Shown: one piece after another, positions 1 through 64,000 of the stretch | Layout of the letters: each line of letters begins with the position of its first letter | Numbering within the stretch: the first letter of the stretch is position 1 | Assembly: GCA_911728435.2 (NCBI GenBank) | Contig: OU452200.1 | Location: 23,823,715-23,887,714 of the forward strand | Direction: 5' to 3' | Source of the DNA: Apoderus coryli | Taxonomy: Eukaryota > Arthropoda > Insecta > Coleoptera > Attelabidae | Length of the DNA: 64,000 nucleotides | Position numbers and translations under genes: made by a program | The notes under the pieces: model-generated | Told to the model about the DNA's origin: nothing | The model's database searches: none | Seen by the model: the letters and a program-made list of their open reading frames with translations, nothing else

Positions 1-764
1 TGAATTGGTGTTAAAAATACACGACAAAAATTAATGTACCATAGGCGTCCGTGAAAATTCTATAAAAGGGTCAGAAAAAATTTGTATCCGTGATAACTCA
101 AAAACCACTTAACGGATTTTAACCACATTTGGTACGAAAATACTACAGGAGATTTATAGAGGATATTTATTGAGCGTAGGCAAGGGGTTTAAAAGAGGGT
201 TCAAAAATTTAAAAAATCATTGTTCTTAAACTTATCCGAAATATTGAATAATTTTTCATAGTTGTGATAGATTATTATAGATTAAAAATTGTTACTTAAA
301 AGAATTGGTTCAAAAACGAAAAAAAATGTTTTTCCAAATATAACAGAAAAATTGGCTACTTAGGTATATATAGCTTTGATATAAGATAACCTACAACATG
401 CAGCATAACAATTTGGTTACATAGGGGTTCGTAAATGGTAGAAAACGGGGCAAAATAAATTTTATAATAAAACTAAAAAAAAACTATTATTTTGCGTACT
501 TCTTGTACGGTCATAAAATTATTACTTTTACACTTAAATATGGAGAGCTATTCGTGCCTCGAGGGCAACAGTTTATTTCAATACAATTTTCATCTAAAAA
601 TAAAAGTAGTTTATTTTAACCCGTTTTTTTTAAATTTATCTGTACAATCGATCGATTTAACTTATATTCAGCACTTAGATTCATCCGGGGACACACGGTA
701 TATACAGAGTGTCTACTTAAATTCGCACCATATTGACACCTTTTTTATTGTTAACTTCACGAAA
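1..764. other. AT-rich non-coding DNA
   Basis: I see no gene here. The short ORF near 492-782 has no recognisable domain. About 65 bases around 520-585 resemble 51950-52015 in the same orientation (shared core with ATATGGAGAGCTAT), so part of the stretch is a dispersed repeat. Confidence 0.5.
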
Positions 765-1170
765 AAAAGTTATTCTTCATGAAAAGTTCTGCATAGTATT
801 AAACCTAAAATGCAATCATTAGATATTTTTTATTCAGTCGTATACGCGGTTTCTCAAAAAATATGAATTTGGCTCAAGAGTAAAGTACCTTTATTTTTAA
901 CAATATTGCAAAATGTTATTAAGAAAAGTTGATAAGAGTTAAAAATTACGTTTAGATAACTAATTACACCAATCTACGATGAATATCAAGATTTGTTTAT
1001 TTTAACATATTTTTTTAAGTTAGTTTCATAAATTAATATTGACAACTTTTCTTCAGGTTCTTAAATCTAAAATTCAATCATCAGATATCACATTTTTTCA
1101 GTCATATGCGAGGTTTGTCAAAAAATATGAATTTAGCCCAACAGTAAAGTAAATTTATTTTTATACGACT
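765..1170. repeat. Dispersed repeat, two direct copies
   Basis: About 105 bases at 803-915 recur in direct orientation at 1061-1168; both contain TCAAAAAATATGAATTT followed by a run like AGTAAAGTA. A third, inverted copy lies at about 2680-2765. No coding sense is visible. The family is unidentified. Confidence 0.6.
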
Positions 1171-1673
1171 AATTGCCTTTATTATATGTTTAATCATAAT
1201 TTGAAAATGTAGTATATTGTAATGTAGTTCCTGGGCTGGGCAGCTAGTGGGAAATATTTGAAAATGCTCGGGTAATTTTCCTGTTAATGACAAAAGTAGC
1301 GTCGGTTATGAAAAATCGCCATAGCAACGGCGAAAATAAAAACAAACCAAATTCACAGTTTAAATTATTTCGCTAATTTCAAATATTTCAAAGCTATTTA
1401 TATAATGAAAAACAGTGACAGTGAATATAGCTTAACACCACCTAGTCAATTTAATACTTTTAACTCATCGTATTTAAGATTACGCCAACAGGGTTTCAAA
1501 AACCAAATATTTTCCTGAAAATTATGATGGTTAATTTATTCAAATTCACACTTTTGAAGCATCCTGTATATTAAATCAGTCGTAGAAAAAGTATAGTGTG
1601 AAACTCACACGAAATGACAATTTCGTACTCGTAGGAGTTGCTTTTGCCTCATATAATGAAAAAGATAGTGAAT

Positions 1674-1685
1674 ATAGTTTAACAC
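1674..1685. repeat. 12-bp target-site duplication, left copy
   Basis: ATAGTTTAACAC here is repeated exactly at 2368-2379. Removing the element plus one copy restores the continuity seen in the neighbouring tandem unit at about 1421-1450. Confidence 0.8.
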
Positions 1686-1775
1686 AATTTGAAAAAATAG
1701 TCCATTCTTAAGTGGAGTTGTGTATTTATATGATGAAATAACAGTCTAATCTCCACAAAATAAATTTAATAGAAA

Positions 1776-1833
1776 TATTAACCATATCCAAACATTTTCG
1801 GAACTTCATACTAGTTCCATCATCAGTGGTAAT
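1776..1833 (-). ncRNA. Hammerhead ribozyme motif (element A, left arm)
   Basis: Read on the - strand: CCA, then core CTGATGA (1826-1820), stem II GGAACT/AGTTCC, then GAAA (1799-1796), then a short helix-III stretch and TGG closing stem I. The usual C after GAAA is A in this copy, so it may be weakened. The layout is type I with a very short helix III. Confidence 0.7.
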
Positions 1834-2267
1834 AATAAGACAAACTTAAAATATTATTCCAGAAAACTTCTATTGAGGTCACACTATGGAAAATGTTTTT
1901 GTTGTTTTTATGATTTAAAAATTAACATTGTTATACTATCCTATCTTTTCTTTCTTTTTATATATCATGATGTTTTTCGATTTTATATGTAATCGTCCAA
2001 CCACTTTAATAGAAATCAGAAAATAAGTACATGGGTTGACGTTTGTTAAGAATGTTATTTCTTAAATAGAAAAATAAGATTTTTATTAAAGTGGTTGGAC
2101 GATTACATACAAAATCGAAAAACATGATATATAAAAAGAAGGAAAAGATAGGATAGTTAACAGAACATAACATAACAATGATAATTTTTAAATCATAAAA
2201 GCAACAAAAACATTTTCCATAGGGTGACCTCAATAGAAGTTTTCTGGAATAATATTTTAAGTTTCTC

Positions 2268-2330
2268 TTAATATGACCACTGATGATGGAACTATTATGA
2301 AGTTCCGAAACATGTTTGGATATGGTTAAG
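2268..2330 (+). ncRNA. Hammerhead ribozyme motif (element A, right arm)
   Basis: Core CTGATGA (2280-2286), stem II GGAACT/AGTTCC, GAAAC (2307-2311), self-complementary ACATGT as helix III, then T before a predicted cleavage point, and TGG pairing with the preceding CCA. An outer stem CTTAA/TTAAG adds five pairs beyond an internal loop. All conserved hammerhead positions I can check are present. Confidence 0.8.
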
Positions 2331-2367
2331 ATTTCTATTAAATTTATTTTGTGGAGATTAGATATAA

Positions 2368-2379
2368 ATAGTTTAACAC
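2368..2379. repeat. 12-bp target-site duplication, right copy
   Basis: Exact copy of ATAGTTTAACAC found immediately left of element A. Confidence 0.8.
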
Positions 2380-2576
2380 CACCTAGTCATTTTATTACTT
2401 TTAACTCACCGTATTTAGGCTTCCACCAACAGAGCAAGTATAAGTAAGTTTAGAAAAACCAATAATATTGTCCTAAAAATTATGATGTTTAATTTATTCA
2501 AAAGCAGACTATTGTATATTAAAACAGTCGTAGAAAAAGTATAGTGTGAAACTCACATGGAATGACCATTTCATGT

Positions 2577-3670
2577 TTGTTGCACAATATACTATTTTCA
2601 AAGTATCGGAAAATTTTATCAGTTATCTCTTTTAGTTCTGATCAACTTTTTTTAATAACAGTTTTCGATATTGGCAAAAATAAAGGTACCTACTTTATTT
2701 CTGAGCCAAATTTATATTTTTTGAGACCTTGCCGAACTTTTAATGAAGAATAACTTTTTTTTATACAGACAATAATAAAAAAAATTTCCTCATTCCAAGT
2801 TGTACTTGCGTACACATCGTTACTTGTTCGTGATTTTTTGGCCAATACCGTATTCATGAAAACACGATTGTCACGACAAAGACCACATCGCTGTAAGGGC
2901 TCAAGGAAGTGCTTCGGGGAATGCAAAAAGCGCTAGCACAAGTGTACCTGTTATATCTGAGGTCGATGAGTTGGAATGTGTAAAAAAAATATTTATGAAT
3001 ACAAAAATTAAAAAGTCACCTTTTTTCAACAAACCCCGTATATAGCAGATTTAACGAAAATTTCATTAGTGAAAAGAACATAAATTACTTTTTCCGTTTC
3101 ATTTGACTTCTCTCCAGGATTTTATTCAAAATTTAGTTAGAATCCGCTCAATCGTGCTTAAATTCTGAATTCAGCCGGAGAGACAATTTTTTTATCGTTT
3201 CTGCATTATAGAATATAAAAAACTAACTGTTTTGTGACTAAAAATTGATCATTTCAGTTTTATTGTAGACATATAGAAAATTGTTTATTTCCCAATTAAA
3301 ATATTATATATTATTACAAAATATACAATGAAATAAACCAATACCTACACAATTGTCAACTCTAGCCAAATAAGGCTGACAAAAAATAAAACATTTCAAT
3401 AAATATATTTATATTGGAATCATAAAAAGATTAAACGACTTAACCTTGTTGAAGATCTATTTGTAAGGCTGTTAATTTGTAAAACTGTCAATTGGTGTAG
3501 TCAACAACTCAATTGAATAGTATTCATTGAAATTAAACCATATATATATATGAAGAATTTCTAAAATTATTTATTAAATATTTATTTCACATTTACTGGT
3601 AGATATTATAAAGTTGTACATTTAAAAAATAAATTTCATAATAACTTGGTATGATTGATTGTTAATAATT
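2577..3670. other. Non-coding DNA
   Basis: No gene is recognisable. An inverted copy of the 803-915 repeat sits at about 2680-2765. The remainder is AT-rich sequence without a structure I can name. Confidence 0.4.
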
Positions 3671-3679
3671 TTAAATATA

Positions 3680-4110
3680 TGAAGTAGTCCATATTGCTGT
3701 GGATTCTCAGTTATTTGAAGAATTAAACAACTCTCGTATCAACTAAAATCTATTTTCTATTATAAGCATCTTTCGGCATTAGCTAAGGCTTTCTTCAGTA
3801 TATCTAGTCACTTAACCTATTTTTACGATCTTAGTGGAAAAAACTTTTTTGATTAGAATTTACTAAAATTATTTTCAAAGTATTTTTTTCTTCGATTTGA
3901 ATATTTAAAAAATTGTTTTTATCATTCTTATTTAGAGATTATCACTGACGCTTGATTGTTTTATACGAGTTTGAAAACCAAAAATGTTTTGAAGCTGGCC
4001 TTAGCCAGTTTTGATTATAATAGAAAATAATTTCATTTAAATTTTAAATACAAGATTTTAGTGGATACGACAGTAGTTTAGTTCCTCAAATCAGTTCAGT
4101 GTAATTATTA
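3680..4110. mobile_element. Decayed palindromic element D (hammerhead family)
   Basis: It opens with TAGTCCAT...CTGTGGAT, the 5' block of elements A-C, and is an imperfect foldback: arms about 3709-3800 and 4000-4100, sharing ATTTTCTATTATAA and its complement. The - strand of the left arm reads CTGAAGA...GCC-GAAAGATG (about 3796-3768), and the right arm has a CTGGC/GCCAG hairpin near 3993-4006. These look like ribozyme remnants that no longer keep the full core. Confidence 0.5.
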
Positions 4111-5280
4111 CACTATACACCGACCTGATGTGTATTCTATCCACTTGCCAGTTATTTTTCAATCGTGTAATCAAAAAAAATGAACGCACAGCATGTTTTT
4201 CAAAATTACCCTATTTTTTTTGTGAAAAACGTAAGAATTGAGTAAACGGTTAGATAGAATTGTACAAAAAGTTCATTATAGGGTGTTCCATTTAAAAAAT
4301 ATATACCTTTGATATGCCCACACTTTTCTGGCACACCCGGTATATTTAAAACATTTTCCTTAGATGCTCCCGGTAGACTTACACACTCCAAGGTAAACAA
4401 ATTTTGCAATATTAATTTTGTTTGGCTATGAGAGACCCAGGGGAATGTACTGCCCGACCCGGTATATTTAATATAATATATACTATTAATAGAGCAGTTT
4501 CTTTTAAAGAAATGTATATACAAATTTGTATATAAAATTAACAAGTGATTGATTCTATATTTAGTAGATTATAATGAGTTTTCTATTGTCTTAATATCAA
4601 TGTCGGTGAATAACAGATAAAATGTAAATAGCTGTTAACAGATGGCATTACCAATAAGCTGGTTGGATGTTCCTGCAAAGGATTGCCAGAAAGTGAAACA
4701 GTACTGGTGAGGATATATGGACATAAAACCGAATTGCTCATAGATAGATGTGCAGAAACTAGGTAAGTAGGTACCTTTAGCTACCCTAACAACCAACTTG
4801 TCTACACAATACAAAATATGAAACGTTCTCAAATGTCGTAACAAAAAGCGATGTAGATGAATATGACCTATTTATGCATAAACCATCGAAGCAACAATCT
4901 TGTAAAAAATATTACTTACATTAACGCAATGTGTTGTACAAATTAATTCTTTAATTTGCAGAACACTTGCAACACATTCATTGAACTACTTTATTGGCTA
5001 ACGGAATTATATACCAAGCTTTTCCATAAATATAATATAAAATTACAATAATCAATATTATTATTGGTTTTTAGGTTTCTTCATAACTATGTACATAAAT
5101 ATAAAACTAAAGCCAGCCAAGTACCGATCTATTTCCCTTTAGACACTAACCTGATGGGGCATAGTGCGTGGTATTTATTTTTTCTAAAGTCTGTAGTTTC
5201 TGAGAAACTATTAGGCCTCTAATAAGATCCTTGTACATCATATGGCTAGCAATGGCCCGCCGCAACCAGTTCAGCACTAA
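4111..5280. other. Non-coding DNA
   Basis: No gene is recognised; small ORFs on - at 4206-4544 and 4635-4844 lack any family signature. CACCCGGTATATTTA-like motifs occur near 4330 and 4455 and may be ends of small transposons. Confidence 0.4.
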
Positions 5281-5955
5281 GCTCATATTAGGTTTATTCG
5301 GGTTTGGAAATTAGAACCGTTCTAGGACAGTTCTCGAATTGTATGAGAACTGCACCGAACTGGTTGCGCCTTAGATAAAATTCTCGGACCGTTCTATTAC
5401 TGTTCAAAATTGTGAAAAACCCGAACGCTTCATCTTCATCTATACCAAACAAAAATAGTATATAACCTAACTCTAATGTCCAAACAATAACATAAGATCG
5501 TGGATGGTCTTGACTTCTACTTGATGACAATTCATATTAAAGTTTTTGAAGAAAACAAGAAATGTTTTTAAATAAATTTTACAAAATATGGTATGTATAC
5601 ATCTGGCTTCTTCAGATAGCCACTGTGTTGGTGAAACAATTGTTATGTGTTGTATAATAAATTTTGTGAAAATATTTAAAAACATTGTTTTCTTCAAAAA
5701 GTTTAATAAAATAAGAGCCAAACATTTATTGTTGTACCTATTCATTTTCTTTTTGTTTTATTTGGATTTTTCATTCAAAATGAGTAGTGAACATAAATTA
5801 ACAAAGCATCAAAATTTCATGAAGTGTTTAATATAATTATCATTGTATTCTTTTAGATATACTAAATATATAATATAATATATAATATTGTTTTTTTTTA
5901 ATAAATGTAGTCCACCTTTTTAAATATAGATAAATTTAATTATAATATAACATTT

Positions 5956-5958
5956 TTA
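5956..5958. repeat. TTA target duplication (left)
   Basis: The three-base TTA just before the GGCCCGG terminus is repeated at 7200-7202, the hallmark target duplication of PIF/Harbinger elements. Confidence 0.75.
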
Positions 5959-6184
5959 GGCCCGGTTGTACAATGAGCGTTCACTCGAAGTTCACCTTGA
6001 TCTTCGGTTCAGCCGAGAAAATGCGTTGTACATTGTTGGTTTTGATGGTGACCTCTCGGTGAACTTGAACGCCCGAATTTGGTCGTTCAAGCTGAGTTCA
6101 ACATTTTTTTAACCTCACTCTTGAATGTTTTGATGTTATATTTATGCTAATATTTGTTTTTTCAAAATTTAATTTCCTACAAAA

Positions 6185-6307
6185 ATGGATTTGTGGGAAG
6201 ACATTACAGATGATGAAGATTTCTTAATTTTCTTAGAATTAGTAAATAATGTTGCTCATCGTCGAGCCCCACATATAGAAATAGGCCATTTCAACGTTTG
6301 GAATTAA
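6185..6307 (+). pseudogene. Start of a degenerate Harbinger-encoded ORF
   Basis: A 40-codon ORF beginning MDLWEDITDDEDF with an acidic N-terminus, ending early at TAA just before the inserted LINE tail. Its place inside the Harbinger termini suggests the start of an element-encoded protein, cut off by decay or insertion. No catalytic residues remain, so assignment rests on position. Confidence 0.4.
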
Positions 6308-6352
6308 CGAGTGGTAATGTTTATTGTGGATTTGATTGAAGTTAGGAGGACA

Positions 6353-6895
6353 GTATAATAATAATAAATGTCTTTATTAACAATAACCTGAAACATAAAA
6401 TTACATTCTGTAACAAGTTTGATACAATATATTGTTAAAAGGCGCATGCTGATATTCTTCATGAACCTAAGGAAATAAATTATTTATGTAACAATGGAAA
6501 CAAAATCATCAGTAAGAGAACCCTTTAGATATATAAGTACACAACCATAATTTACGCATAAACTAAAAACTAAGTGAAATAAAATAAATAAAAATAAAAA
6601 GGAGTGATAACGATAGGACTATGGGAAATTTAATAGACTTAACAATTCAACAGACGACACTGCTCATTAAATAACATTTCAGATACTTTTAATTTAAACC
6701 TGGATATTGAGAGAGACGTAAAATTCTGAGGCAATTTGTTATATTCTGCAGCTATGGTATATGAAAACTACCCTTGAAATAAAGCTGTTCTATGAGGTGG
6801 TATATCAATGATATGCTTTCTTATGTTTAAATTATGAACATGAACATCCACAAATTCCAGATCACTAAATTTATTACAATAATATCCTCTCTAGC
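6353..6895 (-). mobile_element. 5'-truncated LINE 3' end, nested in Harbinger
   Basis: Read on -, the sequence encodes a decayed C-terminal LINE domain (for example DIPPHRTALFQG followed by a YNKLPQNFTSLS-like block) and ends in a TTATTATTATTA tail. That is typical of the 3' end of jockey/CR1-group non-LTR retrotransposons. One in-frame stop interrupts it. The copy lies inside the Harbinger element, so it inserted later. Confidence 0.65.
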
Positions 6896-7539
6896 AGAGA
6901 AATTAGTTGCTTTTACATTATTTTCCATAAGTATATATTATAATTTAATATTCTAAGACTACGAAAATACAAATTTAAAAAAAAACTGAAAACAACATAA
7001 TAAATATATCTAAAAAATATCTATTTTATAGGTTAGACTCTTATTTTTTTCTTCTCATTTTATAGACTATTTAAATGCTGGTTCAAGTAAACTTGTATTG
7101 GTACAACGCTCGAGACACTGAACTGAGTTCAAGAGTGAACTCATAGTGACCTGCAGTTCACGGGAACTAATGGTAAACCATCGTTTGTACAACCGGGCCT
7201 TAATCATATAATATAGAATTAAATATATTATGTGATAATATGATGTACGTTTTTAGTATATATTAAAATTAAACTCAAAACATAAATAACACGTTTATTG
7301 ATATGCGCATGTGTAGCAAATAATCCAAAAACAGTCAGAGATGAGTTTTTGCCCAACAGCAGGGATCGATTCTGACAGTTCTAGAACCGTTCTTGAACTT
7401 TTTTTATTTCAAACCCGAACAGCAAACTGCTGGTTCTAGAACTGTTCTAAATCAGTTCAAGAAAACCCGAACATGTAAATTTGAACTGCGCACACTCCTG
7501 ACAGTTCTAGAACAGTTCTTGTACGTACCCGAATAAAGC

Positions 7540-7947
7540 TATTTATTTATTAAAAAATGTGTAGGTACTAGGTATCTAAATTTTTTTGTCTGATTCTTAA
7601 GTAAGTAATTATAATTACCTTCGACGGAATATAACATTGGTAATTTATGCCACGGCAGTAAACGATTATTTTATGTTAGTTCTCGTTAGTTGTAAAGCAA
7701 AATTTACTACACTACATGTCACACTGGATAAATAGTAGAACATAGTACCTACGTAATTAAAAAATAACGTAATGTTTGAAATCTTAAGAGAGAAACTTTA
7801 AAATGTAGGTAAGCTAGAGCAAACATAAATTTGAATTATTTATTTTTTAAAATTAAGTGACGCCTAGCGTGTTTTGAAGTGTGTATATAATTTATTTAAG
7901 AATCTAAATAATGTTCAGGTTGTTAAAAAAGATAAAGTACAGTTACG
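7540..7947. other. Non-coding DNA
   Basis: No gene or structured element is recognised. Confidence 0.4.
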
Positions 7948-8315
7948 AATTGCTTATTACATAATGTAATAAGACATAAAGTTATGTTGGAAATTTGTTT
8001 CACACTACCATGCTTTCACCCGACGGGGCGTTTCGTTGATCTACAACTCATCAGTGGTGATCGGCAGGCAATGTGATTGAAATTTTCAATATTTACGAAG
8101 AGCTTATATTAGCTCGAGATACCGAATGCCAACAAGATGTATGTGGTGATATTTAGTGTGTGCAGACAATATGCGCGGTGAAACAAAGTTCACAACCGAT
8201 GGCCGGACAAGAAGTAACAACTCCATTAAATCCTATTGCCAACACTAGATACTCCCGAATTCCCTAGCGAGAGGCTTTATTTGTAAATTTCTTATTACGT
8301 AATGTAACAAGACTT
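7948..8315. repeat. Short element with near-palindromic direct repeats and a ribozyme
   Basis: A roughly 28-base sequence containing CTTATTACATAATGTAATAA at 7948-7975 recurs in direct orientation at 8288-8315 with a few changes. Between them is a hammerhead motif on the - strand. Direct repeats around a ribozyme recall retrozymes, but these are short and no primer site is visible. Confidence 0.45.
8010..8062 (-). ncRNA. Hammerhead ribozyme motif with GTC cleavage triplet
   Basis: On -: core CTGATGA (8054-8048), stem II GTTG/CAAC with a 5-nt loop, GAAAC (8034-8030), a mini helix III AC/GT with loop GCCCC, then C before the predicted cleavage point. Stem I is CACC/GGTG. GTC is the classical triplet. 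It differs in sequence from the element A-C ribozymes. Confidence 0.65.
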
Positions 8316-8606
8316 CAAATGATGTATTATGTACATCTATGTACAGTTATGTTAAAGTAGTTATTCAATTGCAGAATATGTAGCCACAAACACCGCGATT
8401 TTGATAATTAGTTCCATAATGGAATTGTAGACTATCAAACAATAGGTACTCACAATGAAGTCATATCAGGCAGACAAGTATTTCCGCTTTGTGACACAAC
8501 ACTTCAAGATTATCCTTAAAATCCTATATTATACAATCTAAAAATTGATCTCCATATTTCAGGAATTTCATAGCAGTTTATTAAACTACATTTCTGTTTA
8601 TTATAG

Positions 8607-8879
8607 AAACATAATCAGATTAAATGAAATTGGGCTAGCCCCCGAGTTGTATGTAACCTTCAATAATGGGTTGGCATACAAATACATACCAGGTACCACA
8701 TTAACATGTTCGACAGTTACTCATCCTGAAATATACCCATTAGTTGCGAAAAAAATGGCCCAATTGCATAAAGTGGATGCACTTAATAATGAATCTAAAG
8801 AGCTGTTTGTCTGGAAGAAGATATATGCATATCTGGATTTAGTACCTGAGATGTATTGTGATGAAGGAAAAAATAAAAA
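8607..8879 (+). CDS. eas: Ethanolamine kinase exon (GLAPELY region)
   Basis: The acceptor TTATAG precedes 8607, and the first base completes an Arg codon before NIIRLNEIGLAPELY. The exon ends two bases into a codon at AA|GTAAGA. It encodes the start of the C-lobe, through the LDLVPEMY segment. Confidence 0.88.
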
Positions 8880-11800
8880 GTAAGAAGTACCTAAATCAAA
8901 TTACTTAGTATTAAATCACAATATTTGGGTATTTTGCCACTATTACAATTCTAAACACTACTTATTCATTTGAAGTAATCCTTTCGGATGGAAGAAATTA
9001 CTTTTATTTATTTATTATAACTATTTCTAATAATTTAATGTTTAGAATTTTAATAGTAGTAGTTTTAGTAGTAAAAGTATTGTCATATTTAACTGTTAAT
9101 AAGATATAAAACTGACAAATTCTGATTAGCAAGCATTGCAAACAATCAAATTCATTAGCATGAAGTAAGGATAACAAATTATGTAAATTTGTGTACATTT
9201 TAATTAGCATGTCCGAGTTCGTTTTCTTGTTTGTTTTAATACTAAATCACTAATGTTTGCAGCTCTGGCTAAATCAATATTCCATAATAGTTACAGTACG
9301 CCTCATTGCACAGTAAATACAAGTGAACCAATTTTGCCCATATTCTGAAACTGTGGTTATATACAGGGCGAGGCAATACACGCGTCTCGGTCCCTTATGT
9401 ATTGCCAAACATATTAAAGTTTGTAAAATATGTAGGTGTGGGTGTATTTAGGTCTACTGTCAGAACTTGATAAAAATGATTTTAAATATACAGGGTAGCC
9501 CATAAAGTATCATATCAAACTTAGTTTTTTTTTAATGGAACACTGTATTTTAGAGCATATTTGTATTCTTTCGATCCAATAAAGTGAAGTTGCAAATAGC
9601 ATGTACATCAAAAATGCGTACAGTGTATTCCTAAATATTGTACAAATGACCATAAAAATTATTAATTTCTAAGATTTTTACTGAAAATGTTTCTTAACTC
9701 AAATGGCACCCCCTGTATATAATATCACTCATAAAAATAGGGTAAAATGTATGTATGTATTTTTATTTTCTCTCAGAGAATTATTAAAATACAATTCTGG
9801 TGTTTGTAACTCAAATGGCACACCCTGTATTCCTTGTCGAGTCTAATAAAAATTGTCCTTCAACTAATTCCCTAAATTAATGTTTTATATATTTGCGAGA
9901 GAAAATAAAAACACACCTGCTTTTATGCACAATTGTTTTTAGTCCCCTGTATATTTAAAATAATTTGTATATTAAATTTTAATTTCACAATTACACCGGC
10001 ATAATGAGAGGAACTCTTATATTCATTTAAATATTCTACAACCCTAAAAGATATCCTCTTCCCAGTCTGGCCTATATACGTTGCCCTACAATCGTTAGAA
10101 GTCAGTGGATACACCTCTGTGGTGCCCACTCTGTATATCTAAAGAAATATGTTTTATCTCAACCTCGTATTTATTATAAATATTTTTATATTACTAGATT
10201 GTATGTTTCACATTACACCGGCATCATCAGAAGAAGTCTTATATTTTTTTATATATTCGTCATCCCTGAAAGAGTTCCTCCTCCCAGTCTGGCTATAGAA
10301 GTTGTTATACAATCGTTACAAGACAAAAATACACTCTAGAATATGAAAATGGATTCAATTTGCCTTTTCTTTCAATTGCTTGTTATAATAACTAAAGCCA
10401 AGAAAGGCCCCAACGTAGAGTATGTATTTGTGTATTTCGAACTGCACCTGATTTTCAGTAACATTTTATATTCAGTGTGGTGCTATAGAGAAATATATTA
10501 TATATTACACAATTTTGAATAAAATATGTGATTTAATTCATTTAATGATAAACTCCACGCACAATAATATAATACATTATTTTGTATTTTGTGGAAGCCA
10601 TAGCTAATTTTATCTGTAGGACTTGGTATTATAGTTAGATTTTAATGTGTTGTGGAATGGCTTGGTATTGCAACATTTCAGTGTCATGTCGTCTATTAGT
10701 CTTATTTGTTATATTAATTCCTATTCTTGACATGTCTAATGTTCTTGGAGAAATTTCATTGTTTTACCGTTTATGGGATTGAAGATCCGTCACTTGGTAG
10801 ATAGTCTATTTCATGTTCAAGAAAATTTCGTACTCTATCCAACGACGTATTTTTAGTAGATTTTTAAAAAAATCTAACTATTCAGGAACCGAAATTTTGA
10901 AAAATTTTTATGCAGTACTTCATTTTATGACCCCTGGATCCTAAAAATGACCTCAGTTCAAAAGTTTATATATATATAAAAGAACCCAAAAATGTTTTTA
11001 ATTATACAGGGCAGTTCACAAACGCGCAGCGGTCCAAACTTGCTTTTAGGGTGAGTTATTAGTACGTTATGCCAAGCTTTCGATATATTTTTATATCTTC
11101 CTAAAAAAAAATAAAATAGTTTTATTCAAAAAGATTTGCTGATCAACCCAAGACACAAAGTTATCTATTAACTAGTCAGCAAAGACTACCACTCAACTTA
11201 TATATATATATGGGATATAGAAACTTTGCGTCACGTTCTAGGCCGCATTTTTTGACCAATCGAAACAAAATTTGGTTAAAAAATCGGCTAGGTCATGGAA
11301 TCGCGTGAGTTCGTTGGCGATTGAAATCGGAGAGCTAATTTCAGAATGGCGGCCTGTCAAAGTTTTAAAAAAATCATATTTTTTTCGTTGTTAATAGAAA
11401 ATACCGATGTTACATCAAATGATAGAGCACTTAAATCTCTACAATATTTATTTGGAGAGTTTTTTCATCGCTGGCATATTTAAGTAAATGTAAGTCAATA
11501 TAAAGTAACAAAAAATAAAAACAATAGCATCACCCGCTATACCTCTAATTATTTTGACAAATAAACACCTGTGAAATAACAATAAGACCGTACTTACGTA
11601 TGTATTATAGTATAATGGATATTTCAGTTAAAATAACTGTCAATATGACACTTTGGTTATTTTTGGTGAATGTCAGAATATTCCATTATTTGTTTATTAA
11701 TAGTGGGTGTCAGTGGTAGACTAAGTATAAATAAAAAATACATAAATCAAAAATCTACTTTTCCGACTGGCTGCCATCGGGATTTTTTTTTATTGGAATA

Positions 11801-14800
11801 GTTTCAAACCAAATCTGACTGCACGAGAGAATAACCGTTTACTGAAAACATATGCCATTTTTGATGTTAACCTAAACAACACATTTCTGTAATAAACAAA
11901 TATTATGAAACAACTGTAAAATATACTGAAACAACTTATATAAGTATTTCGTTAAATAAAAAGTCACCTGTTAAACCGATTTTTCCAAAAGTCGCTATTT
12001 CTCATTTTACTAAATTTATGCCGGACTTTAAGATCTCACTCGACATCTAAAAACGACAAGTTTTGCGATTCATCATATATTTTGATTTGTTTAATATTGA
12101 GTATAACTTTGCATCAGAAGTCTACGGTATATAAAATGAAAGCTAAATCGCACTTAATTCCTTAAAAAGTAATTCAGATACATGTTGTTTCGTGATACGC
12201 TGAGAATGAGTACAGTGTTCGGATTACAATGCTATATTAATTGAATAGCGTTCATATAAAAATAATCCATACATAAATGCAAGAAAATATCCATACAACA
12301 CTAACAACGACTGCTACCCCATTTGAGATAGCACTGAAAAAGCGTAAAGTGGGACTGGGAATGACGGATTTCCTAAAGAACAGACAAACACAGACTCATG
12401 CTACTAGTAGCATATATCTTGGAAACTGAATGTGAATTTACTCGATTTGATAAGGAATATCTTTGTGAAAGTCTTTATATTCTACTTATTTTTCAGATTT
12501 ATTCATTTACGACTTCCTTCCAAAGAAGCAATACGACAAGAAATACTTGAAGTGAAACCAATATTAGAAAATTTGAACAGTTCAGTCGTATTTTGTCATA
12601 ACGACTTATTATTGGGTAATGTTATATACACTGAAAACCAGCAAAGTGTAACATTTATTGATTTTGAATATGCTGCATTTAACTACCAAGGATTTGATAT
12701 TGGCAATCATTTCTCTGAGTTTGCTGGTATGTAAAATATTGTAATACTAACTTATTTATGAAATCATGTAAATGTATGTTAGTAGTTTTCATTATTTAAA
12801 CTACTAAAATACATCCAGTTATAAGTAATGTACACTCCCCGCAGAAAAATTTGCCTCCCTAAAATTTTAGCTTATATGTATTCCAAACATTTGTTTTAAG
12901 AACTTTACATTTTTACAATAAAATGTTGATTTAAAGCTTCATTTGTTATTGACAAAAACTAATACTATGCAATAAAATTAATTAACAAAAAAAATAAAAG
13001 AACTTGTATTTCCAGCTCTCGAAGCAATCACAGCGTGCAATGTTTGTGGTATCAAATGAATAGGATTTTTTCTTGCGAAATAGCTTGAAATTATTCTATA
13101 AACTCCAGTAACCCCTACAAAGTTTATGGTAGCGAGGTCTACTATGAACAGCTCTTGAAAATCCAAAATCATCCAGATCGCGAACTACCTGTAGCGCATG
13201 AGGTTTAGAATTATCCTTAAATATAAATTGTTTCTCAATAAAAGAGACATATGAAACGGTAATTTCTTGGAGGATGGCCTCAATGTATCGACGCGACGCG
13301 ACGCCTTAATACAAGGTCGTTATATGGTACGTTAGAAATACCAGCCCAAATCATGATCAGACCTCCATGATATGAGAATCGGTCTGATATAGTATAGTAT
13401 GCTGTCGGCATATTGTTCATTTATTCACTATGTTCTATGTTTCCGCTTACAACCATTCCATGTTCCATATTCCCGACACTATGCGATCTTGGAAATCGCA
13501 GTCGCTGTTGGCGATTCCGTAGAAGTAATTGTGGCCTTTGTGATTAACCTTTGCTTCTGCAAGTCTTCTAAGTTCTTTCGCGTATATTTCCTGTACATGC
13601 CATTTGAAAATTATGTTTTAGAGACACAGCAGTAAATGTTCGATCTCTTAAAGAAATAATAATGAGGAACTCATCATCAACTACAATAGTTATTGTTGCG
13701 GCACTGAATTAGCGGTACGAATTAATTGTTATTAACCCCGCTTGTATTTTCAGTGTAACCTACTTAATTAAAAGTAGATTTAAATAGTTCAAATTAAACA
13801 CATAGATATTAATTTCTAAATTAAACACTATTTATTTAACACTAATAAAAAGGATCACTACTTACACAAAAAAACTATATATACGTAAAATGAAAAGTAT
13901 AAATTTAAACTATGTCTACTAAGCCGTGTTTGTTATGAAAATTGTTTGTTTACTGATCGTTTGTTACTGACTGATTGAATGAATTTGACTGACTGAATGT
14001 ATGAAAATGAATGACTGAATGTATGAAAATGACTGACTGAATGAATGTAATTGACTCACCGAATGTATGAAATTGACTGATCGAAAATGAACGTGAATGC
14101 AATATATATACCAAAAAAAGTTACCCAAAAACCCAAGAATATAATACAACAATACATGCAATATGGGTACTGTAAACCTTAAATTTTTGGTATTTCCAAT
14201 TGAGCTGTAATTGCCATGTATACGATATTTATATGACTTAAATGCTCTCTGTAGGTCATAAACTCTGTAAAGGTTACGTGACAACTTTAATATCGTAAAG
14301 ATCAAGAAATAAAAAACTTCCTGAAATTGAGGGAAAAACCAACGGTCAGCTGTAAAAGAGATGCCTAAATCTGCTATAATAAGAAATCCCTAAAATTCTA
14401 AATTATTAGGATAATAAATGAACTATATAACTATATATATGAAATGAACTATAAAAACTAACAACTTAACTAATATTGGAATTATATCTAAATTGATGTA
14501 GAATTACCGAATGTTAATTTCAAGATACTTAAAATATAAAATAATATCTAATTAGGCACGAAACAGTTATTCTTTTTCTCCTTCTTACATAGCTAGTATT
14601 ATGTTCGGTCTATATATACTTATTCAAAGTATCTCGAGCGTGCCATTATGACTACGCCGATATAAATTTTGCAAGTTTTACATATTATATACGTTTAAAA
14701 ATTCAGCGCAATGCAATGTTTACTTTTGTTGAGGCTTCTTTGAAGGGAAACATTTTTAAAATAGTACCCAAATCGTAATTTTTTTGATAAAAGTAATGTC

Positions 14801-17800
14801 ATTACAAAAAAAAAAAAACTTCTAATATATACTTATTTTTATTGTAATACTATTCACATCAAGTAAATCTGGCAGAATTGTTGTTAAATGACACAAGTTC
14901 TAAGTCTAAGTTCTTGATATATGCCACAAAGCCAAACAATTGTTCGAAATCTATAAAAAAATGATAAAATAGCATTGGACGTCACGAATGATATTGTAAA
15001 CAAAACTGCGGACCTAAAAGATGCATTTAATTTGGCGCGGATACTCAAAATGTCAACTTTCTTTCATCAAACAATTGTTCGATATGTATAAAAATGTTCT
15101 AAAATATTAGTATTTGACGTAACAAATATTATTGTAGACAAAACCGCAGACCTAACGGATACATTTAACTCGAGGCGGATGCTCAAAATCTCAACTTTCG
15201 TTCATTAATAGAGATCTAAGAAATGTATCGATATATTCGATTCGATCTCAATTTCTCAGCCTATATTGGTAGAAAAAAATAATATAAGCCATGTCATAAA
15301 TAACAATTGCCTTAATTATAACTTTTTTCTGTTACTTTTATTCATTTTATGTCAAAAATGTGATAAAATAATATTTTCTACATAAAAAAGGCTTTCTTTC
15401 AGTTTTTCGAGAAATTCGAGTTTGAAAATTTTAGGACAAAACTGGTCCTTAGTACACAGCATTAATAAAATTTTGAAAAAACTTTTCGTTCCCAATTCGC
15501 TTACAAATTTTGGCCACCTTTTTTAAAAACACCTTGTATAAAACAAAATCCATTGTGTAGATCATGCATGCAAAGTTATGAGATATGAAATGCTCTTATT
15601 ATTTTAGTGTTCTTATTATTGCCTACATAAGAAAATTTCCAAATAGAGCATGTTAATTTTTAAAGTGGTCCTCTAAACTAATCAAACTGAGTTTGTGACA
15701 CGTGATATATTTATTTTTTAGTTTTGCACCGCACCCTGTCTTTCTTATCAGCCTTGACAACTTAAGAAATCATTCAATGTTCTTAGTATAAAATATGCTG
15801 GACACAATAATGACACAAGCCAACTTTGTTTATTTTTAATCTATAACACCGATGTTCAGAAAACACATGACGAAAACTATCGGTCTCAGTTTTCGCACAG
15901 CCTATTTTGAAGTTATAACAAAACACAACATTTTAATTATAAAATAATATTGTAATATTGCATAAACAATAAACGTTACTTACTGAAAACAATTACAATA
16001 AATCCATATTATCGAACCCGATAAAAAACTTCAAAAAATCGGATGAAAATACATAAAAATTATAAATTAAAAAGATTATTAATTTATATAAGAACCATAG
16101 ATATTTTGTTTCATGGTTGTAAGTTTTTTTTTTAACTTGAACAATTATTCTTAAATCCTTTTTTCCTTTAAGTTTAAATTGAGCACAAGCCCGAAATGTT
16201 ACACCACTTTGAAAATATTTGATATGAATTGCCCCCCTCGACATCAGTAGCATGTTGTAATATGTTTATATGTATATATATATGTAGTTGAAGCATTAGC
16301 AGATCAGATTTTTCTGTGAATTTTTGTTCAATACATAATTTACATTCATATGAGTAATTGGAACTAATTCTTGTGCCACCCCACATTATTTTACTTTCTT
16401 TCAATTACTTTTTTCGAATCATACACACGATATTTAACTAAAACCACTAATGCAATACTTATACAAACAAGAAAAAAATAATATTTTTGATAGTTGCAGG
16501 TATAATTTACGTTTTATGGCAATACTCACAAACACCTCAATATTTCACTTTTAGGAATAGATGTGGACGATCTTGACTATTCTAAGTATCCAGACAAATC
16601 ATTCCAAATGAGCTGGCTCAATGAGTATTTACAAGAATATTTACAACGAATGCCAACTAAGGAAGAACTGGAACAATTGTATATTCAAACTAACAAATTT
16701 TGTTTACTAAGCCATCTATTGTGGTGTGTTTGGGGATTACTGCAAGCGGAGCATTCATATATTGAATATGATTATCTAGGGTAAGGATATATAAAACCGT
16801 TATCGTTATCATATAAATAATAATATTTAAATAGGTAGTGCAACTCAATGATAAATTGAGGAAAAACATATTTTCTCTGTAGGTTAGATACCTAATTGTA
16901 ATTTAATGATGTTAATTAATGTACCTGGCAAATCTGTGCAATTCCCAAACCTTAATTTAGCCGTACATTATTTTAGTATTTAATAACTAACAAATAAAAC
17001 TCAAACCACTCTAGGTTCAGAAATGTTCATTCTTTTTCTCGATTCTCTGTAGTGACTAGTGTTTTGGTCTTAATAATCAGACACTAAGATGACAATAACA
17101 CAACATTAATATCTAATAGATTGTTTTGGAATTTATGTATTAGTTATGCCCAGCTAATACCGTGAGATATTGAATATTTTACAATTTATTAACTAACTTG
17201 GTTTAGAAATATGTTTTTATACAATAATGGGTACCTAATTCTTTTGAAAGGGTTGAAAAACTTTAAAATTAACTCCTGAAATCCCAGTGTATTTATGAAT
17301 CGGGCTTTTTCAATCCACTGAGTTTTAATTGTTGATTTTTACTACTTTTGGTATTTTAGCTGTTTGATGATTAATAAATATAATTAATCATGGATCTGTT
17401 CAGGGGCGTGATAGTAATCGGTGTACTACCTACTACCCCTGAAGATTACTTTGTTACTCAACACGGATTGGTTGAAAATAGCGGTTGTTGTTTTGCTCTC
17501 AACACGGCTTGCTTGAGAACAGAGGTTGTTGTTTTGCTCACAACACGGCTTGGTTGAGAACCGTGGTTGTTGTTACAATCCGGCTCGAAGGACCAATGTT
17601 TAGGGGGATGATAGTAATCGGTGTACTACCTACTGCCCCTTCAGATTACTTTGCTCTCAACATGGATTTGTTGAGAACAACGGTTGTGGATTGTTTTCTC
17701 TCCACTCGTTTTGTTACGCTGAAGTAGAAGGAGATAGATAAATCTGGGCACTAGTCAACCAGATGTGGACCGAAGACTGATTGTTGATCTAATTTTCAAG

Positions 17801-20800
17801 AGGTTTTAAGTTCCGAGAAATTAGAATCCGGCTCAAAGGACCAATGTTAGAGGGGTGATAGTAATCGGTGTACTACCTACTACCCCTGAAGATTACTTTG
17901 CTCTTAACAGGGATTGGTTGAGAACAATGGTTGTTGTTTTGCTCCCAACACGGAATGGTTGAGAACAGAGGTTGTTGTTACTATCCGGCTCAAAGACCAA
18001 TGTTCAGGGGGGTGATAGTAATCGGTATACTACCTACTACCCCAGAAGATTACTTTGTTCTCAACACGGATTGGTTGAGAACAGCGATTGTTTATAATTT
18101 TCACTCAACTCGTATTGTTTGGGTGAAGGAGCAGGATTGGGTAGCTGTTGTTTAGGATAAATCTGGGCACTAGTCAACCAGATGTAGGTAAGTCTTGTTT
18201 TAGGATTAACCTGGGCATTTGTCTACCAGATTTAAGTAGGTAATTTTGAAGATAAATCTCGTACTACTCATCCAGATGTAGGTTGTGAGAAACAATACAA
18301 GTTGATTGAATCTGAAATTTATTAATTTTAGGTTTTCTATTTATATTAAACAATTATCATTATTTTATTTTTACGATTATAAATCGATTGATCTTGCCTT
18401 TCTTAATGATTATCTCGGGTTTATTCAGTGGGAGGATATTTTGGCTGATCAGACAGTGGAGAGGATGGTGGAGATCTTTTATGGTGTGTTGTATGAGTCG
18501 CTTGATTTATTTGTACCTAAGAAAAAGTGTAGTTCAAGGAAATTTCCAAGGTGGTATTCTTCTGAATTTAAGCAAACAATTTTAGCTAAAAAGAGGGCTC
18601 ATAAGCGTTATAAATTATCGGGTTCGCGCGATGACTATGAGGATTTCTGTAGGCTTAGATCGGAATGTCAAAGGTTATCGCGATCTTGTTATAATGATTA
18701 TGTCCGTTCCATTGAGGGTGAGTTGTCTGATAATGTTGCGGCATTTTGGAGGTTTGTTAATTCAAAGAGGAATTCAGGTCAAATACCATTGCAAGTATCC
18801 TATAATTCCAGCATTAGCAACGATGGCCAAGAGTTGGTGGATCTATTCGCTGCCTACTTTGAGTCCGTCTATTCCCCTGGGGATGCTGATTCCTTGGGTG
18901 GCGCTTCTTGCTTGCCAGGGCAGCGGAATCGACTGGGCGATTATCACATAAACATTGCAGACATATTTGATGAGCTTAGTACGATGAATATCAATAAGGG
19001 GTCTGGTCCTGATGGTGTTGCACCAAGACTATTAAAGGGATGCAGTTTTGCACTGTCACTTTCCTAGTCGTTGGTAGGTTAGTTTTGTGACGCCAATCTT
19101 TAAATCTGGTAACAAGAGTGAGGTAGCTAATTATAGACCCATTTCTATCATCAATGCTATACCCAAGTTATTTGAGAAGATATTAACTAAACACTTAAAG
19201 CTCATTTTGGAACCTCTTGTTAACGACCAACAGTTCGGATTTGTTTCGCGAAGGTCAGCAGAGCTTAACCTGCTTGAGTATTCAAACGATTTGTGTCGTG
19301 CCATGGGAGAGGGATGCCAGGTACATTCGATCTACACCGATTTCTCCAAGGCCTTTGATAGGGTGAACCACCGGTTGCTGATGCGCAAGCTTCACTTGAC
19401 AGGCTTACCGGTTGGCATTTTGCGCTGGATACAGAGTTATTTGCAGGACAGATCGCAGATTGTGCGTGTGAATGAGTTCCAGTCAAGACCTATTCATGTT
19501 TCATCAGGTGTGCCCCAAGGTTCACATTTGGGACCACTCTTGTTTAATTTGTTTATTAATGGTATTGAACGATGTTTTCTTTATAGTAATTTTAAATTGT
19601 TTGCAGATGATCTTAAATTTTATCGTAAGATTGGCTGTGCGACGGACTGTTATTTGCTGCAGGATGATCTGATTAGACTTATGCATTGGTGTGACCGAAA
19701 TGAAATGGTGCCTAATGCTTCAAAGTGTTTCTATGTGGGTTTTCATCGTGCGAGGGAACCTTTCTTGTATGAGTACGTTATCTCCGACACTAGCTTGACT
19801 TGTAGGACTTTTGTGGTTGATCTTGGTGTTAGGATAGATCATTCCTTGACCTTTGTAGATCACATAAATTGCATGACAACTAAGGCATTGAAAATATTAG
19901 GATTTATTAAGCGTATTACTTCGGATTTCACAGATATAAGATCGATTAGACTGCTATACAATGCATTGGTCAGACCACATTTGGAATATGCATCGGCGGT
20001 TTGGAATCCGTCTTACGCAAGCCATGTGGACAGTATTGAGAGGGTTCAGCATAAATTTTTAAGATTTATGCATTTTAAGCTTGGACGTCCTCCACCGCCA
20101 GATTATACTTACGACTACTTTTCACTGTGCGATGATTTGAGATTGACCATTTTGGCTGAGCGGAGAAGCGTGAAGGATCTGATTGTTTTGTACAGGGTGT
20201 TGAATGGTTTAGTCTCCTCTTCGCACTTATTGTGCGAGATTACCTTTCGCGTTCCAGTGCGTCGGGTCAGAGGTACTCGGCTGTTTCATGAGCCGTTCTG
20301 TCGCAGAAATTGTACGTCTCATGGATGTATTCCACGAGTTTTGAGATCGGCTAATCGTCACCTGACTGTCGATCCGGATCTCGATTTTTTTTCACCTTAC
20401 GTTGAGTTTGTTAAGGGTTTGCGACAACGTCATCACATTCGCTAAGACATTTTGTTTTATTGTTATTAATGTGCTATTGTTTGATATTTCATTTTTATGT
20501 TCAGCTCTTCTTCAAGATATTTAAATTTTTGTAGCTGTATGCTTATTATTGAATTATTGTTTTTAAGGTTCTGTAATCTTGATGTAATTAAATTTATATT
20601 TGTGTTTTGTATAATGGACTTAAGTCCGTAAATGAATAAATAGAAATAAATAGAAATTATTTAAAGGTAAAGTGCTGACATTGTTGTGTTGTGATGTCCT
20701 AGTTCTGAAATTGTATGAGTTGCTGAATTGCACACATATATTATAATTTTATGATCACATGGTAGAGGAAAATAATTGCATGGTTGCTGTTGCTATAAAT

Positions 20801-23800
20801 AGAATGAATAAATAATATACATAGACATCGGTAAAACATAATTATTATTTAAGTATGTAAAATAAATATAAAAATGTCTTAATTGAGATTAGACAGTATC
20901 AATAATTATTAATGTTTATTAATAAATTTTTATTTTTAAGATCTTATTTTATTGCTACATAAAAATAATTATATAATATTATTTTAAAGAAGTAGTCCAT
21001 GATAAAGTGGAGTTGAATGTAATTCAGGAAATAAAAGTCTACCTCCACGAAATAACTTTAATAGATTTCTCTATAAATTATTTTTATAACCATACATGTT
21101 TCGAAGCACATGCTCCATCATCAGCTATCAATTAGTTGTACATGTCTTATATCAATAAGAAATACATTAATTCCATTAAGTGGAAATTTTTTTTTATATA
21201 CGTAAGTCAATTAATTTTCTATTCTAAAACTTAAATTGTTTAAATAGTGATGATAGCAACTCCAATTATTTAAACAATTTTAACAATTTAAGTTTTAGAA
21301 TAGAAAATTAATTGACTTACATATATAAAAAAAATTCCATTTAATGGAATTAATGTATTTCTCACAGATATAAGACATGTATGTAAGAAACCAAGAAATT
21401 TTCAATAACAACTTTATATTTTCCAATAAACAAAAATCATTTAATCAAATCAGAATATAATATCAATTATGGCATCCGTTCTATATGTCCACCCAAGAAT
21501 ACGTGTCCCTTTCTTTTTACCAAGAGTCCTTTCTTTCCTATATCATCTATAAATCTACTATAATATAAACACACAAAAGTAAAACATGTAACTCACTTAA
21601 TATTATGGAAAAGATAACACATAATTATTCCCAGCATATAAACTAAAAATATTTGTTAGACACGTCTGGTAATAAATTGTCTTTAAGAGTCACATGAACC
21701 GTTGACACGTTAAGGTATTCTTACATGTACAACTAATTGATAGCTTTCGTAAAATGACTAACCACTGATGATGGAGCATGTGCTCCGAAACATTTATGGT
21801 TATAAAAATAATTTATAGAGAAATCTATTAAAGTTATTTCGTGGAGGTAGACTTTTATTTCCTGAATTATATAATTTTTTTTTGAAATATTATTTTCTAG
21901 ATAAATGGATTTCTTTCTTGGGATGCGGATTCAATTAAAACAGATTGTAGGTCAAATCATTTTTGTTAGTTCATGTCAGTTTACAACGTTTCAGCAACGC
22001 AAAATTTCCTTTCTCAGGTACATTCTTAAAGACATATATTTACAGAACATAGAGACACCTATGTAAAATATGACAAAAACTGCACATAAATAAAAATTGT
22101 ATAAAACAGGCATAATATGTATATTTCCATAGTTTCCTATCATTCTTTACAAAATAAATATCGGGTTATGAAATCTTCACTTACCTAAATCGTCTATAAT
22201 ATTCACCACTATTAGTTTTACTTTCCCGCATAGGGAATCCAATCAAGAAAATTATTAATTATTAATCGTTGTAATAATAACTATTTGGTGTAAGTGCTGT
22301 TTTCCTGGACTGGGCATTTGAACGGAACAGGGGTGAGTGAAAAAGAATTTACCAGCAACTCATTTACTTTTTTTTTTTAATTTCAAAAATATAGAAATTA
22401 TTTCATACACAAATATGACGATTTTTAACACATACCTACTATAATATTATAACAATAACTGACTAGCCAAATAATGAAATAAAATTTAAAAATAGTATGA
22501 CACACCAAAAATTAGGATAACGCGCAAAAGTTACACTAAGTTTGATGTCAAGTTTCTCTTGAACCCGTCGCTAGATTTTGATGATTTTTAACGAATTGTA
22601 GCTTGATTCTTCTCAAATTCATCTCACCAATTTCCGTTTTTTCAACGATTCGTTTTTAAAGCATCACTTGCTGGCGGAATTAAAGTGATGAGGTTTGAAA
22701 CACCCTGTGAAGTGAATCACTCACAGTTGAAAACAGTTTTCAACACCAACATCTTCGTTTTGTATTCACTTTAAGTCCTCAATTCTGGCCCTCAATCGTC
22801 CTCGTAACATGTCCCAGGCATAGTAAGTACCATCTGTATTTTCATTAATAATTGAGATATCAAAGTTTAAATCGTCAAAGTTTTTCATAATTTTTTAAAA
22901 CTTCTCTCATTCATAAATGGTAAAGTAGGATATTTTTCATTAAAATTTCTATACGATCTGGATATTATTTGATGACACTGTCCATGTAAAAAAATAAATC
23001 CCTTAAACGACATTGGAGTACTTATTTACATTCATATTGGATGTTATTAATTACCAAAACACAACAATGCCTGACAGCTGTCATAGTAATTTTAAACAAT
23101 GGACATAGCCAGATATTCCAAATTAATTCGTTTTTCTGGGGAACGTTAAGGTTTGAAAGTAAACTCAATGAAGGTAACATTTGTTTTAACTAGTTGATCA
23201 TATATAACCACCCTGTAACTTTACGGGTCAATCGCTCTTATCCTATGGTTAAATTTGTTCAGAAGAAAAAATTATTTTTCATCCAAAACTGGTTTTTGGC
23301 AAATTTAAACTAATATCCCTAAGGCAAGAATAGCTCTCCATAGAGAAATATACATTTTGTCCGCTATGCCACGAAATTATTTTTCATTTTATTATATTTA
23401 CAGACACAAATTAATTGTATAATTATATATTTATGTTTTTTTTGTTAACAACCATCAGGGGCGTGCATTTCATTGCCGGTAAAACCGAAAAATGTATGAA
23501 ATTTAAAAAATTTGATTTCCTTATTTATGTTTCATAATATATGTTTCTAGAGTTTAATCTTTGATTAATTATGTTTATTTGTTAAAATTTTAGCATTTCG
23601 AAATCTGCTGTATTTAAAACGGCAGCATTGTGCAATTTATTTGTGTTTGTTCAAATTTCAGATTTCACTGCACGCCACTTTTATAATGACCATCTTCTAA
23701 AAAGATCCGCATGCTCAGATTTGGAAGTGATTTTGGGTCCAGTTTCACATATTAAATAATTGTATCAAGATATCTTGATTTTAACAAATTGCTTATGTTT

Positions 23801-24165
23801 TCAACGATTTGGTCAATTTCCAAATTAATTACGAACATCCTGTATAAATTAATTTACCTTTATTAGACCCAGGTTTATTGGCACAAAGGAAATTATGTAT
23901 ATTTTTTAAAAATTATGATTTTGATCTAAAATGATGATAAAAAAGGTATTATATGTGCATTTTCAAAACAATGGTCTGGTTAGTTTCTCCAAAACACCTA
24001 ACCTACCAACCTCGTGAATCACCTTGTATATGATACTTTTATGTTAAAAAATAAATTTGCTTCTAAATTATTTGATCCAAGTATTTGTTTTACAGATTTG
24101 CTGCTGCAAGGTATCATGAATATTTAAGAAAAAAACCAGAATTTTTATCATTAGAGTTGAGATGA
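8607..24165 (+). CDS. eas: Ethanolamine kinase, C-terminal four exons (partial gene)
   Basis: Catalyses ATP-dependent phosphorylation of ethanolamine, the first step of the CDP-ethanolamine branch of phosphatidylethanolamine synthesis, in the cytosol. Exons at 8607-8879, 12497-12726, 16555-16780 and 24096-24165 join in phase to about 266 codons. Diagnostic segments are GLAPELYVTFNNGLAYKYIPG, the phosphotransferase loop HNDLLLGN (catalytic Asp) and IDFEYAAFNYQGFDIGNHF (metal-binding Asp and choline-kinase motif). The tail ends RKKPEFLSLELR. All junctions are GT-AG. Ethanolamine kinases are longer, so the N-terminal ATP-binding lobe is missing: its exons are upstream, either outside the window or undetected in 1-8606. 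Introns hold a LINE, PLE scraps and ribozyme elements. Confidence 0.9.
8880..9922. other. Kinase intron, left part, with transposon-end motifs
   Basis: No gene. Motifs resembling Tc1/mariner-type ends occur at about 9365, 9489, 9712 and 9820 (ATACAGGG.. or CACCCTGTAT). The stretch between 9489 and 9718 may be a small decayed foldback element. Confidence 0.4.
9923..10330 (-). mobile_element. Penelope-like GIY-YIG remnants (two copies)
   Basis: On -, 10129-9923 encodes NDCRATYIGQTGKR followed by a decayed continuation, the core of a Penelope-type GIY-YIG endonuclease. A second, more decayed copy at about 10330-10200 shares the ACGATTGTA..CAGACTGGGA landmarks and the following GCCGGTGTAAT motif. 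Both lack the reverse transcriptase and are non-functional. Confidence 0.6.
10845..11800 (+). repeat. Dispersed repeat, inverted partner at 27880-31120
   Basis: Two blocks (10845-10980 and 11205-11795) match, in reverse orientation, sequences at about 30985-31120 and at 28780-29290 plus 27885-27915. A 225-bp segment unique to this copy (10980-11205) contains a TATACAGGGC motif. At the distant partner, two separate transposons interrupt the same family. The family itself is unidentified. Confidence 0.65.
11801..12496. other. Kinase intron, no recognised feature
   Basis: No gene or clear repeat is visible. It ends in the acceptor TTTTTCAG at 12496. Confidence 0.4.
12497..12726 (+). CDS. eas: Ethanolamine kinase exon (catalytic HND and DFE motifs)
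   Basis: Carries the catalytic loop VVFCHNDLLLGNV and the VTFIDFEYAAFNYQGFDIGNHF motif, the most diagnostic part of the family. One base completes the Lys codon from the previous exon; one base (G) carries over to the next at GCTG|GTATGT. Confidence 0.92.
12970..13400 (-). pseudogene. Tc1/mariner transposase remnant
   Basis: On -, fragments reading LIMIWAGISN, a YVSFIGKQF-like stretch and ARKNPIHLIPQTLH match the catalytic-core and C-terminal layout of Tc1-type transposases, split over several frames with stops. No intact DDE triad and no terminal repeats are evident. It lies in a kinase intron. Confidence 0.5.
13960..14095. repeat. Short tandem repeats of TGAATG/TGACTGAC type
   Basis: Degenerate 20-24 bp units of the form TGACTGACTGAATGTATGAAAA repeat about five times. 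They give a low-complexity peptide on the - strand (FIHSVSQ-like), which I do not take as a gene. Confidence 0.7.
14096..14933. other. Kinase intron, no recognised feature
   Basis: AT-rich, with no coding signature. The small ORF on - at 13964-14305 derives from the tandem repeat. Confidence 0.4.
14934..15208. repeat. Two-unit tandem repeat, about 135 bp each
   Basis: Unit 1 begins AAACAATTGTTCGA at 14934 and unit 2 at 15069. Landmarks recur in order: GACGTAAC/GACGTCAC, ACAAAACNGC, ACCTAA, CTCAAAAT. Divergence is appreciable, so the duplication is old. It may be the edge of a satellite. Confidence 0.7.
15209..16554. other. Kinase intron, no recognised feature
   Basis: No gene is supported. 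The ORFs on - at 15993-16253 and 16174-16404 are short and lack a family match. It ends at the acceptor TTTTAG (16554). Confidence 0.4.
16555..16780 (+). CDS. eas: Ethanolamine kinase exon (C-terminal helices)
   Basis: Completes the FAG codon and reads IDVDDLDYSKYPDKSFQMSW, then HLLWCVWGLLQAEHSYIEYD, the conserved C-terminal helical part. It ends two bases into a Gly codon, at TAGG|GTAAGG. Confidence 0.92.
16781..17397. other. Kinase intron, no recognised feature
   Basis: Nothing structured is seen between the donor and the tandem block beginning at about 17400. Confidence 0.4.
17398..18290 (+). repeat. Nested tandem-repeat block
   Basis: Four copies of a core GATAGTAATCGGTGTACTAC start at 17410, 17610, 17857 and 18014. 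Between them, several copies of a shorter unit around CAACACGGATTGGTTGAGAAC recur. A third unit, GATAAATCTGGGCACTAGTC and variants, occurs near 17728, 18155, 18203 and 18254. The block is less AT-rich than its surroundings. It ends where the truncated LINE begins, so it could be the element's 5' repeat region or an unrelated satellite. Confidence 0.75.
18306..19067 (+). pseudogene. LINE reverse transcriptase, N-terminal part
   Basis: From about residue 25 (near 18375) this matches the linker and early RT region of jockey/CR1-group LINE ORF2: LDLFVPKKKC, FPRWYSSEFK, AAFWRFVNSKRNSG, NKGSGPDGVAPRLLKG. The first residues are probably not element protein. The endonuclease domain is absent. The frame closes at TAG after RLLKG...LS; a short deletion and shift separates it from the downstream RT ORF. 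Confidence 0.8.
18375..20660 (+). mobile_element. 5'-truncated jockey/CR1-type LINE
   Basis: A non-LTR retrotransposon copy lacking the endonuclease, with RT split over two frames. It ends in a tail of repeated AATAAATAGA-like units at about 20634-20660. It sits in the last large kinase intron in the same orientation as the gene. The break at 19067-19090 makes this copy inactive, but the long second ORF means it is fairly young. Confidence 0.8.
19087..20445 (+). pseudogene. LINE reverse transcriptase core and C-terminal domain
   Basis: A 452-codon open frame with RT landmarks in order: TPIFKSGNKSEVANYRPIS, YTDFSKAFDRVNH, SGVPQGSHLGPLLFNLF, FADDLKFY (the catalytic Y/FxDD box), then LGVRIDHSLTF and the thumb/C-terminal domain. 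No ATG starts it: it opens in mid-protein on GTG because the upstream frame broke. Substrate in life is the element's own RNA at the nicked target. Confidence 0.85.
20967..20977. repeat. 11-bp target-site duplication, left copy
   Basis: AATTATATAAT here is repeated exactly at 21865-21875 around element B. The sequence is AT-rich, so chance plays a part, but its position at both element ends supports it. Confidence 0.6.
21086..21135 (-). ncRNA. Hammerhead ribozyme motif (element B, left arm)
   Basis: On -: CTGATGA (21124-21118), stem II GGAGC/GCTTC, GAAAC (21102-21098), helix III ACATGT, then A and TGGTTA. Compared with the right arm, about 21 bases just before the core are deleted, removing the 5' strand of stem I, so this copy is probably inactive. 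Confidence 0.65.
21382..21722. mobile_element. 341-bp insertion in element B
   Basis: ACATGTA at 21375-21381 is repeated at 21723-21729, and the left arm of element B shows the uninterrupted sequence. The insert has no ORF of note; its ends (TGTAAGAAACC and GGTATTCTT) are weakly complementary. Its class is unknown to me. Confidence 0.6.
21757..21805 (+). ncRNA. Hammerhead ribozyme motif (element B, right arm)
   Basis: Core CTGATGA (21765-21771), stem II GGAGC/GCTCC with loop ATGT, GAAAC (21787-21791), helix-III region ACATTT, then A and TGGTTA. Stem I is a full six pairs, TAACCA/TGGTTA. This is the best-formed stem I in the palindrome family. Confidence 0.8.
21876..24095. other. Last kinase intron, right part
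   Basis: No gene is recognised. Around 23350-23405 the sequence containing CCACGAAATTATTTTTCATTT matches the ribozyme-bearing tandem unit at 33860-33900 and 34370-34410, so a fragment of that family lies here. It ends at the acceptor TTTTACAG (24095). Confidence 0.45.
24096..24165 (+). CDS. eas: Ethanolamine kinase terminal exon
   Basis: Completes the Gly codon, reads FAAARYHEYLRKKPEFLSLELR and stops at TGA (24163-24165). This matches the usual C-terminal helix and short tail of ETNK proteins. Confidence 0.9.
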
Positions 24166-24309
24166 TGACTATCAACTCATTTTACATTAGGCAGAGGACA
24201 ATAATAAATTTTATATTAATTTTTGTAGAAATTTAAAAGAAAAACTTTGTTGTAGTAAATATATGTTTTATAATTGTAAAATATAGTTAGTTGCCTTTGT
24301 TAAATTTTA

Positions 24310-24315
24310 AATAAA
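24310..24315 (+). promoter_or_regulatory. Polyadenylation signal of the kinase gene
   Basis: AATAAA lies 145 bases after the kinase stop codon. It is within 25 bases of the opposite-strand AATAAA of the convergent gene (24340-24335). Confidence 0.55.
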
Positions 24316-24334
24316 TTCTATTTTTCATAAATTA

Positions 24335-24340
24335 GTTTAT
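24335..24340 (-). promoter_or_regulatory. Polyadenylation signal of the convergent small gene
   Basis: AATAAA on the - strand, about 50 bases past the TAA of the small gene. The two transcripts would share part of their 3' untranslated sequence. Confidence 0.5.
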
Positions 24341-24391
24341 TTTGCTTCATAAGTAGGTATTTAGTACATTACTTGCATAAACAATTTAGGG

Positions 24392-24481
24392 TTAGTGATT
24401 TTCATTACGCTTTTTACAAACTTGACACAAAAACTCTCGGTTGTCATACTCAATCGGCGACTTTTTCTTTGTATCGATATT
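24392..24481 (-). CDS. Small gene, terminal exon
   Basis: The acceptor TTTTTTTCAG precedes AATATCGATACAAAG. Reads NIDTKKKSPIEYDNREF, then LCQVCKKRNENH and TAA. Phase 0 matches the upstream exon. An intervening exon cannot be excluded. Confidence 0.6.
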   Translation of the reverse strand, partial: NIDTKKKSPIEYDNREFLCQVCKKRNENH

Positions 24482-27400
24482 CTGAAAAAAAAAATAGAGT
24501 AGTGAAATAAATTTAAAAATATATAATAGTAATCATATTTTTACTTCTACTTCTAAAGCAGCACTTTATCATAATATGTGATAATAAAAATGTGCCCCTT
24601 TAGTTACATACATTTGAAGAACTTTGTAAATCCATTGAAATCAAGGACCAGGTAGCTGGTGAAGATGAGCACTATTTACTGTCGTTTGCCTCATTAAATG
24701 TCAAGTTTAAGCCTATTGGAAAATTACGAATGCAGTTGTGACTGCAGATGAAAACGGCGCTTCTGCCCAGCAGTCATATTTATGAAGTAATTTTTCTATT
24801 AGCGAATAGAAAAGAGAGTTCAATCAACAAAATAATCGGATTCACCAAGAAGCTTGAGCTATTGAGCTGCAATAAATGTTGATGGGTTCGCAGAGGAAAG
24901 TCTGTTAAGACCCACTAGTATTAACCACCTATCTCATCATCAGCATTCACTCGCCAACGAGTATGAATTATTCGATCTCAGGGTTTTCTGTTGTGAACTA
25001 TAAGATGGCTAAACAGACGTTCCGTTGGGATGCAGATTACGTGGCCAGTCCATCTGTTGTAGCTGATGCCTCACAATCATCGCCTCAATGCTATATAATT
25101 GATTCAGCTTCCTCCAGAACGCTGATGTTTGTTCGTCGGTCCTGCCATTTAATAATAATAATTAAACATGTATTAGTTAGTTCGCATGATCAATCAATAT
25201 ACAGTATTATAATTACATACATACAGCTTATTGAACTAATAGGTTTTGGTTGTAGTTGAGTGCTGTTGTAGCCTGCATTACTAAATAATAAGAATATAAA
25301 AAAAGAAGTAAAAAGAACGCAAAATAATTCTAGAAAATTGTACAACATAATATGCCAATACCTTGGAGATCACTGACCACCATCATAACCTACAACTAGA
25401 TACTAAACAACAATCTCTTTTTTTTATTTATAACAGTAATACCCATGCTCCTGCCGTCATGCATAAAAACTCATGTTTATTTATTCCTATTTTTTTTTTG
25501 TCAAACGTCATTACCAAAGATGAGACCTCTTTAACCTCGAATTTATTTATTACTGATGCAATCGTGTATGAGAAAGACCTTTTAAACCTTTGTTTTTTAT
25601 GCTTTGGAATGGTTAAAAGGTTTCTTCGTATGATGTTTATATTTTGGACATCCGAACGAAAAACAATTTTTGATGGAGGTATGGTGGAGTTCTAAACTTT
25701 AGTATTTTATAATAAAAGCAAGCTGCATGAAGCACACATCTTCCAAACATATTAAGCCAACCTATTTCTTTTAAGCAAGAGCTCTGACGTTTTTGGATAC
25801 GTCGGGTGTCCACACTGTCAAGACAAGGACCATATACATTATCACAAAAATTTAAGTGTGACAGGACCAATAAGTTACAGAGAGATGCTTTAATATTCAC
25901 ACTTAAAAAGTGCCTTTGAGAGTATATTTTTTTCAATGACGCATAATATGCAATTCCCAGTTTTGCCGTAACATGCTCTTTAAATCTCAGCTTGTTATCC
26001 ATGATAAGTGCTACATTTTTCGAAGAACTTTTAAAATGTATTTGTTCTGAGTTAATTTTAATTACTGCACTATTCTGAATTTGATCTCTGACACTGCTAT
26101 TGGAAAATAAGAGTCATACAGTCTTTGTTGGATTTAATTTTATTCCAAGAATTCTTCTAAGACATCGTTAATGGAACTTCTCTAGGGTTTTTAAATGAGT
26201 GGGTATATTTATCAGCGCAGACTGGCTTAAAAAGAACAAACGAATAGTTGTGAATTTTTCATTCAAATTATGTTTATATTTTTATATAAATTAAAATATT
26301 TTAAACACTGTCAGATATAGGTGAGATGTACTTTAATGAAAGTTAGGTTTATTTTGAACGAGGAATCTAAAAATACTCGTACATCCATGTACAGGGCATT
26401 CCATTTAAAAAAACAGCTATGGTTCATATCTTATATTTGGGACGCCCTGTATAGATTCACAATATTTTTAAAATGTAGCCATAAATCATTTTTTTCTATG
26501 ACAGGAAAAAAGTTTGACATATTTACTCTCTTGACAGGTAATAAAATGTCACTTTTTATCCCCGGGAAAAAAATGAGTACTTTTTACCCGAACACGATAA
26601 GTAACGGTAGATACTTAATTTTAGGAAATTTTATTATACAAAAGTTACATTTTCTTTATATATCAAAACTGGCAATAATTTGTGACGCAACTTTTGCTGC
26701 TTCTACTGACTCCGGTGGAGTGTTCGCAATTTTTAAATTAAATCACAGAATGAAATTGACAGATATTTGATTACTAAAAGGTTTTTAAAACTTCAAATTT
26801 CACATGGATAATTTTGACTTTTTTCAATATTAAATCGAAGTTTTTCCCGTCTCAGAAAAAAATAGTGTATCATACACGGGAAAAAAGTAAGATTTTAGCT
26901 CTCGGTTTTTTGTCTCGCGACGAGCTAAAATCTAGTACTTTTTTCCCTTGTATAATAAATAACTATTTATCAAAACCATGAATAAAACTTTTAGGAAATG
27001 AAATAGTTTAGCCACTCTATTCCGTGTCGTATGGCGTAAATAAGCCTGTATATATGGTCATTATTTCATGTTAAAGATCCATTCATGCGAAAGGGATAAC
27101 CCACACCAACTTATCTTACTTGAAATTAAAACTTAATACTTACAAATAATAATGCTTTTCTGATTAGCATACACTGTGTGGGCATTGTCAACCTTTCAAT
27201 GATCTGTCTCTCCTTTGCTTTACTTATTCTTCTAACACATTTTTTCGAGGCATCACTCATAATAGACTTTTTAGACAATTCACTGGCAATACTTGGTTTG
27301 TTTTGAGGACCACGTTTGCCATCGCGATCTTTATAAAATGGTGAAACTAATTGTCGTATATGGGTGCTAGTGAACGAATGAAGAATTGGTCTATTAACAC

Positions 27401-27600
27401 TTGCAGAAATAAGTTCCAGTTCACCTTCACTACTACTTTCCGAATCAGTTGACTCTGTGATTGAATCTTCTGAAATTACATCACGCACTTGAATGCATTC
27501 GTCCCTCATCTAAAAAGTAATTATTCAATTATGTTGAATGTTCCTTTTTTAATAGTATTACCTGTGTTCTGTTAATGCTGAGGACTATATCAGGTTTCAT
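24392..27600 (-). CDS. Unrecognised three-exon gene, 164 codons
   Basis: Three exons join without a break in phase: 27600-27562 (MKPDIVLSINRTQ), 27509-27144 and 24481-24392. All introns are GT-AG, the first only 52 bases. The protein begins at ATG, has an acidic Ser/Glu-rich segment (about residues 25-45), a basic middle with KAKERQIIERLTMPTQ, and ends LCQVCKKRNENH with one CxxC pair. I do not recognise the family. The ERLTMPT-type motif recalls short repeats in some sperm axonemal proteins, but that is a weak guess. It converges on the ethanolamine kinase; its large intron holds a LINE fragment. Confidence 0.65.
24500..25635. other. Intron of the small gene, unassigned
   Basis: About 24620-24740 on + reads FEELCKSIEIKDQVAGEDEH, possibly a fragment of a retroelement or transposase protein that I cannot place. 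TTCTGTTGTGAACTATAAGA near 24985 recurs in similar form near 43908, so a dispersed repeat is present. No gene is supported. Confidence 0.35.
25637..26245 (-). mobile_element. LINE fragment (RT thumb and C-terminal region)
   Basis: On -, GIKLNPTKTV (one stop), INSEQIHFKSSSKNVALIM, DNKLRFKEHVTAKLG and VLSHLNFCDNVYGPCLDSVD are the segments after the YADD box in jockey-group LINEs, followed by RRIQKRQSSCLKEIGWLNM. It ends 5' at about 26245 and 3' at about 25637. It belongs to the same broad family as 32040-33250. Confidence 0.75.
26246..27143. other. Intron of the small gene, repeat scraps
   Basis: GTACAGGGCATTCC near 26392 and GACGCCCTGTATAG near 26440 resemble transposon ends. A perfect-looking hairpin at 26877-26953 is listed separately. 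The 149-codon ORF at 26321 has no recognisable domain. Confidence 0.35.
26877..26953. repeat. Strong hairpin
   Basis: GGGAAAAAAGTA-AGATTTTAGCTC is mirrored by GAGCTAAAATCT-AGTACTTTTTTCCC with a roughly 20-base loop. It gives a stem of about 24 pairs with one small irregularity. It may be the core of a small foldback element. Confidence 0.7.
27144..27509 (-). CDS. Small gene, main exon
   Basis: Acceptor TACTTTTTAG then ATGAGGGAC; donor TTATTT|GTAAGTATT, a near-consensus site. 122 codons, phase 0 at both ends. The N-terminal half is acidic (ISEDSITESTDSESSSEGE), the C-terminal half basic. Translation could also start at the ATG that opens this exon. Confidence 0.65.
27562..27600 (-). CDS. Small gene, first coding exon
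   Basis: ATG preceded by CCAGTA, 13 codons MKPDIVLSINRTQ, donor CACAG|GTAATA. Kept because phase and splice sites fit, but short; its reality depends on the next exon. Confidence 0.45.
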
Positions 27601-27915
27601 TACTGGTCAGTCACCAGTAAAAGAATTACTGTATAAAATTCGACTGTTTAACGGACACCTTACGTGCAGATTATTCAACAAGGAACCAGAAGCAGGGTGT
27701 CAAGAAACTGAACTGACAAAAGAAGACAGCAGGTCCTAGGGATGATTCCGTGCTGATTTGCCATATATCATCTTATTCAAAAGCGCTTTTCACATGAACC
27801 CTTTAAAGGTAAAATAACTTCACGGGATATAAGCATATTACCAAGGAACTGTTGATCTTCAGAGTGAATAAGGCAAGAAAATAAAAATCACGATGGCAGC
27901 CAGTCGGAAAAGTAG

Positions 27916-28785
27916 TTCACAGTTTGCTGTATAAACGTATGTCCGCAAATGCTTCGTTTTATGAGTTACGGGGTGTTAAAGTTTTTCTTAAAAACTGAAA
28001 ATTTATTGATTGCTCTGAAACCGGTGGAGCTATGCAAAATGAAATCTAGTGGGTTTTAAGAGGTAGTTATTGCGCATTTTTTGGCATGCAACTAAGAATT
28101 TTATGTTCATCAGTGGCGCGCATACGGATAATGATCTCAATTTTTTTAAAGTAAACAATGGTACGTCACCGGAATTTTTCAAATTAAAAATTATTTTCGA
28201 ATTCCTCGTCAAATTGTAATAGAAAATCTGTCTAGCTTTTTTTATCGTAGGGGACATCGTTTTTGTGCAAAAGAATAAAACATTTTACCCTGTATTTTTC
28301 ATTTCTTTAATACATTATCAAGAACTATCTAATACCTACAATAAGAGAAAATAACACTAATAATAAAGAAACGATAATTTGACATTTCGTTGAAATATCC
28401 GTATTTAGCAGAATCTTAACAGTAGCCTACTAGCGTCGCCGCGAGATATTTTTTTTCACAAATGCCCCCTACCACGAAAAAGCAAGAGAGATTTTTTATT
28501 AAAAATTGAACGAGGAATTCCAAAATGATTTTTAATTTGAAAAATTCCAGTGGCGTATCATTTTTTTTCTTAAAAAAATTGAGATAATGATCATACGGGT
28601 AATGACCCGTATGCGCGCCTCTGATGAACATAAATTTCTTAATTGCATGTCAAAAAATGCGCCATAACTATATCTTAAACCCCACTAAATTTCATTTGCA
28701 TATCGCCACCGGTTTCAGAGCAATCAATAAATGTTCAGTTTTTAAGAAAAACACCCCGTATCTCAGAAAACGAAGCATTTGTCTA
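27916..28785. mobile_element. Foldback element with about 330-bp arms
   Basis: Left arm about 27940-28270 and right arm about 28440-28770 are imperfect complements. For example, GCGCGCATACGG(A)TAATGA faces its mirror, and CTGAAACCGGTGG faces CCACCGGTTTCAG. CGGGGTGTT motifs lie in both arms. No transposase is present, so it is non-autonomous. Its inside order recalls the neighbouring Tc1/mariner repeats, but the sequence differs. Confidence 0.65.
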
Positions 28786-29294
28786 CCACTGGCACTCACT
28801 ATTAATAAACAAATAATAGTATATTCTGACGGTCGCCAAATATAACCAAAGTGTCATATTGACAGTTCTTTTAACTGAAATACCCAATATACTATAATGC
28901 ATACGTAAGTACGGTCTTATTGTTATTTAACCAGGTGTTTATTTGTCAAAAATAATTACAGGTGTAGCGGGTGATGATATGTTTTTGATTTTTTGTTACT
29001 TTATATTGACTTACATTTACTTAAATATGCCAGCGATGAAAAAACTCTCCAAATAAACATTGTAGAGATTTAAGTGCTCTATCATTTGATATGTAACATC
29101 GGTATTTTCTATACACAATGAAAAAAGTATGATTTTTTAAAACTTTGACAGGCCGCCATTTTAAAATTAGCTCTCCGATTTCAATCGCAAACTCACGCGA
29201 TTCCATGCTCTAGCCGATTTTTAACCAAGTTTTGTTTCGATTGGTCAAAAAATGCGGCCTAGAACGTGCTGCAAAATTTGCTATATCCCATATA

Positions 29295-30974
29295 CAGGGT
29301 GGTCCAACTTTTACCTGCATAAATTTCAGAATCGATAGATAATCGACAGATAATGTGAGTTTGGTTAATAAACTATGTACGAAAAATTGTTCGTTACAAA
29401 GTTACAGAGTGTTGAAATTTAAGAAAAAAATTCGAATTTTATTAATATCTTTATAACCAATTGAGATATTTAAATGAAATTTGGTACGTATAGAGAGCTA
29501 ATCTAGCTTAATTTTGCCATGTAATAATATTATTTTTATTTCCACGAGTGGCGTGCGTACGGCTACCGATTGCGATATTTTGAATGAAAAAACAGATACG
29601 TCACTGGTTTTTCTCAAAATAAAAATTATATCGGCAATCCTTATTCAATTTAAAAGAAAAAAGTACTCTTGGCTTTTTTTCGTTTGACGCAACATTTTCG
29701 AGTAAAAAAATAAAAATCGTCTAAATAAAATTCTTAGGTCACTTCATAAAGATGGTAGAAAGGCTTACCATTTTAGGGCTGTGCAAGATTTGTTGCCTGA
29801 GGACTATGTTAAAACGCGTAACTGCATTGCAATTGGTTATTTAATAAAGTTCAAGTAGATGGAGATTTCCTGCAAAAGGTTTGCTGGACTGATGAAGCTT
29901 CATTTACAAGTACTGGTATAACGAATTACCACAACTTTCATATTTGGTCACAACACAATCCATACGAAGTGCGAGCGAGAAAGTTTTAACACCAATTCAG
30001 TGTGAACGTGTGGCTAGGAGTAATATCCAATAATCTCCTCGGACCATTCTTTTTACCAGCTAGGGTCTCAGCACAATTGTTTTTAGACTTTGTACAGAAT
30101 AATGTAAATGATTTAATGGAAGACGTGCCACTTCATTTACGTGCGAATGGATGGTTTCAAATGGATGGAGCACCAGCACATTTGGGGCAAAATGTGAGAA
30201 ACTGGATAACAGAGCATTACGGAAATCAAAGGATTGGCCGTTTCTCTGGAAAAGTCGAAAATAATCATGGATAATCTTGGACCCAAGGTCGCCTGACCTG
30301 ACTCCACTTGATTTCTTTATTGGGGGCTACCTAAAAGAAAAAGTGTATAGGGTGCCGGTCAGAAACCGCGAAGAATTAGTCTTAAAAATTCAAGAAGCAG
30401 CAATTAAGAGCATCGGCAGAAGATGTCAATTATGTATTGACAATGACGGTAGTCATTTTGGACAGTTTCTGTAAAAAAAACTGTAAAATCTGTTAAAATG
30501 TGTAGTGAGATGTTATTTTTATGTTGGTTTTCAATACATTTGATTTAGACGATTTTTATTTTTTTACTCGAAAATGTTGCGTCATACGAAAAAAAGCCAA
30601 GAGTACTTTTTTCTTTTAAATTGAATAAGGATTGCAGATATAATTTTTATTTTGAGAAAAATCAGTGGTGTATCTGTTTTTTCATTCAAAATATCGCAAT
30701 CGGTAGCCGTACGCACGCCACTGGTGGAAATAAAAATAATATTATTAAATGGCAAAATTCAGCTAGATTAGCTCTCTACACGTACCAAATTTCATTTAAA
30801 TATCTCAATTGGTTATAAAGATATTAATAAAATTCGAATTTTTTTCTTAAATTTCAACACCCTGTAACTTTGTAACGAAGAATTTTTCGTACATAGTTTA
30901 TTAACCAAACTCACATTATTTGTCGATTATCTATCGATTCTGAAATTTATGCAGGTAAAAGTTGGACCACCCTG
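29295..30974. mobile_element. Tc1/mariner-type element with about 430-bp inverted repeats
   Basis: Starts CAGGGTGGTCCAAC and ends with its complement, flanked by TA on both sides. Arms 29295-29725 and 30544-30974 match with few differences. The interior holds a broken transposase. Arms this long leave little room for the gene, and the N-terminal DNA-binding part of the transposase is missing. Confidence 0.85.
29735..30474 (+). pseudogene. Degenerate DDE transposase in the long-TIR element
   Basis: Fragments in several frames: LHKDGRKAYHF, LLPEDYVK, then VCWTDEASFTS (first Asp), NVWLGVISNNLLGPFFLPA, MDGAPAHLGQNV (second Asp), PRSPDLTPLDFF (third Asp) and CIDNDGSHFGQFL before the stop. The helix-turn-helix region is gone. 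Frameshifts near 29850 and 30270 make it non-functional. It is a relative of the intact transposase at 35715-36824, not a copy of it. Confidence 0.8.
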
Positions 30975-31129
30975 TACATATATATAGATATATAAACTTT
31001 TGAACTGAGGTCATATTTAGGATCCAGGGGTTATGGAATGAAGGACTGCATAAAAAATTTTGAGAATTTCGGTTGGGGCGATCTCCTGAAGAGTTAGATT
31101 TTCTTTGAAAATCTACTAATAGTTTTTAA

Positions 31130-32039
31130 ATATTATACTAAAATAACAAAAAGTTTAAGGAAACAAAATTAGAAAATATTAATCTGTCCCCTTAAATAGT
31201 TTTCTAGATAAGCTGGAATGTGAGTAACTTTGAAAACATTAATGTGAAGGGGCTACGCCTAAATAGCTGTAACTCCTTTTAAAAGCAAATCTTCCCTAGC
31301 GTCTGATGTCTTCGTTTGTCAATTCAGTTTCTGGACACCTTGGCTACCATGTGAATATGAAGCATTGAATCGCAGAAGGCAAATACTCTAGGCAACCAAT
31401 GTGAGGTCCAGAATGTTTAAGGGACACTCCGTTAAGAATCTGGTACAGGTACAGAACACAAAAGTACTTGACGGGGTGGAATAATAATATTGGCAATAAA
31501 CACAGTAAGCCAGTAGGCTGCGGTGATACCGGAGATACGGAGACGGGCCTCAAATACTATATACAGCATTTGAGTACCTATGTCATTTAAAAATCTGTAC
31601 TTTGTTGGAGTAGTACAATGGGTTAGATAGCAGCAGCGCTGATCTTTAATTTTAACCCAATTAATTAAATAATATATAAAGCTTAGTTACTCGCAACAGC
31701 AAATATATTTAAAATAACGAAAAGAGGAATTCAATTTCAGATATACCAATAATTTTAACTAATACATTCAAAATTCGAGAGTATGCGACGTAATGTGTTG
31801 GCATATATTAGTTTTGTTCATTCAGTAGAGTTTTTTGATATAAGCTTCTGAAACCGGGTATTTTTGATGTTTTGAGGTGCAAGCGGTAGATATTATAAGA
31901 TAAAGACCTGAGAAATGAAGCAGTACTGTGAAGAGGATGTTATAGAAGCCCTCTAAATCGAACATTCAGATTATGTACATTACCTACATCTAAATGTTAT
32001 TTTATCATATAAATATGGAGGATGTTTTTGAAGGTATAA
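31130..32039. other. Non-coding DNA
   Basis: No gene is recognised; the ORF on - at 31344-31553 lacks a family match. Confidence 0.35.
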
Positions 32040-33250
32040 CAATATGAAACAAACATGTTATGTGGAGCCTACGCCTTCTCTCCATGTTCAACCACCCAGC
32101 CGAAACTTATTTATGTGAAACAGGATCGAATTTACGCATTCCGTGAATATACCTCAAACAAGATTCCTTAACAGACTGAATTCGATTTTTGTCCACTACT
32201 GAGAGACACCGAATACCCATAATTAAAAAGGCCTAACACCAAGGCGTCTAGTGTTATTTTTGAAGAGTTAAAATGTGACGAGGATACAAAAAAATTCAAA
32301 TTAGCATACGCTTTACTTAGACATCTAGTAACATGTTGCTTGAATCGAAGGTCGTTTTCAATCTTCCGAATATAGACTCATTGCAGATTTTTTACCCTGA
32401 AGTATATTATTCTCTATTTCAATGTTTAACCGTTGCTGTGCAATATTTTTCTGTTTACCAAAAACAATGAATGGGGATTTAAGAGAGTTCATATGCATAT
32501 GATGCTGGCTTTAAAATTGCACCAAACTTGATTAAATTTGAAACTATGTCTATCTCTGAAATATCATATGAGAACTTTAATTGTTTACCGTCAGCATATT
32601 CATTTTTGACAACTGAAGGCAAGAACAAATGTTTGATGTATAAATACAAAAAAGCAGAGGCGCCAGAACCGAATCCTGATGAACCCCACTCACTACCTTA
32701 CCCTTATCAGACACGCCTCTATCAGTCTCGGTATATTGCAATATAGTGGTTAAATAATCTTTAATTAGTTCAATGGCCGATACTGAAAATCCAGAATAGC
32801 GCAGCACTAAGAAAAAGATTTCATGATTAACTTTTTCAAACGCGTTGGAATAGTCAAGGAAAATCAATGCTATCGTCCCTTCCACGATCAATATCTCTCA
32901 ACACTTCATATATTAGATCCAAGAGTGCCGTGGTACAACTAAGGCCCTTACGAAATCAGGACTGCCTATCTGGTATAATGATATAAAAAAATTTTATGAC
33001 ACATAATAATCTTTTCCACCATTTTTGCTAGTGGACACAATATTGAAATGGGGCGAACATCACCCAGACTCATGACGATTGGTTTTGTGGTAAAGGGAAA
33101 GAAACCCTTAGAAACCTTGCAGCAATATAGGAAAGTATTTCTAAGTAAACAAGTATTAACAATGTTCGTAGCAAATGGCAGAATAAAAGGACAGCACAAA
33201 TATATCATATTGATATTCAAATATGTTAATAGAGACTTCTTGCTTCAAGG
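32040..33250 (-). mobile_element. Decayed LINE, RT domain in several frames
   Basis: From 33220 downward on -: VSLGDVRPISILCPLAKMVEKII, then LIFLDYSNAFEKVNHE, QYTETDRGVSDKGKVVSGV with VLAPLLFCIYTSNICSCL, YADG in place of YADD, and further 3' ESCLRYIHGMRKFDPVSH. Multiple shifts and stops make it dead. The order and wording match jockey-group LINEs and resemble the fragment at 25637-26245. Confidence 0.75.
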
Positions 33251-33414
33251 TTGAAAGAAGTAATTGAAATTATTTTTTTTGTGTACCCAGGTACTTCTTT
33301 ATTTTTAAGGCCTTTAAAATATGTAGTAAATAGATTATGTACCTAATTATTATGTAAAGATATTTATCTTTTAGTATTGCATTTGCATTTAAACACAGCA
33401 AGATATAAAACAGT

Positions 33415-33548
33415 ATTATGTAAACCGTACCATCTACATACACATAGTAATGCATATCCCACCATGTAGAGGCCGAACAAACTCAATGTATAGGTAAAAC
33501 CAGTCGTAAAAATAGAAATAAAAATAGTGTAACCACAAAACGCTAGCT
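33415..33548 (-). repeat. Inverted partial copy of the ribozyme tandem unit
   Basis: Complement of the start of the unit at 33549 onward: it holds TACATACACATAGTAATGCA, GAGGCCGAACAAACTCAATG and GGTAAAACCAGTCGTAAAAA in reverse. It faces copy 1 head to head. Confidence 0.75.
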
Positions 33549-33709
33549 ATTTCTATTTTTACGACTGCTTTTACCTCTACATTGAGTTTGTTCGGCCTCT
33601 GTATGGTGGGATATGCATAACTATGTGTATGTAGATGGTACTGTTTACATATACTACTGTTGTATGTCCTGTTGTGGTTAAATTCAGGCCGATATTGATG
33701 ATGGGCAAC

Positions 33710-33775
33710 GAGTATGGCAGTCTGACGAGGTCATAATAAGAGCGAAACGAATTCGTCAGTATCTGTCGACCCATG
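33710..33775 (+). ncRNA. Hammerhead-like motif, tandem copy 1
   Basis: CTGACGA (33722-33728, a valid CUGANGA core), a 15-base stem-II region that pairs poorly, GAAAC (33744-33748), helix III ACGAATTCGT (fully self-complementary) and then C, giving a GTC cleavage triplet. The stem I match is partial in this copy. Stem II is the weak point. Confidence 0.5.
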
Positions 33776-34224
33776 CCTCAATCTGGTTCTACTTAATTAG
33801 ACTGGGGCCCTGCTAAATTTAACAAAATTCCTGGTGTAGGTAAAACCAGTAATTTTGTTCGCTTCGCCACGAAATTATTTTTCATTTATTGTATTTACCG
33901 ACATGAGATCCTTTTAATTTTTCATTATTTGGCATTGAAAATCGACGACCGAACGCTTGGAGACCACCGTCCGAGCGTTGCTGACACCCAAATATCTTGG
34001 GAGACGCTTGCAGAAGGATAAATAGTCTCCTGCTAGCGTTTTGTGTTTACAGAATTTTTATTTATTTTTATATTTATTTTACGACTGGTTTTACCTATAC
34101 ATTGAGTTTATTCGGCGTCTGTGTGGTGGGATATGCATTACTATCTGTATGTAGATGGTACTGATTACATATATCTACTGTTGTATATCTTGCTGTGCTT
34201 AAATGCAGGCCGATATTGATGATG

Positions 34225-34285
34225 AGCAACGACTATGGTACTCTGACGAGCGAAACGAATTCGTCAGTATCTGTCGACCCATGCC
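34225..34285 (+). ncRNA. Hammerhead-like motif with deleted stem II, tandem copy 2
   Basis: CTGACGA (34243-34249) is joined almost directly to GAAAC (34252-34256): 13 bases present in copy 1 are missing, bounded by GAG repeats. Stem I pairs TACT/AGTA and ATGG/CCAT. The ACGAATTCGTC helix III is intact. Likely inactive. Confidence 0.5.
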
Positions 34286-34449
34286 TCTGTCTGGTTCTAC
34301 TGAATTAGACTGGGGCTCTGCTAAATCAAACAAAATTTCTTGTTTAGGTAAAACCAGTAATTTTGTCCGCTTCGCCACGAAATTATTTTTCATTTATTAT
34401 ATTTACGGACATGAAATCCTTTTAATAAAAGTATCTTCAATTTTACAAG

Positions 34450-34883
34450 CCCCCCGCTGGTTTTATAGGTTAGATTAGGTTCGTTTCTCAATAACCGGAA
34501 ATAAATAGTAAAACTAAAACTTTCTACTGCTGCACGTGAAGAAACTTCGATGACTTTACAAAAACATCAGACAGAACATGTGTTGCTGTTTTAATGTTAC
34601 TTTTCTATACCTAACAATGAAGTATCACTAGGCACGTCTTGCTAAACTGCTTTTATCGCAAATTTATGAACAAATGAATTAATATTGCCAATAATAATGT
34701 TTGTAAAACCATTCAAAACTATTTATCCATCGTAATTTAAAACTTGCAAATGCAAAAGAAATATATTCTTTAATATGTATGTAGGTGTTTTCAGTACCTA
34801 CTTTCGAAGTATTTTAAGCACTTTAACAGTTCTCGAATTACTTTCCATCATATTTAAAATACTTTTAGTAAGTACCTCAAATA
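34450..34883. other. Non-coding DNA
   Basis: No feature is recognised up to the TA that flanks the mariner-type element. Confidence 0.35.
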
Positions 34884-34885
34884 TA

Positions 34886-35025
34886 CACCCTGTTTCATTA
34901 ATATTGCAAAAAAATTTAGGATGAGTTTCCTTGCTTAAAAATAAGAAAAAAAGTTCATGTGAACCTGTGTCCGAAAATGCTTTGTTTCGAAGATACAGGG
35001 TGTTAAAATTTTATTTATTTTTTTG
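34886..35025 (+). repeat. Left terminal inverted repeat
   Basis: Pairs with 37000-37139. It contains TTCATTAATATTGC, TTAGGATGAGTTTCC and, near the inner end, ATACAGGGTGTTAAAATTTT. Confidence 0.9.
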
Positions 35026-35714
35026 GTTTTTGTAAATAACTTTTGACATAATTGGAATATTTTAATAAAAATTAGTATGTAGGGGTTTTTTGACATGAGA
35101 AATTTAATTTTGATATTAGTTTGGCGTTTTCTTGTAGGTGGCGCCACCTACATATATTTTCACCTATTTAAAGAGTCATAACTTTTTTAATCGTACTTCT
35201 TTTTATTTCTAAGAATAAAAATGGATTTATCTATCAGTTTTTCCGCAAAACATGCATACTTGGTAGAAGTCGCTACGAGCAACCGTTCTCGAGGTATTTA
35301 GATTTGAAAAAGTCAATGCCTGTAATTTTAAAAGGTAATATTTATGTATTATAAATTTTCTTTTATCTTAGAAAAGTGTTTTAAGGTTAATTGTTATTTA
35401 TTGTAAGTAATAAATTTAAACGCATTTTGTCACAAAAGATTTAGCAATAGTTATTTGTCTTAAATTTTCGAAACATAATAATACAATAACGATTTTTCTG
35501 GAAAAGGCAAAAACGCAAAGGTTTTATTATTATCTTTTTTTATTTATCAATATTAATCATAAGGGCGTTTAAAAAAACGAACGTTTAACAAAAATGCTGT
35601 GAAACAGTCAGCTACTAAAATAATAATAACAATAACAACAATAACTGACATTAACAATTTTGTAAGAAAAATATTTAAGAAATGACAATCTCATTAAAAA
35701 GTCCTTTGTTTAAA

Positions 35715-36824
35715 TTACAAGAGTTGTTCAAAATGTGAACCCCCAACTGTAATACAAGCATCTATCCTACGACGCATTGATTGGCGAACGCGTTCAAATA
35801 TTCCGGGTGTGTGTCTAATTGTTTCACAGGATGCAATGATGCGGTTTCTTAATTCCTCCACAGTTTCTATTGGGGTCGTATAAACCAAATGTTTAAGGTG
35901 ACCCCAAAGGAAAAAATCCAATGAATTTAGGTCCGGAGACCTCGGGGGCCAGGGTTGTGCTCCTCCTCGACCGATCCAACGATTTGGATACACAGTATTT
36001 AAATATTCCCGCGCAACTAAACTGAAATGTGGAGGAGCGCCATCGTGTATGAAATACATTTGCAATCTCAATTGTAGTGGGACATCTTCTAAAAGTATGG
36101 GTAATACATCTTCAAGAAAACGACGATAAACTTCTCCAGTAAGCCTCGGTTGTAAAAAATATGGGCCTATCAAATGGTCTTCAATAATCCCCACCCAAAC
36201 GTTAAGTGAAAACTGGTGTTGATGACGGCCTTCTAAAATTGCATGTGGGTTTTCACCTGCCCATACATGATTGTTGTGGAAATTAATTATGGCTTCTCTG
36301 GAGAAATTTGCCTCATCGGTGAATAATATTCGTCCTAAAAAATGTGGATTTTCTCCAAGTTTTTGTTGCATCCATCGACAAAAATCTACTCTTAGGGGAA
36401 AATCTGTGGGTAAGAGTGCCTGTACACGCTGGATGTGATAAGGGTATAAGAGATTGTTCTTTAAAATTCTGAAAACTGTTGAAGCACTTACATTTACGTT
36501 TAAAGCACGATTCATATGTAAAGCAATCTTTCTGGTACTTGTTGTAGGAGTTTCTTCAATCTGATGAAGCACATGTTCTTCTACCTGTGGAGTTGCTGCT
36601 GTGCGGGGCCTCCCGTTTTCAGCGGTTTGTTTTTGAAAACTTCCATTTTCATGAAGACGTTGATGGAGACGAGAAAACATCGTATGATACGGGATGACAC
36701 GATTAGGGTATTTTTCTTCATAAAGACGTCTAGCTGCTAATGAATTACCGTTGGCCAGGCCATAAACGAAATGCATATCGCACATTTCACTATTTGTGTA
36801 ATTCATTTTGAAAAGCTTAACCAA
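35715..36824 (-). CDS. Intact DDE transposase, 369 aa
   Basis: Cuts and rejoins the element at its inverted repeats. The N-terminal region (about 7-65: TNSEMCDMHFVYGLANGNSL, NRVIPYHTMFSRLHQRL) matches the insect helix-turn-helix domain catalogued as DUF4817, followed by a second DNA-binding segment to about 130. The catalytic core has ILFTDEANF (Asp170), MYFIHDGAPPHFS (Asp261) and PPRSPDLNSLDFFLWG (Asp298), leaving 36 residues between the last two acids. No stop or frameshift interrupts it. The start ATG at 36824 gives the normal family length; an ATG six codons in is an alternative. Probably capable of activity, judged only from sequence. Confidence 0.9.
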   Translation of the reverse strand: MVKLFKMNYTNSEMCDMHFVYGLANGNSLAARRLYEEKYPNRVIPYHTMFSRLHQRLHENGSFQKQTAENGRPRTAATPQVEEHVLHQIEETPTTSTRKIALHMNRALNVNVSASTVFRILKNNLLYPYHIQRVQALLPTDFPLRVDFCRWMQQKLGENPHFLGRILFTDEANFSREAIINFHNNHVWAGENPHAILEGRHQHQFSLNVWVGIIEDHLIGPYFLQPRLTGEVYRRFLEDVLPILLEDVPLQLRLQMYFIHDGAPPHFSLVAREYLNTVYPNRWIGRGGAQPWPPRSPDLNSLDFFLWGHLKHLVYTTPIETVEELRNRIIASCETIRHTPGIFERVRQSMRRRIDACITVGGSHFEQLL

Positions 36825-36999
36825 CTTAATAATTAAATACTTGACTAATCAATGTCAATATGAGATGCATTAAAATGTTTTTTTTTTCAGTTGTCATTTG
36901 TTATTTGCTTTCTATTGCCATGACAAATCATAGCACACTCGATGAAAAAAGTGAACATTTACTTTTGCGCAATCAGTTACTGTGCGCTTTAAATAATTT

Positions 37000-37139
37000 A
37001 CACAAAATAAATAAAATTTTAACACCCTGTATCTTCGAAACAAAGCATTTTCGGACACAGGTTCACATGAACTTTTTTTCTTATTTTTAAGCAAGGAAAC
37101 TCATCCTAAATTTTTTTGCAATATTAATGAAACACCCTG
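37000..37139 (-). repeat. Right terminal inverted repeat
   Basis: Complement of the left repeat; outer end CACCCTG on + followed by TA. Confidence 0.9.
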
Positions 37140-37144
37140 TATAT

Positions 37145-37726
37145 ACAGAATATTTCTATTACTTCTTTGAAAATTGTGTTACATGTTTCAAATACTAATA
37201 CCCAAAAATAAAAGTTATTGAAGTACCGGTACGGACAATGTAATTAGACAATTAATTTCAATAATCAATAAAGTGATAACTATACCCACATTAAAGTTAG
37301 CAGAAAAAGTCAATGTTTAAAATCTAGTGCAATTGAAGGGGATGGGTTGGGTTAGGTGTAGCTAGGTACGCACATTAAAACACTCTTTACAATTGAAAAA
37401 TAATAATTTATTGTTTTTTTTTTTTTTTTAATAAAAATAGCTAATAATATTTTCTTGTCTACACCCGTCTTTAAAAATTCATTCGAGTTATTTATTGATG
37501 TGTACTTCGCTAATTTAGTCAGTTGCTAGTTATAAATGTCAGTGTATATATCACGGCTATAAAAAAGTGTGATTTATATAGCAGAAAAATCTATTGAAAG
37601 GGGTCATTCAAAAAAATTCCTCTAAATATTATCGCTAGCCATCCTGATATGTGTACGAATCAAAAGTTTAGACTATTTTCATTATAAAAACGAGTATATG
37701 AAAAAGAAAATTAGCATATTCGTACA
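37145..37726. other. Downstream region of the NSUN7-like gene
   Basis: Probably holds the 3' untranslated sequence of the - strand gene that stops at 37727; AATAAA on - near 37405 is a possible poly(A) signal. No other feature is seen. Confidence 0.4.
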
Positions 37727-38167
37727 TTAAATAAAATGAAATGGGCAATACTCTCTAGGAAATTCTACATTTGTGATTGTGACAGGCACTTGTACTCTTA
37801 CTGTATTATGATTTCTAGACAGTCTTAATTTAGGGAAAATAGGAAATCTCAATTGTGAGTTTGTTTTAGCGGCAATTTCATCAATTTTTGATGTAGATGA
37901 TAAAATTGCATCTATAACGTTCCGCTGTATTCCGCTTTGGTTTTGAGCCGGTGGTTTGAATTTTGGCGTTGGCACAATTTTGTGATGAGCGAGGCACTTT
38001 TTCAAAGACAGAATATGCCGCGTTGCTTCTGCCCACCATCGTCGATATTGGGATACCGTATAATGTTTATCAATTTCGTCCACAAGACATTTCCGACATG
38101 CATCTACATTGTCTGTTTCTTTTGTATGACGCAAAAATGTATGAGTTGGTGCTGCTATTCGATCAAT
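37727..38167 (-). CDS. NSUN7-like gene, likely terminal exon
   Basis: Acceptor CGTGTGCAG, then IDRIAAPTHTFLRHTKETDN, a basic tail and TAA at 37729-37727. 146 codons, phase 0, as left by the exon at 42316. Assignment to this gene rests on phase and strand; it could be the end of a separate gene. Confidence 0.6.
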   Translation of the reverse strand: MDRIAAPTHTFLRHTKETDNVDACRKCLVDEIDKHYTVSQYRRWWAEATRHILSLKKCLAHHKIVPTPKFKPPAQNQSGIQRNVIDAILSSTSKIDEIAAKTNSQLRFPIFPKLRLSRNHNTVRVQVPVTITNVEFPREYCPFHFI

Positions 38168-41100
38168 CTGCACACGAAATAGAAAAGGTACTTAAAAAAC
38201 TTGGTAAGATTTGTTGTTGTTAAAGGGTAATGTTTTTTTCGTTGTTTTTCGAATTTAAAGTGTATCACATGCACACACTTTCTAAATAATATAAAAATAG
38301 AATCTTGGATATGATGTTTGAAATTCCAGGGCAATCATTATCAGCTCGAAGATAGTAAAAATTATATATAGCACATAATATCTTTATTGTTGTAGGAACC
38401 ATGGAAGTCATCAAAACAATGTACACAAATTAAAACGAATTATTAAGAATTAAGATATGATAATTGTTCATAAACAAGGGCAGAAAATGTTGACTACTGC
38501 GCTTTTTGTAACAACAATCTTTATACTGTTTTTTTATAAAATTTTCCTAGCGGGTTTTTTTCTGGTTTGAATGTGGCTAAATTAAATATTTCTGGATACT
38601 ATTTGATTTAAATACATAACAAAAGAAGATAATTTCAAAAAATAGTCCATTCAAGTGGAGTGGTAAATTTTTAGTGACAAAAAAAGTCAAATCTTCACTA
38701 AAATAACTTTAATAGAATCAATAGCTATTGTCCAAACGTGTTTCGGAACTGAATCTAGTTCCATCATCAGTGGCGAAACGAGAAACTTTACAAAATCAAT
38801 GTAGTGTATCCCTTAAGTTTCTACTGAGGTCACCTTTATGGAAAAAATATTAGTTATATTGTATTAATAAAGAAAAAATCAATTTAAATTAAGTAACACT
38901 AACATTATTTTTGTTATTTTTCATTTTCTTTTTGAAGATCAAGATTAAAGATTAATCAATTTGGAATTTTTATTCTTCAATTTACGTCGATAGAAATCGA
39001 AATATGAAAAAAAAATTCCATAAAGTTGACCTCACTAGAAATTTAAAGGATACACTACATTAATTTTGTAGTTTCTCTTTTCCCCACTGATGATGGAACT
39101 AGACTGAGTTACGAAACATGTTTGGCCAATAGATATGAATTTCTATTAAATTTATTTTGGTTGGAGATAAAAGATATATTAAAACTGTGTTTTTAAAATA
39201 ACACCTAATAAAAATATAGTTCTGGAATCTATTGAAACAAATCAGAATCAATTAGAGACGAATCTCGCAAAAATAAATTTAATAGAAATTCGTAAATTTT
39301 ATCAAAAAAAAAAAAAAAATGAATTAACTCATTCAATTTTCGATTTCTGTCAAATTAATTTAAAAAAAAAGTTAATAACCATCACGATCTACAAAAAGAA
39401 ATGTGAATAACAGAATAATGTTAGTTATTTAGATAATATTTAATTATACATACAACAAACAAATTTTTTCCATAAAGGTGACCTCGGTGGAAATTCCTAC
39501 AACAATGATTTTATTAGTTTATCTTTTTGCCACTGATGATGGAACTGGTGTAAGTTCCGAAACATGTTTGCATAATATTCATGAATTTCTATTAAATTTC
39601 TTTTTGTGGAATTCGACTTTTGTCATTGAAGAAGAATGAACTATTTAAAAAAAATCAGACACAATTTGCAAAGCATTTTCATATTACGAATATGAAGATG
39701 CTTGATTGCACATTGGAAATTAATCAAATTTTCAGATATATAGTTACATTTTTCTCTCTTTACGAATGGCATTTTTTGGTTTTTTGCGCTCAAAAAGATA
39801 GAAGTTTTTGTAATTGAGGAGAATTTTTATCACAAAAATTAATTACAGTTTTCAAGGGAATTTAATTGTTTCAATTTTAATTACCTGGATTGAAAATCGC
39901 CTCGAAAAATAATAAACTTGTGATTTTGTTTAATTTGTTCCTTATATGTAATATGAGCTTTTCACTACAGGGTGACTCGAATTCGATGTTCACTTATTTA
40001 TTGTCAACTATTAAATTATTTGTTGTTTGTTGAACTAGTCTATTATAAGTAAAAATGCATAGCTTCCCTTGGATATTTTTACAAAATTGTTAGAAATTCA
40101 GGATCTTAACTCCAAATTGGCGACGACGAAACGTCGTATTATAACAAAACGTGTTATTGATCGCTGGGTTCGTAATATAAAACGCTTTCAGATTCCAATC
40201 TTTAAAAAACCGGTCAATTTTAAAAAAACAAAGTTGATGGTTGATCACGGATGAAAGGTCCGATGCCAGTAATTTAAACATCATTGGATAGAGCGGACTC
40301 CACCCTGTACAAGGTGTCCCATTTTGGCTGTTTTTACGGTTATTTTTAAAGATAAAATCTTGCGGTTTTCGCGCATCTTTGTGGATTTTTTACGAGGAAA
40401 ACGATATCCTCTATCGCGGTCATGCATAAAATTTGACAAAATTTAATATAATTCATTTTTTGCAAAAATGGCTGATGCTATCACTTTTATACTTGGACCA
40501 GTTAAAACTACTGACAAAAGCTATAAAATAGTACCATCATTTTTGTCCCTGGATAGGGTTACAAGAAGGGTACTGTTTTATAGCCTTTAACAGTAGTTTT
40601 AACTGGTCCAACTATAAAAGTGATATTAGCGGGCATTTTTGCAAAAAATTTAATCTATTAAATTTGCCGCTAGTTCGAACTTTGTCAAATTTAGGTATGA
40701 CCGCCCCTAGATAGGGTTACGAGAAGAGTATTGTTTTATAGCTTTTGTCGGTAGCTTTAACGGGTCCAAGAATAAAAACGTCCCAATCAAATCTGTTTTC
40801 TGCTGTTTCGACAGTTTCTTCGAAGTTATCAAAATCGATAATGTTATTATATATTCTGTCAAATAAATTTCCCACATCGTTATTTTGACCTCCAACTTCA
40901 TTTTCGTCGTCACTTACATCGCCAATTGAATCTATATCCGACAATATTTAATCAATATATGTGAACAATTCTTCAGAACTTTTTTGTCTCAAAGTAACTT
41001 GGGCTATTTTTGCAAAAAAAAATATTCTATTAAACTTTCCGCTAGGTTGGAGTTTGCCAAATTTAACTATGAACGCCACTGGATAGAGTTACAATTTCTA

Positions 41101-44100
41101 AGTATTTCAGTACAATATTCAGTGTTTTGATGTTATATCCCGTGCTTACGAACGCCTATTACGTTCGGCTATACACGGTAAAACGGTGTACTATCTTTGG
41201 TGTGCTATTTTCACACCGGAGCTTCTATCTCTTTTATTATTTTCGAAATTCTAATGGTTGCCCCGAATTTGTATTATTGTCCAAATTTAGATATTTTAAT
41301 GTCACAAAAAATTGTGAATCCTAATACATTGATTGAAAAATAATGTATTTGAATGTTCACTCTTCGCAGTGAATTGGTTGTTTTGTTTTCTTTATATTAT
41401 CTACTTATTTCTATTTTTCCACCAAATGTTAAAATATCTTTACGTAGGTACCAATTAAAAATTATCAGGCATTTGACTTGAACACTACAACAGACCATAT
41501 GCCTAAAGTGTTTAGCTGTGTTTATCTCAGTATATTTCTGAGCTCTAATTAATGCAAAACGGTTACATCCTAGCTAATAAGGTTTTGCAAATTAGCAGTC
41601 TAACCCTAAGGGATTAACGAGTAAGCAATACTTGCTAGGTAATAAAATATTCCACTAAATATTTTATAAATGTGGGGCTTTGACAGATTGAACTTCAAAA
41701 TGCAAACAATTAGTACATTTTGAAAATAATCATAACAAGAATGCCTCAAAAAGTATGAAAGATCAAAATTATAATTTATAATAGCATATTCATAAATATT
41801 TCATCGTAAATAGTAGACAAAAACGCAAACACTTTTCAATAATATTACCAATACTAATTTCATATAGATTGTAAGAAGGCAATAATTGTTTTTGAAAATG
41901 TATAGATAATATAACTTTGTGTGAGTCAGCAATCTTTAAAAAAAATTCTCTAAAGTTTTGTTGCATAATTTTGAAGCATACCTAACACTACTCTATTATC
42001 TTATTGTGTGATAAGTTTCATCAAAATATCAACTGTGTCTTATGCGATGCTCAAGCCTTTCCTTTCATATATTCGAAAATCTGTCCAACTCGGGATGATG
42101 TAATTAACAAAAAAAAAAAACAAAATTACTTATAAAACTTAACTCATATACTTATTATGCCTTTTGAGTAAGGAAAGGCCACTAGCGACACCCATTATAT
42201 ATATGAATTGCAAATTTAGGTGTTTCCAATGTATCACAAACTAGAGTGAAAACGTCCACCATAACAGATAACGTTTTAGCTAGTAGCGTTTCCTTAGTTG
42301 AATCGACCTATATACCTCTGTCTCTTTCAATTTTTTTCTTGATCTTGGTTTGCGTTCTGATATCTCTTTCTTCCTCATTGTTCTACTTGTTTTCGATTTT
42401 GTCGCAGCCGGATTCGTAGTACTTCCGAATAAACCTCGATTTTCTGCCATTTTTATCATATATTTATCATCCAGTCGGATTATTTCCTAAAATAAAATAA
42501 AGGTAGGTGTATCAGACCAAAAAGTTAATATAGATTCTTATTTCCTGCGCACGCTAATAGTACATAGTACCTAATATATTATTCATCATTCCATGATAGC
42601 TACTAAAATTACCAAGTAGGTATGATATTTATATTAGGTATATCGTTAATAATTATATTTTAAATTGTAATTCATTACTGTCAAATAATAATGTGTTAGC
42701 ACAATTGTTTGTATTTTCGAGCTAACCGATGCAGTAATTTTTACTTTTTTCAATAAAGCAACAATCGTGGACAAAAATAGAGAATATTTTTATAGATTTT
42801 TTAACAAAAAACAAACAAATGGCAAATCATCTACGAACATAACTAATCAAATTCTATAGCACTAGTAGTAGTAATCAAGTTGAACTTTATTACCTTTCTC
42901 TGAAGTAGCGCCAAATAACAGCCTTCTTTCTTAACGCTATCACATATATTTTCGCTTGGACATAGGGTAGGTAGTTCAGGAGATTCAAATATATCGCTGT
43001 CAGGAACCTACAATACCACAAACAGCAAAATAGCCGAATTAAAATAATCTTGAATTTCATTATAAATACAACAACAAAATGTTATTATTTCTACTTTCTG
43101 AGACTAATTGATTCACCTATATTTATAATGAAATTAGACGATTTTAATTTAGAAGACGTTCCAAATTCAAAGCCTACGAGCAATGATACGATAAATTTAT
43201 TGTAGTGTCCCTGTAGAGTATAGAGGCAGCAGCAATACCTGATACCTATACATAACATTAAGAACGGTCACAGCCTTCTTTAGACAAGCCATGAATAAGA
43301 AAATTTGGCAACGGGCAATTCAAGTCGATTGTTACTAAATACGATTACAAAAGAGTTTACATATTATATTTCTCTTCTATCTGTTCATGGTTTGTCTAAA
43401 GAAAGCTGGGGAACGGTATGATATTTTGCTGCAATAACATATTAACAGTGTATAGGATCAGAAATAAAACAGTGGCTTAAATTTATTGATCCTTTATTTA
43501 AACTTCTTCAGGGCTCTACTGACATTAATTAGAATTTAAATACATATAAAAACTGAGTTCCAAAAAAGTGACATGATTTTTAATCTAATTTTTTCTGTTT
43601 TATTTTTAAACCAGTTTTAATAACTTTTTATGTTTTTTTTATATTGATTTGAGTCAAACAACAGACGTAATTTCTATCAAATCTTTTAATCGTGAGATGA
43701 TTTACAAAAAGAAAATATTTGCAATAATTATCACAAAAGATTGTGTTGTCAACATAACGATGTTAAATTAGTGTGAGACCTTTTATTAAGAATTTTAATG
43801 AATAACCTAAAGTTTTATAGCAATAATTAATTTTTTTCACAAGATGTATGTATACATGTTTAAATCAAATTGGTTTGTGATTTGTGCATAATACAAATTA
43901 CAGTTTTCTGTTGTGAACCCTAAGATAGCTTAACAGACTTGGCCTAGTCCTTCGTTGGAATACGCCTGTGCGTGAGATTTATTGACATGGTAATGCTGCG
44001 GCACATCAGCAAACACACGACCCCTGACTGAAGCCCGACCCAATCGCATAGTCATCGTGTAAATATGCCTTCTTACACAGTCATAGAGCGTAGGTGAAGG

Positions 44101-47100
44101 GTATAAAAAGAGAGGGTCAAAACTTCCAAAAAATCATCATATTGCTAAACTAAATGAAAATTTTTTAATGAAAAGATTATCTAATTTTCTGTATGCCAGT
44201 AGATCTTGCCCTAAAACATACCTGTTCGAGGACGAACATCTAAATAGGTATTTAGATAAAATTATCTATATCTTAATTTCGGGTATGTAATTTGGATATT
44301 ATCCGATATAAAGTTAGTGTACGTACAGGATATGTCCGAAATTCGATGGTTTTCCAAGGTATCTCTAAAACAGAATGAGATGTAAATGAAGAAGTCCGGA
44401 TTTCATGACCTATTGTGGATCAAACTTAAGATGCGCGATAAAATCAGTTTAGTTTTGGATACAGGGCGAATTTCAAAAATCATCGAAATTGGCTCTATCG
44501 AATAACTTCCTTATTTTAAAAAATATTCTAATGAAAATTTTTAATAGGTACTGCAAGAAGGAATACAGTGACGTACTTTAAAAAAAAATTCTTTCACACA
44601 ATGTACAGTCAGTTGTAGATAAAAAGTGTACATGGGCAAATAAATGCAATGTTTTTTACTTAGTGTAGTTGTACGTTTTCTTTAGCACCCGTTATACATG
44701 TAATAACACAACTCATTTTTTATTTGTGTCAATAATGTTTGCGGTAAAATTAGAATTATTTTAAATTATGCTTCCGCAATTGTCGGTCTTTACAAAACCA
44801 CAGATAATACTGAACTGGAAGATGGATGGTCAGTAAAGAGAGTCGTCGAGTATTTTAATATAAATAAATCAACTGTGTTCAAAATTAGTCAAAGATAGCA
44901 AGAATATCAGTCCGTTGAGCAAAAGCAAGACAAACAAGATGATCAAAAAATCCTAAATTATTTGCGAGAAAACTTTTAATTAATGGGATTTGGTTGCTAA
45001 CGATGAAGAATACTGTCAAAATTAGCGCATTCATGCCACAAAGATGGGAAATTGTTATTGGAAAATAATATTAGTTTTCAATTTCTGTTTCCTGGTTATA
45101 TTGTTCCAAAATAAAGTAAATTTCGTCCTTAACAAGTAGTTTTCTTTTGCTAATATCAAGTACAGTATACTTCTATACAAATTAACATACAAGTTAATAC
45201 ATAAAGGATTTTTAAAATATCGTAGGGCATGTATTGTTATGAAAAGTTATGCCTATGGACGGCTGCGGTCGGTATTAACCTCAGAAAAATAAACAAACAT
45301 AGAAGTGGCATAACAAGAAAATAATCACAAAAATGTTTGTAGCCTACATAACCTTTACTTTTTTACTAAGAAAATCTAACACTGTTGCAAATTGTTCGTT
45401 TTATTCATAGAATCAGAACTCGTATTTCACATCCCAGTGTAAATTTTTATTAGGTTTGGTCACAGTGTTCTTACATTGCAGAACTATACAATATTAATAA
45501 TATTTCTTTTTGTATTCGGCTTCCATTATATGTCCATAAAATATTTAACGTCAACAAATCAGTCAAATTCACAAAAATACAGTTCTACGGATATAAATGT
45601 GTGGCAACCCCGCGGAGGGGTTTGTTATTATTTACATTTCACGTTGACGTGTGGGGTGCGAGTAGTGCTGCCTACAGTTTTATAACCCGAATTAAGTGAA
45701 TTTTACGAGACTCTTCCACTTTACTGGATTTGTAGTGTGTAAATCTGGTTTTCCTTTAAATAATGGGGAGAGAAAAGTACTTAGTTTGCATGTCGAGTGA
45801 TTTTCTGACTGAGGTTACGTATCACAAGTAAGTACAATGGCGTAGATTTGGGGATTTTGCAGCGATAGCACTTAACATGAGTTGTTTAAATATACTATAT
45901 ACCTAGTTGCAAAATAGACAGTAATATAATAAACAACAATAATTGTAAATTCATAAAATGCTTTATATTTCATAATTTCTGAATTAATAGTAGCATATCA
46001 GCGTACATGTAACGTAACACTAGAAAACCATATTATTACGTACTTTTTATATGAAATAATGCGCCTACCGTCAGACCTGGAGCTTTTCATATACCTTACT
46101 TTCAGTATTCTCGGTGAGAATATTTTGCTGGAGGCCGGAGAGTGCCAGAGTTGTTAATGGATAATGTAACTTTCATACTGTTGTTTGGTATTGAAATTGC
46201 AGTGCTTTCGTGGTCTCAAATTGGCTCTTGTTCCGCTACATACAAAATATATACCTACCTATCCGGAAAAATTATGTCAAAATTGTTTTTAAATTTTTAT
46301 CCATTTGGCAAATTCATTATGCTTGAGCGAAGATAGAAAATATTATATTATTTCTCAATGGGAAACTGTATTACGCATCAGACAAATAAATAAAGATTAC
46401 GCTGTAAGTATACTTACAATTATTATTGGTATAGAGACAAACTGTTTGCTGGAACTGAAATGATCGTGTCTGAAAGGGTCGGAAACGTTACGTTACATGT
46501 ATGATGACATGCACAGACCTTTAAGTAAGTACCTTACGATAAAGAGAAGATATGGGATGTGGTGAAAGTGGGCACAATGATCCTATATATTCTATTCATA
46601 GCACTTCTTCATGTTGTATTTATAGTATACTACAATAATTCTTGTAGGTTTCCCAGGGATCAAGCCGTTAGAAGAGAGTGGTGTACTTCTCTTAAAATAT
46701 TTGGAAAACAAACAAGCATATGGCACACAGCCATTCCTGTTCGCCATGTTCAGTAAGTTAATATTTTTGTGCGATTAGAAATATTACAATTTATTTAAAT
46801 TATTTTTTAACAGATTATCCTCGGATTAGCGTCTACAGTTGAGGATGCAAAAAGTATGACCATTTTCAGCCAGTTCTTCAGAAACTCTGTCTGCGTCCGA
46901 AGTTGAGGAAGAAAAGTATGTGCAAAACTATTCTAATCACATACATATTGGTCACCGCAGCAATGATATAAAATTTGTGCTACTTTTTTTTTCAGCCTGA
47001 GCCAGTATAATGTGGATATCATGGACATATCAAAAAGTGACACGTTAACAGCAAGTTCCTCTGAAACCCTATCAATAATTGTATATTTTTAATACGTAAT

Positions 47101-50100
47101 CATTAAAGAATCTAATCAATTGAAATAATTTGAGAACCGTTGAAGTTTTATTTGAGAACCGTCCAAATAGTTTTTTTTTGTGTTGGTTTCATAATAATTT
47201 GTATCTTGTCTAAACTTAGTAGAAACAGATTCAGTTTCTCAGGTCTAGGAAAGATAAGCGATTCATACTACGCCACTGACTTTTGTTTACATGCACTCCT
47301 TCTGTCATTAAAAAGGTAAATATTGACCTTTATGTTATGAAGACAAACATTGAAATTAGATGACATTTCTATATTTGTTTATTTCTCTGAGGTATTAACA
47401 TTACAGAGGGATATCGAGTTGTGGTTTTTTATATAATTTTAAACTAAGATTTGAAAGACTTATAACAGATCGCGAACCTGGTCTAACTATACATATCAGT
47501 ATATTATTATTTGATAGTATGTTGTACACTCTACACTTATCGGTTTTATTTTTTCAAACACCTGGTAGACAGAATGCACTAACCCCTATTTATAATAATA
47601 TAACATTCTTATAAAGTTGATCTTTTAAAAATCCCCAAATGAAAAAAATCTAGAGCAACTATATTTTATAGAATCGGCATGCCACTTTACCGAAGTCCAT
47701 CTTGTTAAACCCACGACGAGTATCTGTCAGCTAATCGCACCTGCTCCCAAATTTCCGTTAAATGTGTCTCTAAAATATTTAGGTAAGTAGGTATATACCC
47801 AATAAGTGTCATTGCGTAACAAACTCCGACAAAAGTTAAAAATCTTGAGCTAGTCGTGCGGACTTCATCAGTCATATTATGGAAAATAAAAAGTTGGATT
47901 TTAATAAACGTCCAAACTGAATTATTCGATTCCTATCGTTTCCATAATTGAGGGGAAGTTCGGTAAAACAGAAAATCACAAATAAAGAAATAAAAAAAAA
48001 TCAATTTTCCTACCTGAATGCTACTGAAAAATTGTTCCTCACTATCTACTGCAGCATTTTCCGCCGGAGCATCAACTAGAATATCACCACCTTCTACATC
48101 AGCGCGCTTGACTTTTTCATTATTATTTATTTCTTTAATATCCTTAAATAAAACAATAATTTATATGTTAAGGGTAAACTACACCTCCAGACGTTATTTT
48201 TTTATACAACAGAATTTCTTAGAGTAGTTATTTACTACTAATATCTGCTCATCTTGTAGTTGGATGGGAACTTTGCCTTGTAATGCTGCATGTTGCAATT
48301 TTGCCACTTTATTAATTTCCTTTAAGGTTTTCGTAACCATACCACTATTCTCCTCATTTAGTTCTGAATGGGTTTCATATAAAACTAACTGGATCTGAAA
48401 ATAATTATTGTAAACTTGGTATCAATATTTAAAAGTACCTAAATTTATAAATCTTTCAATACCATTATATGGTTTAATAACAGTCACAATATTTGAATTT
48501 GTATGTCAAATCTACAGGATCTCAACGAAAAAAACCCTACAGAATGGAAATGGTGATTGTACACGGTAGTCAAAATTGGACACTTTTGTTAGGAAACACA
48601 TAATTATAGCCTAGTGAGAATGCGTCACACGTCCTGGCGTACGGCTAGACCCCTACAAATCATAACATGCATAGCAAATATTTTGTTTGAAACGATCACC
48701 GTATTCAATGGTTGTTATTTATTTATTTCTCTTTTCCATAATATTCTTTTTCCCGTGAAATTATTTCAGCTTAGTGAGAATGCGTCATACCTCCTGGTGT
48801 ATGCTCTACAAACCTTCACATATACATAGCCTGTTATTTTGTGTATGTTAACTTTTTTAGTTTTCTTCCTTGATAGTAATTTCCCTTTATTGATGACTTG
48901 ATGAACACGTGACACCGTTTCGTATAAATACTATGCTCCTTCAAAGCAAATGTTTTATATGTGTATTCAAACAGGGATAAATTTATATGCACAGGACAGT
49001 TGTCTGATTATGATCTGAGATATAATTTGAATCTCAAACTACCTGTCCATAGATACGGTTTAAAATATCAATGTTAAAAACTGGTTGTTGAAATATAGTG
49101 TTTATACACTGAATTAATATTTTACAAATAATTCTTAATATACTCCTATATTTTGTATTGTAAATTTACAATATTAGTCGTTTGTGAACTTTCATGTTAT
49201 GTATTTTGTGATCTGTATTTGACATAATTTATTATTGACGCATTTTTTGTATTGCTGCTGTACCTCACGAATAATGATTATTATTATTTTTTCTTAAAAA
49301 CCAAGGCAATGCGTCTCTTTCTTTTTTCGATGATGCAAACTTTTCAATTACCCGTTCGTTAAAGCCAAGTCAAGTTCTTGTATATTTATTTTTCCTAATA
49401 ATGTTGTTGATTTGTAGGATGCAGTTTTGTCTTTTCAGCGAGATGCACTAAATTTTACTTAAAAGTGTTTTTAAAATTTAAGTATCTTATTATAATGTTT
49501 TGTTATATTTAAGAATTTATTCAAAATTACCTTACCTATTACAAATTAAAAACATTCAGTAAAGCGTGTTGTTTTTACTTTTTATAACACATTTTTGTTA
49601 AATACGGATTGAGAGATGACACTGCAGTAGGAAGTATTTTCGAATCAAAGTTCATATTAAATTTATTTCATATTTGTGTGTGTGTGGGTGTGTGTGTGTA
49701 GAATATCCACTTTCATTCTTTAAGGTTTGTTCGTGGATACACAGGTTATTTAATAAAAATGATGGGAAGGTATGTAAATATGAACGTATTTTCAGTGTGT
49801 CCCGCTCTGGTAGAGGGGGAAATTGGACCATGAAAACTATAGATATTTTCAATATCTGAAACTTTGTTAATCTTCTAATTAATATGATATTTTTCAATTG
49901 TGAAACATTCGATTACCTAAGTATTAATACACACCAACCTGAGGTCTTGACATCGCAAACCTCAACGTTTTCTTTTGTTCACTCAATATGTTGGACACTC
50001 GCTGTTTACCTTCTTTTGATTCCTCAGATTCTGTTAAAACCTCCAACATTGTTAAATCACCGCCTCTACTACAAACCTGGAAAAATATATTTATAATTTT

Positions 50101-53100
50101 AACCTACATAACACAACATTATGACATATACAAAGCTGAGACGCGATTCAAAAAAGTTATTTGGACTATACCAGAGAAACCCGCATAGTTAAAAAAAATC
50201 GAATGCAAGACGCTGCGCTTTATCCTTCATATTCAATTGCCATTGTTCTATTTATTGGTGAAAGAAAAGAATATTACACAAACCGTAAATTAAGAGTCTA
50301 CTCTACCCGTAAATATATTATACTTAAGCTATGTTAAGCAACTGCGAAAGCAACTCTCGAATCTGGCAGTTACTTGTTGTGGAATATGTATTATGGCACA
50401 TTGTGAACAGTTATCCTAGACAGGCGCATGAGAATGATAGACCTTACACAATAACATGAAAGAAAAATACTCGAATCAAGAGTTGTTCAAGGAAATGTGT
50501 TGATATTAATCTCTCACATGCGTTTCATGCTCTCTAAAGTTTCTTTACGTTGAAATCAGGTAATACCCACACACATTGTCTTAGAGAAAATAATTCTTAG
50601 GCTTTCACACTAATATAAATCTTTGATCTCCAACGCAACATCAAAACAATACATAGAAAATAGAAGTGATTCCAAAACACTAGCCTGAGACGCTCACGGT
50701 CAACGACAACCTGGACTAAAAATTGCGTTGTACTTAATTCAGCAAAACGTGGTCGAAACCCAAACATTTAAGCTTGGTCAGAATTAAGTAGATCAAAATT
50801 CACTATATCGAAGACTTTGCTCTCATCAAGAAAAATAAATGCTACACACTAAGATCTATCTATATCCCCAGAGTCAGATCATCTTCAACTTCAGAGCAGT
50901 TGCATCGCTGTGTCTCTTACGGAAACCGCATAGAAATGATGAATGTATATTCAAATACTTACTGTTGAATCTGAATATTTTGGAAATTGCGGCTAATATA
51001 CTTGTTACTCTAAGATCATTATACGAGGTATAAGAGTCAGCCTTAGGATTTGGATATATATTTGCAGATTCCCGATTTGTGGAAATACTCCAGATTGTAT
51101 AGTCATTAAATAGTATTGTTAATACTTAGTGAACTAAATCAATATAAAAAACTGTAGTAATTACCAGATCAATCGGATCGGTGACCGCCGAATAACTATT
51201 AGGTGGAGTTGCGAAAACCGCTACTATTTCTTCCATATAATTTGCATCCGCTGGTAATTCAATCAGGCAATCGGCAAACAAACGAATATTGTTCATGCCT
51301 AATTCTTTAAAGTAGCTCTCGTATTCAACTTTTCTGAAATTAGGTAACCTGGTTTTCAACAAAGTTCTAATATTATTGATGCATTTGGATGAAAGCAGTA
51401 TTTTAATTTTTTACCTTTGTATTTGTAAAAGTATTTTGATTATTACTCGACATCCTAATAACCACTGTGTGGCGAAACAAATATGTTATACAGGGTGTCC
51501 CACCGGGAACCAAATCGATCTGTCTACATATATAGAACACTATACATTTTGAAAATTTGGAAGTGTAACTATGTTAGGGGGTTAAATAGTTATGTTATTG
51601 ACACTTCCGTTTCTACCGGAAGTAGGTGTCAACTCACTTATTTCAAATGTAACATACAGGGTGATTCATCCTGAGTGGCCTATTCAAAGTTCTCAGGAAC
51701 TACAAAAGATATGTTGCTGAAACTTCGGGGGTTCGGTAACATCGGAAAGGTTCTATATTGATGTACTATTTCCGGGTTTATATTACTTATAAAAGGGGTC
51801 AAAATAAAAAAAATCCTAATCTTATTCGAAATATCGAATAATTTAAATAAAAAAGAGCTGATGTCTACCTACAATAAAAATAAAAAAAAATATTCGGAAA
51901 TATAGCTTGTCACCAACAGTCTTACGAGAAACATAAATGACAAAAAGGTCACAGACATATTATTTTTACACATAAATATGGAGAGCTATGCGTGCCTGTA
52001 GATAGTTTATTTTATATGATAAACGAAATATTATAAAAAAGCATGGATGTGCTCTTTACATAGGTAACTAAAAGTGGGGGTGGTTTTTAAGGGACGATTT
52101 TCTCGGGGGTGGGTTTTGAAAACATTTTTGAAGAGGTTCTGCTTAATTAGTAAACATATTTTTTAATTACATTTGTACTTCTGTGAGATACCCGGTTTAC
52201 GTTAAGTTCTTACCTCGTTCCAGCACTAAATGCCAACAGTTTTTTAATTTTATCATTATGTGATAATAAAGTCGCTAAGTAAGCAGTGGTACGTGGTGAA
52301 TTAACATGCGTCTGGATTACACTGCCTGCTAATTCCAAATCCATAACAACCTTGTCAAATGTCGCAGCTCCCATACAAAACGACCTATCCTTAAAAAACA
52401 TTTATGAGTTGAATATGTAATGGTTATTATGGTTTCTACAATGTATTTCAGATTACTCGTAAATTTTCTAGGTCCATGCCATTTCAAAAGTGTAAATTAA
52501 ATGCTGCAGTAAAGTACGTATGGTCAAACCCAAAGAAGCGAATTTTTGACACCTCTTTATCATGACTGGCCTTTAGTCAGTTTCAGACCATTTTGGTTCA
52601 TTATTTATACTACTTCAGATACAAAAAAACACATCGACGACGCCCTCGAAGATCAAGATGTTCCTCGAGAATCTCATCATATATGCCGGATGGACAGTCC
52701 ATAACTATTTATTAATACTTACTTGTACTATTAACATGTAATTTTTCACAAAATTACTTCTGGCCAGTCGCGTTCGCATTGAAGAATGAAATGCCAGCAT
52801 TTGCGGACAATGCCTGTCCCATTTAAAGGCACCCTCATCCAATCTCTCAACGTCATCGATCATTCTTAGTCCAAAAGATTTTTCTATTTCTCTTATCAAC
52901 CAATTTGCATCTCTTTAATAAAAAACAAACCATATTTTTACTTAATGTATGAAATGATTCCTTAGTTAGAAATTAGGTGTTTTCTTAACTTAATTAAATT
53001 GCTCTTTGGGTGATTATTTTTAGAAAAATCAGGTTGCACAAATACTCGGTCTCTATTGTTTTTGGTGATCATTTTTGTGTTTGTTGTATTTACAGGGTTC

Positions 53101-56100
53101 AACAGATACAAAGAAAATCAAAATATATTTCCGAATCCGAAGATTTACAAATTATGCATAAAATCTATATTGTAAATCCTAATGATTCAATGTATTTTTT
53201 TATGTGAGGTGAGGGAGAGCAGGTGCACATCTTTTACTATTTTTTTTCCACTTTCCTTTGTTTTACAAGGTTTCTTTATGGTTTGGTGGCCACTGGCGTA
53301 TCTGAAATATTCTTTAGGCAATTAAAGGTAAAAAAAACCGGTTTTTCATTTTTCTTGTGTTTGTTAAATATGGGTACGTAACACATCCATTTGTTTTTGA
53401 ATATAATAAAAAAATTATCTGATTGCCATAATATATTACTTTCAAAGTTATACTTTTAAAAATGCAAAATAAAGAGTTGCAGAGGAAGCTTTAAAAAAAT
53501 AGAATACCGGAACGGCAAATAATAATTAATGAAATTGAGCGGACACGCATGGAGTTTAAGTTTAGGTTTATAGGGATTTTTTTTTTAAGTTCCATCCGGT
53601 TGAGAGTAATTATCCTCCCGTATAATTTGGCTCACAGGAAAGTGTTTACAAAAAACCAAAGTCTTTGACGGGTTAAAATTAGATCTAGCCATAGCCTGTA
53701 ACTATTTCTGTTTTAAATTGGGAAATAGAAAAACTGTTATTAGTTTGCCAGTTTGCTCTTGTATTAATGCGTTATTATAAAATTGGATTTACTCCAGGTA
53801 TACATCACGTTGAAGGCATATTAAAATTGACTAAGAACCAAGAATCAGAAATACAAAAATCAGGTATTTACCTAAAAATTCAACTGAATTTATTACTTAA
53901 TAATAATAATTCTTAAATATACATACAAACCCTCGTAGAAAAGACCAATCCACCGCTTAGTTAGGTAAGTATACGACAAACACTATGCTGTAGCTTATAC
54001 TACGTTATTTGATTAACAATCAGCTTATCTGGTGTTGTAACTTACAGAAATTTAGACGATATACGAGTATTTATACACATTTATCACTACTAGTTTTATA
54101 AAAAGAAGGCTGTTCGCGACCCAAAAATAGAACCAATTAGTATCCCTATAGGAATCCCTCAATTTTAACCACCGTCAAAGTGTCCAACAAATTACTTTAT
54201 TTTATTAACTAACATTTTAATCCGTATTGTAACTTACACAAAATTTAGACGATATATTTATATGCACTTAACTAATTGTTATTGTTATGATTGTTATCGT
54301 ATTTTTTATGTCATGTATTTGTCAGAACTTATTTAAATAAGTATTATTATTGAAAATGAGTGATTTTGAATGTGAATCTCTTGATGAAGCATGTGATGTT
54401 GGAATAGCCGCTATAATTCCAGAGAACGGTATGAATATCTTATAAATGTTCATACCTAATGCCGTGTAATATACAATTTTAAAAATCAAAATAATGACGT
54501 CAGCATAAATAGGCAATGACATACCGTCGTGAGTTTACTTACCGTTCTCTGAACGGTAAGTGAGTTACTTACCGTCGTGTTTGGATTGTCAGCCAGTAAA
54601 TGTCACTAGCTGTCATAAAGACAGACATGGTAAACAATCAAAAAAGGTCGGTCGTACAAAAAATCACATTTTTTTCTTATAAAGAAGTCTTTAGTTATCA
54701 TTTAGCAGGCGTTTTCTCATTAAATAAGGTCTCCTTTTTCCGATACGTACGACATTTTCTGATTTATTCATACAGGGTGGTCAAAAAATTATACTGAAAA
54801 CGATGTTATAAAAACAGTCGAAAGTCAGTTTTCTCAAATGTGACAGGTATATTTTTATAATTTTATCTCACGTATCATTAAAAATTAAATAAACTTTCTA
54901 ATAGGTTACTGATTTCGAAAATGCATAGTTTTCGAAATATCGACAATATAAATTTTTGAGCATTTTGACTATTTTCGTATATTACTTTGACTAGCTGCAG
55001 GCCCAAAAGTTAATTGTTGGTAATCAGTCGTAATTAATCAGTCATTTTGAAAGGTAAATTGCTGAAAAACCTTATTATTTTATGGTACACTAAATTAATT
55101 AGTCAAAGTAATATACGAGAATAGTGAAAATGCTCCAAAATGTTAGATTGCCGATATTTCAAAAACTATGCATTTTCGAAATCAGTACCCTGTTAGAAAG
55201 TTTCTTTAATTTTTAATGATAAGTAAGATAAAGTTATAAAAATATACCTGTTCCATTTGAAAAAACTGACTTTCGACTGTTTTTATAATATCGTTTTCAG
55301 TATAATTTTTTGGCCACCCTGTATGAATAAATTAGAAAATGTCGTACGTATCGGAAAAAGGAGACCTTATTTAATAAGAAAACGCCTGCAAAATGATTAC
55401 TAAAGACTTCTTTATAAGAACAAAATTGAGATTATTATTGATCCCTAAAATGTCAGTTTTGACATAAATCTTGATATACGTCAAAAACGGCTCGATTTAG
55501 GTATATTATATGATACATGAAACATCTCTAGAATCTTATATGGAATCCAAAAATTTCATAATATATAGTGTGTTCCATTTAAAATAACAAAGTCATTATC
55601 AACTTCCGGTTGGTATTATGATATTTGAATAGACCATATTCGGTAATACATATATCAAAATTTTCCAAATTCAATTCAAAGTAGTATCAAAATATTTTAA
55701 TAGGCCGTCACCATAGGACACCCTGTATGTAAAAATGGAAGAAAATAAGTATGCATTTATTGTAAGACAAACTTAAATTATTGTCGAAAGCGAATTAAAT
55801 TTATTATTATTTCAATATTTGTATAAAAATTTAAGGTAATTAATAGAGCTAAATTTTCACATATTGAATTAGAAAAGCCGGAAATATCGATGTTGGATTT
55901 ACAATAACTGTATAGTATCCTGTTCCTCCCAAGTTCGCAAGTTTGTATGTTTAACCGATTGCGTTTGTGCGCACTGATTTTTCTTTAGAACTTCAAAAAA
56001 TGTTAATTACTAATAAATGATTGATGAGTATGATGGAATGATAAATATAAATTGAATTACTGCACTCTCATAGAGTTCACCCAGCAAGTTACGGGCGTTC

Positions 56101-59100
56101 TTTTAGCTTTTTCATTGACATTATCTCCCTTGAGATGAGCTGGTAATAGTTCATTGAGTGACAGAGCATTGTGTTTAATCCTGTAACAATATACATATGT
56201 TATGATAAAAAAAATTGTGTAAAATTCTAATTTCTAAAAACCTAAAAATACATCGACAAGAGATATTTTCATTAATTTCATAAACGGTTGCTTAATCCCG
56301 GTTCAACAAAACTTTAAATACTTTATACTCGGAATATTCAAGATTCGGGCATATTTTAAAAAACATAACGGTAGAAACCTATGAAAAAGTTATGAACCAA
56401 GGTCGATCACACTGTTTAAATACAGTCCAACCCTCTATATAGTGAAAGACCAAAATTTCGACCGAAATTGCACTATAGAGAGCTTTTCACTATATAAAGA
56501 AAAATCAACAAGCAAAAAAAAAATCCCAAAATTTAATTATAAAAGATTTTATTAAACATTTGAAAGTTTAAATACATAGCATGTACATAATCTACGTACA
56601 CATTACATAAGAATATAGTAATTTGTGTAGTATTGAGAAATTGCTAAATAACATACATACATTATTATGTACTAGGAAAAATAATCAGTTATTTTCTTTT
56701 GCACATTACTTTTGAAAAACAATTGTTGCTCAACAAATTTCTCGCATTTATTCAAATGCATAAAGATTTGATTACGTACCCTTTCCTGGCCCCTGAGAGT
56801 AGTTCGCACAATGTCAAATGCATTTCTTATTTCATTTTCACTAAATTTAGCAGGACACTTCTTCATGATCGCCTATACTTTTTATATCGTCAATTATGTC
56901 TTGGTCAGTGGGGAGATCTGTCCGGCCAACATCATTGTCGATGTCTAAGAATAAATCTTCAAGTGAAAAATTTGCATCAAGGGTAGCATTTTTTTGTTGA
57001 ATACCCCATTGTTTTTTTAAGGTAGCAAGATCGATTTCGTCTTCTTCCTTCCAATGATGATTTTTCTGAGGGAAACCTGCTTTAGAAAAGAAGTTTTTGA
57101 TCGTTTTCTGAGAAACATTTTCACTCCATACTTTAACGACTTCGGTTATACAGTCTGTAACGAAGTTACTTTCTTTTTTTAATCCCGACCAGCCAACAGC
57201 CGTACAGCAATCAACCGTCCAACAGCAAGGGTAGCGTACGAACGGATGAAATTAAACACCTGGACTAAGCCTTAGGCCCTCTTTTCGTCGAATTAAAAAC
57301 TCGACCCTGGAATTACTATCTCCACTAGAGTTACCTGGTGTCCGTGGAGCATACCACGTTAATAAACTGGCGCCCGAGGAATAAGGCGCCGAAAAACTCG
57401 AACACGCCAACTAGTAACGACCGCCACTTGCAACAATCGTTACAAGTCTTTAAGGGTAATCAATTTTTGGACTGGAAGGTTGTTATCAATCGCATTAACA
57501 ATTTTGTGAACAATTCTGTTTCAGTAAGATGTTTTATGTTTTTTATAATACCCTGGTCCATAGGTTGCAATTTGGGGGTCATGTTTGGTGGAAAAAAGGT
57601 CAAATCAATATTCGTTAATTTTTGACTTACACTAACTGGATGTGGAGGATAATAGTCTATAAACATCACAATCTTTTGCTTTTGGCTTTTCATTTTCGTG
57701 TCCAGTTCTTTAATCCATCTTTCGAAAATCTCAGAAGTCATCCATGCCTTTTTATAATTGGCGTAATTTAACTCCGTTTAAATAACCCTTCACTAGCTTA
57801 AAAATTAACGCAGTTAAATTCTTTAGCAAATTGTAGAGCCTTTTGCTTTATTAAATTTCCCGATATTGCATTGGTACGTATTGATGCGTACGTGTCACTT
57901 GAAACCATCGTAAAACTGTTTCATTTACATCCTCGTAAGAACACACCCGTACCCGTTTTCGACTGCTTGGAACATTAGTTTTCTTTATTATAGTTTCGCG
58001 AGTTTTTACTATCAGAGACTCACAAACACCGAATTTTGCAGCAACATCAATTTTTTGCAGCCTTTATGAACTTTCTCCAAAACTTTAATTTTCTCAGCTA
58101 AAGTGGAACACACACGCTTGGACATCTTACTTGATTCTTAAATAAAAACCAACTGAACCTAAATTTGCGATTTACTAGGCCTCGTCTATAAAATGGAATT
58201 CCTTAGGTGTCTCACAGAAATCTACCTGCTTTATTGTCTACCATTAGGCGTTATGAACGCGTTAAGAACATTTTCAAAAGAATGCGATATAAAAATGTAA
58301 ATGGGAAACCCGAAATGGCCAAGATCTCAATAAATGCATACACATTTATACATAAAAGTCCAGTAAAAATTTTTAAAGATTTTAAAGATTCACTATATGC
58401 AGGGCTTTTTACATTAAATTTCATTAACATATTCTAGGTCTTAAAAAAATTGCACTGTAAAGAATTTTTTCACTATATAGAATTTCACTATAAACAGTGT
58501 CGACCGTTCTTATATTAAAAATTATTTCTCTTTGGGAAATAGATATGTACTTTTGCAGGGTATCTCCGTTATTTTTATAGATAGAAAGTTTCGGTTTTCG
58601 CCACTTGTGCTACTTTTTCGTATAACTAAAGATTCTGTTAACAAAATTTTCATAGCCCTTTTAATTGTTAACATACAGGGCTAAATTGAAAAGTTGCATT
58701 ATCAGGCACCTGTCAGATAACTTTCGAAAATGGGAAAATGTTTCATATATAACTTTTCCCCGTAGAAGACAATTCCGCCTTCGAAATTAGTATACAGTGT
58801 TGTCAGGTCAAAAATTTATCGGACCCAACTTAATTTTTAGACTATAAAATTTGTCTTCTTTTACCTTTTCAAAAATATAATCTTTAACTTTTTCACAGAA
58901 ACACGCAAATAAATGAGAATTTTCTAAAATTAAATGTTCTCTTTGTTGTATGTTATAGGACGGGGGTGAACAAATGATCCATGCTCCACTAAATTTGCTT
59001 TTAAATGAGAAAATATCTCAAAAAACGGTTGCCTTCTTTCTCGATATCTAACAAGCACAAACTTATAATTATAATAGAGACTCTCATAGCCATAATACTA

Positions 59101-60137
59101 ATAATAATTACCTTTGGCAACATAATTCCGAAGCTTCTGCAGAATTTCAATTACTCTGTATAAAACATACCAGCATATCATGTTAGAGATAGACAAATAT
59201 TTGACATTTATTTTTGTATGTTTTCATAAAAAATAGCCATGGCTGTTAAAGTTTATTTTGCTTTGTGCATAAAAATAACTTTAAACTTGTTCTTTTATAA
59301 GAAAATTGTGACGACTTCTTTTTACTTTTTGACAATTAAATTTATTAACAACCCACAACAATGAAATCTAATTAATTTTAAACAATGGCATACTAGTAAA
59401 TTATGCATTTAATTTTAGAAAATTATAATTTATTCGTGTGTTTCTGAGAAAAAGTGCATACTTCTAGTCTATAAATATACAGACTGTTCCATTAAAAATA
59501 TAAAATAGTGTCCGATAACTTTTTGACCTGACACTGTATACTAATTTCGAAGGCGGAATTAAGTTATACGGGAAAAGTTATATAAGGAATAGTTTTTGAA
59601 ATTCTAAGCTTATTTCACCTGAACTAAGAATTTTTCTAAATGCACATCTTTTTGAATATTTTTATAAACTCGTGATAAATTTGAGAAAACTCAAATTTTA
59701 TTTCAATTAAATGTTTACGTTTTTTAATTTATTATTAGTACAAATATCATCCACACGTAAAATGATTGTTCCGTGTGCAAAAAGGGAACTAATTCCGAAA
59801 GTTTGTGTGATATAAGGATAAACAAATAAACAGATCTAAATAAGTGTATAAGTGAAGCGGTACAACATGCGTAATTAACTACTAATAATTTATTTGGCCT
59901 CTAATGAATTGTCGAAAAATGAGAAAATAGTAATAATATTTTTGCAAAATACCTGATTCTTGATACAGCAGCCGCTAGCTTTACCCTTTGTGTCCACAAT
60001 GCCGTTTCAGCAAATGTTAATCCTACTGAATCAAACAACTTTGTTGCTATGGGAGCTACAGCTGTTTCACGTTTTTTAAAACTACGATGATACAAATCAT
60101 AGAATAATAACCAAACATGTTCTGTCGATTTCTCCAA
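37727..60137 (-). CDS. NSUN7-like Nol1/Nop2/Sun family protein, probable pseudoenzyme
   Basis: Eleven exons on - join in perfect phase to about 663 residues: 60137-59953, 56180-56061, 52912-52723, 52389-52214, 51333-51165, 50076-49939, 48394-48236, 48142-48014, 43007-42894, 42486-42316, 38167-37727. The middle follows the NSUN fold: PVTCWVNSMR, then VIQTHVNSPRTTAYLATLL where active enzymes have the SAM-binding DACAAPG box, AVFATPPNSYSAVTDPID where they have TPPCSG, and VLYETHSELNEEN where they have CTCS..EEN. All catalytic cysteines are absent. True NSUN enzymes make 5-methylcytosine in RNA; this one may bind RNA or partners instead. The start lies upstream of 60137 and was not found. The C-terminal tail is basic. 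Confidence 0.75.
38168..38639. other. Intron of the NSUN7-like gene
   Basis: Nothing recognised before the ribozyme elements that begin near 38640. Confidence 0.35.
38726..38778 (-). ncRNA. Hammerhead ribozyme motif (element C, left arm)
   Basis: On -: CCA-CTGATGA (core 38770-38764), stem II GGAACT/AGTTCC with loop AGATTC, GAAAC (38744-38740), helix-III stretch ACACGT, T, then TGG. The core is complete. Confidence 0.78.
39080..39131 (+). ncRNA. Hammerhead ribozyme motif (element C, right arm)
   Basis: CCA-CTGATGA (39087-39093), stem II GGAACT/AGTTAC (one mismatch next to the core), GAAAC (39113-39117), ACATGT, T, TGG. Confidence 0.72.
39240..39620. mobile_element. Third copy of the palindromic family, left ribozyme lost
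   Basis: The left end AAAAATAAATTTAATAGAAATT (about 39262) faces the right end AATTTCTATTAAATTTC (about 39585). The right arm has CCATAAAGGTGACCTC and a full hammerhead; the matching left-arm ribozyme region is absent. It lies head to tail after element C, so it may be a second unit of the same insertion. Confidence 0.65.
39525..39580 (+). ncRNA. Hammerhead ribozyme motif (third copy)
   Basis: GCCA-CTGATGA (39533-39539), stem II GGAACT/AGTTCC with loop GGTGTA, GAAAC (39559-39563), helix III ACATGT, T, then TGC. The core and stem II are perfect; stem I is weaker than in the other copies. Confidence 0.78.
39625..40440. other. Intron of the NSUN7-like gene
   Basis: No gene. A CCACCCTGTACAAGGTGTCCC sequence near 40300 joins two transposon-end-like motifs. 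Confidence 0.35.
40441..41095. repeat. Inverted and direct repeats of one module
   Basis: Arms 40446-40525 and 40560-40650 are complements (GGACCAGTTAAAACTACTG faces its mirror). A related segment at 40740-40790 repeats the right arm in direct order. GGGCATTTTTGC... through GATAGGGTTAC at 40632-40725 recurs at 41008-41095. On - the module reads FILGPVKATDKSYK and continues from an acidic N-terminus (MSDIDSIGDVSDDENE), so the repeats may derive from the start of a transposon gene I cannot name. Confidence 0.55.
41100..42315. other. Intron of the NSUN7-like gene
   Basis: AT-rich, no feature recognised. Confidence 0.35.
42316..42486 (-). CDS. NSUN7-like gene exon (basic linker)
   Basis: Acceptor TTATTTTAG, then EIIRLDDKYMIKMAENRGLFG, and a Ser/Lys/Arg-rich stretch to KKLKETE at donor GTATAT. 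57 codons, phase 0. If the donor is not used, the frame runs 11 codons further to a TAG. Confidence 0.65.
42894..43007 (-). CDS. NSUN7-like gene exon
   Basis: 38 codons, VPDSDIFESPELPTLCPSEN through CYLALLQRK, between ATTGTAG and GTAATA. Phase 0 on both sides. Confidence 0.65.
43275..43412. repeat. Small foldback element
   Basis: CTTCTTTAGACAAGCCATGAA at the left faces TTCATGGTTTGTCTAAAGAA at the right, about 130 bp apart, arms about 23 bp. No coding content; MITE-like. Confidence 0.6.
43440..43560 (-). repeat. Possible Penelope-like tail fragment
   Basis: On - it reads GCCCTGAAGAAGTTTA, identical to the start of the ribozyme in the PLE tail at 61315-61300, but the GAAAC part is missing. 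Confidence 0.35.
43561..44749. other. Intron of the NSUN7-like gene
   Basis: No gene. Near 43908, TTCTGTTGTGAACCCTAAGA matches a repeat near 24985. Confidence 0.35.
44770..45110 (+). pseudogene. Transposase N-terminal remnant
   Basis: Reads GLYKTTDNTELEDGWSVKRV and VEYFNINKSTVFKISQR, the helix-turn-helix layout of Tc1/mariner-type transposases, then breaks at a stop and decays. No catalytic part is recognisable. Confidence 0.45.
45111..45762. other. Non-coding DNA upstream of the THAP-like ORF
   Basis: No feature is recognised. Could contain a promoter for the + strand gene if that gene is real. Confidence 0.3.
45763..45827 (+). CDS. THAP-like exon 1
   Basis: ATG preceded by TTAAATA, 21 codons plus two bases, then a consensus donor GTAAGTAC. 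Confidence 0.5.
45763..46752 (+). CDS. THAP-domain-like gene or remnant
   Basis: Exon 1 (45763-45827) reads MGREKYLVCMSSDFLTEVTY plus HK; exon 2 (46648-46752) continues FPRDQAVRREWCTSLKIFGK. They join in phase through GTAAGT and TTGTAG to give the YHKFPRDxxxRxxW core of a THAP zinc-binding DNA-recognition domain. Only the first cysteine of the C2CH ligand set is clear, so zinc binding is probably lost. A downstream exon near 46990 (LSQYNVDIMDISKSDTLTAS to TAA at 47092) is possible but the intermediate join is not clean. It lies in an intron of the opposite-strand NSUN7-like gene. It may be host-derived or from a P-type transposon. Confidence 0.5.
46648..46752 (+). CDS. THAP-like exon 2
   Basis: The first base completes Lys, giving KFPRDQAVRREW; ends at CA|GTAAGT. 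A stop or missing exon follows on direct joining to the next acceptor. Confidence 0.5.
47100..48013. other. Intron of the NSUN7-like gene
   Basis: No feature recognised. A CTGATGA at 47877 (-) lacks the rest of a hammerhead. Confidence 0.35.
48014..48142 (-). CDS. NSUN7-like gene exon
   Basis: 43 codons, DIKEINNNEKVKRADVEGG to EEQFFSSIQ, acidic. Acceptor TATTTAAG, donor GTAGGA, phase 0. Confidence 0.68.
48236..48394 (-). CDS. NSUN7-like gene exon (former CTCS motif)
   Basis: 53 codons. Opens IQLVLYETHSELNEENSGMV, aligning with the YCTCS..EEN motif of active NSUN enzymes, but ETHS stands where CTCS is needed, so the cysteine is gone. Acceptor TTTTCAG, donor GTAAAT. Confidence 0.75.
48608..48835 (+). 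repeat. Two direct copies of a 65-bp sequence
   Basis: TAGTGAGAATGCGTCACAC near 48612 recurs as TAGTGAGAATGCGTCATAC near 48774, each followed by CTCCTGG/GTCCTGG and similar downstream bases, 162 bases apart. Confidence 0.65.
48840..49938. other. Intron of the NSUN7-like gene with a TG-rich microsatellite
   Basis: A (TG)n tract lies at about 49676-49702; nothing else is recognised. Confidence 0.45.
49939..50076 (-). CDS. NSUN7-like gene exon
   Basis: 46 codons, VCSRGGDLTMLEVLTESEE to TLRFAMSRPQ, phase 0, between TTTTCCAG and GTTGGT. Follows directly on the DPIDL end of the upstream exon, as in insect relatives. Confidence 0.78.
50080..51164. other. Intron of the NSUN7-like gene
   Basis: No feature recognised. 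Confidence 0.35.
51165..51333 (-). CDS. NSUN7-like gene exon (former TPPCSG motif)
   Basis: Completes Arg, then KVEYESYFKELGMNNIRLFA, ending VFATPPNSYSAVTDPIDL. The segment aligns with the motif-IV region of NSUN proteins but has no cysteine. Acceptor ATTTCAG, donor GTAATT. Confidence 0.78.
51334..52213. other. Intron with transposon-end motifs
   Basis: TATACAGGGTGTCCCACC at about 51486 and ATACAGGGTGATTCATCC at about 51654 are Tc1/mariner-like ends in direct orientation. About 51950-52015 repeats part of 520-585. No ORF of note. Confidence 0.45.
52214..52389 (-). CDS. NSUN7-like gene exon (degenerate SAM-binding motif)
   Basis: Reads DRSFCMGAATFDKVVMDLEL, then SVIQTHVNSPRTTAYLATLL and KIKKLLAFSAGTR. 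THVNSPRTTAY occupies the place of the SAM-binding ACAAPGxKT box. Phase 0 start, two-base carry-over at the end. Confidence 0.78.
52723..52912 (-). CDS. NSUN7-like gene exon
   Basis: Completes Gln, then DANWLIREIEKSFGLRMIDD, GAFKWDRHCPQMLAFHSSMR and NYMLIVQ at donor GTAAGT. Corresponds to the pre-catalytic RNA-binding part of the fold. Confidence 0.75.
52913..54669. other. Intron of the NSUN7-like gene
   Basis: No feature recognised. Short ACCGTTCTCTGAACGGTAAGT palindrome near 54540. Confidence 0.35.
54670..55430. mobile_element. Large foldback element, about 320-bp arms
   Basis: Arms 54670-54990 and 55105-55430 are near complements around a 114-bp spacer. Shared marks: TCGGAAAAAGGAGACC, GAAAGTCAG, AAATGCATAGTTTT/AAAACTATGCATTT. 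Within the arms, TACAGGGTGGTC (54774) faces CCACCCTGTA (55315), so a smaller mariner-type unit may lie inside a larger inverted duplication. No ORF. Confidence 0.7.
55431..56060. other. Intron of the NSUN7-like gene
   Basis: An ACACCCTGTATG motif at about 55720 is the only recognisable mark. Confidence 0.35.
56061..56180 (-). CDS. NSUN7-like gene exon
   Basis: Completes Arg; reads IKHNALSLNELLPAHLKGDN, then RTPVTCWVNSMRV, ending CA|GTAATT. Phase fits both neighbours. RTPVTCWVN matches the PxxxWVN segment that opens the NSUN N-terminal RNA-binding part. Confidence 0.7.
56672..57181 (-). pseudogene. Tigger transposase C-terminal part
   Basis: Reads KESNFVTDCITEVVKVWSEN, QKTIKNFFSKAGFPQKN, DLFLDIDNDVGRTDLPTDQD, then CPAKFSENEIRNAFDIVRTT and ITDYFS before the stop. 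Follows the order of pogo/Tigger proteins after the DDE domain. Mostly open, with a break near 56866. Confidence 0.7.
57182..57442. mobile_element. GC-rich insertion in Tigger, possible LTR-retrotransposon piece
   Basis: Base composition changes abruptly to near half G+C. TGGCGCCCGAGGAATAAGGC at about 57369 looks like a tRNA-primer binding site of the TGGCGCCC type, preceded by CCACGTTAATAAAC. This suggests the end of an LTR plus leader. There are no clear LTR ends or target duplication, so the call is tentative. Confidence 0.35.
57460..57741 (-). pseudogene. Tigger transposase DDE segment
   Basis: MTSEIFERWIKELDTKM, VMFIDYYPPHP (Asp of the second catalytic position) and FPPNMTPKLQPMDQGIIKN are the DDE_1 signature of pogo/Tigger and jerky proteins. 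A frame change follows at LLMRLI. Confidence 0.8.
58744..59592. mobile_element. Non-coding element with about 85-bp inverted repeats
   Basis: ATATAACTTTTCCCC at 58746 and AATTCCGCCTTCGAAATTAG are mirrored at 59507-59592, including TGACCTGACACTGTATAC. About 850 bp between outer ends, no ORF, TA-rich flanks. A MITE or internally deleted DNA transposon. Confidence 0.65.
59953..60137 (-). CDS. NSUN7-like gene, most upstream exon found
   Basis: Acceptor AACTTTTCAG, then LEKSTEHVWLLFYDLYHRSF, RETAVAPIATKLFDSVGLTF and ALWTQRVKLAAAVSRIR at donor GTATTT. Phase 0 start, two-base carry-over. Corresponds to the helical N-terminal region. A frame open upstream to 60272 probably reflects intron sequence. 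Confidence 0.68.
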
Positions 60138-60523
60138 CTGAAAAGTTTCCAGATACATATAAACATACATTAATATTAAAACTAATAAGCTGTAAAAGTG
60201 ACATACAAAATTTTTATATTTTCTAACCCTATCGAAAAGTAAAGCACGCCTGGTTATTTTCAACATGCGCAAGCGCGCATCGACGTGATTATGATACCGC
60301 AGTATCTGGTCGCGTGGATGGTGGTTGGATGGGTGGACGGTGCTCCCGGTCGAGTCGGTAGACTTGCCAATGTCATGTACTTATGGACTACATAGTTGTG
60401 GGTGCTGGCATCTGGCAGTCGATGACCGTGGTTCGGATTCCACGCTAAACTGTAGGTCCAAGAATTCTCACACATATATATAACTAAAGAAATGGCTAAA
60501 TTACCTAGTTGTAGAGGCCAATA

Positions 60524-60530
<7 letters not shown>
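60138..60530. other. Upstream of the first identified NSUN7-like exon
   Basis: ATGCGCAAGCGCGCA near 60264 resembles an NRF1/Ewg binding palindrome in a locally GC-richer stretch; a promoter is possible. A degenerate tRNA-like B-box (GTGGTTCGGATTCCAC, 60430) suggests SINE sequence as an alternative. Confidence 0.3.

Positions 60531-60557
<27 letters not shown>
60531..60557. repeat. (GA)n microsatellite
   Basis: Thirteen or so GA dinucleotides in a row. Confidence 0.95.
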
Positions 60558-60560
<3 letters not shown>

Positions 60561-60619
60561 CAACATGAATGTAATTGCAAATAAGTACTTTGCTAGGTAT
60601 ACCTTCTATAGTCCAAATT

Positions 60620-61110
60620 TTGACTTTCCCGCACAGGGGAAGTTTTGTGGACGCGCTAAAAAAATTGAGATAAAGACGCATATAGCCCTTTTGAAGTTCC
60701 TTGAGACGATTAAAACCATTTCCAAATGGAAGTCTGTCTGTCTGTGTGTATGAGTGTCTGTATGTATTCTACCACGATTAACTAATTGAGTTAAATTTTG
60801 GAGTTTGGGGCTGTCCTAGGATGAACCCATTTGGTTGAATTTGCTTACGCTCTGTGATAGGGGTGGACACAACCGCTAAATTTTCAAATGGCAGTAGGGG
60901 TCGAGTGATACATCATTTTAAAGAATTTTGTATCTGCTTTACAGCGATAGGTCACTTTTGATATTTGCCCCCTAATTATCGAGGAAATAGCGTTTAAAAT
61001 ATCACCAGTTAGGTAGTTGGAATCTATATATGTACTTGAGTACGTTAACACATTGATAGAGCGTTCGCTTCGCATGCGGAAGGTTATGGGTTCGAATCCC
61101 AGCTCTGGCA
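60620..61110 (+). repeat. Dispersed repeat ending in a tRNA-like sequence
   Basis: A stretch with GTCTGTCTGTCTGTGTGTAT (60734) and unusually G+C-rich blocks leads to a tRNA-like 3' half. The layout suggests a composite SINE-like repeat; no copy elsewhere in the window confirms its ends. Confidence 0.4.
61053..61110 (+). pseudogene. tRNA-Ala(CGC)-like 3' half
   Basis: GATAGAGCG (D-stem end), an anticodon arm TTCGC-TTCGCAT-GCGGA with anticodon CGC, and a perfect T-arm around GGTTCGAATCC (61089-61099), ending GCTCTGGCA and a T-run that would terminate polymerase III. The 5' acceptor strand is not found upstream, so this is a tRNA-derived repeat or broken gene, not a functional tRNA. Confidence 0.55.
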
Positions 61111-61270
61111 ATATTTTTTTAAGGTACTTAGTTTGTTACGTTAGTTTATTGGAAATAATGAAAATCATACAATTATAATAATAATCAATCTTCGGTTAAT
61201 TGTGTCCTTAAGCAATAATTTCTCGAAACATGAATTGTCGGTATAGGACAAAAATAAACAAAAGTCTAAA

Positions 61271-61320
61271 CTTTAGCCAACGTTTCGTTTATTATACATA
61301 AACTTCTTCAGGGCTAAAAC
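61271..61320 (-). ncRNA. Hammerhead ribozyme motif in the Penelope-like element tail
   Basis: On -: stem I TTTAGCC/GGCTAAA (seven pairs), core CTGAAGA (61311-61305), stem II GTTTAT/ATAAAC with a five-base loop, GAAAC (61286-61282) and a self-complementary ACGT helix III, then T before the cleavage point. Core and stems are complete. Hammerheads in terminal repeats are a known feature of Penelope-like elements. Confidence 0.8.
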
Positions 61321-61729
61321 AAAATACCATGACAACAAAAGCGTACAAGAAAATTACAAAGTAATACCTTGTCTAGTCGTTCATATTATATAAAACAATA
61401 AAGTCATTTTCAACCTAATTGAATACACATAACAAATAATTTGATCAACACAATACGAATAAATAAATAACTTTATCACATTTCAGTGGTAGAAAATTCT
61501 TAATGATATACATCGTCGTTGTTCTTAATTTAAGTAGCCTTATAAAAAAATTACAACTAAAAAACATAAATATATCCTATCTCGGATTATACTTGTATAC
61601 AGTCAGGCCAAATTTCAGTGTACATTATTTTATATTACCATTCATTCACAAACTCAAATGAACAGCAATCACAGTGCTTCTTCCCAACACAACTTCCCTG
61701 ATCTGTTAATAGTATTCAATTTTAACATT

Positions 61730-62413
61730 TTAATTTGTGAGTAGAGCAGAGTAAATGATGCTTAGGTTCATTGTGTCAGTTCTAAAATTGACCGATTTTT
61801 CTTTAAATTTGTTGATGTGGAGCATCTCTGATAATGCTCTCTTTTTATAATTAGTCTCGCGGTCCAAAATGCTTGTGTTATCAAAGTCGAAACAGTGATT
61901 TGTTTCGAAGTGGTGGTTTGACAGGGCTGTTTTTGTACTTGAGTCTAGCTTTTCTGGGCGGCAATCATTAGCGTGTTGTTTAAGTCTTTGATGTAATCTA
62001 TTCTTTGTCATACCAATGTAAATCTTTTCACAATCCTTACACGGTATGGAGTATACTACTTCAGAAATACTCTGTCTAGAGTTCCTATCCTTCAAGCCTG
62101 TGAACAAATTCTGTACTTTTTTCTTTGAATACGTTACGATATTAGAATTAGGGGTCTGTAAGCATTTGACCAATTTATTGCTAAGTCCACTTACTTGGGG
62201 GATTTTCAGGTATTTCTTGTGTTTGGCATCCGACAAGTTTTCCGGATGTCGGTCATGATTATTATGTAAAATAAAATTAACAATGTTTTTTGGGTAGCCA
62301 TTTTCAGACGCGATCTTTATAATTTCATTAAAATTCTTTTCATGAAATTTAGGGTGGGACAAGCTGAGAATTCTATTTTTGAAAGATTTAATAAGAGCTA
62401 TCTTCTGATGCAA
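61730..62413 (-). pseudogene. PLE GIY-YIG endonuclease domain
   Basis: 227 codons. SEVVYSIPCKDCEKIYIGMT followed by NRLHQRLKQH is the GIY-YIG core with the CxxC pair typical of Penelope-like elements; NHHFETNHCFDF and NYKKRALSEMLHI follow. It nicks the target for retrotransposition. Continuous with the upstream frame NLLITDWYRKSTSSTKIL; its first Met is internal. 3' end intact at TAA. Confidence 0.85.
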
Positions 62414-62486
62414 AGGGTGGGTAGATTTGAAGTTAAGAATCTTGGTCGATGAAGTCGACTTTCGGTACCAATCAGTTATGAGTAGG

Positions 62487-63044
62487 TTAGTACTTAGTGT
62501 ATTTAATAACTAAAGTATCTAAGAAGGGGATCGAATTGTTTTTTTCCATTTCGAAAGTGAATTGTAGATTATTATTGTAACTATTGAAATGTTGTAAGGT
62601 TATTGTTTCTTGATGTTTAGGAATACAAGTGATGATATCATCAACATAAATAAATAGAAAAGGCAAGTTGAACGGTAGGCTCGGAATCACACTACTTAGA
62701 AGTTCATGCATACATAAATTCGCCAATATGGGAGACAAAGGGTTACCCATTGCACTACCAAACGTTTGTGAATAGAATTTGTTATCAAATGAAAAATAAC
62801 TGTGGTCAAAGATGAAAGCAATGATGTTTTCAAATTTAGTTTTATCTATATCAGTGAACCCATTAATGTCCGTCCAATATCTATCAATGGTCTGCAATAC
62901 AATATCTTTAGAAATATTAGTGAAAAGCGAATCTACATCCAGGGATATCAACACATAATCCTCCGGAATTTGACAGGATCTGATCCTGCTAACAAATTCA
63001 AATAAAAAAATTGCGAAATCTTGTACAATGGAGACTGTATACAC
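62487..63044 (-). pseudogene. PLE reverse transcriptase core
   Basis: VLISLDVDSLFTNIS, then FGSAMGNPLSPILANLCMHE and FLFIYVDDIITC (catalytic YVDD), then NNNLQFTFEMEKNNSIPFLD. These are the RT palm motifs in the form found in Penelope-like elements. The frame breaks at its 3' end (IKYTKY, stop), one shift before the linker. Confidence 0.85.
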
Positions 63045-63283
63045 GAAACTATTGGTCTAAGTGGGAAATTGGTTTTATGTGTTTTTGGAAAGCCATATAT
63101 TTTAGGGGGTAAAGAGTTTTTTGTTACTAGTTGTTTATATGTTGATTCACTAATGTAACAACTCTCATACAAACCCTTTACCAATTTGTTCACCCTATTC
63201 TCATAAGTTGTTGTCATATCTTTCGTATTAGTATCATTAACCAAAGTAGACATATTAAGGCAATAGTCGAAAGTCGACTTCAT
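62948..63283 (-). pseudogene. PLE reverse transcriptase N-terminal region
   Basis: YENRVNKLVKGLYESCYISE, then LPPKIYGFPKTHKTNFPLRP and IVSCIQSPLYKIS are the fingers-region motifs before the palm. True protein is about 63283-63010; the rest of this frame is out of register after a shift in an A-run near 63005. The N-terminus is truncated at the inverted junction. Confidence 0.75.
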
Positions 63284-64000
63284 CGACCAAGATTCTTCAC
63301 TTCAAATCTACTCACCCTTTGCATCAGAAGATAGCTGTTATTAAATCTTTCAAAAATAGAATTCTCAGCTTGTCCCACCCTAAATTTCATGAAAAGAATT
63401 TTAATGAAATTATAAAGATCGCGTCTGAAAATGGCTACCCAAAAAACATTGTTAATTTTATTTTACATAATAATCATGACCGACATCCGGAAAACTTGTC
63501 GGATGCCAAACACAAGAAATACCTGAAAATCCCCCAAGTAAGTGGACTTAGCAATAAATTGGTCAAATGCTTACAGACCCCTAATTCTAATATCGTAACG
63601 TATTCAAAGAAAAAAGTACAGAATTTGTTCGCAGGCTTGAAGGATAGGAACCCTAGACAGAGTATTTCTGAAGTAGTATACTCCATACCGTGTAAGGATT
63701 GTGAAAAGATTTACATTGGTATGACAAAGAATAGATTACATCAAAGACTTAAACAACACGCTAATGATTGCCGCCCAGAAAAGCTAGACTCAAGTACAGA
63801 AACAGCCCTGTCAAACCACCACTTCGAAACAAATCACTGTTTCGACTTTGATAACACAAGCATTTTGGACCGCGAGACTAATTATAAAAAGAGAGCATTA
63901 TCAGAGATGCTCCACATCAACAAATTTAAAGAAAAATCGGTCAATTTTAGAACTGACACAATGAACCTAAGCATCATTTACTCTGCTCTACTCACAAATT
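63272..64000 (+). pseudogene. Second PLE copy, GIY-YIG part, head to head and running off the window
   Basis: Open throughout: KSTSSTKILHFKSTHPLHQK through SEVVYSIPCKDCEKIYIGMT to YSALLTN at the last base, where the stop would follow. It mirrors 61733-62464 with only about half a dozen differences I could see over 730 bases. Truncated 5' at CGAAAGTCGACTTCATCG, the same sequence at which the left copy ends. Because no stop lies in the window, it is easily missed. Confidence 0.85.

Follow-up and report, generated by a model that had tools for sequence, protein, structure and literature searches.

A hammerhead-bearing palindrome as a probable head-to-head pair of Penelope-like terminal units with a tail at one end

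An insertion of 682 bp in AT-rich, eukaryotic DNA, here called element A, consists largely of two inverted arms, each of which carries a hammerhead-like motif facing outward. The question that this locus raises is whether such a palindrome moves as a unit, or whether it is the product of an integration event in which two copies of something else were laid down head to head. An earlier note on this DNA had taken the first view, proposing a self-folding transcript that is cut by its own terminal ribozyme and moved by the machinery of another element. We examined the anatomy of element A, its relatives in the surrounding 64-kb stretch (the window, meaning the whole of the DNA analysed) and its relatives in the genome. 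The features of element A are as follows.

1674–1685: left copy of the target-site duplication, ATAGTTTAACAC, an exact 12-nt match to 2368–2379
1686–2367: element A, made up of a one-sided extension, left arm, centre and right arm
1686–1744, minus strand: one-sided tail (q1 to about q37, in left-arm coordinates) and the adjoining 22 nt
1745–2017, RNA sense on the minus strand: left arm, a pseudo-LTR-like unit, 259/270 against the right arm
1788–1829, minus strand: minimal hammerhead motif of the left arm, from descriptor match and alignment, without C after GAAA
2018–2077: palindrome centre, 60 nt
2078–2362, RNA sense on the plus strand: right arm, a pseudo-LTR-like unit like that of the left arm, without tail
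2277–2319, plus strand: minimal hammerhead motif of the right arm, from descriptor match and folding
2363–2370, plus strand: no-tail end TATAAATA, matching q38–45 of the left arm and overlapping the target duplication by 3 nt
2368–2379: right copy of the target-site duplication, ATAGTTTAACAC

Aligned without counting gaps, the two arms agree at 259 of 270 positions (95.9%). The inverted repeat of about 680 bp described earlier is thus real as far as the arms go, but the palindrome is shorter than the full 682 bp, as the first 37–59 bp (1686–1744) are one-sided. The 22 nt adjoining the tail are also present at the no-tail end of other copies, and the left ends of two further loci in the window, B and C, match 1686–1744. 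That element A is a genuine insertion, as had been claimed, is borne out by the target duplication and by a neighbouring repeat unit (1417–1456) that is uninterrupted; the insertion sits inside a repeat unit. A direct repeat of 12 nt was reached by only 3 of 2000 random pairs of window stretches. The exact match of 1674–1685 with 2368–2379 stands, but the duplication may be 9–12 bp long: to judge from the sequence, 14 nt have probably been deleted at the right end, which now finishes with TATAAATA. Within and beside the centre, 2006–2052 is a continuation of the arm in four other copies (L012, L024, L040 and L046) and is matched up to 2065 in a fifth (L010), the rest of the centre being unmatched; the centre probably represents a longer left cDNA that extends beyond the end of the other cDNA. 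Among the reading frames of the window that were examined, none within element A is PLE-like (Penelope-like element) coding sequence.

Both arms contain the core CTGATGA-T-[stem II]-GAAA in outward orientation, at 2280 (+) and 1826 (−). In the right arm, the motif comprises stem I (CCA/TGG), CTGATGA, an extra T, stem II (GGAACT/AGTTCC), GAAAC, AT and GTT. Each arm has a stem II of 5–6 pairs and a GTT followed by a TGG that can pair with the CCA before the core, and cleavage is predicted between 1791 and 1790 in the left arm and between 2316 and 2317 in the right arm. The earlier description of CTGATGA, a stem and GAAA(C) in both arms holds except for the C, which the left arm lacks. Helix III, in the usual hammerhead numbering, would presumably be reduced to about one C-G pair and a two-base loop.

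We searched the window with a descriptor that requires the core, GAAA and U-H, together with at least 5 pairs in stem II and at least 3 in stem I. Of its five matches, element A accounts for two and loci B and C for one apiece; the fifth, and the only one outside these loci, lies in the 3' region of a coding PLE. By comparison, 200 dinucleotide shuffles of the window gave a mean of 0.005 matches and a maximum of 1. Among the diverged elements compared, the core positions are identical (11/11 and 5–6/6), while only 6–7 of 13–15 positions agree in the spacer just behind. Covariation is slight: one pair has changed on both sides, 94.6% of cells are paired, and a single such pair was reached in 275 of 500 shuffles. 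In both arms of locus C, one pair of stem II has changed from A-U to G-C.

With Rfam, no model reached its gathering score anywhere in the window, and a search of 1600–2450 up to E = 10 turned up no hammerhead; the type I model (RF00163) did not match element A. In E-value mode, element A gave mainly matches to microRNA precursors, below their cut-offs, as expected of a palindrome. The earlier note had named scores below threshold as an outcome that would speak against its reading, and to the letter this outcome was obtained. We regard it as uninformative, however, because the PLE hammerheads in the literature are described as lacking helix III (PMC6155905, available in part), and the models also failed to match the right-arm site of locus C and the hammerhead-like site of the coding PLE; they may simply not cover the type without helix III. 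A separate type I hammerhead-like site at 8016–8060 (minus strand), outside the element A family, reached 18.8 bits with RF00163 (gathering 34). Scanned with the ribozyme pattern, public collections yielded a single exact match. It lies in a viral contig (L001) whose surroundings, when read, held no element-like sequence; prokaryote contigs gave no match.

In predicted folds, stem II forms with a probability of 0.92–0.96 in the right arm alone and of 0.64–0.67 in the left arm with its tail. In the whole palindromic RNA (−384 kcal/mol), its pairing probability is 0.0 and the stem pairs with the opposite arm, so that the ribozyme is predicted to be sequestered in a full-length palindromic transcript. 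The prediction refers to equilibrium; as the complementary arm is transcribed first, an alternative fold would have little time to form in the whole-element RNA.

Two further loci of the family and the coding PLE lie in the same window.

20975–20985 and 21886–21896: candidate target duplication of locus C, AATATTATTTT, the right copy 13 nt past the arm end
20986–21872: locus C, two inverted arms with a 31-bp one-sided tail
21124 (−) and 21765 (+): hammerhead cores of locus C
about 21382–21722: MITE-like sequence (about 340 bp) that interrupts the right arm of locus C and is bounded by short terminal inverted repeats, TGTAAGAA..TTCTTACA
38631–39650, right limit approximate: locus B, older, with unequal arms
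38770 (−), 39087 (+, stem II broken) and 39533 (+): hammerhead cores of locus B
61215–64000: coding PLE of another family, with reverse transcriptase (RT) and GIY-YIG frames (RVT_1, GIY-YIG), head to head with a copy running beyond the window
61311, minus strand: hammerhead-like site in the 3' region of the coding PLE

The candidate duplication of locus C has a length, 11 nt, that 5 of 2000 random pairs reach; the flanks of locus B, when examined, gave no clear target duplication. Arm-to-arm likeness within an element is 0.96, 0.98 and 0.88, compared with 0.78–0.85 between elements. The arms of one element being more alike than those of different elements, the palindromes probably arose separately, although later gene conversion between arms may be an alternative source of this likeness. 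The whole insertion of the coding PLE could be followed in an extended locus (L048, 316–3618), where its arms, of about 1.25 kb, are over 99% identical and meet head to head at a local palindrome. A hammerhead-like CTGAAGA..GAAACGTTGGC lies near both of its ends, and a possible 7-bp duplication flanks it. The two ends of this element do not differ by a tail, and the one-tail rule described below is accordingly shown for the family of element A only.

To ask how copies of the family begin and end, we searched the genome (428 Mb, 129 contigs) with element A. From 1819 first candidates 40 were scored, of which element A itself and one hit (C10:9936531, with match values equal to those at the place of L045) were left out. 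The remaining 38 loci (L010–L047) were chosen by similarity to element A and are not a random sample. The left arm was mapped on them by BLAST, with q1 as the tail end, q38–43 as the no-tail end and the cut site at about q105. Eleven loci (L014, L015, L019, L023, L024, L025, L029, L036, L038, L042 and L044) are single-armed in the sense that no second arm was found at E 1e-6, a setting that a very short second arm could escape; in three (L040, L043 and L045) an outer end was unreadable. The other 24 have two arms with both ends readable, and all 24 are head to head. Many related copies in the genome have the two-armed layout of element A, in line with the genome-wide search that the earlier note had suggested.

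The outer ends of the 68 arm segments in these 38 loci fall into two groups, 30 at q1–5 and 33 at q34–43, with the remaining five at q74, 93, 146, 200 and 284. Not one lies at q95–115, around the cut site; 62 of the 68 segments run through it, and insertions end about 65 or 105 nt beyond it. Exactly one tail of about 37 nt is present in 23 of the 24 two-armed loci, on the left in 11 and on the right in 12, a count with a probability of 1.2e-7 if ends were independent at one half. The lone exception, L035 (G000:C25:13966676-13968145), has a tail at both ends but no target duplication, and its two flanks form an inverted repeat; it looks like an insertion that was later duplicated in inverted orientation together with part of its flank. 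Flanking direct repeats of at least 8 bp accompany 21 of the 23 one-tail loci, compared with 60 of 552 swapped-flank pairs, and the mean flanking repeat over all 24 two-armed loci is 11.1 bp. In the loci and in the controls alike, each flank window extends 6 nt into the element, and in L017 the repeat lies 6 nt off the left end.

Inner ends are far less regular. Those of the two arms of one locus differ by 0–300 nt over 23 loci, reaching q46 and q346 in L034 (in L046, the inner end q195 was taken from the segment beside the outer end, and the left arm continues past q367). The space between arms is −34 to +15 nt in 17 of 23 loci, 38–69 nt in four and about 510 nt in two. Inner (5') ends cluster at q325–346 (20 of 68 segments), which may mark the RNA 5' end and possibly a transcription start; other copies extend further, into a common upstream sequence. 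The ribozyme is covered by 56 arm segments, of which 48 keep CTGATGA..GAAA, in all 48 followed by C, and 39 retain the core with a stem II of at least 5 and a stem I of at least 3 pairs. A short left arm (B2) that seemed to end at the cut site was set aside as one case beside a T-run, only 1 of 68 inner ends lying at q100–110.

A search with the shared upstream sequence led to two loci, L053 and L059. In L059, a remnant of a PLE reverse transcriptase (tblastn, E 5e-7, 4292–4435) is followed on the same strand by a remnant of the connector and GIY-YIG region (E 2.7e-7, 4602–5152, with the PLE relative P0001 as query), in order and with broken frames. Downstream of both, again on the same strand, lies an arm with tail and hammerhead (5681–6097) that is 77% identical to element A. 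L059 is therefore a relative, not the source copy, of element A, in which RT and GIY-YIG coding is, to judge by these remnants, attached to a related terminal unit. The assignment rests on the tblastn matches obtained with the RT piece and PLE relatives, as the other tests were weak or negative: the GIY-YIG piece of the window PLE matched L059 at E 0.12 and gave no meaningful BLASTP match to the frame of L053, and the L053 pieces had no Pfam match to RT or GIY-YIG. These PLE remnants beside a related arm, together with the lack of PLE-like coding in element A, agree with the retroelement origin, without proteins of its own, that had been proposed for it.

We compared element A with known systems as these are described in the accessible parts of the cited papers. 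PLEs are reported with inverted pseudo-LTRs (pLTRs), a one-sided tail, 8–10-bp target duplications and palindromic junctions (PMC3846280, PMC8969392), and with hammerheads lacking helix III (PMC6155905, PMC7761336). Element A shares with them the inverted pseudo-LTRs with one tail, the short target duplication and the minimal hammerhead, in sequence and in stems. The statement that no named family has such a two-ended design is thus not supported. Pen2a_Av of Adineta vaga (PMC3846280) comes close, with head-to-head pLTRs, a 31-bp tail at one of them, 8–10-bp duplications and palindromic junctions, and bdelloid Penelopes in the same source include non-coding sequence between solo pLTRs with target duplications; by contrast, no reading frame separates the units of element A, whose arms stop within or close to the 5' part of the pLTR. 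Poseidon PAc of Anolis carolinensis (PMC11167929) has hammerhead stems I and II with a start codon at stem II, internal starts of reverse transcription, a tail between the start sites and AT-rich targets; in the arms of element A, CTGATGATGG likewise puts an ATG at stem II. PAc, in contrast to element A, is a coding element that was studied in vitro.

Retrozymes offer a different set of likenesses. Those of metazoans (PMC7229834, PMC7761336; both in part) are small, non-coding, non-LTR and hammerhead-bearing, as is element A, but they are arranged in tandem, have more complete type I hammerheads and form circular RNA, whereas element A is inverted and nearly without helix III. Plant retrozymes (PMC4918200, PMC7761336; likewise) are non-autonomous retroelements with a hammerhead in each terminal repeat, but have direct LTRs, a type III hammerhead and a 4-bp target duplication.

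Based on these results, we suggest that element A probably consists of two non-coding terminal units (solo pseudo-LTRs) of a GIY-YIG PLE, both truncated at the 5' end and inserted head to head in one event. The reading draws on the anatomy, the target duplication, the minimal motif, the one-tail rule, the unequal inner truncation and the PLE-linked related arm, each observed directly. In such an event, the PLE protein would cut both DNA strands about 9–13 bp apart, and each 3' end would act as the primer for a cDNA that starts within the RNA. The two would use different start sites, separated by about 37 nt, which would leave one end with a tail and the other without. Both cDNAs, made from one kind of RNA, would pass the ribozyme sequence toward the RNA 5' end, and their ends would be joined head to head, in many cases directly or over an overlap of a few bases. 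As 62 of the 68 arm segments run through the cut site, the template would be mostly RNA uncut there; the ribozyme might act in PLE transcripts that have one arm. Asymmetric ends and unequal arms together point to two separate starts rather than to copying back.

Work on PAc supports several of these steps in the part of PMC11167929 available: the protein of the PLE acts on both strands in vitro, cutting and extending each, reverse transcription starts internally at two adjacent sites with the tail being the stretch between them, and ribozyme mutants are without effect on insertion. In that account, no difference in start site was seen between the strands, and the model proposed here needs further rules to explain one of each. 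Against two starts stand the ends of the coding PLE in the window, which show no tail difference, the 11 of 38 single-armed and three unreadable loci, and the wider spaces between arms, about 510 bp in two of 23 loci and 38–69 nt in four.

The alternative already in the literature is self-priming, in which a palindrome arises when a single cDNA, or else an antisense template, snaps back on itself and is copied. PMC3846280 (in the part available) proposed it for bdelloid Penelopes from palindromes at inverted junctions, invoking an antisense template, and the coding PLE of the window also has its junction at a local palindrome. A copied-back strand should, however, end like its template, and exactly one tail is found in 23 of 24 loci; moreover, the arms can differ greatly in length, as in L034. 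Self-priming is hence in our view unlikely for this family, and the data on element A favour two starts on two strands. Much the same evidence bears on the reading of the earlier note, according to which the palindrome is the mobile unit and its folded transcript is cut by a terminal ribozyme and moved in trans. The outward motif at both ends and the lack of PLE-like coding in element A would fit. No outer end among 68 lies at q95–115, however, and folding of the full transcript predicts a sequestered ribozyme, with a stem II probability of 0.0; both results speak against self-cutting of this kind. Nor does the palindrome look like the replicating unit, as inner ends and centres differ between loci, arms pair by element and 11 of 38 loci are one-armed. 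We regard this reading as highly improbable.

A metazoan retrozyme, a small tandem unit with a type I hammerhead that spreads as circular RNA, would also be non-coding and hammerhead-bearing, with a unit of about 300 nt like that of element A, and PLEs have been named as likely helpers of retrozymes (PMC7761336, in part). Yet the arms are inverted, not tandem, in all 24 two-armed loci with readable ends, which lie off the cut sites; the homology between the 5' part of the unit and the part beyond the ribozyme is weak; and a decayed coding PLE, L059, carries a related arm. This makes a retrozyme very unlikely. A tandem-unit homology between the inner arm part and the sequence beyond the ribozyme had been considered in its own right and was discarded, as shuffles reached its score in 4 of 300 cases at best and mostly in many more, and in 16 of 500 at best in a second comparison. 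Hardly credible, finally, is a foldback or MITE-type DNA transposon with a hammerhead-like sequence by chance in its inverted repeats: it would account for the long inverted repeats and for flanking duplications of about this size, but the one-sided tail, the variable inner truncation, the single-armed copies and a descriptor count far above shuffles speak against it.

Returning to the head-to-head pair of PLE terminal units, a stricter version can be put forward. Integration in the family of element A could be obligatorily asymmetric, with the two subunits of the integrating complex using two different start sites on the RNA, about 37 nt apart, one per DNA strand; every complete two-armed insertion would then carry one tail, palindromes would be the normal products of joined cDNAs, and hammerhead cutting would play no part in forming insertion ends. 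We offer this version tentatively, giving it somewhat less than an even chance. Its interest lies in the strict one-tail rule, since PLE insertions that combine inverted pLTRs and minimal hammerheads with an optional tail are already known. Neither the rule nor a two-strand account of palindromes was found in the literature surveyed, which was covered in part and included PMC11167929, PMC3846280, PMC7761336, PMC7229834, PMC6155905, PMC12910113 and PMC8969392. The main text of PMC11167929, as far as available, does not treat inverted copies, 'inverted' occurring once (for a DNA end block) and 'palindrom' being absent. In their available parts, PMC11167929, PMC7761336 and PMC3846280 treat PLE integration, its frequent inversion and the role of the hammerhead as unresolved. 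In a compact non-coding family like this one, with clean flanking duplications and a strict one-tail rule, both ends of every event are preserved, so that end counts from any genome that contains such copies can test the two-strand priming model directly.

The remainder of the window is likewise rich in repeats, its reading frames matching Penelope-like, LINE-type and DDE transposon proteins as well as a choline kinase. Further inverted or nested repeats, without a match to the hammerhead descriptor, lie at 27946–28781, 33384–34426, 54662–55433 and 58746–59584. An element at 18306–20445 contains a LINE-type reverse transcriptase frame (19078–20445; RVT_1, E 1e-28), directly preceded by a frame without Pfam match (18306–19067). 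A DNA transposon at 34881–37144 has 141-bp terminal inverted repeats that are 98% alike and a stop-free frame of 377 codons with HTH and weak DDE_3 matches.
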